A program made the position numbers and the translations under genes. Below, piece after piece: positions 1-40,071 of a DNA stretch of 40,071 nucleotides. The notes below the pieces were generated by a model. That model was given only the letters and a program-made list of their open reading frames with translations, did no database searches and was not told the origin of the DNA. Within the stretch, counting starts at the first letter, position 1. Every line of letters begins with the position of its first letter. The stretch is from Tidjanibacter sp. (GTDB lineage: Bacteria; Bacteroidota; Bacteroidia; Bacteroidales; Rikenellaceae), in NCBI GenBank assembly GCA_017936005.1, contig JAGBGK010000030.1:1-40071 (forward strand). The letters run 5' to 3'.

Positions 1-1314
1 CCTCGCTTGTCGTTCTTCTGGGCTATCGGTATGAACCACTTTATGGAGATTGCCAAGATGAGGGCAGCAAGGCTCTTGTGGGCAAAGATTGTTAAGCAGT
101 TCAACCCCAAGAACCCCAAATCGCTCGCATTGCGTACCCACTCGCAGACTTCGGGTTGGTCGCTCACCGAGCAGGATCCCTTCAACAACGTAGGCCGTAC
201 CGCAATCGAGGCTATGGGTGCTGCACTCGGCCACACCCAGTCGTTGCACACCAACGCTCTGGACGAGGCTATCGCACTTCCTACCGACTTCTCGGCTCGT
301 ATTGCTCGTAACACCCAGATCTACATTCAGGAGGAGACTAACGTATGCCGCTCGGTTGACCCCTGGGCAGGCTCGTACTATGTTGAGAGCCTCACCAACG
401 AGATTGCTCACAAGGCTTGGGAGCACATCCAGGAGATTGAGAAACTTGGTGGTATGGCCAAGGCTATCGAGACCGGTATTCCAAAGATGCGTATCGAGGA
501 GGCTTCGGCTCGCAAGCAGGCTCACATCGACTCCGGCGAGGAGATTATCGTAGGTCTGAACCGCTACCGTTTGGAGAAGGAGGCACCCATCGACATCCTG
601 GCTGTGGACAACACCGCAGTTCGTGAGAGCCAGGTTAAGAGGTTGCAGGAGTTGCGTGCTTCGCGCGACGAGGCAGCCGTACAGAAGGCTCTTGCAGCAC
701 TCACCGAGTGCGTTAAGACCAAAGAGGGCAACCTGCTCGAGTTGGCAGTTGAGGCTGCTAAAGTGAGGGCAACTCTGGGCGAGATTTCGGACGCTTGCGA
801 GGTTGTTGTTGGTCGCTACAAAGCAGTTATCCGTTCCATTTCTGGTGTATATTCGAGTGCTATGAAGAACGATGCAGATTTTGCAAAAGCAAAAGAGATG
901 GTTGCCGACTTCGCTAAGAAGGAGGGCCGCCAGCCCCGTATTATGATTGCCAAACTTGGTCAGGACGGCCACTACCGTGGTGCAAAGGTTGTTGCTACGG
1001 GTTATGCCGACCTCGGCTTCGACGTGGATATGGGCCCCTTGTTCCAGACTCCTGAGGAGGCTGCCAAGCAGGCTGTTGAGAACGATGTACACGTTGTTGG
1101 TGTATCGTCGTTGGCAGCAGGCCACCTCACCCTTGTTCCTCAGATTATTGCCGAGTTGAAGAAACTCGGTCGTGAGGACATCGTGGTAATCGTGGGTGGT
1201 GTAATTCCCGCTCAGGACTACGAGGAGCTCTATCAGGACGGTGCCGCCGCCATCTTCGGCCCCGGTACCCCTGTGGCTACTGCGGCAATCAAGATTATGG
1301 AGATTCTCGCATAA
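1..1314 (+). CDS. mutB: Methylmalonyl-CoA mutase large subunit, 5'-truncated by the window edge
   Basis: Adenosylcobalamin-dependent interconversion of succinyl-CoA and (R)-methylmalonyl-CoA, a step of the propionate/succinate pathway of Bacteroidales; acts in the cytoplasm as a heterodimer with a small subunit. The frame is open from base 1, so the true start lies upstream and the first 437 codons seen are the C-terminal part of a protein of roughly 700 residues. The visible part holds the end of the TIM-barrel catalytic domain ([16 protein letters not shown] near residues 44-59, then [22 protein letters not shown]) and a complete B12-binding domain. The latter shows the base-off cobalamin motif DGHYRG at about 322-327 (His 324 is the lower cobalt ligand), followed by SSLAAGH and GGVIPAQD. 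The intact B12 domain identifies the catalytic large subunit. The stop codon is fused to a palindromic repeat that acts as a terminator. The partner small subunit is not in the window. Confidence 0.95.
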
Positions 1315-1436
1315 AACGCATATTGCACAGCAACTGCTGTGTTGCACTGCGATAAACCACCTCCTCATTTACGTCAGTAAACTGCGGAGGTGGTTTTCTT
1401 GTGCGCCTTGCATTTGCAGCACACTATGCGTTTTCT
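1312..1436 (+). repeat. Palindromic element A, copy 1 (divergent)
   Basis: A long imperfect palindrome that begins at the TAA stop of the mutase gene. The outer arms are AACGCA (1315-1320) and TGCGTT (1427-1432), and a side hairpin CACAGC/GCTGTG lies at 1326-1341. The central part is stem ACCACCTCC, then TCA (1365-1367), inner stem TTTAC/GTAAA around loop GTCA (1368-1381), then CTGC (1382-1385) and closing arm GGAGGTGGT. The same arrangement with different but still complementary stems recurs at 15943-15989, 27085-27213 and 35134-35260. Confidence 0.8.
1354..1400 (+). terminator. Rho-independent terminator of the mutase gene (centre of repeat A copy 1)
   Basis: An 11-bp stem (1354-1364 with 1386-1396) encloses the inner TTTAC/GTAAA hairpin and runs into a short T-rich stretch. 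It lies 40 bases after the stop codon. Confidence 0.7.
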
Positions 1437-1526
1437 GACCGCTGACAGCCTTCCTATAAGTTTTACTTATGAAACAATCGAAAAATATCATAGCGCAAAG
1501 GTGTACCAAAATTAAAAATTATGCAC

Positions 1527-1534
1527 TATATTTG
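1527..1534 (+). promoter_or_regulatory. Promoter -7 box upstream of ferritin
   Basis: TATATTTG matches the Bacteroidetes -7 consensus TAnnTTTG, 47 bases before the ferritin start. No good TTTG is visible at the -33 position, so only the -7 element is called. Confidence 0.55.
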
Positions 1535-1580
1535 TAGTAGAAAAACAACCACGAATTAACAACTAAAAAACTATACAACT

Positions 1581-2111
1581 ATGAAAAAGAACATTAGCGA
1601 CCGCCTTGTAGCGGCTATCAACGACCAAATCAATGCCGAGCTCTGGTCGGCTTATCTCTACCTCTCGATGTCGATGGACCAAGAGGCAAAAGGAAACAAA
1701 GGTTTTGCAAATTGGTTTTTTATCCAATTCCAGGAGGAGCAGGACCACGCACGCATCTTTATGAATATGCTCAACTCTCGTGGCGCAGAGGTTAAGTTGC
1801 AGCCCATCGCAGAGGTTGATACCGAGTGGGCAAGCCCTCTGGCAGCTTGGGAGAAGACCCTCGAACACGAGCAGGTGGTAACCGCACGCATCAACAACCT
1901 GATGGCTATTGCCAAAGAGGAGCGTGATTATGCATCGGAGAGTTTCCTCCAATGGTTCGTAGACGAGCAGATTGAGGAGGAGGAGAACGCACGCGATATC
2001 ATCGACATCTTGGAGAAGATTGGCGACAACAAATATGGTCTCTATGAGTATGACAAGGAGTTGGGCGCAAGGGTTTACACCACTCCTTCGCCTTTGGCAA
2101 ACGCAGAGTAG
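1581..2111 (+). CDS. ftnA: Bacterial non-heme ferritin
   Basis: Iron-storage protein of 176 residues that oxidises Fe(II) and stores it as a mineral in a 24-subunit cytoplasmic shell. The four-helix ferritin fold is evident, and the ferroxidase residues align with E. coli FtnA at a constant +3 offset: Glu20, Tyr27, Glu53 and His56 (in QEEQDH), Glu97 and Gln130. There is no heme-ligand Met like that of bacterioferritin, and the length is typical of FtnA. The start ATG lies in an A-rich leader without a Shine-Dalgarno sequence, 47 bases after a TATATTTG box. The gene stands alone, between two terminators. Regulation by iron or oxygen is plausible, but no Fur-like operator was recognised. Confidence 0.95.
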   Translation: MKKNISDRLVAAINDQINAELWSAYLYLSMSMDQEAKGNKGFANWFFIQFQEEQDHARIFMNMLNSRGAEVKLQPIAEVDTEWASPLAAWEKTLEHEQVVTARINNLMAIAKEERDYASESFLQWFVDEQIEEEENARDIIDILEKIGDNKYGLYEYDKELGARVYTTPSPLANAE

Positions 2112-2161
2112 GTTATATTAGAAACCAAATACCCCAAGCGATAGTGTTATCGTGAAAAGAT

Positions 2162-2198
2162 GAAGGGGCGGGAAGAAAACTTCCCGCCCCTTCGTTTT
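2162..2198 (+). terminator. Strong GC-rich terminator after ferritin
   Basis: A perfect 14-bp stem (2162-2175 with 2180-2193) with a four-A loop, followed by GTTTT. It lies 50 bases after the ferritin stop and about 90 bases before the end of greA on the other strand. Confidence 0.85.
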
Positions 2199-2288
2199 GT
2201 GGTGCACTTTGGCGTGTTGGCCCCAAAATCAATGTAATTTTTCGGCTCCCACACTAAGCATCACCACCCTCTCGTTAGAGGAGTGTTT

Positions 2289-2765
2289 TTAGATGGATAT
2301 GTTCAAAATCTCAAACTCCATCAGGCCCACAGGTACCTGAACCTCCACCTTGTCGCCCTTCTTGTGGCCGAGCAGGGCGTGGCCGATGGGGGTCTCAACC
2401 GAGAGTTTACCCTCGGCGAGGTTAGCCTCGTGGTCACCCACAAGGGTATATTCCATCTCGGCTCCGGTCTTGCAGTTGCGGAGTTTTACTTTGTTGAGAA
2501 TTTGCACTTTGTTGAGGTCGAGGTGCGACTCGTCGATGATGCGTGCATTGGCGAGTGTCATCTCCATACGCATAATCTTGGCCTCCAAATTACGCTGGGC
2601 CTCCTTTGCAGCATCATACTCGGCGTTCTCCGAGAGGTCGCCCTTATCACGAGCCTCGGCGATAGCCTCGGCAGCTTTGGGGCGCTCCACGATGCGCAAT
2701 TCGTCCAGTTCGGCCTTCATTTTGTTGTAACCCTCTTTGGTGAGAAGGATTGCTTCGTTTGCCAT
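2289..2765 (-). CDS. greA: Transcription elongation factor GreA
   Basis: A 158-residue factor that enters the secondary channel of RNA polymerase and stimulates cleavage of the backtracked transcript. The N-terminal coiled coil carries the tip motif GDLSENAEYDAAKE, with Asp43 and Glu46 matching the acidic residues that coordinate the catalytic Mg. The C-terminal FKBP-like domain ends with SVETPIGHALLGHKKGDKVEV, typical of the family. The frame is open 23 codons further upstream, but MANEAIL is the start expected for GreA and gives the family length. A TTTG-N19-TACCTTTG promoter about 120 bases upstream overlaps the divergent promoter of the cardiolipin synthase gene. Confidence 0.95.
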   Translation of the reverse strand: MANEAILLTKEGYNKMKAELDELRIVERPKAAEAIAEARDKGDLSENAEYDAAKEAQRNLEAKIMRMEMTLANARIIDESHLDLNKVQILNKVKLRNCKTGAEMEYTLVGDHEANLAEGKLSVETPIGHALLGHKKGDKVEVQVPVGLMEFEILNISI

Positions 2766-2886
2766 AATTGTTGTTCTATTTTTAGTTGTTTTTATTCGTT
2801 TGGTAGGAGCGAAAAAAATATGAATTTCGACCATTACAGCCGAAACCCAGTATTACAATTCGCACCATAAGTGCTTTTATTTTCCA

Positions 2887-2917
2887 CAAAGGTAGGCACT
2901 TTTTTCGAATAAACAAA
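2887..2917 (-). promoter_or_regulatory. greA promoter
   Basis: On the minus strand the sequence reads TTTG (2914-2917), 19 bases, TACCTTTG (2887-2894), a perfect Bacteroidetes sigma-ABfr promoter. It predicts a start near 2880 and a leader of about 115 bases. Confidence 0.75.
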
Positions 2918-2933
2918 TTTTGTGCTAAATTTG
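2903..2933 (+). promoter_or_regulatory. Cardiolipin synthase promoter, overlapping the greA promoter
   Basis: TTTC (2903-2906), 19 bases, TAAATTTG (2926-2933). Transcription would begin near 2939, downstream of the first possible ATG (2935), which supports translation starting at 2959. The two divergent promoters share 2903-2917. Confidence 0.6.
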
Positions 2934-2958
2934 TATGTATCAATTAGAAGAATATAGG

Positions 2959-4416
2959 ATGTTTCTGTATAGCAGTGTTATAGGTTTTTCTGATTTATGG
3001 ACCATATTGTCATTCACGTGGACTGTGTTGGTGGTCATCACGGTTGTGGTTGTCATTGCCGAAAGGCGTGAGCCGGTGAATACCTTGGCGTGGATTATGG
3101 TTATCACTATGTTTCCCGTCGGAGGTGTTATCCTGTTTCTCATTCTGGGGCAGAATCACCGCAAACAGCGTACCTTTATGCAGAAGGAGCTCTACGACTC
3201 GGAGGTTATTACACACCTTTGCAACGAACAACTACACCACATTGCGCATCCCGATAGGGCCACTATGCCCAATCGCAACTTCGTGCGCCTGATGCTCAAC
3301 AACAGCAGGGCCCTGCTGACCGAACACAACAGGGTGCGTATTCTCAACAATGGCGAACAGACCTTCCCCGATATGTTTGAGGAGATGAGCAAGGCAGAAA
3401 GGTATATCCACATTGAATTTTTTGCCATTGAGGGTGGGGTGTTGTTTGATAGGCTTGTGGAGATTTTGGACGATAGGATTGCCCACGGGGTGGAGGTACG
3501 CATCATCTACGACAGCGTGGGTAGCCGACGACTTCGCCGCCGAGAGCTTCTACGCTTGCGTGCCATAGGTGCGGAGGTGAGGAGTTTTATGCCGGTGTGG
3601 ATTGCACGCTTTACCGACAAGGTCAACTATCGTAACCACCGCAAAATTGTGGTCATCGATGGCAGGGTGGGCTACACGGGCGGTGTGAACATCGCCGACC
3701 GCTATATTGATGGCGTGCGTGGGGGCATTTGGCGTGATACCCACCTTCGCATCGAGGGCGAGGCGGTGGCTATGTTGCAGTCGGTGTTTGTTACCGATTG
3801 GCACTTTGTTACCGATGGGTGTATGCTCTCCGACGAGGTCTATTTTCACACCCAAGAGGTGTGCGATGTTCTACCCATACAGATTGCCACCTCGGGCCCC
3901 GACTCCCCATACGCATCCATTATGCAGGCCTATTTTGCCGCCATAGGCAAGGCCGAAAGGTATATCTATGTTTCCACTCCCTACCTTCTGCCCAATCAAG
4001 CCATCGTTACGGCTCTACGTGTGGCGGCCCTGAGTGGAGTGGATGTGAGGGTGCTCATCCCTGTCAGGGGCGACAATATCTTTGTGGCGTGGGCCGGCTA
4101 CTCATATGTGGACTCTTTGATGGAGGCGGGCGTGAAAGTCTACCTTTATAATAAGGGTTTCAACCACTCTAAGTTCCTGCTTATCGACGACTGTATCAGC
4201 TCGGTTGGCTCTGCTAACCTTGACAACCGCAGTTTTGAGGACGACTTTGAGGTGCAGGCCATCATCTACGATAGGGCCGTTACGGAGGAGTTGCGTGGAT
4301 ATTTCCTCCAAGACCTTGCGAAGAGTACGGAGATTACGCCCGAAACTTGGGCCAAACGTTCTCGTTTGAGCAAGATTATGGAGCCTATTGCCCGCCTGCT
4401 GGCACCGCTGTTTTGA
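2959..4416 (+). CDS. cls: Cardiolipin synthase (PLD superfamily)
   Basis: Condenses phosphatidylglycerol to cardiolipin at the inner membrane. The protein has 485 residues. Two N-terminal membrane segments (about residues 8-30 and 42-60, joined by ERREPVNTLAW) form the PLDc_N region. Two phospholipase D domains follow, each with a complete HKD motif: His227-Lys229-Asp234 (NHRKIVVIDG) and His403-Lys405-Asp410 (NHSKFLLIDD), each followed by GG or GSAN. This two-TM, two-HKD layout is that of bacterial ClsA-type enzymes. An upstream ATG at 2935 would add eight residues but overlaps the predicted transcription start, so 2959 is preferred. The gene is monocistronic, with a terminator 20 bases after the stop. 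Confidence 0.93.
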   Translation: MFLYSSVIGFSDLWTILSFTWTVLVVITVVVVIAERREPVNTLAWIMVITMFPVGGVILFLILGQNHRKQRTFMQKELYDSEVITHLCNEQLHHIAHPDRATMPNRNFVRLMLNNSRALLTEHNRVRILNNGEQTFPDMFEEMSKAERYIHIEFFAIEGGVLFDRLVEILDDRIAHGVEVRIIYDSVGSRRLRRRELLRLRAIGAEVRSFMPVWIARFTDKVNYRNHRKIVVIDGRVGYTGGVNIADRYIDGVRGGIWRDTHLRIEGEAVAMLQSVFVTDWHFVTDGCMLSDEVYFHTQEVCDVLPIQIATSGPDSPYASIMQAYFAAIGKAERYIYVSTPYLLPNQAIVTALRVAALSGVDVRVLIPVRGDNIFVAWAGYSYVDSLMEAGVKVYLYNKGFNHSKFLLIDDCISSVGSANLDNRSFEDDFEVQAIIYDRAVTEELRGYFLQDLAKSTEITPETWAKRSRLSKIMEPIARLLAPLF

Positions 4417-4433
4417 TTGAAAAAGTCATCTGC

Positions 4434-4467
4434 TTCCCCTCTATTTCAGAGGGGATTTTTTTGTTTT
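4434..4467 (+). terminator. Terminator after cls
   Basis: Stem CCCCTCT (4436-4442) / AGAGGGG (4448-4454), five-base loop, then a run of Ts interrupted by one G. Confidence 0.85.
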
Positions 4468-4590
4468 TGCATCCAGCCGATGGAGCCACTTTGGCAAGTG
4501 GTTTGCAACATCTTTTTGTGCGAAGAGGGTGAAGGCCTCCGAGCCGACACGGCCTCTTAGTAAGGGTTAAACAAAAAATGTTGTAAGGTT

Positions 4591-5214
4591 ATGAAACGAT
4601 TGGTTATCACGGGCTTGGCATTGCTCCTTGCCCATTGGGCTGCCGATGCCCAAATTCTGAAATTCGGTGCAAGGGTTGGTCTTAATACGGGTGTTTACGA
4701 TTTTGAGCAGGTACCCATTGAGGGTGGCTCCGTTGTTCCTGTATCGGATAGGTGTGGGGGCTATCAGGTGGGCGCTCTGATGAGGCTGACCATTCCCCAC
4801 TTTATCTACATCCAGCCCGAGTTGGATGTGCAGCTCAGGGACCTTGCTTTTGGTATTAGGCAGGAAGGGCAACCTATGGAGTATAAGAATACCAGAGTAG
4901 TACGGTTGGAGTTGCCCGTGATGGTGGGCTTCAACATCCTCGCGGCCCACTTTTTTGCGGGTCCCGTGTGGCACATCAGCACCCGACAATACAATCGAGG
5001 GGCGGGTAAGACTCCCTTTGAGTTGCGCTTTGACGACAACGATGTAGCGGCTATGGTGGGTGCGGCCATAGACTTTGAGGGTATCTTTATGGAGGTACGC
5101 TATATGCGCTATATGCGCCAGACGGAGGTGGAGATGCGTGTGCGGAGCGAGAGTGCGATGGTGGATGTAGCCCACGACGATATGCTCCAAATTAGCTTCG
5201 GTGTGCTATTTTAA
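4591..5214 (+). CDS. Outer membrane beta-barrel protein, PorT-like
   Basis: A 207-residue exported protein. The signal peptide MKRLVITGLALLLAHWAADA ends in ADA before Gln. The rest alternates polar and hydrophobic strands, with FGARVGLNTG at the mature N-terminus and a terminal aromatic residue (ISFGVLF). Both are typical of the eight-stranded PorT/OMP_b-brl_2 barrels common in Bacteroidetes, and the length fits. The ligand or partner is unknown. The leader contains no clear promoter. It may share a transcript with the Cys-rich peptide that starts 75 bases downstream, because no terminator lies between them. The family call is by sequence style only. Confidence 0.75.
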   Translation: MKRLVITGLALLLAHWAADAQILKFGARVGLNTGVYDFEQVPIEGGSVVPVSDRCGGYQVGALMRLTIPHFIYIQPELDVQLRDLAFGIRQEGQPMEYKNTRVVRLELPVMVGFNILAAHFFAGPVWHISTRQYNRGAGKTPFELRFDDNDVAAMVGAAIDFEGIFMEVRYMRYMRQTEVEMRVRSESAMVDVAHDDMLQISFGVLF

Positions 5215-5289
5215 ACCTCTCCAAAGCCACCTTTGGCAGGCCATTTGCAGGTGTGATGGTGAAGTTGAACCCTCAAAAAAATAGTGATT

Positions 5290-5427
5290 ATGAAAGACGA
5301 AAAGTGTAAAACCAAAGAGAGTGGGGCTGCCAAAGGGTGCGGAACGAAAACCGCCGAGCCATCCAAACCAGCCGCCGAAAAAACCCACGACAAAGGGTGT
5401 GGATGCGGTTGTGGCCCCAAGAAGTAG
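5290..5427 (+). CDS. 45-aa Cys- and Lys-rich peptide
   Basis: A short frame from ATG at 5290 to TAG at 5427. The product is highly basic and Gly/Cys-rich, with cysteines at 6, 17, 37, 39 and 41. The last three form a CGCGC motif near the C-terminus, followed by GPKK. There is no signal peptide or membrane segment. The start lies in an A-rich leader (CAAAAAAATAGTGATT) like those of its neighbours, 75 bases after the barrel gene, and a strong terminator follows at 5522-5555. CXCXC clusters in small basic proteins often bind metal, but no family was recognised and the function is unknown. Several longer overlapping frames on both strands show no protein-like features. It is judged real because of its composition and its position between barrel gene and terminator. 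Confidence 0.55.
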   Translation: MKDEKCKTKESGAAKGCGTKTAEPSKPAAEKTHDKGCGCGCGPKK

Positions 5428-5521
5428 CCCTCCGAGTGGCGTGGGCTTGCCCAAGGACTCCTCCGATGCGCACCACAGCCCCAAGATGGCAAGGGCACGC
5501 ATCTGGCGATTGTTGCACAAG

Positions 5522-5555
5522 AAAGGCTGAACTCCACAGAGGGGTTCAGCCTTTT
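5522..5555. terminator. Bidirectional terminator between convergent genes
   Basis: An 11-bp stem AAAGGCTGAAC (5522-5532) / GTTCAGCCTTT (5544-5554) with A and T runs on the two sides. It can serve the plus-strand barrel/Cys-peptide unit and the minus-strand lipoprotein gene. Confidence 0.8.
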
Positions 5556-5593
5556 GTGTCGGTTTGACGGAATTGCTCTTCCGCCCGTATCTC

Positions 5594-6004
5594 CTAGAAC
5601 TCTTTGAGTCTTAATGGTTCCACGTTTTTTGTGGTGGGTTGTGGTGCGAACTCCACCCAATAGTAGCTCTGCTCGGTGGTCATTATTGCGCCACTCACAG
5701 CATCAATAAGCCAGCCAATGGGCTCGGTGAGGTTGAGGATTGACACCCAATTGAACTTCTTGTCGATGTTGACAACTGCGGTGAGGTCGTTTGCTTCAAA
5801 TCGAGCAAAGCTGTCGTCGAAGCCACACCTAACCATTGCCTTGAAGGGGAAGGTTACATTGTGGTATCTGCGTCCATCGATGTTCACAACATCTGCTCTT
5901 TTGATGTCGCTGTCGAAGGTTACTCGCTTGGTGTCCCCACTGAGTATGGTAGCGCACGAGGTACAGGAGAGTGCGCACAGTAGGATGATAAGTATTTTCT
6001 TCAT
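5594..6004 (-). CDS. Small lipoprotein of the 'SCATI' type
   Basis: A 136-residue predicted lipoprotein. The signal peptide MKKILIILLCALSCTSC has Cys14 and Cys17 as possible lipidation sites; Cys17, in SCATILSG, is the one usual in this kind of protein. The mature part starts with a short beta domain (DTKRVTFDSDIKRADVVNIDGRRYHNVTFPF) resembling PEGA-like carbohydrate- or peptidoglycan-associated lipoproteins. It then has a hydrophobic stretch, LTEPIGWLIDAVSGAIM, often seen near the end of such proteins. It starts 56 bases after the TPR gene on the same strand and is probably the last gene of that operon. The function is unknown. Confidence 0.7.
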   Translation of the reverse strand: MKKILIILLCALSCTSCATILSGDTKRVTFDSDIKRADVVNIDGRRYHNVTFPFKAMVRCGFDDSFARFEANDLTAVVNIDKKFNWVSILNLTEPIGWLIDAVSGAIMTTEQSYYWVEFAPQPTTKNVEPLRLKEF

Positions 6005-6060
6005 TGTGTTTGGTGTGTATTAAAAGTTGTCAATGTGTGGGGCGAATATAGTAAATATAT

Positions 6061-6888
6061 CTATTCGTTGTACCTCTCCTGCAACAAAATCTCCCGTAGG
6101 AGGTCGTTGTGGGTGCGCAGCACTCTGGCGTTGCGCCTTTCGGTAAGTAGTCGTGCTCTCTCTTGTCCCACAAAATAGGTGTTGCTGAGCGGGATGCCTG
6201 TGCCGAGCCACGCACTCAACCAATGGCCGGCCACAGCCTCGCCCACACCAAAGGCAATGAGCCCTCCGTTTATGGCTAACGAAACGATACCGCTCCACAC
6301 CTCGCCGGCATAGAATTGCCCCACGCCGGGCACAAGGCTTAGATACCACGCCACCATCGGGTTGCGCAGTTTTGGGGCGTTGGCGTAGAGTTTTTTTACC
6401 TCCATTTTGACCTCTTCGGGGGCGTTGGCAAGGAGTCTATTTGCGGCCTGCTCGGAGCGTACCCACTCGCCCTGTTCGCCTGCGGCGAGTGCTTCGAGGA
6501 GGGAGAGTTCGGAGTGAATAGCAGAGGTGGAGGGTATGTACAGTCGTGCCTCGTCGAGGGTGGAGAGTGCTCCTTCGAAGTCGGCAGCAAGGTACTGACA
6601 TAGGGCCTTCTGGTAGTAGTAGGCACCACTCTGCTCCTCGGAGAGTGCCCACGCATTGAGCCTGCCGAGTTCTCGGACAGCCTCCTCATAGAGCCCCTGC
6701 TGTTTGCGCACCTCGGCCTTGGCCAACAACGCAACATTGGCATCAGCGGCAGAGGGGGCAACGAAAATCTCTCGTTCCAGCCTCAAAGCCTCCAACGCCA
6801 AAGAGTCGGCACTCTGCGCACTAACGGAAAATGGAGCGCAAAGGTATGTGAAGGCCATACATAACAGCCCCGCTACGCGATGTTTCAA
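6061..6888 (-). CDS. Secreted TPR-like protein with C-terminal membrane segments (DUF5683-like)
   Basis: A 275-residue protein. The best start is TTG at 6888, which gives a proper signal peptide (MKHRVAGLLC...VSA before Gln). The first ATG (6858) would leave a truncated signal without a basic end. Residues about 30-180 are Ala/Leu/Glu-rich helical pairs that look like TPRs. The C-terminal part has PGVGQFYAGEVWSGIVSLAINGG, a TM2/DUF5683-like motif with two or three membrane segments. It is a paralogue of the gene just upstream, which has PGLGKIYAGNVGEGIAS at the same place. From TTG the reading frame overlaps the end of that gene by 68 bases, an unusually long overlap. The product is probably in the inner membrane with its TPR part in the periplasm. 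The function is unknown. Confidence 0.7.
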   Translation of the reverse strand: MKHRVAGLLCMAFTYLCAPFSVSAQSADSLALEALRLEREIFVAPSAADANVALLAKAEVRKQQGLYEEAVRELGRLNAWALSEEQSGAYYYQKALCQYLAADFEGALSTLDEARLYIPSTSAIHSELSLLEALAAGEQGEWVRSEQAANRLLANAPEEVKMEVKKLYANAPKLRNPMVAWYLSLVPGVGQFYAGEVWSGIVSLAINGGLIAFGVGEAVAGHWLSAWLGTGIPLSNTYFVGQERARLLTERRNARVLRTHNDLLREILLQERYNE

Positions 6889-7696
6889 ACTCTTCGTAAT
6901 AGATTCTCACGGAAGCTACACTTCCGAAAATGTTACCAATATAGAGTAGGCTACCAATGGTGCCATAGGTTATCGTGCGCCAATTCTTGGGCGTTCCTGC
7001 CTTAGCCCAACTCTCGGCCGTGAGGCCCGCAAATGCCCCCACAATCAGGAATGAAGCAATACCTTCGCCCACGTTGCCTGCATATATTTTGCCCAAACCC
7101 GGCACCACGGCCGAAGCCAATCCTGCAATCCAAGGCGAAAGGTTGCGAGGTTGTTGTGTGGCCAGATTATCGAACAAGTGTTGCTGTTCGGCGAGGGCAA
7201 AGTGTGTGTAGGTGAACTCCCTTTGCAGAGTGTTGTAGGTGTCGGTGTCGCCCTCCAAGAGTGCTATACCCGCACGTTCAAAGGCGAGGAGTTCTCTATA
7301 CTCTTCGGCTTGTGGGGTGGTGGCAAACTTATCGAGGGTTGTCTTTGCCTCCTCCTTGTTGCCCAGCGAGAGGTGGCATATGGTGCCGTAGAAGGCACTC
7401 TTTGGGTAGAACTCGCTATTCGTACCTACGCGCCCAAACGACAAGGTTGCCTCTCCGAAATTTTGGAGCGTATAGTGGGTTTGCCCTCTCAGGTAGTGGA
7501 GCGTGTCGAGTGCTGCGGGGGTGAATAGTTTCTCGTTCAGAGGTTGTCTGGCAAGGGTTTGTGCATCACACAATAGTCCGTTGCCTATGAGATAGGTGCC
7601 AAAGTCATAGTCGGCCCGTGCGTGGCTCTGCTGACCACACACCGTTCCCAACGACAGCACCAAGGCGGTCAATATAACTACTATGCGCCTAATCAT
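6821..7696 (-). CDS. Secreted TPR-like protein with C-terminal membrane segments (DUF5683-like), paralogue
   Basis: A 291-residue protein starting MIRRIVVILTALVLSLG, a clear signal peptide ending at VCG before Gln. Helical repeats over about 30-200 (for instance FGEATLSFGRVG and NKEEAKTTLDKFA) resemble TPRs. The C-terminal motif PGLGKIYAGNVGEGIASFLIVGAFAGL and a second hydrophobic stretch, TITYGTIGSLLYIGNIFGSV, form the membrane part. The frame runs 33 codons further upstream, but ATG 7696 overlaps the previous gene's stop by eight bases (ATGATTAG), a standard coupling arrangement. It is homologous to the next gene, suggesting a tandem duplication followed by strong divergence. The pair may act as a heteromeric inner-membrane unit; that is inference. 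Confidence 0.72.
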   Translation of the reverse strand: MIRRIVVILTALVLSLGTVCGQQSHARADYDFGTYLIGNGLLCDAQTLARQPLNEKLFTPAALDTLHYLRGQTHYTLQNFGEATLSFGRVGTNSEFYPKSAFYGTICHLSLGNKEEAKTTLDKFATTPQAEEYRELLAFERAGIALLEGDTDTYNTLQREFTYTHFALAEQQHLFDNLATQQPRNLSPWIAGLASAVVPGLGKIYAGNVGEGIASFLIVGAFAGLTAESWAKAGTPKNWRTITYGTIGSLLYIGNIFGSVASVRIYYEEFETSRSGAVMYGLHIPLRSIFR

Positions 7697-8141
7697 TGTT
7701 TTGCTTGTGTTTACGATATCTTTGCACACTATCTTCCACAAGTCCCTGCTTGTTTTTGGGGGTGGTGTGGCGTCCGATGCGTGTGTTACGCACAAGTCGG
7801 TCGAAGGAGTAGAAAAAAGCCCTCACACCACCATACTCCTCAACGAGAGCTTTGAAATACTCCTCGTTGGTGTCGGTGTATCCGCCGGGACCCACCACTT
7901 CGGGTGCTATCTCGTTTTGCCACACATACATCCCTGCGCTTGTGAGGTGGTAGAGTGGCGAGAGGGTACGACGGTCGGGTTGCAGTCCATAGGGGTAGTG
8001 TCTGTCCCTCCTTGCGCCCTCAAACTCCACCGAGCGCAACAGTTCCCTATCGCTCTTCGGGGCCTCTTGTGCCGACGAGAGCGTCAGAGAGAGTAGGGTG
8101 GTGCACACTATGGCGAGGAATATGTGGGTGGGTTTTGTCAT
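7689..8141 (-). CDS. YidD-like exported protein
   Basis: A 150-residue protein. After a signal peptide (MTKPTHIFLAIVCTTLLSLTLSSA) it has LSPLYHLTS, then a segment EEYFKALVEEYGGVRAF followed by YSFDRLVRNTRIGRH. The spacing resembles YidD (membrane protein insertion efficiency factor), whose core reads SPL...SEY..EA..KHG...G..L...R..RC. The YidD cysteines are absent here, and unlike classical YidD it carries an N-terminal export signal, so it is a divergent relative rather than an orthologue. It overlaps the LolA-like gene by four bases (ATGA) and the following TPR gene by eight, so the genes are translationally coupled. A role in envelope assembly is inferred from neighbours and family. Confidence 0.55.
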   Translation of the reverse strand: MTKPTHIFLAIVCTTLLSLTLSSAQEAPKSDRELLRSVEFEGARRDRHYPYGLQPDRRTLSPLYHLTSAGMYVWQNEIAPEVVGPGGYTDTNEEYFKALVEEYGGVRAFFYSFDRLVRNTRIGRHTTPKNKQGLVEDSVQRYRKHKQNND

Positions 8142-8857
8142 CTCTTAACAGCTTTTGGTTGCTCCAACGCCACCTTCACAGCATCGGTCGGCACCTCAAA
8201 GTCGAACATCTCCGACTGCGCATCGGCACCAATGGTGAGGTTGCTGTATGTGCTCAACATAATGAGCGAATCGGTGGGGGAGGTGTATTCAACCTCCGTG
8301 ATACGCATGGGCATTGGCACACGCCCCAGCTCATAGCGAGAAAAATAGACCTTCCTAATGGCGTTGCCCTTGGGTCCGTAGTAAATCATACACACGGGCA
8401 GGTGGCGGTCGAAGGCCAGCTCAACCTTAACCACGCCCTCTGTTTTGGCCTTCGGTTCGAAGGTTTTGATGGTCATCCCGTCCTCTTGTCTAATCTCCGT
8501 CTGTTTGTAGCCATACATAGGTAGGTCCATATCCACAAACCTACCCGAAGCAAACATCGACACCGTCTCCTTACTCGAAGCCATCTCCTTGTTGTCGGCC
8601 ACAACCACCGTGTTATCCTTGGGGTTGTAGATGCGCATCTCGCCGAGTGTGTTGGTGAGGGTGATGATGTGTTGGGGGCGGTGGGTTACACTCACAAGGC
8701 GTCCGTCGGGGTTGAGATATAGACTCTTTGTGGCTGTAACTTTCTTGCCCTTCGACACTGTTACGGTCTGTACATCCACCGAGAGTCGCTGTTGGGCGAG
8801 AAGGGTGGTGGGGAGCAACAATGCTGCTGTCAGTATGGCTAATATGGCTCGTTTCAT
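8138..8857 (-). CDS. LolA-like periplasmic protein
   Basis: A 239-residue exported protein whose signal peptide MKRAILAILTAALLLPTTLLA precedes QQ. The mature region is beta-rich: strands around TATKSLYLNPDGRLVSVTH, then GEMRIYNPKDNTVVV, then KVELAFDRHLPVCMIYYG, and a final FDFEVPTDAVKV. This order, including the 'xxYNPxxN' strand and the terminal FxxPxxA, is typical of LolA/outer-membrane lipoprotein-sorting domains, which carry lipids or lipoproteins across the periplasm. It is the first gene of the operon 8857-6061 (possibly to 5594) and overlaps the next gene by four bases. A candidate promoter lies just upstream inside the end of the TM2 gene. The LolA call rests on pattern, so the substrate is unknown. 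Confidence 0.6.
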   Translation of the reverse strand: MKRAILAILTAALLLPTTLLAQQRLSVDVQTVTVSKGKKVTATKSLYLNPDGRLVSVTHRPQHIITLTNTLGEMRIYNPKDNTVVVADNKEMASSKETVSMFASGRFVDMDLPMYGYKQTEIRQEDGMTIKTFEPKAKTEGVVKVELAFDRHLPVCMIYYGPKGNAIRKVYFSRYELGRVPMPMRITEVEYTSPTDSLIMLSTYSNLTIGADAQSEMFDFEVPTDAVKVALEQPKAVKR

Positions 8858-8864
8858 ACAATAT

Positions 8865-8908
8865 GAAAAAAATTACGGGGCGAGGTTTTCGTTCCCTTCG
8901 CCCCGTAA
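8865..8908 (-). terminator. Terminator of the TM2-domain gene
   Basis: An 11-bp stem (8873-8883 with 8898-8908), followed on the minus strand by TTTTTT. It lies between the TM2 gene and the LolA-like gene. Confidence 0.8.
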
Positions 8909-8937
8909 AGATAGGTCTAAATTTGGATTAGAACAAA
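8906..8937 (-). promoter_or_regulatory. Candidate promoter of the LolA-like/YidD-like/TPR operon
   Basis: Minus strand: TTTG (8934-8937), 20 bases, TATCTTTA (8906-8913). It overlaps the last codons of the TM2 gene, and the predicted start near 8899 falls inside the terminator hairpin, so the new transcript would carry only part of that stem. Confidence 0.45.
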
Positions 8938-9341
8938 TCGGCCCACATCAGAATCCTTGGGTTGTTGATGTACTGAGGATTGATCTTGTTGTCCTGAATC
9001 AAGTCGAGAGTCATCAAAACTGCATCAACGAGGGTAACGATACCAAGACCACCACCGGTCAACAGATAGGGAAGACCCATCCAAATAGTGGTACCGAGGT
9101 AGTAGCGGTGCAGACCACACCAGCCGGTGAACCAGCTCAAAAGGGTTGCAATCAGAGGATCCTGGTTGCTGCTCAACGAAATCATGTCAGCTGCGGGCAT
9201 CACGGGTGCAGCCTCCATAACCATCTCTACCGAGTTCTCAACCAATGCGTCAATGGCTGCATCGTTGGCAACGTAGTTGTTTGCCGAAGCCGAGCAGATT
9301 GCAAACAGTGCAACAGCGAGGGTAAGTACAAGTTTCTTCAT
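8928..9341 (-). CDS. Secreted TM2-domain protein
   Basis: A 137-residue protein. The signal peptide MKKLVLTLAVALFAICSASA is followed by an acidic linker (to about residue 58). A complete TM2 domain comes next: ATLLSWFTGWCGLHRYYLGTT, then GLPYLLTGGGLGIVTLVDAVLM, with the LHRYYLG and G-rich helix pair that define the family. The C-terminal tail (NKINPQYINNP) is polar. TM2 proteins are small two-helix membrane proteins of unsettled function. The gene lies directly upstream of an operon whose two TPR proteins have the related PGxGxxYAG membrane motif, so the cluster may share a membrane role. It has its own terminator. Confidence 0.85.
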   Translation of the reverse strand: MKKLVLTLAVALFAICSASANNYVANDAAIDALVENSVEMVMEAAPVMPAADMISLSSNQDPLIATLLSWFTGWCGLHRYYLGTTIWMGLPYLLTGGGLGIVTLVDAVLMTLDLIQDNKINPQYINNPRILMWADLF

Positions 9342-9475
9342 AGCTTTAAAATATTAAGTTAAACATTAGGTTTTAGTTCGAAGTGTTATTTTTAATGCAC
9401 CACCAACTTTTCTTTTCGCCCTCAATGTGGCAATTTTGCTTTCAAATTGGTTTGTAGTGCTTTCTCTCTCCATTA

Positions 9476-9483
9476 CAAATATA
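9476..9483 (-). promoter_or_regulatory. Possible -7 box for the TM2 gene
   Basis: TATATTTG on the minus strand, 135 bases upstream of the start, with no convincing -33 element. The gap 9342-9620 otherwise holds only the terminator at 9557-9588 and A/T-rich sequence. Confidence 0.35.
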
Positions 9484-9556
9484 GTATTTTTATATTAAAC
9501 TGACACCACTTCCCCAAACTTTTTTTTAGTCTGTTGCACACTTTTACTCGTCGAAC

Positions 9557-9588
9557 AAAAAAGGTGGCCCAATTGAGCCACCTTTTTG
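9557..9588. terminator. Terminator after the WG-repeat gene
   Basis: Stem AAAAAGGTGGC (9558-9568) / GCCACCTTTTT (9577-9587) with A and T runs. It ends the minus-strand WG-repeat transcript and could also work on the plus strand. Confidence 0.85.
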
Positions 9589-9620
9589 CACATCGTTATT
9601 ATCGATGTTTGTTATTCACA

Positions 9621-12600
9621 CTATTTTGTGGTAAACTCCTGACCGTCGGGCATACGGAATGTGATGCTGTCGATAGTCAGAGCGTCGTTCTTAACCACAA
9701 AGTTGGGAGTCTTAACAATGCCTTCCCACAAAGCCTTGAAGTCGCGAGCTGCATACAAAGGCACATTTACGATGAACTGACCATAGTTGAGATCGGTAAC
9801 CATAAAGCTTTGGTTCTCTGCATCGTAGGTGCTAATGGTCAACTGCAATACAACGCTCGAAGCACGTTTCTGGATGAACGCAGCCTCTGCCTCGCGGGTC
9901 AACTCGGCTTGGAGTTTAGCAATGCTCATCTCGTTTACGCGAGAGTTGTACTGAGCCTCGGTCTCAAACTCATCCTTAACCTTGAAGGCCTCAACCTTGT
10001 CAGCCATATACTCCTTGGCGAAGTTGGAGAACTTCTGGTAGTATACATAGTCTTTCTTGTACTCAGGAGCCTCCTCGGCGCTGTAAATCAAAGGAATAAC
10101 CTCTGCGCCGGTGCGGTTGATGTAGCCATAAACATTATCCAACGATACGAGTGCAAGGCCATCCTCGAAGCTGCCAATGGTGTCATACTTGGGAGCGGTG
10201 ATGCCACGACCATTCTTGTCGATAAGACCACACTTGCCATCGAGCCTTACCCAGGTAACGCCATCCACAAAGGTACCAATCTCCTCGTAGATTGCGGGGA
10301 TAATCTCATCGTACTTGGCATCCAAGCAACCCCACTTGTCGTTAGCCTTAACGGTAGCAAGACCGTCAACCCACTCACCAACCTCGTCATACTTAACGGG
10401 GGTTATCTCGTTACCCTTCACATCAATCCAGCCCCATTTGCCTTTGCTCGAAACTTTGGCAATGCCACGCTCAAATGCGCCAACGTGGTCGTAGATTGCG
10501 GGGATAATCTCGCGGTATTTCTTATTAATAAAGCCATATTTGCCGTCCACTTTAACAAGTGCAAGGCCATCCTCGGTGAAGTCGCCAACCACCTCATACT
10601 TGGGCTCAACGACAATCTTACCACTCTGGTCAACCCAGCCGTACTTGTTGTTGAGAACAATCTTCGAAAGACCGGTTGCGTCCCATTCGCCAACGCTGTC
10701 ATACTTGATGGGCAACAACTCGATACCGGCGCGGTTGATGTAGCCACACTTCTCACCAACGGTTGCTTTTGCTATGCCTGCCTCGGTGAACTCACCAACG
10801 GTGTCGTAGGCTGCTTTGCTGCTCTGGGCACCCTCTGCGTTAATCCAGAAATACTTGCCATCTTTCTGAACCATAGCAGCACCTTGGTAGAACGACGATA
10901 CGGAGTCGTAGGTGGCGGGGATAACCATCTTACCCCTCACGTTTACAAAGCCCCATTTGCCATCCAACTGAACGGGAGCCAAGCCCTCGGTGAAGGTGCA
11001 AGTGCCAAGATATTTGAGCGATACGGTGATTACACCGTTGCGGTCGATATCAAACCAAACATCACCACTCTTAACCTTACCGGTGCCACTGTTGTCGAAA
11101 GGCTCCGATGCATCATAACGCAGTGCGATTACAGGTTTGCCGGTCTGGTCAATCCAACCCCACTTGCCGTCGAGCTCAACCCTTGCAAGACCCTCGGCGT
11201 CAAAGCAGTCTGCCGAAGTGTACTTGATGGCGATGGCCTCTCTGCCCGACTTGTTAATCCAGCCATAAAGGCCATTCTTCTTAACCCTGGCAACTCCCTG
11301 GGTGAAGTCCATAACGTCGTCATACTCAATGGCAATCACAACCCTGCCGTTTTGGTCAATCCAGCCATACTTGCCGGCCATGCCAACCCAAGCAAGACCT
11401 TCCGAGAAGTTGCTTGCAGCGTCATATTTGAGTTTGATAGCCTCCCTGCCGTTGGCATTTACAAAGCCCCATTTGCCGCCTGCATAGGTGCCCTCAATCC
11501 AAGTACCACCGGTGCTAACCCTTGCCAAACCGTCGCAATAGACATCGGCAAAGTTGTATTTAACCCTCACAGCTGCTTTACCTTTGGCGTTGTAGAAGCC
11601 CCAAAGACCACCGCTGTAAACGCCGTTCTCATCCTTAGCACCCTTCTGACCTGCGCGAGCAAGACCGCCTACGAAGTCGTCCAAGAAGTCGTTCTTGAAG
11701 GGAACAACCTTTTTACCCTCGGCATTAACATAGCCATATTTGCCTTTTGCGTCGAGAACCTTGCCCAAACCTTCGGCATTGAAGTCCCAAACCTGAGCGT
11801 TGTTAACTTTTACAACCTCTTTACCCTCGGCATTAACCCAGCCCCATTTCTCTCCAATGGAAGCCTTTGCAAGGCCAACGGTGTTGAAGGGTGCAAGAGT
11901 GCTATATTTAATAGGTATAATTTTCTTACCCTCCATATTGAGCACGCCCCACTTGTCCTCCTGTTTTACCCAAACAAGGCCGCTCTCGGTCCACTCGCCA
12001 ACCTCGCTGTATGCAACGGGAGAGATGAGTTTTCCATCCTTGCCAATCCAGCTGTAAAGTCCCTCTTTGGCAACCTTACCTACACCTCTGGCGTCGAAGG
12101 GCCACAATTGGGTGTACTCAACTTTGGTGATGCGTTTACCCTCGGTGTTGATCCAACCATAGAGCTCACCCTCTTTTACCCAGTTGAGGCCATCCTCGGT
12201 CCACTCGCCAACTTCGCTGTTAACAACGGGAACAATCTCTGCACCGCTGCGGTTTACCCAACTGATGAGGCCATTGATGGTAACCTTTGCAAGACCATTC
12301 AATGCATAGGGTTCGAAGGTGTCGTAAACGATGTCGGTAACCTCCCTACCGGTGATGTCGATGATACCATATTTACCATCAACGGTAACAAGTGCAAGAC
12401 CTGCCTCAAACTTACCGATGGTGTTGTACTTCAAAGGTGCGATGATTCTACCATCCGAAGCAACCATACCATAGAGGCCTTCGCCCATAACCATAGCAAT
12501 GCCGAGGTCGTTGAATTCGCCGATTTCGTCATAGATGACTTTCAGAACCTCATCACCCTCTTTGTTCATAAGGCCCCATTTGGTCGAAACCCTCACCAAA

Positions 12601-13406
12601 GCAAGACCATTCTCGCTCCACTCGCGAACCTCGTCGTATTTGTTGTCGGTAAGGCGTTTGCCGGTGCTGGTGATAAGACCATAGAGTCCCTCTTTGGTGG
12701 CCCAAGCAAGTCCGTCGATGGAGAAGTCGCCGATGGTGTCAAACTGTGGCTTAACAATCTCCTTACCTGCCTTGTTGATAACTCCGGTAAGACCATCAAC
12801 CTTAATCCTTGCGGTGCCGTCCTCGCTCCACACTCCTGCTTCGTCATATTTGATTTTGGCAACGGTTTTGCCCTCGCGGTTGATGACACCCCATTTGTCG
12901 GACTGCTTGATCCAAGCCAAACCATCCTCCGAAAACTCGGTTACTTCTTGGTATTTGCAACGAATAACCTCATCACCCTCTTTGTTGATCATACCAACCT
13001 TGTCGTCGATGCGTACAAATGCGGTACCGGCCTCCGAGAATGCTTCGATTGCATCATACTTAACTTTGGCAACAACCTTTCCTTCGCGGTTTATGATACC
13101 CCATTTACCTTCGTTCTGAACAAAGGAAAGGCCATCGACCGAGAAGTAGCCCACTTCGTCGTAGCGAAGACGGATAACCTCTTTGCCGGTCTTGTTGATA
13201 AAGCCCCACTTGTCGTCGCGTTTTACCCTTGCAAGTCCGTCTGCTGCGAACTCTTCAACCAAATCATACTTGGCTTTGATGAGCCAATTGTCTTTGCTGT
13301 CCACATATCCCCATTTACCTCGCGAGTTCTGCTTTGGTGTGAGGTCTTGTGCGACTGCGGTGAGGCACAAGAGAGCGGAAAGAAGAATAAGGAATGCTCT
13401 TTTCAT
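9621..13406 (-). CDS. Giant secreted WG-repeat protein
   Basis: A 1261-residue protein. The start at 13406 (MKRAFLILLSALLCLTAVA before Gln) gives a clean signal peptide, whereas the open frame extends 31 codons further into the leader. Residues about 30-1110 consist of roughly 31 consecutive WG repeats of 33-36 residues with the pattern DGKWGxINxxGxxVIxxKYDxVGxFxxxGLAxV. A few repeats have longer loops (near KGAKDENGVYSG and TGGTWIEGTYAG). The last ~130 residues are different: DEFETEAQYNSRVNE, a coiled segment, then a beta domain with NVPLYAARDFKALWEG, a tail domain found in other Bacteroidetes proteins. WG repeats are thought to form beta-propeller-like or solenoid binding surfaces, and the ligand is unknown. 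It has its own promoter (13520-13550) and terminator. The repeats are diverged, not recent copies. Confidence 0.92.
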   Translation of the reverse strand: MKRAFLILLSALLCLTAVAQDLTPKQNSRGKWGYVDSKDNWLIKAKYDLVEEFAADGLARVKRDDKWGFINKTGKEVIRLRYDEVGYFSVDGLSFVQNEGKWGIINREGKVVAKVKYDAIEAFSEAGTAFVRIDDKVGMINKEGDEVIRCKYQEVTEFSEDGLAWIKQSDKWGVINREGKTVAKIKYDEAGVWSEDGTARIKVDGLTGVINKAGKEIVKPQFDTIGDFSIDGLAWATKEGLYGLITSTGKRLTDNKYDEVREWSENGLALVRVSTKWGLMNKEGDEVLKVIYDEIGEFNDLGIAMVMGEGLYGMVASDGRIIAPLKYNTIGKFEAGLALVTVDGKYGIIDITGREVTDIVYDTFEPYALNGLAKVTINGLISWVNRSGAEIVPVVNSEVGEWTEDGLNWVKEGELYGWINTEGKRITKVEYTQLWPFDARGVGKVAKEGLYSWIGKDGKLISPVAYSEVGEWTESGLVWVKQEDKWGVLNMEGKKIIPIKYSTLAPFNTVGLAKASIGEKWGWVNAEGKEVVKVNNAQVWDFNAEGLGKVLDAKGKYGYVNAEGKKVVPFKNDFLDDFVGGLARAGQKGAKDENGVYSGGLWGFYNAKGKAAVRVKYNFADVYCDGLARVSTGGTWIEGTYAGGKWGFVNANGREAIKLKYDAASNFSEGLAWVGMAGKYGWIDQNGRVVIAIEYDDVMDFTQGVARVKKNGLYGWINKSGREAIAIKYTSADCFDAEGLARVELDGKWGWIDQTGKPVIALRYDASEPFDNSGTGKVKSGDVWFDIDRNGVITVSLKYLGTCTFTEGLAPVQLDGKWGFVNVRGKMVIPATYDSVSSFYQGAAMVQKDGKYFWINAEGAQSSKAAYDTVGEFTEAGIAKATVGEKCGYINRAGIELLPIKYDSVGEWDATGLSKIVLNNKYGWVDQSGKIVVEPKYEVVGDFTEDGLALVKVDGKYGFINKKYREIIPAIYDHVGAFERGIAKVSSKGKWGWIDVKGNEITPVKYDEVGEWVDGLATVKANDKWGCLDAKYDEIIPAIYEEIGTFVDGVTWVRLDGKCGLIDKNGRGITAPKYDTIGSFEDGLALVSLDNVYGYINRTGAEVIPLIYSAEEAPEYKKDYVYYQKFSNFAKEYMADKVEAFKVKDEFETEAQYNSRVNEMSIAKLQAELTREAEAAFIQKRASSVVLQLTISTYDAENQSFMVTDLNYGQFIVNVPLYAARDFKALWEGIVKTPNFVVKNDALTIDSITFRMPDGQEFTTK

Positions 13407-13519
13407 CACTAGTAATAGTTTGTTGTTAATATTTTTTGGTTTGTTAGTTGTCGGTTGTCCGCTCGGTTTATGGAGTCCCGTGCGTGTTGGGGCGAGCATA
13501 AAGAGGGCGTAGTTAGGTG

Positions 13520-13550
13520 TAAAAGTATAAACATTTACTCAAAGAACAAA
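13520..13550 (-). promoter_or_regulatory. Promoter of the WG-repeat gene
   Basis: Minus strand: TTTG (13547-13550), exactly 19 bases, TACTTTTA (13520-13527). The predicted start near 13514 leaves a leader of about 108 bases. Confidence 0.7.
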
Positions 13551-13698
13551 ATTTTTTTTGGATTTTTTTTACCGTCCTATTGCGCGTATGTGTATTAGAG
13601 TGTGGAATTATTGCTCCTTATGGGTATAATTATTGCTTATGTTACAAGGGTGCGTGTGGCGGGTGAAAGAGGAAAAAATAAAAAAAATCGCTACATAA

Positions 13699-13730
13699 TT
13701 GTAAATTAACAGAATAATGATGTATATTTG
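13699..13730 (+). promoter_or_regulatory. HU gene promoter
   Basis: TTG (13699-13701), 21 bases, TATATTTG (13723-13730), giving a leader of about 95 bases. The gap 13407-13830 otherwise holds only this promoter, the divergent WG promoter and A/T-rich tracts. Confidence 0.6.
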
Positions 13731-13830
13731 CAGGCTGAAAAGCGCCTGAATGGGCCTGTGGGGCTGATGTCGGGTGGTTGGTTAAGGCAAACAACAATAA
13801 TAACATTAACAATTTATAAACAATACAGTT

Positions 13831-14103
13831 ATGACTAAGGCAGATATCGTAAACAACATCGCCAAACAGACTGGCGCAGAGAAGGTTCTCGTACAGGAGA
13901 TTGTAGAGGCTTTCATGGAGAATGTAAAGGGTTCGCTCATCGAGAATGAGCCCGTATATTTGAGGGGTTTTGGTAGCTTCATCATCAAGGAGCGTGCACA
14001 GAAGGTTGCTCGCAACATCTCGAAGGGTACCACCATCACCATCCCTGCACACAACATTCCTGCTTTCAAGCCCGCAAAGAGCTTCGCAAGCAAAGTGAAA
14101 TAA
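13831..14103 (+). CDS. HU-family DNA-binding protein
   Basis: A 90-residue nucleoid protein that binds and bends DNA as a dimer. The full family pattern is present: MTKADIVNNIAKQTG at the N-terminus, then the LRGFGSFIIKERAQKVARNI core. The beta arm carries TTITIPAHNIPAFKPAK, with the Pro of the IPA turn that intercalates in DNA, and the C-terminal helix is SFASKVK. The length is standard. It has its own promoter and an A-rich leader, and is followed 35 bases later by the 31-aa basic protein, probably on the same transcript, which ends at the terminator at 14262-14300. Confidence 0.95.
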   Translation: MTKADIVNNIAKQTGAEKVLVQEIVEAFMENVKGSLIENEPVYLRGFGSFIIKERAQKVARNISKGTTITIPAHNIPAFKPAKSFASKVK

Positions 14104-14138
14104 GAGATTGTTGAACAACCCATAAAACAGCTAAGATT

Positions 14139-14234
14139 ATGCCAAACGGTAAGAAGAGGAAAGGCCCTAAAATGGCCACACACAAACGTAAAAAACGTCT
14201 GCGTAAAAATCGTCACAAACACAACAAGAAATAG
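14139..14234 (+). CDS. 31-aa basic protein, AURKAIP1/COX24 (mS38/bS22-like) ribosome-associated candidate
   Basis: A frame of 31 codons from ATG 14139 to TAG 14234, too short for most gene finders. About half the residues are Lys or Arg, with the block MATHKRKKRLRKNRHKHNKK. This matches the AURKAIP1/COX24 pattern (KxxKHKxRKRxKRxRxxR) of mitochondrial ribosomal protein mS38 and the small mycobacterial protein bS22, which sit in the small ribosomal subunit. From memory, similar ~30-aa proteins are found in many Bacteroidetes between HU and RNase G genes, as here. Its place between a nucleoid protein and an RNase that processes rRNA fits a ribosomal role. The start is preceded by CAGCTAAGATT without a Shine-Dalgarno sequence. 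Confidence 0.75.
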   Translation: MPNGKKRKGPKMATHKRKKRLRKNRHKHNKK

Positions 14235-14261
14235 GTTGTCGGTTTACCTTTAACTAAAAAT

Positions 14262-14300
14262 AGAGCTGAAAGCCTAACAAGGTCTTCGGCTCTGTTTTTT
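14262..14300 (+). terminator. Terminator after the HU/31-aa protein unit
   Basis: Stem AGAGCTGAA (14262-14270, allowing one G-U pair) / TTCGGCTCT (14285-14293), then GTTTTTT. Confidence 0.75.
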
Positions 14301-14331
14301 AGTTTGGGTGGGCTCTTTCCCTATTTCGATT

Positions 14332-14348
14332 GGGGGTTACCCCCCCCC
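14332..14348 (+). other. G5-TTA-C9 hairpin and homopolymer just before the RNase G start
   Basis: Five Gs (14332-14336), TTA, then nine Cs (14340-14348), ending ten bases before the ATG at 14358. Five G-C pairs can form in several registers next to the ribosome-binding region. The C9 tract is the longest GC homopolymer I noticed in the window. Confidence 0.6.
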
Positions 14349-14357
14349 TATTCATCT

Positions 14358-15905
14358 ATGAACAGAGAACTAATAATTGAAGTTACCGCCTCGGAGGTTA
14401 CCATTGCTCTGGTTGAGGACAAACAACTCGTTGAGTTGAGCAAGGAGGCCTGCAAGAGCGGTTTCGCAGTTGGCGACATCTATCTGGGCAAAGTGCGTAA
14501 AATTATGCCCGGATTGAATGCCGCATTCGTCAATATTGGCCACGAAAGGGACGCTTTTATTCACTATCTGGACCTCGGTCCTCATTTTACTTCGCTCCAC
14601 AAACTTGTGGCCAGCCTTTCGACGAAGAAGAAAAACGTGCGATTTGAGAGCATCAGGCTCGACCAGCCGCTCCCCAAGAGCGACAAGTTGTCGAACCATA
14701 TTTCGGGCGGACAGCCCATTATGGTGCAGATTGCAAAGGAGGCAATCAGCACAAAAGGCCCAAGACTTACGGCCGACATTTCGCTCGCAGGTCGCAATGT
14801 AGTATTGATTCCGTTTTCCAACAAAATATCCATATCGCAGAAGATTCGTTCCACGGCCGAAAAGAAGAGGCTCAAAAAGATTGTCGACAATGTTTTGCCC
14901 AAGAACTACGGTGTGATTGTGCGTACTGCCGCACAGGGCAAGAGTGACGTTGATATTGAGCAGGATATCCTCTCGCTCATCAAGAAGTGGGAGCAGGCTT
15001 TGGAGGGCATCAAAACGAAGGTGCCACCCATACAGTTGCTCAGCGAGATGAGCAGGGCCAACACCATCATTCGTGATTCGCTCAACAGTTCGTTCAACGC
15101 CATACACGTTAACGACGAGGCTATATACAACGAAATCAGGGAGTATGTGAAAGTTATTGCTCCCGAGAAACTCAAAATCGTTAAACTCTACAAGGGCTCG
15201 CAACCCATCTTCGACAACTTCGACATCTCGCGACAGATTAAGTCGCTGTTTGCCAAGTATGTGTCGCTCAAAAGGGGAGCCTATCTTATCATCGAGCACA
15301 CCGAGGCTCTGCACGTTATTGATGTCAATAGCGGCAACCGTGCGAAGGTGGCGGATGACCAGGAGAGTACTGCGATGGATGTTAACCTCTCGGCTGCGGC
15401 CGAAATCGCCCGACAGTTGCGCTTGCGCGATATGGGCGGTATTGTGATTGTCGACTTCATCGACCTGCACAAGGCGGAGAATCGACAGAAGCTCTACGAG
15501 GAGATGCAGAAACTGATGGCCGGAGATAAGGCCAAGCACACCATTCTCCCGCTCACCAAATTTGGCCTGATGCAGATCACCCGCCAGAGGGTGCGTCCGG
15601 AGGCTATCAGTAAGGCCGAGGAGACATGTCCTACTTGTGGTGGTACGGGTAAGATTTCGCCTTCGATACTTGTGGATAAGCAGATTGAGAACCAGATTGC
15701 CTACTACGCCATCGAGAAACGTATGCGCTCGTTGAGGGTGGTTGCCAACCCCATTTTGGCAGCCTACCTGAAAGAGGGTGGTTTGAGGAGTATTCGCCGC
15801 AGGTGGTGCAGACGTTACCTATGTAGGGTGAAGGTGGTTGTAGACCAATCGTTGGGTATTGTGGACTACAAGATTACGGACCGCAAGGATAAGGAGCTTA
15901 AATAG
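14358..15905 (+). CDS. rng: Ribonuclease G/E family endoribonuclease
   Basis: A single-strand-specific endoribonuclease acting in rRNA maturation and mRNA turnover. The chosen start MNRELIIEV gives 515 residues, the usual length for RNase G without the long RNase E scaffold tail; the frame runs 18 codons upstream through the C tract but without protein-like sequence. An S1 domain covers about 35-120 (VGDIYLGKVRKIMPGLNAAFVNIG). The catalytic Mg-binding aspartates are Asp322 in HVIDVNSGN and Asp366 in GGIVIVDFIDL, spaced about as in E. coli RNase E. The Zn-link CPTCGGTG (Cys424/Cys427) that joins two subunits is intact. A hairpin with a C9 tract sits just before the start. A repeat-rich 264-base gap follows. 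Confidence 0.93.
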   Translation: MNRELIIEVTASEVTIALVEDKQLVELSKEACKSGFAVGDIYLGKVRKIMPGLNAAFVNIGHERDAFIHYLDLGPHFTSLHKLVASLSTKKKNVRFESIRLDQPLPKSDKLSNHISGGQPIMVQIAKEAISTKGPRLTADISLAGRNVVLIPFSNKISISQKIRSTAEKKRLKKIVDNVLPKNYGVIVRTAAQGKSDVDIEQDILSLIKKWEQALEGIKTKVPPIQLLSEMSRANTIIRDSLNSSFNAIHVNDEAIYNEIREYVKVIAPEKLKIVKLYKGSQPIFDNFDISRQIKSLFAKYVSLKRGAYLIIEHTEALHVIDVNSGNRAKVADDQESTAMDVNLSAAAEIARQLRLRDMGGIVIVDFIDLHKAENRQKLYEEMQKLMAGDKAKHTILPLTKFGLMQITRQRVRPEAISKAEETCPTCGGTGKISPSILVDKQIENQIAYYAIEKRMRSLRVVANPILAAYLKEGGLRSIRRRWCRRYLCRVKVVVDQSLGIVDYKITDRKDKELK

Positions 15906-15942
15906 GCGAGCATATCTCGTGGGCGGTAACTGCGTTACACTC

Positions 15943-15989
15943 GACCTTGAAATCCTCATTTGCGTGCGGCAAACTGCGGTTTCTCGGTC
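15943..15989 (+). repeat. Palindromic element A, core-only copy
   Basis: Located 38 bases after the RNase G stop. It has outer pieces GACC (15943-15946) / GGTC (15986-15989) and GAAA/TTTC, then CC, TCA (15956-15958), inner stem TTTGC/GCAAA around GTGCG, CTGC (15974-15977) and GG. The invariant TCA and CTGC internal loop is kept while both stems differ from the other copies. The AAAACGCA ends and T-run of the full copies are missing. Confidence 0.65.
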
Positions 15990-16040
15990 ATCGCAAGCCT
16001 TGTTCTCTCCTCACGATGTACACTTGCAGGGGTCAGGGCA

Positions 16041-16167
16041 GAAAGGGTAAAAGGGGCAAAGGGGCAAAGGGGATTTCCCTACATTCCCAAACCTCCCCAA
16101 CCTCCCTAAAATATTTACTAATTACTCTCTACTAATTACTAGTTAGGAAAAGTCGTTAGACGTTAGA
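16041..16167 (+). repeat. Short tandem-repeat spacer upstream of mfd
   Basis: A patchwork of small direct repeats: AAAGGGGC three times (about 16050-16073), CCTCCC runs (16090-16108), CTAATTACT copies (16118-16141), then GTTAGAC twice (16153-16167), two bases before the mfd ATG. The 3' part, read in reverse complement, matches the GTCTAACG/AATTAGTAAT block at 35346-35416. No gene or clear promoter was seen here. Confidence 0.7.
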
Positions 16168-16169
16168 CT

Positions 16170-19100
16170 ATGAAAAAAGAGAAGGTGCAATCGTCGCCCT
16201 TGAAAGATTTTGTGCAGCGTGCGGCACGTGTGTCAGAGGCTGTGCAACTTCGTGAGGCTATCGAGGGCCGAACTGTGGCAGAGGTTAGCTCTCTGGCTGG
16301 TTCGGCCTTTGCTCTCTATGCTATGGCCGTGGCGCAGAGGGCGGGTGGCGTACACCTTTTTGTGGAGGACGATAGGGACACCGCGGCCTACCTGTGTAGC
16401 GACTTCTATGCGCTGGCAGGCGAGGGAGTGAAGGTGTTGTTTCTGCCGTCGAGCTATAAGCGTTCCATCCGCTATGGGGCGGAGGATAGGTCGAGTGAGG
16501 TGCAACGCACATCGGCATTGGAAGCCATCAGGGCACACTCCGCAGGGGAGGTGCTGATGGTGTGTACCTACCCCGAGGCTCTGGCCGAAAAGGTTGTGTC
16601 GCAAGGGGAGGTCGACTCCTCGGTGTTGCGTATCGCAAAGGGCGACAGGGTGGCAATGAACGACCTAAGGGATAGTGTAGAGGCTCTTGGTTTTGAGAGA
16701 GTTGACTTTGTGCACGAGCCGGGCCAATACTCCATTCGTGGCGGTGTGTTCGATGTCTTTTCATATTCGGAAAACAAACCCTTCCGTTTGGACTTTTTTG
16801 GCGATGAGGTGGATAGTGTACGACGCTTCGACCTCTCGTCGCAACTCTCTACCGAGAGGGTGGAGAGTGTGTCGGTGGTACCCAATCTAAAAAACTTCGG
16901 GGGCGAGAAGAAGGAGTCCATTGCGGAGTATGTGGGCGAGAGTGCTGTGTGGTGGGTCAATGACCTGGACCACTTGCTCAATCGTTTGGACGACATCAGG
17001 CGCCGACTGCTGGCCGATAGCGAAAGTCCCGAGGAGGATGCTGCAAGGGTAACCTCGGCAAAGGCTTTTCTGGCCGACACGGATGGTGTGGCGATGGTGC
17101 TCTCGAAAGCTTCGGGTAAGCGAGCTGCCGGAATACAGATTAGGTTTCAAACGGCACCGCAGGCTGCTTTCAACAAACAATATGATCTGCTGGCAGACGA
17201 TATCGAAGGGCGTGCTTCGCAGGGATACACAACCTATATCCTCTCCGAAAACCACGCACAGTTTGAGAGGCTCGAAAATGTGCTTGCCGCCACCCACCGC
17301 AAGGCTCGCTTTGAGCCTCTGAAAGCCACTCTCCACGAGGGTTTTACCGACCGTAAACTAAGGGTGAGTCTATACACCGACCACCAAATCTTTGACCGCT
17401 ACCACCGCTACCAACTGCGTGGTGGTATTGATAATAGGGAGAGTCTGACGATTGCCGAGCTGAACCAATTACAGGTGGGCGACTATGTTGTGCATATTGA
17501 CCACGGCGTGGGTCGCTTTGGAGGTCTGGTGCATACGGTTGAGAATGGCAAAGAGCAGGAGTCGGTTAAGTTGGTCTATAAGGATGGCGATGTGTTGCTT
17601 GTGAATGTCCACTCGCTCCACCGCATCGCTCGTTATAAGAGTAAGGAGAGCGACACCCCGCCGAGGGTGTATAAACTCGGCACGGGTGCTTGGCAGAAGA
17701 TGAAGGAGGCCACCAAAAAGGCCGTTAAGGACATCGCTCGTGAGCTCATTAAACTCTATGCCGAGAGGAAGGCGAGTGGTGGCTATCGCTTCTCGCCCGA
17801 TGGCTACCTGCAACACGAATTGGAGAGCTCGTTCCGTTGGGAGGAGACACCCGACCAGCAGAAGGCTGTGGAGTTGGTGAAGGCCGATATGGAGTCGGGC
17901 GAGCCTATGGATAGGCTTGTGTGTGGCGATGTGGGCTTTGGTAAGACGGAGGTGGCTGTGAGGGCTGCATTCAAGGCCGCTTGCGATAGTAAGCAGGTGG
18001 CGGTGTTGGTGCCCACAACAATCCTCTCGTTGCAACACTACCGCACCTTCGCCGAGCGAATGAGAGGGCTGCCGGTGAGGGTTGATTACCTCTCTCGCAC
18101 TCGCTCCACAAAGGAGGTTAAGCAGATATTGGCCGACTTGGAGGCGGGCCGTATCGACATTATCGTGGGTACCCACAAACTGTTGGGTAAGGATGTGAAG
18201 TTTAAGGACTTGGGCCTGCTGATTATCGACGAGGAACAGAAGTTTGGTGTGTCGGCCAAAGAGAAATTGCGTCAGATGAGTGTGAGTGTTGACACACTCA
18301 CTCTGACCGCAACACCCATTCCTCGTACGTTGCAATTCTCCCTAATGGGAGCAAGGGACCTCTCGGTGATATCCACCCCTCCGCCCAACCGCCAGCCTAT
18401 CGTTACCGAGTCGCACACCTTCGATGAGGAGATTATATCCGAGGCGTTGGACTTTGAGTTGGGACGTGGTGGACAGGTCTATTTTGTACACAACAGGGTG
18501 GAGGATATTGAGCGCATTGCCGCCATTGTGAAGAAGTTGCGCCCCGAGGCAAGGGTGGCCATCGGACACGGACAAATGCAGCCGCAGGCGTTGGAGAAGA
18601 TTGTGATGGACTTCATCTATGGCGAGTATGATGTGCTGGTGGCAACCACAATCATAGAGAACGGAATCGATATTCCCAATGCCAATACCATCATCATCAA
18701 CAATGCACAGAACTTTGGTCTGAGCGACCTGCACCAATTGCGAGGCAGGGTCGGTAGGAGCGACAGGAAGAGTTTTTGTTACCTGCTTTCGCCTCCCGAC
18801 GAACTACTTACAAGCGAGGCAAGGCGTAGGCTGAGGGCCATTGAGGAGTTCTCCGAATTGGGCTCCGGCTTTAATATTGCAATGCAGGACTTGGACATTC
18901 GAGGTGCGGGCAATTTGTTGGGTGCCGAGCAGAGCAGCTTCATTGCCGATATGGGCTTTGAGACCTACCAAAGGATACTCTCCGAGGCCGTTGCCGAGTT
19001 GAGGGCCGAAGGCGTCGAAGGACTTTCGGAGGTTGTTGGCGAAGAATTGGAGGGAGAACAATCCATAGCCCCACAGGAGGATATATGCTATGTGTCGGAT

Positions 19101-19577
19101 TGTCAGGTGGAAACCGATGTGAGTGCGATGTTACCTAATAGCTACGTTAGCCAGCCTAACGAGAAATTGCGCCTCTATCGTAGGCTCGACAACATTACTG
19201 ACGAGGCCGAGATGGAACGCTTTGTGGCAGAATTGGAAGACCGCTTCGGACGACTGCCCAAGGAGGCTCGTGCCTTGGTTGATGTGGTGCGCCTGCGCTG
19301 GAAGGCCATGAAACTAGGTATTGAAAAGGCCAAGGTGAAGAACGGATTGATGCTCCTGTGGTTCCCAAGTGACGGACATTCACCCTATTACAAGAGTTAT
19401 ACGTTTGGCGCAATTTTGCGATATGTGAGCCGCAATGCCGCCAAGTTTGTTCTCAAACAAAACAATAATAAGGTCTATCTGACCGTTAGAGGCGTGGAGG
19501 ACCTTGCCTCTGCGTGCGCCGTCATTGATACGGTAGCAGGTGCTATTGCTGCCGAAAAGAACTCCTCCAACGAATAG
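16170..19577 (+). CDS. mfd: Transcription-repair coupling factor Mfd
   Basis: A 1135-residue DNA translocase that removes RNA polymerase stalled at lesions and recruits UvrA. Domains are in the usual order: a UvrB-like N-terminal region; the RNA polymerase interaction domain starting VGDYVVHIDHGVGRFGG near residue 436; and RecG-like helicase motors with Walker A GDVGFGKTE (586-594) and box DEEQ (687-690). Further motifs are TATPIPRTL and the VGRSDRKSFCYLL region, followed by the C-terminal TRCF domain that binds UvrA. The length is normal. The ATG is only two bases after a GTTAGAC repeat block, with no Shine-Dalgarno sequence, so the mfd leader is made of repeat DNA. A terminator follows at 19591. 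Confidence 0.96.
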   Translation: MKKEKVQSSPLKDFVQRAARVSEAVQLREAIEGRTVAEVSSLAGSAFALYAMAVAQRAGGVHLFVEDDRDTAAYLCSDFYALAGEGVKVLFLPSSYKRSIRYGAEDRSSEVQRTSALEAIRAHSAGEVLMVCTYPEALAEKVVSQGEVDSSVLRIAKGDRVAMNDLRDSVEALGFERVDFVHEPGQYSIRGGVFDVFSYSENKPFRLDFFGDEVDSVRRFDLSSQLSTERVESVSVVPNLKNFGGEKKESIAEYVGESAVWWVNDLDHLLNRLDDIRRRLLADSESPEEDAARVTSAKAFLADTDGVAMVLSKASGKRAAGIQIRFQTAPQAAFNKQYDLLADDIEGRASQGYTTYILSENHAQFERLENVLAATHRKARFEPLKATLHEGFTDRKLRVSLYTDHQIFDRYHRYQLRGGIDNRESLTIAELNQLQVGDYVVHIDHGVGRFGGLVHTVENGKEQESVKLVYKDGDVLLVNVHSLHRIARYKSKESDTPPRVYKLGTGAWQKMKEATKKAVKDIARELIKLYAERKASGGYRFSPDGYLQHELESSFRWEETPDQQKAVELVKADMESGEPMDRLVCGDVGFGKTEVAVRAAFKAACDSKQVAVLVPTTILSLQHYRTFAERMRGLPVRVDYLSRTRSTKEVKQILADLEAGRIDIIVGTHKLLGKDVKFKDLGLLIIDEEQKFGVSAKEKLRQMSVSVDTLTLTATPIPRTLQFSLMGARDLSVISTPPPNRQPIVTESHTFDEEIISEALDFELGRGGQVYFVHNRVEDIERIAAIVKKLRPEARVAIGHGQMQPQALEKIVMDFIYGEYDVLVATTIIENGIDIPNANTIIINNAQNFGLSDLHQLRGRVGRSDRKSFCYLLSPPDELLTSEARRRLRAIEEFSELGSGFNIAMQDLDIRGAGNLLGAEQSSFIADMGFETYQRILSEAVAELRAEGVEGLSEVVGEELEGEQSIAPQEDICYVSDCQVETDVSAMLPNSYVSQPNEKLRLYRRLDNITDEAEMERFVAELEDRFGRLPKEARALVDVVRLRWKAMKLGIEKAKVKNGLMLLWFPSDGHSPYYKSYTFGAILRYVSRNAAKFVLKQNNNKVYLTVRGVEDLASACAVIDTVAGAIAAEKNSSNE

Positions 19578-19590
19578 AAAAAAGGCGATT

Positions 19591-19614
19591 AAGTATAAAA
19601 TACTTACTTTTTTG
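19591..19614 (+). terminator. Probable terminator after mfd
   Basis: Stem AAGTAT / ATACTT (19591-19605) with an AAA loop, followed by ACTTTTTT. The stem is short and A/T-rich, so this is a moderate call. Confidence 0.5.
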
Positions 19615-19633
19615 CTGTTGAGGGGGTTTTTTC

Positions 19634-19664
19634 TTTGAAAAAATCACAAAAAACACGATATTTG
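19634..19664 (+). promoter_or_regulatory. Promoter of the OM-barrel/TPR/lptC run
   Basis: TTTG (19634-19637), exactly 19 bases, GATATTTG (19657-19664), 52 bases before the barrel gene start. Confidence 0.65.
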
Positions 19665-19715
19665 CAGAATCTGACGAAAGATTGCTTTCGGCAGGGTAAT
19701 TCGGATAGATAAGAG

Positions 19716-21026
19716 ATGAAGAATAGAAACATTATATTCGGCCTGATGATGGTGGCAACTCTCATGTTGTCGCACACCTCGGCCAGCGCACAGTCGAGTA
19801 GCTTGAACACCTATTCGCCCTATACCTTCTACGGTATCGGTGATATTCACGAAGAGGGCATTGCTGTAACCAGGGCAATGGGTGGTGCATCGCTCGGCTT
19901 CCGTAGCCCCTTCTATGTGAACACCACAAACCCCGCATCGTATAGTTCGGTGAGAAGTAACTCGTTCCTCTCCAACTTCGATATGGAGGGACAAAATCTT
20001 TATGCACGCACAACCGAGGCAAAGACAAGTTTCAACACCTTCAACGTGAGGGATATCGCAATGTCGTTCCCGCTGATTAAGGGTATGGGTGTTGGTTTGA
20101 GCGTTACGCCTTACAGCTCGGTTGGTTATAGGGTACAGTACTACGACCAGAATCCCGAGGTGCACGCCAACATAGGTCAGATGCTCTATGCCTACTCCGG
20201 CTCGGGCGACGTTACACAGTTTAAGCTCGGCTTGGGCTATGAGGTTGCCAAGGGCCTCTCGTTGGGTGCCGAGGCTATCTACTACCACGGACTTATTGAG
20301 AGGAGTTACAGCGCAATACCTACGGTTATTACGGGTAGTGGAAGTTATGGCTCAATCTACGGCTTGAAGTCGGAGGTTATCAACCGTTTCTATGGTAAGT
20401 TCGGTGTGCAGTGGACGCCCATTGTGAAGATGAATACGGTGCTGACCATTGGTGCAACCTACCAAATGGGCGGTAAATTGGGTGGCGAGGTTACCAACCA
20501 GGTGTCGCAAAACTCCACTCTCGCCCCCGATGTGTTTGCAGTTAATGAGGTCTATACCTCGCCCTTCTCGATGCCCAATGTCTATGGCGTTGGCTTCTAT
20601 CTGCACAAGGATAAATACAGCATCGGTGCCGACTACCAGTTTGCCGATTGGGGGGTGCGCAACCAGCAGGATGTTACCGCCACTCGCTCGTTCCGCAACA
20701 CCAACACCGTGCGACTTGGTGGTCAGTACACTCCCAACCCGGGCGATGTGCGCCACGCTCTGAAAAGGTGGACCTATCGTGCGGGTGTGCGTTACAGCCA
20801 ATACTACATTGTACTGAATGACCAACCGGTGGATGATGTGGCACTAACCTTTGGTGTGGGCGTGCCGTTGAGGATGACCGGTCTGTCGAACGTAAACCTC
20901 GGCTTGGAACTCGGCCAGAGGGGAACAACCAAGGCAGGGCTGTCGAGGGAGAACTACCTCAAATTCACAATCGGTTTCAGCCTCTTCGGCGAGGACTATT
21001 GGTTCGTGAAAATGAAATACGATTAA
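19716..21026 (+). CDS. Outer membrane beta-barrel protein (FadL/OMPP1-like style)
   Basis: A 436-residue exported protein: signal peptide MKNRNIIFGLMMVATLMLSHTSASA before Gln, then NTYSPYTFYGIGD and GGASLGF, a start often seen in Bacteroidetes OmpP1/FadL-like barrels (SPYSxxGxGD...). The rest is a series of amphipathic strands (VGLSVTPYSSVGYR, FKLGLGYEVAKGLSLGAEAIYY, YSIGADYQFADW), ending in a strand with aromatic residues (YWFVKMKYD). The transported ligand is unknown. It leads a same-strand run with a TPR protein, LptC, a CNNM-type protein and a PpiD-like foldase, all envelope functions. It has its own promoter; the 127-base gap to the next gene holds only A/T- and TTGAG-rich sequence. Confidence 0.75.
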   Translation: MKNRNIIFGLMMVATLMLSHTSASAQSSSLNTYSPYTFYGIGDIHEEGIAVTRAMGGASLGFRSPFYVNTTNPASYSSVRSNSFLSNFDMEGQNLYARTTEAKTSFNTFNVRDIAMSFPLIKGMGVGLSVTPYSSVGYRVQYYDQNPEVHANIGQMLYAYSGSGDVTQFKLGLGYEVAKGLSLGAEAIYYHGLIERSYSAIPTVITGSGSYGSIYGLKSEVINRFYGKFGVQWTPIVKMNTVLTIGATYQMGGKLGGEVTNQVSQNSTLAPDVFAVNEVYTSPFSMPNVYGVGFYLHKDKYSIGADYQFADWGVRNQQDVTATRSFRNTNTVRLGGQYTPNPGDVRHALKRWTYRAGVRYSQYYIVLNDQPVDDVALTFGVGVPLRMTGLSNVNLGLELGQRGTTKAGLSRENYLKFTIGFSLFGEDYWFVKMKYD

Positions 21027-21153
21027 GGGAATTGAGAATTGAGGGCTCTTCTAATTACGGGTGTTTTTGGTCGCCGGAGGGTTGAGGAGTTGAGATGGCA
21101 ATTTTGATAGGAGAACAAAATAAAATCACAAATATAAAAAACAACAAACAAAG

Positions 21154-22713
21154 ATGAAGAAGATTGTAATCAAATCGATGGTAGTGCTGTCGCTCGTATT
21201 GGCAGGCACTATGGGCACCACCAAACTGATGGCCCAGACTCAGGAGCAAACCCAGGTTGAGGAGACTCCCGCACAGAAAAAAGCTCGTGAGAAAGCTGAG
21301 AAGAAGGCTGCAAAAGAGGCCGAGAAGGCTCGTAAGGCTGCCGAGAAAGCCGAGAAAGCTCGTCTGAAAGAGGAGGAGAAGATTGCTAAAATCATCGCTG
21401 CGCAGAAGGCTGCCGCAGAGAAAAGTGGTGCAGCACAGCCCGCACAGGCTCCCGCAACCACCTTTGGTCCCGAGTGGGGTGAGAACGCAACTGCTGCCCA
21501 GAGGGAGGAGAATGTGAAGATTTTCAACTTCTTCCAGGATGCCTACAACAACAAAGATTACGACAAGGCTTTGGAGTATATGTACACCCTGATTGAAAAC
21601 TGCCCCAAGGCTCGTGTTACTGTCTACTCGAATGGCCAGAACATCTATCGTAACAAAATCGCTCGCAGCAAATCGCTCGCAGAGAAGGGTGCCAACATCG
21701 ATTCGTTGATGAACCTCTACGACTATCGTCTGAAAGCTTTCGCTGACGATGCAAAATACGGTAAGGTTTACATCTTGAAGAACAAAGCTAAGGACTACTA
21801 CAAATACCGCGCAGAGGATAAACAGGGTATGTTGAAACTCTTCCGTGAGGGTATTGAGATTGACCCCGAGATTGACGCAACCTTCATCAACCAGTACTTC
21901 ACCGTGTTGGTAGAGGAGTATGAGGCAATGAATGTGGAGACCGACTACTTTATGAGTGAGTATGAGTTTATGGCCGAGAAGATGGATCAGGTTACCGACG
22001 AAGAGGCCAAGACTTCGTTCGACGCTCTGCTTATCAAGTCGGGTGCTGCCGATTGCAACAACCTCGAACAGATTTTCTCTGCTCGCTTGGAGAACAATTG
22101 GGAGGATGCAGCACAGGTTGAGAAGGCATTCAAGTTGATGGCTCGCAACGAGTGTCAGAGCGATTTCTTCCTCAAAGTGGGCGAGAAGTACTATGAGCAG
22201 GCACCCACTTCGGCAACTGCACAGTTGTTGAGCAAAGTGTATGAGGGTAAGAAAAACTTTGAGAAAGCACTCCACTTCCTTGTTGTTGCAATGGAGAGCG
22301 AGAGCGATCCCATTGTGAAGTCGAACCTCTGTGTACAGATTTCGGGTACCCAGCTTGCTGCTGAGAAGGCTCGTGAGGCTGCCGACTATGCCAAGATGGC
22401 TCTTGAGTTCAATCCCGACAATGGTTCGGCCTACATCTGCCTTGCACAGGCTTACGTTACCGGTTCGAGCGCTTGCGCCGACTTTGAGAAACAGACCGTA
22501 TTCTGGTTGGCATACGACTTGGCTGTTAAGGCTCGCAACCTCTTCGAGGGTAATGCAGATCAGCAGGCTATGGCTTCTACTTTGATGAGCACCTACAAGG
22601 AGTACTTCCCCGCCCAGTCGGATTGCTTCTTCCGTGGTTTGACCGAGCAGGGTGCAGCCTACACCGTTAAGTGTGGTTGGGTTGCCGGTGCCACCACTGT
22701 TAAATACAAATAG
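21154..22713 (+). CDS. Periplasmic TPR protein with charged coiled linker
   Basis: A 519-residue exported protein. The signal peptide (MKKIVIKSMVVLSLVLAGTMGTTKLMA) precedes QTQ. Residues about 36-90 are a Lys/Ala/Glu-rich helix (repeats of AEKKAAKEAEKARKAA), probably a single long alpha-helix or coiled coil. From about 110 onward it consists of TPR-type helix pairs, such as YNNKDYDKALEYMYTLIENCP and YEGKKNFEKALHFLVVAMES, and a last pair EAADYAKMALEFNPDNGSAYICLAQAY. It ends with a short Cys-containing strand region. lptC begins eight bases after its stop, so the two are co-transcribed. It may be a scaffold of the envelope-biogenesis unit; the partner is unknown. Confidence 0.8.
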   Translation: MKKIVIKSMVVLSLVLAGTMGTTKLMAQTQEQTQVEETPAQKKAREKAEKKAAKEAEKARKAAEKAEKARLKEEEKIAKIIAAQKAAAEKSGAAQPAQAPATTFGPEWGENATAAQREENVKIFNFFQDAYNNKDYDKALEYMYTLIENCPKARVTVYSNGQNIYRNKIARSKSLAEKGANIDSLMNLYDYRLKAFADDAKYGKVYILKNKAKDYYKYRAEDKQGMLKLFREGIEIDPEIDATFINQYFTVLVEEYEAMNVETDYFMSEYEFMAEKMDQVTDEEAKTSFDALLIKSGAADCNNLEQIFSARLENNWEDAAQVEKAFKLMARNECQSDFFLKVGEKYYEQAPTSATAQLLSKVYEGKKNFEKALHFLVVAMESESDPIVKSNLCVQISGTQLAAEKAREAADYAKMALEFNPDNGSAYICLAQAYVTGSSACADFEKQTVFWLAYDLAVKARNLFEGNADQQAMASTLMSTYKEYFPAQSDCFFRGLTEQGAAYTVKCGWVAGATTVKYK

Positions 22714-22721
22714 GGCCGATA

Positions 22722-23663
22722 GTGTCGCTCCGACATCTATATAGAATAGTAGTGGTAGCATCTCTTTTGGGAGGTGCTACCCTGCTGTTTTCGTGCTCCG
22801 GCAAGAAGAAACCCGCCGAGATTGACCTCGAAAAACTCATCACGCAGCAGAGCGACACGCTCACGATGATTTATACCAAGAATGGAAAGAAGGACTACCG
22901 ATTCTCCACACCTCTGATGGAGAGGTATGAACTCGCCCGAGAACCCTATATGGAGTTCCGCAAAGGTATCAATATCATCACCTTCGACTCGCTTGGCAAT
23001 GAGGCCTCCAACCTGATTGCCGACTATGCCATCTACTATGAACACAGGGAACTCTGGGAGGCGCGAGGAAACGTGGAGGGCACGGGCGAGGATGGTCGCA
23101 AACTCTACACCCAGCAACTCTTTTGGGACGAAAAGACCGACAAGGTGTATAGCAACGTAGACTGTAAGGTTGTGGATGGATTGGATGTCTTTGTGGGCGA
23201 GGGATTTGAGTCGGATAGCGAGTTTAAGGATTGGGTCTTCCGCGAGAGCGAGGGACGTATGTGGGTAGATGTGTCGGAGAGCGAAGAGGGTGAAGGCTCG
23301 GAAGAACAGAAGAACACAAAGGGTGAGGAGGAAAAGAAAGCCTCTTCTGTCGAGAGTGGTGCCGAGTCTGTTGATGGGAATGAGGTGAAAGCGAAACCCC
23401 AAAGTGCCGAAAAGCAACCCGAGAGTCCAACGGTCAAAAAGGATTTTAAGGTGTTGCCCAAAGATAAAAAAGGCCTTTCTCCAAGCGGTGATAGGTCGGA
23501 TATGAAACCACGCAGACCACGTAGAGAATTGAAAGGAGGAGTGGCTCCCAAGGAGAGTGGATTGGAGCTCTCAAACAGCACCTCCGATCTTGAGGCAAAT
23601 AGGGAGATAACGAGAGGGGCGGTAACGAGAGAAGCAACGAGAGAGGCAACGAGCAGAGAGTAG
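22722..23663 (+). CDS. lptC: LPS export protein LptC with long disordered C-terminal extension
   Basis: Inner-membrane-anchored periplasmic component of the Lpt bridge that passes lipopolysaccharide to LptA. It starts at GTG, eight bases after the preceding TAG. The signal ends in a lipobox, LLFSC (Cys25), as in Bacteroidetes LptC lipoproteins. Residues about 55-185 form the LptC beta-jellyroll (MERYELAREPYMEFRKGINIITFDSLG, then YTQQLFWDEKTDKVYSNVDCKV, and VGEGFESDSEFKDWVFRESEGRM). After about 190, where most LptC proteins end, 120 extra residues are Lys/Glu/Ser-rich and apparently disordered. They finish with a short tandem repeat, TREATREATSRE, encoded by repeats of GCAACGAGAGAG. The next gene starts six bases after the stop. 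Confidence 0.85.
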   Translation: MSLRHLYRIVVVASLLGGATLLFSCSGKKKPAEIDLEKLITQQSDTLTMIYTKNGKKDYRFSTPLMERYELAREPYMEFRKGINIITFDSLGNEASNLIADYAIYYEHRELWEARGNVEGTGEDGRKLYTQQLFWDEKTDKVYSNVDCKVVDGLDVFVGEGFESDSEFKDWVFRESEGRMWVDVSESEEGEGSEEQKNTKGEEEKKASSVESGAESVDGNEVKAKPQSAEKQPESPTVKKDFKVLPKDKKGLSPSGDRSDMKPRRPRRELKGGVAPKESGLELSNSTSDLEANREITRGAVTREATREATSRE

Positions 23664-23669
23664 TGTGCG

Positions 23670-24932
23670 ATGAGTAGTTTGTTGAGTGTCATAGTAGTAA
23701 CGATAGTGTCGGTGATACTCTCCGCCTTTTTTTCGGGTATGGAGATTGCCTTCACCAGCGCAAACCGTCTTCGTATGGAGATTGACCGTAAGCGAGGAGG
23801 GTTTGTGGGACGCATTATCGAACTCTTTGTGTCAAAGCCCGGCGAGTATATTACCACAATGTTGGTGGGTAATAACATTGTGTTGGTAATCTACTCGATG
23901 TATATGACCAAACTCATCCACTTGCTGGCAGCCAAAATGGGTGTGCCGATGGCGGAGGATTCGGTGGTTATTGAAACCATCATATCGACACTTGTGATTA
24001 TCTTCTTCGGAGAGTTTACCCCCAAGAGTATCTTCAAAATGAGGCCCAACGCCTTCTTTAGAGCGCTGGTGCTGCCTGTCTATCTGATATACCTCGTTCT
24101 ATTCCCTCTCTCGAAACTTACCACAGCCATTGCTTTTGCACTGCTGCGCCTTTTCGGACTAAAAGTCAAGGAGGAACATAGTATTAAAAACTTCGGTAGG
24201 ATTGACCTCGAAAACCTTGTGGATGAGAGTGTTGAGAATAGCGAGAAGATGCAGCCCAACGATATTAAAATTTTCCAGAACGCACTTGATTTTTCCGACC
24301 TGAGGGTGAGAGATTGTATGGTGCCGAGGGTTGATGTAGAGGCTGTTGAGTTGGATACTTCGATAGAGGAACTTACACGCAGATTTATTGACACCAACTT
24401 CTCTCGATTGTTTGTGTGGGAGGAGAGTATTGACAACATCGTGGGCTACGTTACGACCAAGAGCTTGTTTCGTAAACCACAGAGTATAAAGGAGATATTG
24501 ATGCCTGTGAGGTATGTGCCCGAAGCTATGGAGACAGAGAGACTGATGGGCGAGATGATACGTACCAAACAGAGTGTGGCGGTGGTGATTGACGAGTTTG
24601 GCGGCACCGCAGGAGTGATCTCTTTGGAGGATGTATTAGAGGAGATTGTTGGCGAGATTGAGGACGAACACGACACTCCTGAGTTGGTCGAGAAGGTGCT
24701 CAAAGATAACCAATGGGTGCTCTCGTGTCGCTTGGAGGTAGCCTACCTTAATGAACGCTATGACCTCGGCCTGAAAGAGAGCGACGAGTATGACACACTG
24801 GCAGGTTATATTATTGCAAAATATGGCTCCATCCCCACCGTTGGAACCATCATTGAGAGCGAAGGAAAGGAAATAAAAATACTTAAATCGACATCTTCGA
24901 GGGTAGAATTGGCAAAAGTTAGGATTTTGTGA
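23670..24932 (+). CDS. CNNM/CorC-HlyC family membrane protein (GldE-like)
   Basis: A 420-residue membrane protein: a DUF21 region with four hydrophobic segments (about 1-150, including AFFSGMEIAFTSANRLRMEIDRK and NNIVLVIYSMYMTK), two CBS domains (about 205-330, starting RVRDCMVPRVDVEAVELD), and a C-terminal CorC_HlyC domain (about 340-418). Family members transport or sense Mg/Co ions, and the Bacteroidetes paralogue GldE belongs to gliding-motility loci. Here it sits six bases after lptC and about 100 before the ppiD-like gene, so an envelope housekeeping role is more likely than motility. The motif GTAGVISLEDVLEEIVGEIEDEHD is canonical. The substrate is not predictable. Confidence 0.9.
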   Translation: MSSLLSVIVVTIVSVILSAFFSGMEIAFTSANRLRMEIDRKRGGFVGRIIELFVSKPGEYITTMLVGNNIVLVIYSMYMTKLIHLLAAKMGVPMAEDSVVIETIISTLVIIFFGEFTPKSIFKMRPNAFFRALVLPVYLIYLVLFPLSKLTTAIAFALLRLFGLKVKEEHSIKNFGRIDLENLVDESVENSEKMQPNDIKIFQNALDFSDLRVRDCMVPRVDVEAVELDTSIEELTRRFIDTNFSRLFVWEESIDNIVGYVTTKSLFRKPQSIKEILMPVRYVPEAMETERLMGEMIRTKQSVAVVIDEFGGTAGVISLEDVLEEIVGEIEDEHDTPELVEKVLKDNQWVLSCRLEVAYLNERYDLGLKESDEYDTLAGYIIAKYGSIPTVGTIIESEGKEIKILKSTSSRVELAKVRIL

Positions 24933-24953
24933 TGAGTTTTTGAGGAAAATCAC

Positions 24954-24961
24954 TATATTTG
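24954..24961 (+). promoter_or_regulatory. Possible -7 box upstream of the PpiD-like gene
   Basis: TATATTTG, 74 bases before the start; no TTTG at the expected -33 spacing. Confidence 0.45.
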
Positions 24962-25035
24962 AGGCCAATTTGTGAATTTTAGAAAACGACGACAAAAGAA
25001 ACAAAATATAAATTAATAAAAAACTTAACTCAACA

Positions 25036-27087
25036 ATGGCAACACTTAATGATTTGAGGACCAAAGGCGGTGTGATTGTAACTGTCGTAATCGCACTTGG
25101 TTTGATCGCCTTCCTGCTGGGCGACCTTTTTAGCAATGGCAGCATCTTTACTTCGAGGGCAAACCGCGTGGGTAAAATCGCTGGTAACAACATCGAGTAT
25201 CAGGTTTATGCAAACCAGACCGAGAACGTGAAAAATATCTACTCGCAGCTCTGGGGTACCACCGCATTCGATGCACAGCAGTATGATATGATTTATAACG
25301 AGGCTTGGAATGACCTGTTGATGAACAACTCCTACAAGCCTTCGTTCGAGAAGATGGGTTTGACCATTTCGGATGCCGAGATGGTGGATATGATTCAGGG
25401 TGCTTATGTTTCTCCCGTGATCCGCTCGTTCTTTGCAGACCCTGCAACCGGCGTTTACAGCCCCGAGGTACTCAAAGGCTTCCTCTCGCAGGTTGAGAGC
25501 AACGAGGCAGCTTACAACATCTGGAATTATATCAAGAGGCGTGTTGCAGAGCAGCGCTTGGTACAGAACTACACCACTCTGGTGGGTGCAGGTTTTGTTG
25601 CAAACGATGCAGAGGTTAAAGGTTCGGTAAAGGCAGCCAACACCGCTGCTAACGTGAAAATCGTTGTTAAGCCCTACTACACCATCGCAGACTCGTTGGT
25701 TGCTCCCGTTAAGGACGCTGCAATCAAGAAATACTACGAGGAGCACAAAGAGCTCTATCGTCAGAGCACCTCGCGTGAGGTTGATTACGTTGTCTTCAAT
25801 GTTGAGCCTTCGGAGGCCGACTATGCAGAGGCAAAAGAGGCAGTTGAGGCTTTGGCAGAGGAGTTCAAGGCAGCCGAGAATGTAATGCAGTTTGCTGTGG
25901 CTAACTCCTATGAGAGGCCCGACAGCCGCTACTACTCGCGTGAGAACATCCCCGCAGCCTACAAAGAGTTGGCTTTTGGTAAGGAGAAATTTATCGCTCC
26001 CAAGCTCAATGGTACAACCTACACTATGTCGCGCGTTGCAGACGTACGCAATATGCCCGACTCGCTCGAAGCTCGCCACATCCTCTTCTCCTTCGACCAG
26101 AAGGAGTTGGCCGACAGCGTAGCAAAAGCACTCCGTGGTGGTGCTTCGTTCGCTGAGTTGGCAGAGAAATACTCGCTCGACCAGGCTTCTGCTGTTGATG
26201 GTGGTAAACTCGGTAGGTTCGCTCCCGAGCAGATGGTGCCCGAGTTTAGCGATGCACTCATCGATGCAAAAGTAAAACAGATTGTTACCATTGAGAGTCA
26301 GTTCGGTATCCACGTAGCACAGGCTACTTGGAAGTCGAAACCCGTACGCAAAGCACAGATTGCAACTGTAACCTACGATGTTGTTGCAGGTGACGCTACC
26401 ATTCAGGCTGCAATGAACGAGGCTAACGCCTTCATCGCTGCTGCCGCTAAGAGCGACTTCGCCGGTGCCGTTAGCGAGCTCGGTTTGTCGAAGCGTACCG
26501 CACGCATCGGTAACACCGACCGCAACGTTAACGGTCTGAACGAGGCTCGTGAGCTCATTCGCTGGGCCTACAACAACAAGGCTGGCAAAGTGTCGGGTGC
26601 TATGGAGATTGATGGCGACTTTGTAGTTGCAACCGTTAAGACCATCCGCGAGGAGGGTTATATGCCCGTGAAGGATGTTGCTGCTCGTATCGCACAGGAG
26701 TTGCGTAACGAGGAGAAGGCTGCTTGGGTTGCTGAGCAGGTTGCAGGCATCGCTACTATCGACGAGGTTGCCGAGAAACTTGGTGTAGAGGTTATCTCTG
26801 CCGAGGAGGTTTATGGCAACGCTAACAACATCTCCGGTGTTGGTCCCGATATGGCTCTCGTGGGTGCTATTGCAGCAGCCGAGGAGGGTGTAGTTGCAGG
26901 TCCCGTTGAGGGTAACTATGGTGTATACCTCTTCACCGTTGAGGGTCGCACCACTGCCGACAACGCAACTGTTGAGAGCGAGAAAGTTCGTCTTGACTCT
27001 TCGTCGCTCTTCTACATCAACGAGCGTATTGACCAGGCTTTGGTTGAGGGTTCGGAGATTGTAGACAACCGTGTGAAATTCTTCTAA
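25036..27087 (+). CDS. ppiD: PpiD/SurA-like periplasmic peptidyl-prolyl isomerase
   Basis: A 683-residue membrane-anchored foldase. A single N-terminal membrane anchor (about 12-30, GVIVTVVIALGLIAFLLGDLF) precedes a SurA_N-type chaperone region with YQVYANQTENVKNIYSQLWG. A parvulin domain lies around residues 345-440, with LEARHILFSF, then FAELAEKYSLDQASAVDGGKLGRFAPEQMVPEFSDAL, the canonical PpiC signature. A long helical C-terminal chaperone region ends FF. The size and layout match PpiD of Bacteroidetes, which helps outer-membrane proteins fold. It follows lptC and the CNNM gene and may be transcribed with them or from its own -7 box. The TAA stop is fused to palindromic element A. Confidence 0.92.
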   Translation: MATLNDLRTKGGVIVTVVIALGLIAFLLGDLFSNGSIFTSRANRVGKIAGNNIEYQVYANQTENVKNIYSQLWGTTAFDAQQYDMIYNEAWNDLLMNNSYKPSFEKMGLTISDAEMVDMIQGAYVSPVIRSFFADPATGVYSPEVLKGFLSQVESNEAAYNIWNYIKRRVAEQRLVQNYTTLVGAGFVANDAEVKGSVKAANTAANVKIVVKPYYTIADSLVAPVKDAAIKKYYEEHKELYRQSTSREVDYVVFNVEPSEADYAEAKEAVEALAEEFKAAENVMQFAVANSYERPDSRYYSRENIPAAYKELAFGKEKFIAPKLNGTTYTMSRVADVRNMPDSLEARHILFSFDQKELADSVAKALRGGASFAELAEKYSLDQASAVDGGKLGRFAPEQMVPEFSDALIDAKVKQIVTIESQFGIHVAQATWKSKPVRKAQIATVTYDVVAGDATIQAAMNEANAFIAAAAKSDFAGAVSELGLSKRTARIGNTDRNVNGLNEARELIRWAYNNKAGKVSGAMEIDGDFVVATVKTIREEGYMPVKDVAARIAQELRNEEKAAWVAEQVAGIATIDEVAEKLGVEVISAEEVYGNANNISGVGPDMALVGAIAAAEEGVVAGPVEGNYGVYLFTVEGRTTADNATVESEKVRLDSSSLFYINERIDQALVEGSEIVDNRVKFF

Positions 27088-27213
27088 AAAAAACGCAGAT
27101 TGCGGGTGCATTTTGCACCAAAATTCAGAGAGCGAGTTCCTCACCTACGTTGGTAGGCTGCGGACTCGCTCCTTCTTTTGGCACAAAATCCCCTCCTCAC
27201 TTTGCGTTTTTTT
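27085..27213 (+). repeat. Palindromic element A, copy 2
   Basis: Begins at the TAA of the ppiD-like gene and ends GCGTTTTTTT. Outer arms AAAACGCA/TGCGTTTT, then CCAAAA/TTTTGG, then GAGCGAGT with ACTCGCTC, CC, TCA (27141-27143), inner stem CCTAC/GTAGG around GTTG (27144-27157), CTGC (27158-27161), GG. It is nearly identical to copy 3 at 35134-35260 and likely acts as a terminator for the gene before it. Confidence 0.85.
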
Positions 27214-27218
27214 ACGGT

Positions 27219-27245
27219 CTAACGTCCAACGTCTAACGTCTAATG
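27219..27245 (+). repeat. GTCTAACG-type tandem block
   Basis: Four imperfect eight-base units (GTCTAACG, GTCCAACG, GTCTAACG, GTCTAATG) directly after element A copy 2. The same motif recurs near 16153 (inverted) and 35348. Confidence 0.75.
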
Positions 27246-27283
27246 TCTTTTAAAAAGGGCCTTTCACGTCGTTCCTCATTTAC

Positions 27284-27395
27284 GGGTATCTTTTTTAATA
27301 CTCGTGCCGTAGGCACACCTCAATTAACCCACCTTTGGTGGCTTTTAGTTGCTCCCGCTCGGCACAGGCGTTGCCTGTTTTGTGTAGATGTTAGG
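27284..27395 (+). repeat. Cluster of triloop hairpins and inverted fragment of element B
   Basis: Holds GTGCC-GTA-GGCAC (27304-27316), CCACC-TTT-GGTGG (27329-27341) and ACAGGC-GTT-GCCTGT (27364-27378). The last, with TTTTGTGTAGATG after it, is the reverse complement of the middle of element B. The piece GGGTATCTTTTTTAATAC (27284-27301) resembles GGGTATC...ATACCC at 35489-35505. No coding potential is supported here. Confidence 0.65.
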
Positions 27396-27457
27396 TCTGC
27401 ACCTCTTCGAGCCTTTGGATGCCAGCAAGCGCCCTCTGCTCTCGCTTACTCGCAACT

Positions 27458-27488
27458 TTTTCAATTTTCCATTTTCAATTTTCAATTC
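27458..27488 (+). repeat. TTTTCAA heptamer tandem
   Basis: About four units of TTTTCAA/TTTTCCA in a row. A related TCAATTTTCAATTC stretch lies at 35453-35466. Confidence 0.75.
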
Positions 27489-27511
27489 TGCACTGCACTT
27501 TGCGTTTTTTG

Positions 27512-27764
27512 TGTTGTGGGGCTTGCTGACGTTTGAAAGAACTGCCACCTATCATCTACACAAAACGGCCTGTGGCCGCGCACTTTGCGTTCTTTTGGGT
27601 GTGGGGCTTGCCGACGTTTGAAAGAGTCGCTACCTACCATCTACACAAATCAGGCAACGCCTGCGCACTTTGCGTTTTTTGTGTTGTGGGCTTGCTGACG
27701 TTTGAAAGAACTGCCACCTATCATCTACACAAAATGGCCTGTGGCCGCGCACTTTGCGTTTTTT
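27512..27764 (+). repeat. Element B: tandem array of three ~85-bp units
   Basis: Units start near 27512, 27598 and 27682. Each reads GTTGTGGGGCTTGCTGACG, TTTGAAAGA, then ATCTACACAAA, a 4-6 bp triloop hairpin, and GCGCACTTTGCGTTTTTT (first unit TTCTTTT). The hairpins are CGGCC-TGT-GGCCG, CAGGC-AAC-GCCTG and TGGCC-TGT-GGCCG: the sequence changes, the pairing stays. The right end, CACTTTGCGTTTTTT, equals the right end of element A. A single unit occurs at 35262-35347. The stretch 27088-27902 has no supported gene. Confidence 0.85.
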
Positions 27765-27780
27765 ACCGTCAACCGTCAAA

Positions 27781-27854
27781 TTCCCATAGGCCCTAGTAGC
27801 CATAGCCAAACTATGGCATCGGGTCATCTATGGCGACTACTAGTGATAGGGGAA
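27781..27854 (+). repeat. Large palindrome near the end of comF
   Basis: CTAGTAGCCATAG (27793-27805) pairs with CTATGG (27828-27833) plus CTACTAG (27837-27843) across a three-base bulge. The outer TTCCC/GGGGAA extends it, and an alternative inner hairpin CCATAG-CCAAA-CTATGG can form. It is preceded by ACCGTCAACCGTCAA. Confidence 0.7.
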
Positions 27855-27856
27855 TA

Positions 27857-27905
27857 AGAGTAATAAGAGTATTTACTAATTACTCTTTACTAATTACTCT
27901 TTTTA
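27857..27905 (+). repeat. TAATAAGAG / CTAATTACTCTTTA tandem block overlapping the comF stop
   Basis: AATAAGAGT twice, then CTAATTACTCTTTA twice, ending in the TTTTTA that includes the comF stop codon on the minus strand. Related to the blocks at 16118-16141 and 35390-35414. Confidence 0.65.
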
Positions 27906-28604
27906 GTCTCGATGTGCAGTGGCGAGTGTGGCAATACTGATGCGTACATCGGGGACAGAGCGTAGGATGGCCATTGCGCACGATTGGATGGTTGCTCCCG
28001 TGGTAAACACATCATCCACCAACAATATGTGTTTGCCCGCAAGTTTTTCCGGATGGCGTACGGCAAAGATATCCCTCACATTATCCCATCTTTTCGAGCC
28101 TCGGGTGAGCGCTTGGCTAGGGTTGTGTCGTGTGCGCACTACATTACCAACCGAAAGCGGAACACCCAATACACGAGTAAGACCCTCTCCGATATAGTCG
28201 GATTGGTTGTAGCCCCTACGCAATTTCTTGAACGGATGTAGTGGAATCGGAACGACCACATCTACCCCAAGGAACACCTCACTTGCCAACAAGTCGTGGC
28301 CCATCCACTCGCCAAAGTCGCGAGCTACGCGCCAATGTCCGCGGTACTTGAAATCGTGTATGGCCCTACGCCAGCCACTCTCGTGAGAGGGAAAGTAAAA
28401 TAGTGCCGAGGCTCGCTCGATGGGCACGATGCCCCAAAATGTGCGGTAGAGCGAGTTGTCCACGTCGTGTGCATAGCCTGTGAGGGGTGCTGTGAGTTTG
28501 CATCGAGTGCACACACAACTCTCGCCCTCCAACAAGATTGCCCCACACACCGGACAAAGGGGTGGAACAAACAGACTAATTATGTCGGCAATTGGGTTTT
28601 TCAT
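27903..28604 (-). CDS. comF: ComF family phosphoribosyltransferase-like protein
   Basis: A 233-residue protein of the ComF/GntX family, whose members are associated with DNA uptake and DNA metabolism. An N-terminal zinc-ribbon-like set has Cys17, Cys20, Cys32 and Cys35 (CPVC...CTRC), followed by AIHDFKYRGH. Next come VVPIPLHPFKKLRRGYNQS, and a PRPP-binding loop HILLVDDVFTTGAT (Asp197/Asp198). All are standard and the length is normal. It starts 33 bases after the stop of priA on the same strand and is likely co-transcribed with it. Its stop codon lies in a repeat block. Its substrate is unknown in the family as a whole. Confidence 0.93.
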   Translation of the reverse strand: MKNPIADIISLFVPPLCPVCGAILLEGESCVCTRCKLTAPLTGYAHDVDNSLYRTFWGIVPIERASALFYFPSHESGWRRAIHDFKYRGHWRVARDFGEWMGHDLLASEVFLGVDVVVPIPLHPFKKLRRGYNQSDYIGEGLTRVLGVPLSVGNVVRTRHNPSQALTRGSKRWDNVRDIFAVRHPEKLAGKHILLVDDVFTTGATIQSCAMAILRSVPDVRISIATLATAHRD

Positions 28605-28637
28605 GGTAGATATGCCCCCATTTGATATACATTCTCC

Positions 28638-30902
28638 CTACTGTGGGTCAACATTTACAGCCACCGAGATGCGTTTTGTAACCTTGTCGTGGGAAAACTC
28701 TCCGAGAGCTTCACGGATGAGTGCTTTAACCTCCGAGGGTGAGCGACCTTTCTCGATGCGTACCATAATCTCCATAAAGAACATTTCGGCCGTACGCCCC
28801 ACCGAGGGGATATGTGCGTCGGTTACGGCTTCGGGGCCGATGAGTTCTTTGAGTCGTGAGGCCAAACGGCGTGCACCAAATGATAGGAACTCATAGGAGG
28901 TGTGTTTGAGCGACAACACCACAAGTCGTGCAAAGGGTGGGTAGCCAAAGGTCTCTCGGTCGCGTATCTGACTACGTGCCATTGCATAGTAATCACCTGC
29001 GGCTGCTTGTCGTATTGTGGCGTTGGTGGGCTGCGAAGTCTGAATCACGGTACGTCCGCAGTTGTCCTTACGCCCTGCACGGCCCGTTATCTGTACGAGG
29101 GTTTGGAATGTGCGCTCGTCGGCACGGAAGTCGGGGCGGGAGAGGAGATTGTCGGCATTGAGTACACCCACCACCGATACACCTTCGAAATCGAATCCTT
29201 TGGTGATGAGATTTGTGCCAACGAGGATGTCGGTTTGTCCACTCTCGAAACCATTTATGATGGAACGCATACGTCCACGAGAGGATGCGGTGTCGCCATC
29301 AAGCCTCGCAACCCTTGCTGTGGGAAACATCTCCACCACCGACTCTTCGATTTTCTCGGTGCCAAAACCTTGTGGTTGTGGCTCGGAGATGCGGCACGAG
29401 GGGCACTTGGAAGGTGAGGATGTGGTGTAGCCGCAGAGATTGCAACGCAGTCGGCGGTCGCCTTTGTAGTAGGTGAGCGTTACGCCACACTGTGGACAAC
29501 GGGCGCTCCAACCGCAGTCGGGACACTCAATATAGGGGGCGAAGCCTCTCCTGTTTTGGAACAACATAACTTGTCGGCCTTTGGATAGGGCGGTATTTAT
29601 GTCGTCATACAACTCCTTGTTGATGTGGCCCTTGCGCTCTCCTCGCTTGGCGCTGCGTATGGTGTCGGAGATGTGTACTTGTGGCAACTCACCGCTTCCG
29701 TACCTCTCGCCCAAGGTGACATAGCCATATTTGCCCATATAGGCATTGTGGAAACTTTCGAGCGAGGGGGTGGCACTGCCGAGTATGGTTTTGGCACCCA
29801 AGTTGCCTGCAATCCACACAGCAGTATCTCGTGCCGAGAAACGGGGGGCAGTGTCCTCCTGCTTGTAGCTACGGTCGTGCTCCTCGTCTACGATTATCAA
29901 TCCGAGGTTGGTCAAGGGAAGGAGAATGGCCGAGCGAGTGCCTACAATAATATACCCACCCTCACTGCGGGATAGTTTGATGTATGCCTCGGTGCGGGCA
30001 CGGGGTGTGAGTTGCGAATGATAGACCACAAGGCCCTCGTCAAATGCTTCCGAAAGTCGGCTGATAAGGTGCTCGGATAGGGCAAGCTCGGGTACAAGGT
30101 ATAGCACAGAGCGGCCTTTGGCCAACATCTCGGCAGCAAGAGATATGTACAACTCTGTCTTGCCACTACCCGTAATGCCGTGTAGAAGTGTGGTGTTTCG
30201 GCGGTCGAGTTCGGAGTGGAGCTTGTCTAGTGCCTGCTGCTGTGCCTCGGAAAGGGTACGCTGTCGGCTCAGCGATGCCAAATAGTATTGCGGTGTGCGC
30301 TCACGGAGGGTGGAAACCAGCAATCCATCCTCGATGAGGTGGTTTATGATGGGAGTGGCTGCCGAAAGAGCTTTACGTGGAATCTCGGTGTCCAACCCTC
30401 CATCGTCCACAACCTCTAAAAACTCTACCATCGCGGCATAACGTGCCTTGCGGCGGGGGAGAAGAGCATCGAGTGCTGTGGATAGTTTGTGCTCGTCCCG
30501 CAGGTCGGGAGCAATGGATAGCCACTGCACCTGTCCGAGCGAGAATACTCGCTCTGCAAAGTCGTCGTCTGTACCCGCCGAGGGCTTCAAAAGCGATGGT
30601 ATTGCAGCCCTCATAACCTCGCCCTCGGTGCACATATAATATGATGCAATCCACTCCCACAGAGCGAGTTGCTCCACCGAAGCAAGGGGCTCGCTACGCA
30701 CCACCCCCATCACCTCGCGAATCTTCTTGTAGGGAGGTCTTGTGGTGTGTATGCGCTTGATGATACCGGTGTAGATTTTGGTTCCGACGGGTACCTCCAC
30801 ACCCCATCCGACCTCAAATTCTTCGCTCCTTTCGGCGGGAATGGCAAAGGTTAGAGGCCCCAAAGCAAGGGGAACGATTATGTCGGCATAGAGATTTTCC
30901 AC
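28638..30902 (-). CDS. priA: Primosomal protein N' (replication restart helicase PriA)
   Basis: A 754-residue 3'-5' helicase that reloads the replisome at collapsed forks. The start is GTG at 30902. The N-terminal 3'-DNA-binding domain (VPLALGPLTFAIP, VEVPVG) is followed by Walker A GITGSGKTE (242-250), DEEH (339-342), and GSATPSLES. Eight zinc-binding cysteines form four CxxC pairs (460/463, 469/472, 487/490, 500/503). Next are the helicase motif GTNLITKGFDFEGVSVVGVLNAD, and QITGRAGRK. Nothing is missing. The region between it and the divergent membrane protein gene is under 100 bases, so the two promoters must overlap or lie close. comF follows. Confidence 0.96.
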   Translation of the reverse strand: MENLYADIIVPLALGPLTFAIPAERSEEFEVGWGVEVPVGTKIYTGIIKRIHTTRPPYKKIREVMGVVRSEPLASVEQLALWEWIASYYMCTEGEVMRAAIPSLLKPSAGTDDDFAERVFSLGQVQWLSIAPDLRDEHKLSTALDALLPRRKARYAAMVEFLEVVDDGGLDTEIPRKALSAATPIINHLIEDGLLVSTLRERTPQYYLASLSRQRTLSEAQQQALDKLHSELDRRNTTLLHGITGSGKTELYISLAAEMLAKGRSVLYLVPELALSEHLISRLSEAFDEGLVVYHSQLTPRARTEAYIKLSRSEGGYIIVGTRSAILLPLTNLGLIIVDEEHDRSYKQEDTAPRFSARDTAVWIAGNLGAKTILGSATPSLESFHNAYMGKYGYVTLGERYGSGELPQVHISDTIRSAKRGERKGHINKELYDDINTALSKGRQVMLFQNRRGFAPYIECPDCGWSARCPQCGVTLTYYKGDRRLRCNLCGYTTSSPSKCPSCRISEPQPQGFGTEKIEESVVEMFPTARVARLDGDTASSRGRMRSIINGFESGQTDILVGTNLITKGFDFEGVSVVGVLNADNLLSRPDFRADERTFQTLVQITGRAGRKDNCGRTVIQTSQPTNATIRQAAAGDYYAMARSQIRDRETFGYPPFARLVVLSLKHTSYEFLSFGARRLASRLKELIGPEAVTDAHIPSVGRTAEMFFMEIMVRIEKGRSPSEVKALIREALGEFSHDKVTKRISVAVNVDPQ

Positions 30903-30965
30903 GACGAGTGATTAATTGATTGAATAATTTAGACAAAAATATGAAAAAATCGGGAGAAAAATGCG

Positions 30966-30973
30966 TATCTTCG
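30966..30973 (+). promoter_or_regulatory. Possible -7 box of the YitT-type gene
   Basis: TATCTTCG resembles TAnnTTTG and lies 24 bases before the preferred start at 30998. There is no clear -33 box. Confidence 0.35.
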
Positions 30974-30997
30974 TGGACGAATTACACGAATAAAATA

Positions 30998-31960
30998 ATG
31001 ACAACTGCAAAACCAAAATTAGGCGAGGTCGGTAAACTCATCCGCGACTTCGTAATCATCACTCTCGGTGTGGCTCTCTATGCCTTCTCTTGGACGGGTG
31101 TTATTATGCCTGCCGATGGTGTGGGTGGTGGTGCCACGGGTTTTTCGCTGCTGGTTTACTATATGACCGGTGGTGCAAACGGAGGTATCCCGATTGGTGT
31201 TACATTTATTATCTTTAACGCTATATTTCTCGGAATATGCGTGGTGTTGCTGGGAGCCAAGTTTGGCATTAAGACCATCTACGCCATTGTGGTAACATCC
31301 ATAATGATGACCATTTTCCAAGAGTTATTGCCTCCCGAAGCCAACGTGCTTGGTTTGGCAGACGACCGCTTGTTGTCGTCCATTTTGGGAGGTGCGCTGT
31401 CGGGTATTGGTATCGCAACCTGCTTGTTGGTAGGCGGCAGTACGGGTGGTAGCGACCTTATTGCAATGATTGTCTGCAAGTTCTACAATGTTAGTTATAG
31501 CCAAGTGGTTGTTGTGGTTGATATCTTCATCATCGGAGCATCCTATTTTATCTTCCACGATTGGGCAACCACAATCTATGGTTTCATTGTTACGGCTGTG
31601 TTTGGCTACACCAGCGACCTTGTGCTGTCGGGAAACAAGCAGTCGTTGCAGCTCTTTGTCTTCTCGAAGGACTACGCCAAGATTGCCGATATGATTACTA
31701 TGCAACTCGGCCGTGGAGCAACCATCCTCGACGGTACAGGTTGGTATTCCAAGCAGCCGGTGAAGGTGGTGATGCTCATCTGCCGTAGGAGCGAGATGGG
31801 TATGATGATGCGCAGTATCAAGAGCGTGGACCCCAAGGCATTCATTTCGGTTGCCAACGTAATGGGCGTGTATGGAGAGGGTTTTGATAAGTATAAGATG
31901 CCTAAAAAGCCGGCAGAAATAAAACCCGTAAAACACGACAATAGCGAAAGTCTTGTTTAG
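30998..31960 (+). CDS. YitT family membrane protein (DUF161/DUF2179)
   Basis: A 320-residue inner-membrane protein with about five to six hydrophobic segments in the first 230 residues (DFVIITLGVALYAFSWTGVIMP, GVTFIIFNAIFLGICVVLLGA, ILGGALSGIGIATCLLVGGSTGGSDLIAMI and VVVVVDIFIIGASYFIF). A cytoplasmic DUF2179 domain follows (GRGATILDGTGWYSKQPVKVVMLICRRSE). The GGSTGGSD motif and domain order are canonical for the YitT family, whose transport role is unproven. The frame continues 26 codons upstream, but that part is not protein-like and overlaps a possible -7 box, so ATG 30998 is chosen. It is divergent from priA and followed 62 bases later by metG. Confidence 0.88.
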   Translation: MTTAKPKLGEVGKLIRDFVIITLGVALYAFSWTGVIMPADGVGGGATGFSLLVYYMTGGANGGIPIGVTFIIFNAIFLGICVVLLGAKFGIKTIYAIVVTSIMMTIFQELLPPEANVLGLADDRLLSSILGGALSGIGIATCLLVGGSTGGSDLIAMIVCKFYNVSYSQVVVVVDIFIIGASYFIFHDWATTIYGFIVTAVFGYTSDLVLSGNKQSLQLFVFSKDYAKIADMITMQLGRGATILDGTGWYSKQPVKVVMLICRRSEMGMMMRSIKSVDPKAFISVANVMGVYGEGFDKYKMPKKPAEIKPVKHDNSESLV

Positions 31961-32022
31961 TGGTTAGCATTCAGCATTTATTGGTCAAACTATTAGCAAA
32001 TTGAATAAAACCGACATAAAAA

Positions 32023-34059
32023 ATGAAGAAAGATTTCAAAAGATATTTGGTAACATCGGCACTGCCCTATGCCAATGGCCCCGTACACATCGGCCACTTG
32101 GCGGGCGTGTATGTGCCTTCGGACATCTATGTTCGCTATCTGCGTTTGCGTGGTAAGGATGTGGTATGGGTGTGTGGTAGTGATGAGCACGGTGTGCCCA
32201 TCACCATCAAGGCCCGCAAGGAGGGTGTGACACCCCAAGACGTGGTGGATAAGTATAACGACATCATCAAACGCTCCTTCGAGGGCCTCGGTATATCGTT
32301 TGATATCTACTCACGTACCACCTCGCCCACTCACCGCGAAACAGCCTCAGAGTTCTTCCGCACCCTCTACGAAAAGGGTGTTTTCTCGGAGGCAACTTCG
32401 CAGCAGTACTACGATGAGGAGGCAAAAACATTCCTTGCCGACCGCTACATCACGGGTACCTGTCCCCACTGCCAGAGTGAGGGTGCCTATGGCGACCAGT
32501 GTGAGAAGTGTGGCTCGACGCTCAACCCCACAGACCTCATCAACCCCAAGAGTATGATTTCGGGCTCGGCTCCGGTGATGAAAGAGACCACCCACTGGTA
32601 CCTGCCATTGGATAAGTATGAGGGCAAACTCAGGGAGTGGATTTTGGAGGGACACAAGGAGTGGAAGACCAACGTCTATGGCCAATGTAAGTCGTGGCTC
32701 GATATGGGCCTCCAACCCAGGGCGGTGAGCCGCGATTTGAATTGGGGTATTCCCGTACCCGTGGAGGGTGCCGATGGTAAGGTGCTCTACGTTTGGTTTG
32801 ATGCTCCCATTGGTTACATCTCTGCAACCAAAGACCTCACACCCGATTGGGAGAAGTATTGGAAGAGCGAGGATACGAAGATGGTACACTTCATCGGTAA
32901 GGACAACATCGTGTTCCACTGCATCGTGTTCCCCACAATGCTGATGGCCCACGGCGACTACATCCTGCCCGAGAATGTGCCTGCCAACGAGTTCCTGAAT
33001 CTTGAAGGCGACAAGATTTCCACTTCGAAGAATTGGGCTGTGTGGCTCAATGAGTACCTCGAAGAGATGCCTGGTAAGCAGGATGTGCTCAGGTATGTGC
33101 TGTGTGCCAATGCTCCCGAGACCAAGGATAACGATTTCACTTGGAAGGACTATCAAGCTCGCAACAACAACGAACTTGTGGCTGTGTTGGGTAACTTTGT
33201 AAACCGTGCATTGGTGCTTACTCACAAATATTATAATGGTGTTGTACCCGAAGCCAGCGAACTTACCGACTACGACAAAGAAATCCTTGCCGAGCTGCCC
33301 AAGATGAAGGTAGCTTTGGAGGATAATATCGAAACCTACCGTTTCCGTGAGGCTTTGAAGGAGGCAATGAACATTGCCCGTTTGGGTAATAAATACCTTG
33401 CCGACACCGAGCCTTGGAAGGTGGTTAAGACCGACCCAGAGAGGGTTAAGACCATCCTCAATGTGGCTCTCCAAATTGTGGCCAACACAGCGGTTGCCAT
33501 CGAGCCCTTTATGCCTTTTAGTGCTGAGAAGATTACCTCGATGTTGGCTGTGGGCAAGTTGAAGTGGGATATGATTGGTCGCAGCGACCTTGTACCCGCA
33601 GGCCACACCATCGGTAAGGCCGAGTTGCTGTTCGAGAAGATTGAGGACGATGTGATTGAGCGTCAGGTGAAGAAACTCGAAGATGCAAAGGCTGCTAATC
33701 TTGCGGCTAATGCCGAGGTCCCCGAGCAGAAGGAGAGTGTTACGTTTGACGACTTTGGCAAGATGGATATCAGGGTGTCGACCGTGGTGGCTGCCGAGAA
33801 GGTTGCAAAGACCAAAAAACTCCTTAAACTCACGGTAGATACCGGCATTGACACTCGTACCATTGTGTCGGGCATAGCCGAGTATTACACTCCTGAGGAG
33901 TTGGTTGGCAGGCAGATTTTGGTGCTTGTGAACCTGTTGCCGAGGGAGCTGAAAGGTATCACCTCGCAGGGTATGATTCTTATGTCGGCCGATGCCACAG
34001 GTCGCCTCACTCTGTTGGCCCCCACCGATAAGGTGCCCAACGGCTCGCAGGTGGGATAG
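32023..34059 (+). CDS. metG: Methionyl-tRNA synthetase
   Basis: A 678-residue enzyme that charges tRNA-Met. The Rossmann core has HIGH at 22-25 ([10 protein letters not shown]) and the KMSKS-type loop KISTS at 331-335, the variant usual in MetRS of this phylum. A zinc knuckle is formed by Cys147, Cys150, Cys160 and Cys163 (CPHC...CEKC). The C-terminal ~105 residues ([19 protein letters not shown]...[10 protein letters not shown]) are an EMAP-II-like tRNA-binding domain that also mediates dimerisation. Length and domain order are normal. No T-box or other leader element was recognised in the 62-base gap before it. ilvE begins 60 bases downstream with no terminator between, so an operon is possible. 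Confidence 0.97.
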
Positions 34060-34119
34060 CAGCTACCGACAGTGCTTTTGGAAAAGAACAAACCTAAAAC
34101 TATACAAAAAAACTACGAA

Positions 34120-35136
34120 ATGAAAGAGATTAAATGGCAGGAGCTTGGTTTTAGCTATGTTAAAACCGACTACAATGTCCGCTGTGTGTGGAAAGATGGC
34201 GCGTGGGGCGAGATTGAGGTGAGCGATAGCGAGTACCTCCCCATCCATATGGCTGCCACCTGTCTGCACTATGGCCAGGAGGTCTTCGAGGGCCTCAAAG
34301 CATTCCGAGGCGTGGATGGCAAGGTGCGTATTTTCCGTTTGGAGGAGAACGCAAAGCGTATGCAGCGTTCGGGTGAGTATTTGAGGATGCAGGTGCCCAG
34401 CATCGAACTCTTTGAGGAGATGTGTGTGAAGGCCATCCAAGCCAATGCGGAGTATATTCCTCCCTATGGTACGGGTGCTTCGCTCTACTTGCGTCCGCTG
34501 CTGATTGGTACGGGTGCGCAGGTGGGTGTTAAGGAGTCCACCGAGTACACATTCATTGTCTTTGTCACCCCCGTGGGCCCATACTTCAAGGAGGGTTTCA
34601 AACCGATTACCGTCACTTTGGAGCGTACCTACGATAGGGCTGCACCTCGTGGTACGGGTCACACCAAGGTTGGTGGTAACTATGCAGCATCGATTGGCTC
34701 CGGTTCGAGGGCTCACGCTGCAGGTTTTTCCAACTGCCTCTATTTGGACCCTAGCGAGAAGAAGTATATTGATGAGTTTGGTGCTGCCAACTTCTTTGGC
34801 ATTAAGGATGGTTCCTACATCACTCCCGACTCAACCTCGGTGTTGCCTTCGATTACCAATATGTCGTTGCGTACCCTGGCCGAAGATTTGGGTTTGAAGG
34901 TAGAGAATCGTAAAGTTCCCGTTGAGGAGTTGCCCACCTTTGAGGAGGTTGGTGCTTGTGGTACGGCTGCGGTTATCTCGCCCATTGGTCGCATCTTTGA
35001 CCCCAAGACGGAGGAGTATGTGGAGTATGGCACCGAGGCTGGTCCTTGGTGTGTGAAGCTCTACACTCTTTTGCAGGACATTCAGTATGGTCGCACGGAG
35101 GATACTCACGGTTGGGTTACTTACGTCGAAGCATAA
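34120..35136 (+). CDS. ilvE: Branched-chain amino acid aminotransferase
   Basis: A 338-residue PLP-dependent fold-type IV enzyme that makes Leu, Ile and Val from their 2-oxo acids. Typical features are HYGQEVFEGLKAFRG, LRPLLIGTG, and the PLP lysine Lys183 in GHTKVGGNYAAS. Also present are NCLYLDPSEKKYIDEFGAANFFG and the phosphate-binding end GTAAVISPIGRI. The start MKEIKWQEL is preferred over a start 16 codons earlier, because the intervening sequence is the A-rich leader that precedes most genes here. The TAA stop is fused to palindromic element A copy 3, the likely terminator. Confidence 0.95.
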   Translation: MKEIKWQELGFSYVKTDYNVRCVWKDGAWGEIEVSDSEYLPIHMAATCLHYGQEVFEGLKAFRGVDGKVRIFRLEENAKRMQRSGEYLRMQVPSIELFEEMCVKAIQANAEYIPPYGTGASLYLRPLLIGTGAQVGVKESTEYTFIVFVTPVGPYFKEGFKPITVTLERTYDRAAPRGTGHTKVGGNYAASIGSGSRAHAAGFSNCLYLDPSEKKYIDEFGAANFFGIKDGSYITPDSTSVLPSITNMSLRTLAEDLGLKVENRKVPVEELPTFEEVGACGTAAVISPIGRIFDPKTEEYVEYGTEAGPWCVKLYTLLQDIQYGRTEDTHGWVTYVEA

Positions 35137-35260
35137 AAAACGCAGATTGCGGGTGAATTTTGCACCAAAATTCAGAGAGCGAGTTCCTCACCTACGTTGG
35201 TAGGCTGCGGAGTCGCTCCTTCTTTTGGCACAAAATTCACCTCGCACTTTGCGTTTTTTT
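35134..35260 (+). repeat. Palindromic element A, copy 3 (best preserved)
   Basis: Begins at the TAA of ilvE, ends GCGTTTTTTT. The arms pair almost throughout: AAAACGCA/TGCGTTTT, GTGAATTTTG/CAAAATTCAC, CCAAAA/TTTTGG, GAGCGA with the right arm, CC, TCA (35188-35190), CCTAC/GTAGG around GTTG, CTGC (35205-35208), GG. It differs from copy 2 mainly in the lower stem, where the pairing is better here. Confidence 0.87.
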
Positions 35261-35261
35261 A

Positions 35262-35347
35262 GGTTGTGGGGCTTGCTGACGTTTGAAAGAGTCGTTACCT
35301 ACCATCTACACAAAACGGCCTTAGGCCGCGCACTTTGCGTTTTTTTT
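35262..35347 (+). repeat. Element B, single unit
   Basis: Directly follows element A copy 3. Same left part GTTGTGGGGCTTGCTGACG, ATCTACACAAAA, hairpin CGGCC-TTA-GGCCG (35316-35328), right end GCGCACTTTGCGTTTTTTT. Confidence 0.85.
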
Positions 35348-35530
35348 AGTCTAACGTCTATCGTCTAACGACTTTTTCCCAATTAGTAATTGGTAAAGAG
35401 TAATTAGTAAATATTTTCCCTTTCTGCACTTTCTGCCTTTTCTGCTCTTTTGTCAATTTTCAATTCCCTTTCTGCACTTTCTGCCCTCGGGTATCTTTAA
35501 TACCCAAGAATATCAAGGAGTGCCCTAACT
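35348..35530 (+). repeat. Mosaic of short tandem repeats
   Basis: GTCTAACG-type units (35349-35370), AATTAGTAATTGG and TAATTAGTAA (35380-35410), CTTTCTGC units (35420-35450 and again 35468-35485), TCAATTTTCAATT (35453-35465), then hairpin GGGTAT-CTTTA-ATACCC (35489-35505). No gene is supported between 35137 and 35608. Confidence 0.7.
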
Positions 35531-35555
35531 CTCAATTCTCCTCCCTTGCTACCCA

Positions 35556-35590
35556 AAACAAAAGCCCCCTCGAATTGAGGAGGCTTTGGG
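35556..35590 (-). terminator. Terminator of the Omp85-type gene
   Basis: Minus strand stem AAAGCCTCCTC / GAGGGGGCTTT (pairing 35577-35587 with 35561-35571, one mismatch), then TGTTTTGGG. Confidence 0.7.
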
Positions 35591-35608
35591 GTTGTGTGTC
35601 GTGTCGGT

Positions 35609-36895
35609 TTAGAAAATGTAGTTGGTGCCGATGTTCAGGCCACCCTTACCATCCCTCTTATCGAGTGGCATACCATACTCAACCGAGATGATGAAGTTGT
35701 GGTTCATCACAAGTTTCAGACCCGCACCAACGCTGGTGTGGATACCACCTGCATCCTCGCCACTATAAATGGGGTTGGCACCGGGAACAAAGGAGGTGAT
35801 GAGTGAACTCAAATCGCTTGCCTGCTTGTCGAAGGCCCTCGACTTGGTGATGATACCCATATCCACAAAGGGGTTGGTGGCAACATACCAATTCTGCTTG
35901 AAGAGGCGGAAGTTGGCGAGTTTCACCCTTGCCTCAAAGTTGGCCCAAGCGTAGCCGTCGGCCAAGATACGGTTCTGGAATACGCCACGCACCGAGTTCT
36001 TACCACCGAGGCCCTCGTTTTTAATCTGGCGAAGGTAGAGGGGAGTGGTGGTCTGCTGCAAGTAGAAGGGAGCATTGCCAAAGGTCTGCTGCCAATTCAC
36101 ACGATAGCCCAACACCACCTTGTCACCTACTACGGGGAAGAACTGTCGCCAAGTGGCCATAATGCGGCCATAGGCCTCGGCATCGCCAAAGAGGGCGGGC
36201 GAGAAGCTACCCACAATCTCGGCGCAGTAGCCCTTGGTGGGTGCAGCCTCCATATCACGGGTGTCATAGACAAGGCCCGCTTTGAGTTCGAGGTGGGTGC
36301 CTGCAACTTCGTTGTCGCTGATAAGGCCGCTTTCTGTGTACAACTTATAGAGAGAAACCTCGTTTTTGTATTTGTCGAGCTCCACATTGCCTGTGGTTAC
36401 GTTCCAGAATGTGAGGCCGGCCATCCAAGTCAAGCGGTCGGAGATGTTACCCTGCACATCGGCAATACCACGCAGCATTGTGCGGTCCATATAGTAGAAC
36501 GAACTGCCGCTGGTGAGGTCGTAGTCCAAAGGCGAAGCATAGCCGTTGAAGCCGTAGAAAGGCGACATTGCCGAGTCGAGATAGCTCACGGCTGCCGTGA
36601 GTCGCAGGCCGGGGATGAGGTACTTCGAGTCGTAGAAGAGGTGTGCGATGGTCTCGCCCTTGGTGTAGCGCGAGAGCTCTACGTTGAATTTGTGGAGGTA
36701 GGTGGGGTAGGTGCTACCGTCGCCAAAGTAGAAGAAGTCGCACAGTGCGCCATACTGAAAGCCGAGGTCGCTATTGTAGCTCACGGCGGGCAGGGGGCCG
36801 AGGTTCCAACCCGTTTTAGCCTCCTCTTTTGCCTGTGCGCTTGCTCCGAGGGCAATCATTACGCAGGCCAACGAAAGAATAATCTGTTTTTTCAT
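35609..36895 (-). CDS. Omp85/BamA-type outer membrane barrel without POTRA domains
   Basis: A 428-residue exported protein; start MKKQIILSLACVMIALGASA before Gln. The 32 codons upstream in frame lack protein character. There are no POTRA repeats: after a short linker (AKEEAKTGWNLGPLPAVSYNSDLGFQYG) the chain is a 16-strand-size barrel. Omp85 hallmarks are YDTRDMEAAPTKGYCAEI, the lid-loop-like motif KNSVRGVFQNRI (cf. VRGF/Y), ANFEAR, and a C-terminal strand GLNIGTNYIF ending in Phe. It is therefore like the barrel-only surface-antigen (D15) proteins. It follows the DUF819 gene by 40 bases and ends at a terminator. The function is unknown; the neighbouring membrane proteins give no direct clue. 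Confidence 0.8.
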   Translation of the reverse strand: MKKQIILSLACVMIALGASAQAKEEAKTGWNLGPLPAVSYNSDLGFQYGALCDFFYFGDGSTYPTYLHKFNVELSRYTKGETIAHLFYDSKYLIPGLRLTAAVSYLDSAMSPFYGFNGYASPLDYDLTSGSSFYYMDRTMLRGIADVQGNISDRLTWMAGLTFWNVTTGNVELDKYKNEVSLYKLYTESGLISDNEVAGTHLELKAGLVYDTRDMEAAPTKGYCAEIVGSFSPALFGDAEAYGRIMATWRQFFPVVGDKVVLGYRVNWQQTFGNAPFYLQQTTTPLYLRQIKNEGLGGKNSVRGVFQNRILADGYAWANFEARVKLANFRLFKQNWYVATNPFVDMGIITKSRAFDKQASDLSSLITSFVPGANPIYSGEDAGGIHTSVGAGLKLVMNHNFIISVEYGMPLDKRDGKGGLNIGTNYIF

Positions 36896-36935
36896 AGGTT
36901 TGTTTCTCCGTTTATATGTGTGTTTGTTTTTCGGT

Positions 36936-38099
36936 TTACAGAAGCAAAAGTACTTTGTAGATGATAAATCCCAAGTAGTTTCCCAACGCATAACCCACCA
37001 AACCGATGGTTACGCCCACAATCATAATGTCTTTGTTCTTCATCGAAGCAGCAATCATGGGTACGAATATGGGCGAGTTGATGAGGGTGTTGGAGGTGAT
37101 AATGGTGGTGTCGCCGTCCACTTTGAAGATTTTTGCCAACAGGATGGTGAGGAAGAGCGAGCCGAAGATGGCAATCACCTGATAGGCAACAATAGCCAAT
37201 GTGCCCTCAAACTCAATGGCTCGTAGGTTGGCCATCGAAGCGACCACAATGGAGAAGATGTAGATGATATACATACCCGCATCGTAACTCTTATCCCACG
37301 TCTTGACCTCCTTCCAGAGCGAGAAGATGAGTGCGAGGGTTGTGAGGGTGAGAATCATCACAACAGTAAAGATGTTCTCGTCGTACCTCTTGGCAAGGGT
37401 TGCAACACCAAATGCGGCAGCTACAATCACCAGCGTAAGCAACAACACTTTGAGGAGTTGGATTAGATTTTTCTTCTTGCCGAAATCTTTGTAGGGGTTC
37501 TTCTCGGTATATTCGTCCACGTTTACCTCTTGGTCGGTAGTATAAATGCCTCGTCCCAACACTTTGCGTGCCCACTTGATACCCACACTCATCAGGAATA
37601 CCAGATAGACAAAGCAGATAATCATATCGAAGGAGTTGAGGATGATGAAGGTGTTGTTGTCCATTTCGAGCATCACCTTCAATGCCGCCAGGTTGGGCGT
37701 ACCACCCGTGCACTTGCCCGCAATGGCACCACCAATCACAGCTGCTTCGGAATCCCCCCCTAAATAATTGTGTAGGAGCAAGAAACCAACCAGCACCATT
37801 GTTACCACCGACACCACTCCGAGTATTGTGATTTTCAACGATGTTTTTATGGAGAACTTCTTGAAGTCGCAACTATACAGCATCATCGGCAGAGCCAGCG
37901 GAATGGCGATGGTCGAGAGGGTGTCTTGCAACGGGAAGTAGTCCGCAGGAATGAGGTTGAGGTTTGCGATGATGAAACCCAAAAAATAGAGCACCAGAAC
38001 AGGCCCTATCTTACCCAAAATCTTCGACTTATTGCACGCCCACAAAACAGCAGCAGGCGAGAGCAGGTAGAAGAGAATAAGAAGAATTTTACCCAACAT
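36936..38099 (-). CDS. DUF819 family inner-membrane protein, copy 1
   Basis: A 387-residue polytopic membrane protein with about ten hydrophobic segments. Motifs typical of the DUF819 (YjcL) family are IAIPLALPMMLYSCDFKK, GGAIAGKCTGGTPNLAALKVM (a glycine-rich re-entrant-like loop), and SNTLINSPIFVPMIAASMKNK near the C-terminus. A hydrophilic loop with NPYKDFGKKKNLIQLLK separates two halves. It is related throughout to the next gene upstream (38273-39463), so the pair arose by tandem duplication. It has its own -7/-33 promoter. It is probably a secondary transporter; the substrate is unknown. Confidence 0.85.
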   Translation of the reverse strand: MLGKILLILFYLLSPAAVLWACNKSKILGKIGPVLVLYFLGFIIANLNLIPADYFPLQDTLSTIAIPLALPMMLYSCDFKKFSIKTSLKITILGVVSVVTMVLVGFLLLHNYLGGDSEAAVIGGAIAGKCTGGTPNLAALKVMLEMDNNTFIILNSFDMIICFVYLVFLMSVGIKWARKVLGRGIYTTDQEVNVDEYTEKNPYKDFGKKKNLIQLLKVLLLTLVIVAAAFGVATLAKRYDENIFTVVMILTLTTLALIFSLWKEVKTWDKSYDAGMYIIYIFSIVVASMANLRAIEFEGTLAIVAYQVIAIFGSLFLTILLAKIFKVDGDTTIITSNTLINSPIFVPMIAASMKNKDIMIVGVTIGLVGYALGNYLGFIIYKVLLLL

Positions 38100-38186
38100 A
38101 ATTTATTCATTTTGTGACCCTTGTGATGTCATTAGCTATGTGTGCGGATGGCCTCGTCGGGTCTATGTTCATTATTTGTGGCAGCC

Positions 38187-38217
38187 CAAAGATACGACTT
38201 TTTCTTCAAAATGCAAC
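38187..38217 (-). promoter_or_regulatory. Promoter of DUF819 copy 1
   Basis: Minus strand: GTTG (38214-38217), 19 bases, TATCTTTG (38187-38194). It directly follows the terminator of the upstream DUF819 gene. Confidence 0.6.
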
Positions 38218-38252
38218 AAAAAGCGGTGCCAACCGAGGTGGTGGCACCGCTT
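38218..38252 (-). terminator. Terminator of DUF819 copy 2
   Basis: Perfect ten-base stem AAGCGGTGCC / GGCACCGCTT (38221-38230 with 38243-38252), followed on the minus strand by a short T run. Confidence 0.8.
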
Positions 38253-38272
38253 GTGGTGTGTGTAGATCGTTT

Positions 38273-39463
38273 TTACAATGTGTTCAGCAGAGTGAAAATT
38301 AGGTAGCCGAGGTAGTTACCTACAGCATAGCCCGCAAGGCCGTTGGTGATACCAACCATAATGGCACTCTTATTCTTCATCGTGGCCGCAATCATAGGTA
38401 CGCAGATGGGTGAGTTGACCAGCGTGTCGGAGGTGATGACCGCACTGTCGGCATCCACCTTGCAGGGTTTGGCTAGCAACACTCCAAGTGCAAGCGAGCC
38501 AAAAACGATGATGGCCTGATATACCAATACCCACAAGCCCAGCTTCCAATCGAGTTGCGAAAGGTCTGCAAGCATTGCCATCGCAAGGCAGAATATGTAG
38601 ATGAGGTACATACCCGCATCGAAACTCTTATCCCACGAGCGTACACCCTTGAATGCCGTAAGCAAAAGGCTGATGGTTGTGAGGGTGAGAATGAGAGCTA
38701 CCATTGAGAAGTCGCCACCCAAGATGTCAAACAGAGGTTTGCCCTCCTTGAAGAAGCCGCTAACAACCAACGATACTCCGGCCACAGCAGCCGCAGCAAC
38801 AAAGACCTTCAACAGTTGGATGATACTTTTCTTCTTTCCAAAATCCTTGTATGGGTTGTCGTTTACGAACTCCTCGGTGTTGATGATGTCGTTGTGAGCT
38901 TTGTAGTCCTTGCCGTGTACAATGCGGCGGGCAAGCGACACACCACCACCCATCAGGAACATAAGGTAGAAGAACGACACCACAAGGTTGCAGGTGGCAA
39001 CCAAAGCAAACATCTCCTCCGAAAGGCCCCTCTCGCCGAGCATCATATTCACGGCGGCAAAGTTACCTGCTCCGCCGGAATATTGACCGGAAAGTGTAGC
39101 GCCAATGGTTGGACCACTCACGCCGAGGTGCTCTTTGAGCAGGAGGAAGCCCAAGACTACGGTGATGGCTACGGATAGAACGCCGACAATGAATGCCCTA
39201 ACCGTAACGCCGGCCTTAAAGTTCTTGAAGTTGCAGCCGAACAACATCATCGGTATTGCAAGAGGAATCATCACATCCTGCAAGAGTTTTTGGATGCCGC
39301 CATATTCGGCAGGTACGATGTGTAGGTTTGCAATGATCACACCCAAGATGTAGAGCGTGAGAACAGGACCCACTTTGTTCAACACTTTAACCTTGCGGCA
39401 ACCCCACAAAACAGCTGCGGGAGCCAATAAGTAGAATACTACGAGTAGAAGTTTTCCAATCAT
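38273..39463 (-). CDS. DUF819 family inner-membrane protein, copy 2
   Basis: A 396-residue paralogue of the gene just downstream. Equivalent motifs are IPLAIPMMLFGCNFKNF, GATLSGQYSGGAGNFAAVNMML and SDTLVNSPICVPMIAATMKNK. The central loop NPYKDFGKKKSIIQLLK is almost identical to that of copy 1, while the membrane segments have diverged. The glycine loop differs at key spots (KCTGGTPN in copy 1, QYSGGAGN here), which suggests different substrates. It has its own promoter and a strong terminator, so the two genes can be expressed separately. It lies next to the rRNA operon but is oriented away from it. Confidence 0.85.
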   Translation of the reverse strand: MIGKLLLVVFYLLAPAAVLWGCRKVKVLNKVGPVLTLYILGVIIANLHIVPAEYGGIQKLLQDVMIPLAIPMMLFGCNFKNFKAGVTVRAFIVGVLSVAITVVLGFLLLKEHLGVSGPTIGATLSGQYSGGAGNFAAVNMMLGERGLSEEMFALVATCNLVVSFFYLMFLMGGGVSLARRIVHGKDYKAHNDIINTEEFVNDNPYKDFGKKKSIIQLLKVFVAAAAVAGVSLVVSGFFKEGKPLFDILGGDFSMVALILTLTTISLLLTAFKGVRSWDKSFDAGMYLIYIFCLAMAMLADLSQLDWKLGLWVLVYQAIIVFGSLALGVLLAKPCKVDADSAVITSDTLVNSPICVPMIAATMKNKSAIMVGITNGLAGYAVGNYLGYLIFTLLNTL

Positions 39464-39495
39464 ATTCGATTAAGTTTGTGTTTGCTGTGGCAGGA

Positions 39496-39503
39496 CAAAG
39501 ATA
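39496..39503 (-). promoter_or_regulatory. -7 box of DUF819 copy 2
   Basis: TATCTTTG on the minus strand, 33 bases upstream of the ATG; the -33 element is not clear. Confidence 0.5.
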
Positions 39504-39716
39504 TACAAAATATTCTAAAATGAACATCTCTACCGCATCTAACTCCCATACCTATATATTATATATAATAAGCCTCATCCTCTGCTCTTTCTGCCCTTGC
39601 TACACTTTCTGCTCCTGCTGTCCCTTGTTAACAATAATTTAACAAAAGGTAAATATATGATTTACAATAACTTGTAAAAAATATCTAAAATTTTTGCATT
39701 TTTTTTGAGGGAAACG

Positions 39717-39747
39717 CTTGCAGGTTTGAAAAAAGTGGCTACCTTTG
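39717..39747 (+). promoter_or_regulatory. rRNA operon promoter P1
   Basis: CTTG (39717-39720), exactly 19 bases, TACCTTTG (39740-39747), start near 39754. Long A/T tracts lie upstream (39630-39710) and could act as an UP-like element. The stretch 39510-39630 holds only A/T-rich and CTTTCTGC-type sequence. Confidence 0.7.
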
Positions 39748-39820
39748 CATCCGCAATTCAGAAATAACCACGGCGAAAGTCGAGGGGAAATAAGAAAAGC
39801 AAAAAAAAGTTCTAGAAAAA

Positions 39821-39852
39821 TTTGGTGGTTACAAAAATAGGTTCTATCTTTG
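39821..39852 (+). promoter_or_regulatory. rRNA operon promoter P2
   Basis: TTTG (39821-39824), 20 bases, TATCTTTG (39845-39852), start near 39859. Together with P1 this gives a tandem rRNA promoter 105 bases apart. Confidence 0.75.
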
Positions 39853-39858
39853 CACCCA

Positions 39859-40060
39859 CGTTCGCCTCTGAAATAGCGGCGATTTTTTTAGCGCCTCGCC
39901 GAAAGGTGAGGTACCAAAAAAGGTTCTTTGACTTATTGGTTTTTAAGAGAGAAAAAGAATGCAGAAAGCACGAAGTCTTTAAGACTTCGCAAGTTCAATT
40001 CAATTCCTTTTAACGGAAAAAAGAAGTAGTCAGGCTCTAACAATACATTTTAATTTTTTT
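39859..40060 (+). other. Pre-16S leader with boxA-like element and processing hairpins
   Basis: Contains hairpin CCTCGCC-GAAA-GGTGAGG (39894-39911), then GGTTCTTTGACTTATTGG (39922-39939), resembling the rRNA antitermination boxA. A palindrome CGAAGTCTT/AAGACTTCG follows (39971-39989), then TTCC...GGAA (about 40005-40018). The 5' half of the 16S processing stem probably lies here, with its partner beyond the window. Confidence 0.6.
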
Positions 40061-40071
40061 ACAATGGAGAG
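40061..40071 (+). rRNA. 16S ribosomal RNA, first ~11 bases
   Basis: The window ends ACAATGGAGAG, which is how Bacteroidales 16S genes begin before TTTGATCCTGGCTCAG. The tandem promoters and boxA-like leader upstream support this. Only the extreme 5' end is present. Confidence 0.75.

Follow-up and report, generated by a model that had tools for sequence, protein, structure and literature searches.

Gene-end palindromes in a Tidjanibacter contig belong to a dispersed, probably mobile hairpin family with a core shared across bacterial phyla

Four palindromes behind stop codons

The window, by which is meant the whole stretch of 40,071 nucleotides analysed here (contig JAGBGK010000030.1 of Tidjanibacter sp., assembly GCA_017936005.1), contains four copies of an imperfect palindrome. 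Each lies behind a gene on the same strand, and the first base of all four is the base following a stop codon. The genes, copies and cores are:

7..1314, + strand, methylmalonyl-CoA mutase, C-terminal part, ending at copy 1
1315..1434, + strand, copy 1, beginning right after TAA; arms GTGTTGCAC / GTGCGCCTTGC, inner stem TTTAC/GTAAA
1362..1387, + strand, core of copy 1, TCCTCA..CTGCGG
14304..15905, + strand, ribonuclease E/G family gene, ending at copy 2
15906..16027, + strand, copy 2, beginning right after TAG; arm motifs TGCGTTAC / GCAAGCCTTG, inner stem TTTGC/GCAAA
15953..15979, + strand, core of copy 2
25036..27087, + strand, SurA/PpiD-like peptidyl-prolyl isomerase, ending at copy 3 (orthologous site 2 below)
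27088..27213, + strand, copy 3, beginning right after TAA; GCACC/GGCAC class, inner stem CCTAC/GTAGG
27138..27163, + strand, core of copy 3
34072..35136, + strand, class IV aminotransferase, probably of the branched-chain type, ending at copy 4 (orthologous site 1 below)
35137..35259, + strand, copy 4, beginning right after TAA; same class as copy 3
35185..35210, + strand, core of copy 4

A sequence-only reading of the window had described a shared architecture in which CC is followed by TCA facing CTGC, a five-base inner stem, a loop and GG, and this arrangement is present at all four loci. The loci it listed are real, but the second extends over about 15906-16027 rather than 15943-15989, and its loop starting with GT is found in some copies only, the loops of others starting with GA, GC, CG or AT. 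One possible reading of TCA opposite CTGC is a U.C mismatch and a bulged C alongside two pairs. The pattern CCTCAN{12,18}CTGCGG matches the window five times, against 0.11 matches expected; four of these are the reported loci, and the fifth (4227-4252, minus strand) has an unpaired inner stem. With 94% identity between copies 3 and 4, the four loci do not count as independent. Copy 4 (35137-35259) folds at -64.1 kcal/mol (z -9.8). A run of five Ts (T5) is absent from copies 1 and 2, the T-run of copy 1 comprising four only and copy 2 having none at its end.

Several other repeats surround the elements. The right end of the element, GCACTTTGCGTTTTTT, appears again at 27495, 27580 (with one mismatch), 27665 and 27749, a spacing of 84-85 nt, and also at 35330, behind a unit with GGCTTGCTGACG and CACAAAACGGCC..GGCCGC (regions 27495-27764 and 35256-35345); this unit is a repeat that finishes in the element's terminator end and from which the core is absent. 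Degenerate tandem heptamers (GTCTAAC, GTCCAAC, GTCGACC, GTCAACC) lie right behind many copies, both in the window (16148-16168, 27216-27250 and 35358-35376) and in right flanks elsewhere. An AT-rich repeat type, TATTTACTAATTACTCTTTACTAATTACT, is present in both orientations near three of the four window copies (16108-16151, 27870-27898 and 35374-35417). Copy 2 is the only window copy with the widespread arm motifs TGCGTTAC/GCAAGCCTTG, and it adjoins the gene for an RNA-processing enzyme, RNase E/G, which may be chance. Direct repeats of about 102-105 nt at 10112-13499 lie inside an open reading frame (ORF) of 1292 aa on the minus strand (9621-13499) and thus encode a repeat protein.

Copies in the source genome

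The source genome (G000) comprises 1.97 Mb in 80 contigs and is 89% complete. The pattern CCTCAN{14,16}CTGCGG matches it at 66 places, compared with none for the reversed control, and the inner stem is perfectly paired in 56 of them (TTTGC in 26, TTTAC in 22 and CCTAC in 8); the remaining ten look like chance matches. Further copies in the same genome, on which the sequence-only reading had made its case depend, thus exist. The copies are dispersed through the genome, and every one is the centre of an imperfect palindrome of roughly 125 nt. Outer stems vary between loci, and although the copies are palindromic, they share no constant terminal repeat. Several are located within a few hundred bases of contig ends, which suggests that the repeats probably broke the assembly.

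Placement relative to genes was assessed for the 41 copies flanked on either side by 380 nt or more, counting same-strand ORFs of at least 100 codons. A long ORF on the + strand ends 25-95 nt before the core in 37 of the 41, compared with 91 of 820 random positions, and 25 of these 37 gene ends fall 44-53 nt before the core, a distance equal to the length of the left arm. Long ORFs of the other strand are found behind the core in only 4 of 41. The terminator-like position that had been proposed for the element is thus borne out in this genome. A T5-run is present at the right end in 30 of the 41 copies and an A5-run at the left in 30, with both in 29; most copies therefore have the features of an intrinsic terminator, a stable hairpin and a U-run behind a stop codon, and 11 lack the T5-run. 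A simple terminator scan of positions 25000-36000 missed the two elements there and picked only tandem relatives of their right ends.

For copies from other genomes, a wider range of 25-110 nt and ORFs of at least 80 codons were used. The remaining loci of Bacteroidales type (judged by title) have a gene end in this range in 44 of 60 cases, the control being 201 of 1200; a set combining loci from Pseudomonadota, Flavobacteriia, Cytophagales, Pseudobacteriovorax and other Bacteroidota gives 14 of 25, the control being 55 of 500. On the opposite side, gene ends are likewise above control (17 of 60 and 7 of 25, respectively). For two of the sets with mobile palindromes described below, the family designated f65 (4 of 9, control 36 of 180) and genome G419 (2 of 4, control 5 of 80), the samples are small, and the bias is weak or the sample too small to reveal it.

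The same gene ends in related genomes

The regions behind two of the window genes, the aminotransferase (site 1) and the isomerase (site 2), were compared within the genus. The element is present at site 1 in 6 of 22 genomes and at site 2 in 8 of 21, the latter including one variant core and one copy that is cut off after the inner stem. The 29 element-free genome-sites include 19 with a T5-run within 100 nt of the stop codon and 10 with none; by eye, most of the T5 sites that were read have a plain hairpin, and at site 2 of G016, also element-free, the next gene starts after a short gap. Congeners thus differ at one and the same gene end: some have the element, often with a different inner sequence, and others have some other sequence, commonly a plain hairpin. 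This alternation was overlooked in the sequence-only reading.

Three closely related species illustrate both situations. At site 1, G000 has the element and G013 and G017 (aminotransferase 95% identical) have another hairpin. At site 2, the three have the outer stem AAAAAACGCAGATTGCGGG in common and their interiors differ, two being of the GCACC class with different inner arms and one of the GCGTC class. An earlier idea, that the outer stems are old terminators invaded by a module, was dropped because element-free species have a different hairpin at both sites.

Since the copies at orthologous sites were chosen by position and not by the core pattern, they offer a view of the core itself. In the 14 such copies, the inner stem is paired throughout, which follows from the counting method, CTCA is present in 13 and CTGC in 10. 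The core is therefore conserved strongly and not absolutely. The sequence-only reading called it invariant; part of the apparent invariance arises because the searches demanded the core letters.

Some copies are interrupted. Behind site 2 in G013 (locus L084), the element is intact to the inner stem and then gives way to unrelated AT-rich sequence up to the contig end, which looks like an insertion in the core. In three genomes there are half-elements with CACAAAACNGCCTNNGGCNGC in place of the left arm (L033:1145-1291, L124 around 330-400, and L085 behind site 2); their junction is at the core's left edge or within a few bases of it, which suggests breakage or exchange near the hairpin tip.

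Structure and covariation

An alignment of 168 copies was thinned to 73 at 72% identity. Five rows that looked recombinant or had unpaired arms, and that would count against the structure, were dropped beforehand, leaving 68. In these, 97.3% of cells pair, compared with about 40% after a one-column shift of the partner, and both sides have changed in 119 cells, compared with 30.6 in shuffles. In the stem adjoining the core, each of the four pairs occurs in three or four Watson-Crick types. The proposal that the folded form is under constraint is thus supported well beyond the window, and stem changes in these divergent copies are matched by compensating ones.

These changes, along with the U-runs and the fixed orientation and distance behind stop codons, are what would be expected of a structured RNA, a protein-bound terminator or 3' UTR element that is vertically inherited and often lost, the mobile forms described below being secondary. 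The resemblance to sX9, a multi-copy, expressed small RNA of Xanthomonas (PMC10924375), points in the same direction. However, wobble pairs are rare on either strand in the stem adjoining the core (7 G.U cells and 10 A.C cells at four pairs in 68 rows), and when whole elements are folded, the + strand gives the better fold of the two in only 8 of 168 copies. The poorer folding of the + strand results mainly from fixed positions, such as the base of the inner stem, which is G.U on the complement but A.C on the + strand. Within helices there are 98 A.C(+) cells and 13 G.T(+) cells, many of these being shared by descent. Taken together, the rarity of wobble on both strands and the folding counts indicate that a purely RNA, + strand reading is not the simplest one. 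They suggest instead that the core marks one strand, and that the arms are a palindrome at the DNA level or act as RNA on both strands. The patchy distribution even inside the genus, and the direct duplications in other bacteria, also argue against a vertically inherited RNA, and we consider this explanation unlikely.

Distribution across bacteria

Within the genus, counts of a loose pattern, made without a check of pairing, exceed the control in 13 of 22 congeners, with 11 to 81 matches where the control has at most 7; the other nine have at most 8 matches, close to background. Outside the genus, G071 has 27 matches (control 3), and G037, G109, G106 and G035 have 11 to 14, the matches listed for G109 being unpaired by eye.

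A stricter pattern, TCCTCAYYTRCN{3,7}GYARRCTGCGG, with 16 letters fixed and 6 half-fixed, was run on a public genome collection and matched at least 109 stretches; about nine chance matches are estimated for the whole collection. Among the matches listed are Rikenellaceae, Alistipes, Tidjanibacter, Bacteroidaceae and Muribaculaceae metagenome-assembled genomes (MAGs), along with Flavobacteriia, Cytophagales, Cryomorpha, Draconibacterium, Pseudoalteromonas, Kangiella, Marinobacterium, Halomonas, a Woeseiaceae, an Alteromonadaceae, two Zetaproteobacteria, a Gallionellaceae and Pseudobacteriovorax. Viral contigs were unmatched by the pattern, and phages and plasmids gave no match to one 76-base query.

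The majority form of 29 chosen copies is ATTnC-tGCGTT ... cTCnAAA-TCCTCA ... CTGCGG-TTT ... GCCTTG. Copy 2 of the window keeps this form, and there are departures from it, for example in L016, L117 and L216. The core TCCTCA[stem]CTGCGG with GCGTT/GCCTTG recurs in other Bacteroidota, in Pseudomonadota and in Pseudobacteriovorax.

A covariance model (R1) was run on 296 genomes of the same phylum, with at most 13 candidates scored per genome, so that counts there are minima. It was positive in 35, of which 30 belong to two genera of a single family, f65, with genomes of 1.6-2.8 Mb; this family looks like Chlorobiaceae. In 27 genomes outside the Rikenellaceae-type MAGs, chosen for holding a hit, the model found 3 to 135 copies each.

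It may be asked whether these are unrelated long hairpins that have converged, the core merely reflecting the search. With 16 fixed and 6 half-fixed letters in the cross-phylum scan, the core letters are indeed selected. The inner stem, however, pairs in 122 of 122 places among the matches listed (109 loci), and this pairing is not forced by the pattern. Two motifs that the pattern does not include, CGTT to the left and GCCT to the right, are found jointly in 33 of 73 divergent copies compared with 0.8 in shuffles, the 27 genomes above hold multiple model hits each, and f65, which has a different inner stem, was found by the model and not by the pattern. Convergence is a most improbable explanation, and the unselected flank motifs refute it.

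Two contigs that hold the core are worth noting. In L144, filed as Chryseobacterium gleum, positions 5780-7293 at the contig end contain tandem units of about 125-127 nt and a 667-nt direct repeat, with two core copies. L193 belongs to a sulphidic-cave MAG filed as Borreliella garinii (G439), in which the core is accompanied by 26 model hits; the species name is probably a mislabel.

Mobile palindromes with the same core

In four genome sets, the core is central in palindromes resembling miniature inverted-repeat transposable elements (MITEs). Their ends, set by consensus chosen by eye, differ, and they are flanked by target duplications of 4, 5 or 8 bp. This, too, was missed in the sequence-only reading. 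In G427 (a Flavobacteriales MAG) and G432 (a Bacteroidia MAG), the ends are GAGACYGTTGATGC, and 5-bp duplications flank 8 of 12 copies (7 of 8 in G427, 1 of 4 in G432) compared with 0 of 132 mixed pairs; two further copies with unrecognised ends were left out. Thirteen more G427 elements with exact ends include 9 with duplications, a count made with no control. In G419 (a Bacteroidales MAG), where the ends are GGCATTTTTCATAA, 8-bp duplications are found in 5 of 16 copies compared with 0 of 240. The G416 (Cytophagales MAG) elements have ends GAAGGCTTTGCA and 5-bp duplications in 3 of 10, compared with 1 of 90. For f65, with ends GGGCACCTCTA, 4-bp duplications are present in 8 of 16, compared with 9 of 240, nine further copies with unrecognised ends having been left out.

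The source genome has no excess of flanking duplications. Together with the lack of a constant terminal repeat, this means that mobility in the source lineage is argued from presence and absence at orthologous sites and by analogy; either the movement is old or copies have passed from one gene end to another by exchange.

Elements with the same ends occur in G427 with and without the core and hold other nested hairpins. At L304-L312, for example, GAGACYGTTGAYGC-ended elements contain nested CCTGACCGCAGCGTCAGG-type hairpins at varying places, with or without the TCCTCA core. It may be that the segment running from GCGTT to GCCTTG, core included, is a separable hairpin module that spreads by itself, lodging in the centres of other palindromes; its carriers would be MITEs of several transposase types and terminator hairpins, and it would move between carriers rather than with one transposon lineage. 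Such a module would be consistent with these G427 elements, with the recurrence of the core and the GCGTT/GCCTTG motifs in palindromes whose ends and duplication lengths differ, with the differing interiors within a common outer stem at site 2, and with the variable outer stems of the source genome. On the other side, no clean pair of palindromes with and without exactly the module plus a junction was found, the difference in G427 could be explained by deletion, the element-free orthologous hairpins lack the element's outer stem (by eye), and a single old lineage whose terminal repeats had diverged would give a similar picture. A self-spreading module is unlikely.

The sequence-only reading also suggested a REP/RAYT-like element. 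Such a repeat would be mobilised, as folded single-stranded DNA, by a Y1 transposase. REPs are indeed resembled by short palindromes that have fixed mismatches and lie near the 3' ends of genes, and one strand is consistently better folded. However, no Y1 transposase (PF01797) was found in the source genome at its 89% completeness, and within the genus the domain is present in 1 of 23 genomes, the one whose pattern count equals the control. No GTAG/CGTC tag is constant at a constant place among the 56 copies (by eye), and target duplications such as those in other genomes are not known to be a product of REP/RAYT (Y1) chemistry. A mechanism of this type is largely refuted and very unlikely.

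Other candidate movers were also sought. ISL3 transposases (PF01610) were found in none of five genomes, and IS1595 (PF12762) gave hits in two of eight that are not flanked by the element's ends. An end-pattern search for an autonomous element in G427 yielded, by eye, nothing beyond single ends and pairs spanning no more than 284 bp. Clustering of 668 neighbouring ORFs from the 109 listed loci gave no transposase among the clusters that span at least three loci; the largest cluster, ABC-type ATPases (by eye), covers 8 loci, and there is no recurring candidate mover.

A probable mobile hairpin at gene ends

The copies in the source genome, their placement, their alternation with other hairpins at orthologous sites, the core that crosses phyla and the duplications elsewhere are probably best explained by a mobile, MITE-like hairpin family that in this genus has settled as gene-end terminators. 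In such a model, the element is dispersed, non-coding and non-autonomous, its centre is a conserved imperfect hairpin, and it would spread via transposases borrowed from other elements. Copies that land at gene 3' ends would be tolerated or kept because RNA polymerase, on transcribing the gene, would make a long hairpin and a U-run and then stop; the A-run on the left may serve a convergent gene in the same way. Exchange between copies could swap the inner part while the site remains occupied. The core, with its U.C mismatch and bulged C, may be kept because some factor binds the folded RNA or a single-stranded DNA hairpin.

A broader proposal is possible, and it is made tentatively. A single asymmetric core, which is conserved in Bacteroidota, Pseudomonadota and Pseudobacteriovorax, a relative of Bdellovibrionota (at least three named phyla), and in the Chlorobiaceae-like family, would be the common centre of gene-end terminators and of mobile palindromes moved by different transposases, with their 4-, 5- and 8-bp duplications. 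It might be a module that is passed between palindromes and read in its folded form by a conserved factor that has yet to be described.

If this is the case, hairpins of a common intergenic class in bacteria, some of them apparently entered in Rfam as the small RNA sX9, would form a single superfamily: mobile palindromes that share a conserved site at which they are read. The replacement of terminators by mobile elements between sister species would become a testable case, and the core would provide a search target for the putative binding factor.

Comparison with known systems

The sequence-only reading recognised no named family, and an Rfam scan of the window gave no match at gathering level. 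Permissive scans gave a chance microRNA match over the element of one copy, and sX9 solely for other variants. In searches of the open literature, the palindrome is nowhere named as one family, and core strings in full texts led to unrelated papers only. The literature covered included the repeat families of Silby 2009 (PMC2718517), GTAG/CGTC REPs (PMC3733652) and an Alteromonas transcriptome (PMC5864184), and a word search of a paper on stem-loop families (PMC2267715) gave no match.

Like intrinsic (Rho-independent) terminators, the element combines a hairpin with a U-run directly behind a stop codon, and it occupies sites where relatives often have plain terminator-like hairpins. Unlike them, it is about 125 nt long and has a conserved, partly mispaired core, and a sizeable minority of copies lack the T5-run. 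Like MITEs, it is short, non-coding, palindromic and dispersed, with terminal repeats and target duplications in G416, G419, G427/G432 and f65. However, the source-genome copies lack constant ends and duplications, one core is common to elements with different ends and duplications of three lengths, and no autonomous partner was found among ISL3 and IS1595 transposases or by an end pattern in G427.

ERIC/IRU, BOX and similar repeats are imperfect palindromes of 100-130 bp that are intergenic and have no transposase of their own; to our knowledge, they are restricted to a few genera. By description, the element resembles them in size, imperfect palindromy, intergenic location and lack of a transposase, and it differs in that its core crosses phyla and its orientation to the upstream stop codon is fixed. 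REPs have been described as hairpins close behind upstream ORFs (PMC3733652), and the element's hairpins are placed likewise. Compared with REPs and BIMEs, the element is three to six times longer, no tag was seen, and no RAYT was found in the genome. Integron attC sites, which have RYYYAAC/GTTRRRY end boxes and occur in cassette arrays, were considered as well; the copies here are dispersed through the genome.

The closest entry is RF02228, the Xanthomonas small RNA sX9. Among ten TGTAC-stem copies scanned, eight align with its model over the core and right arm at 26.9-35.8 bits (L223 and L227 are unmatched), as does a single Gallionellaceae copy at 26.3 bits; every match lies at the core on the + strand and scores below the gathering threshold of 44. 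Sixty relatives gave no match, nor did any control genome. In the literature, several sX9 genes shift expression in one Xanthomonas strain (PMC10924375), and sX9 is counted among the 20 most prevalent annotated bacterial small RNAs (PMC9029176); where PMC6337395 mentions it, this is among annotations only. The sX9 model spans the right half only, without the palindrome, ends or placement of the element. It starts, however, within the same kind of core (AUGUAC..GUACACUCCGG), and sX9 looks like a distant relative. If so, sX9-type small RNA annotations may be transcribed repeats.
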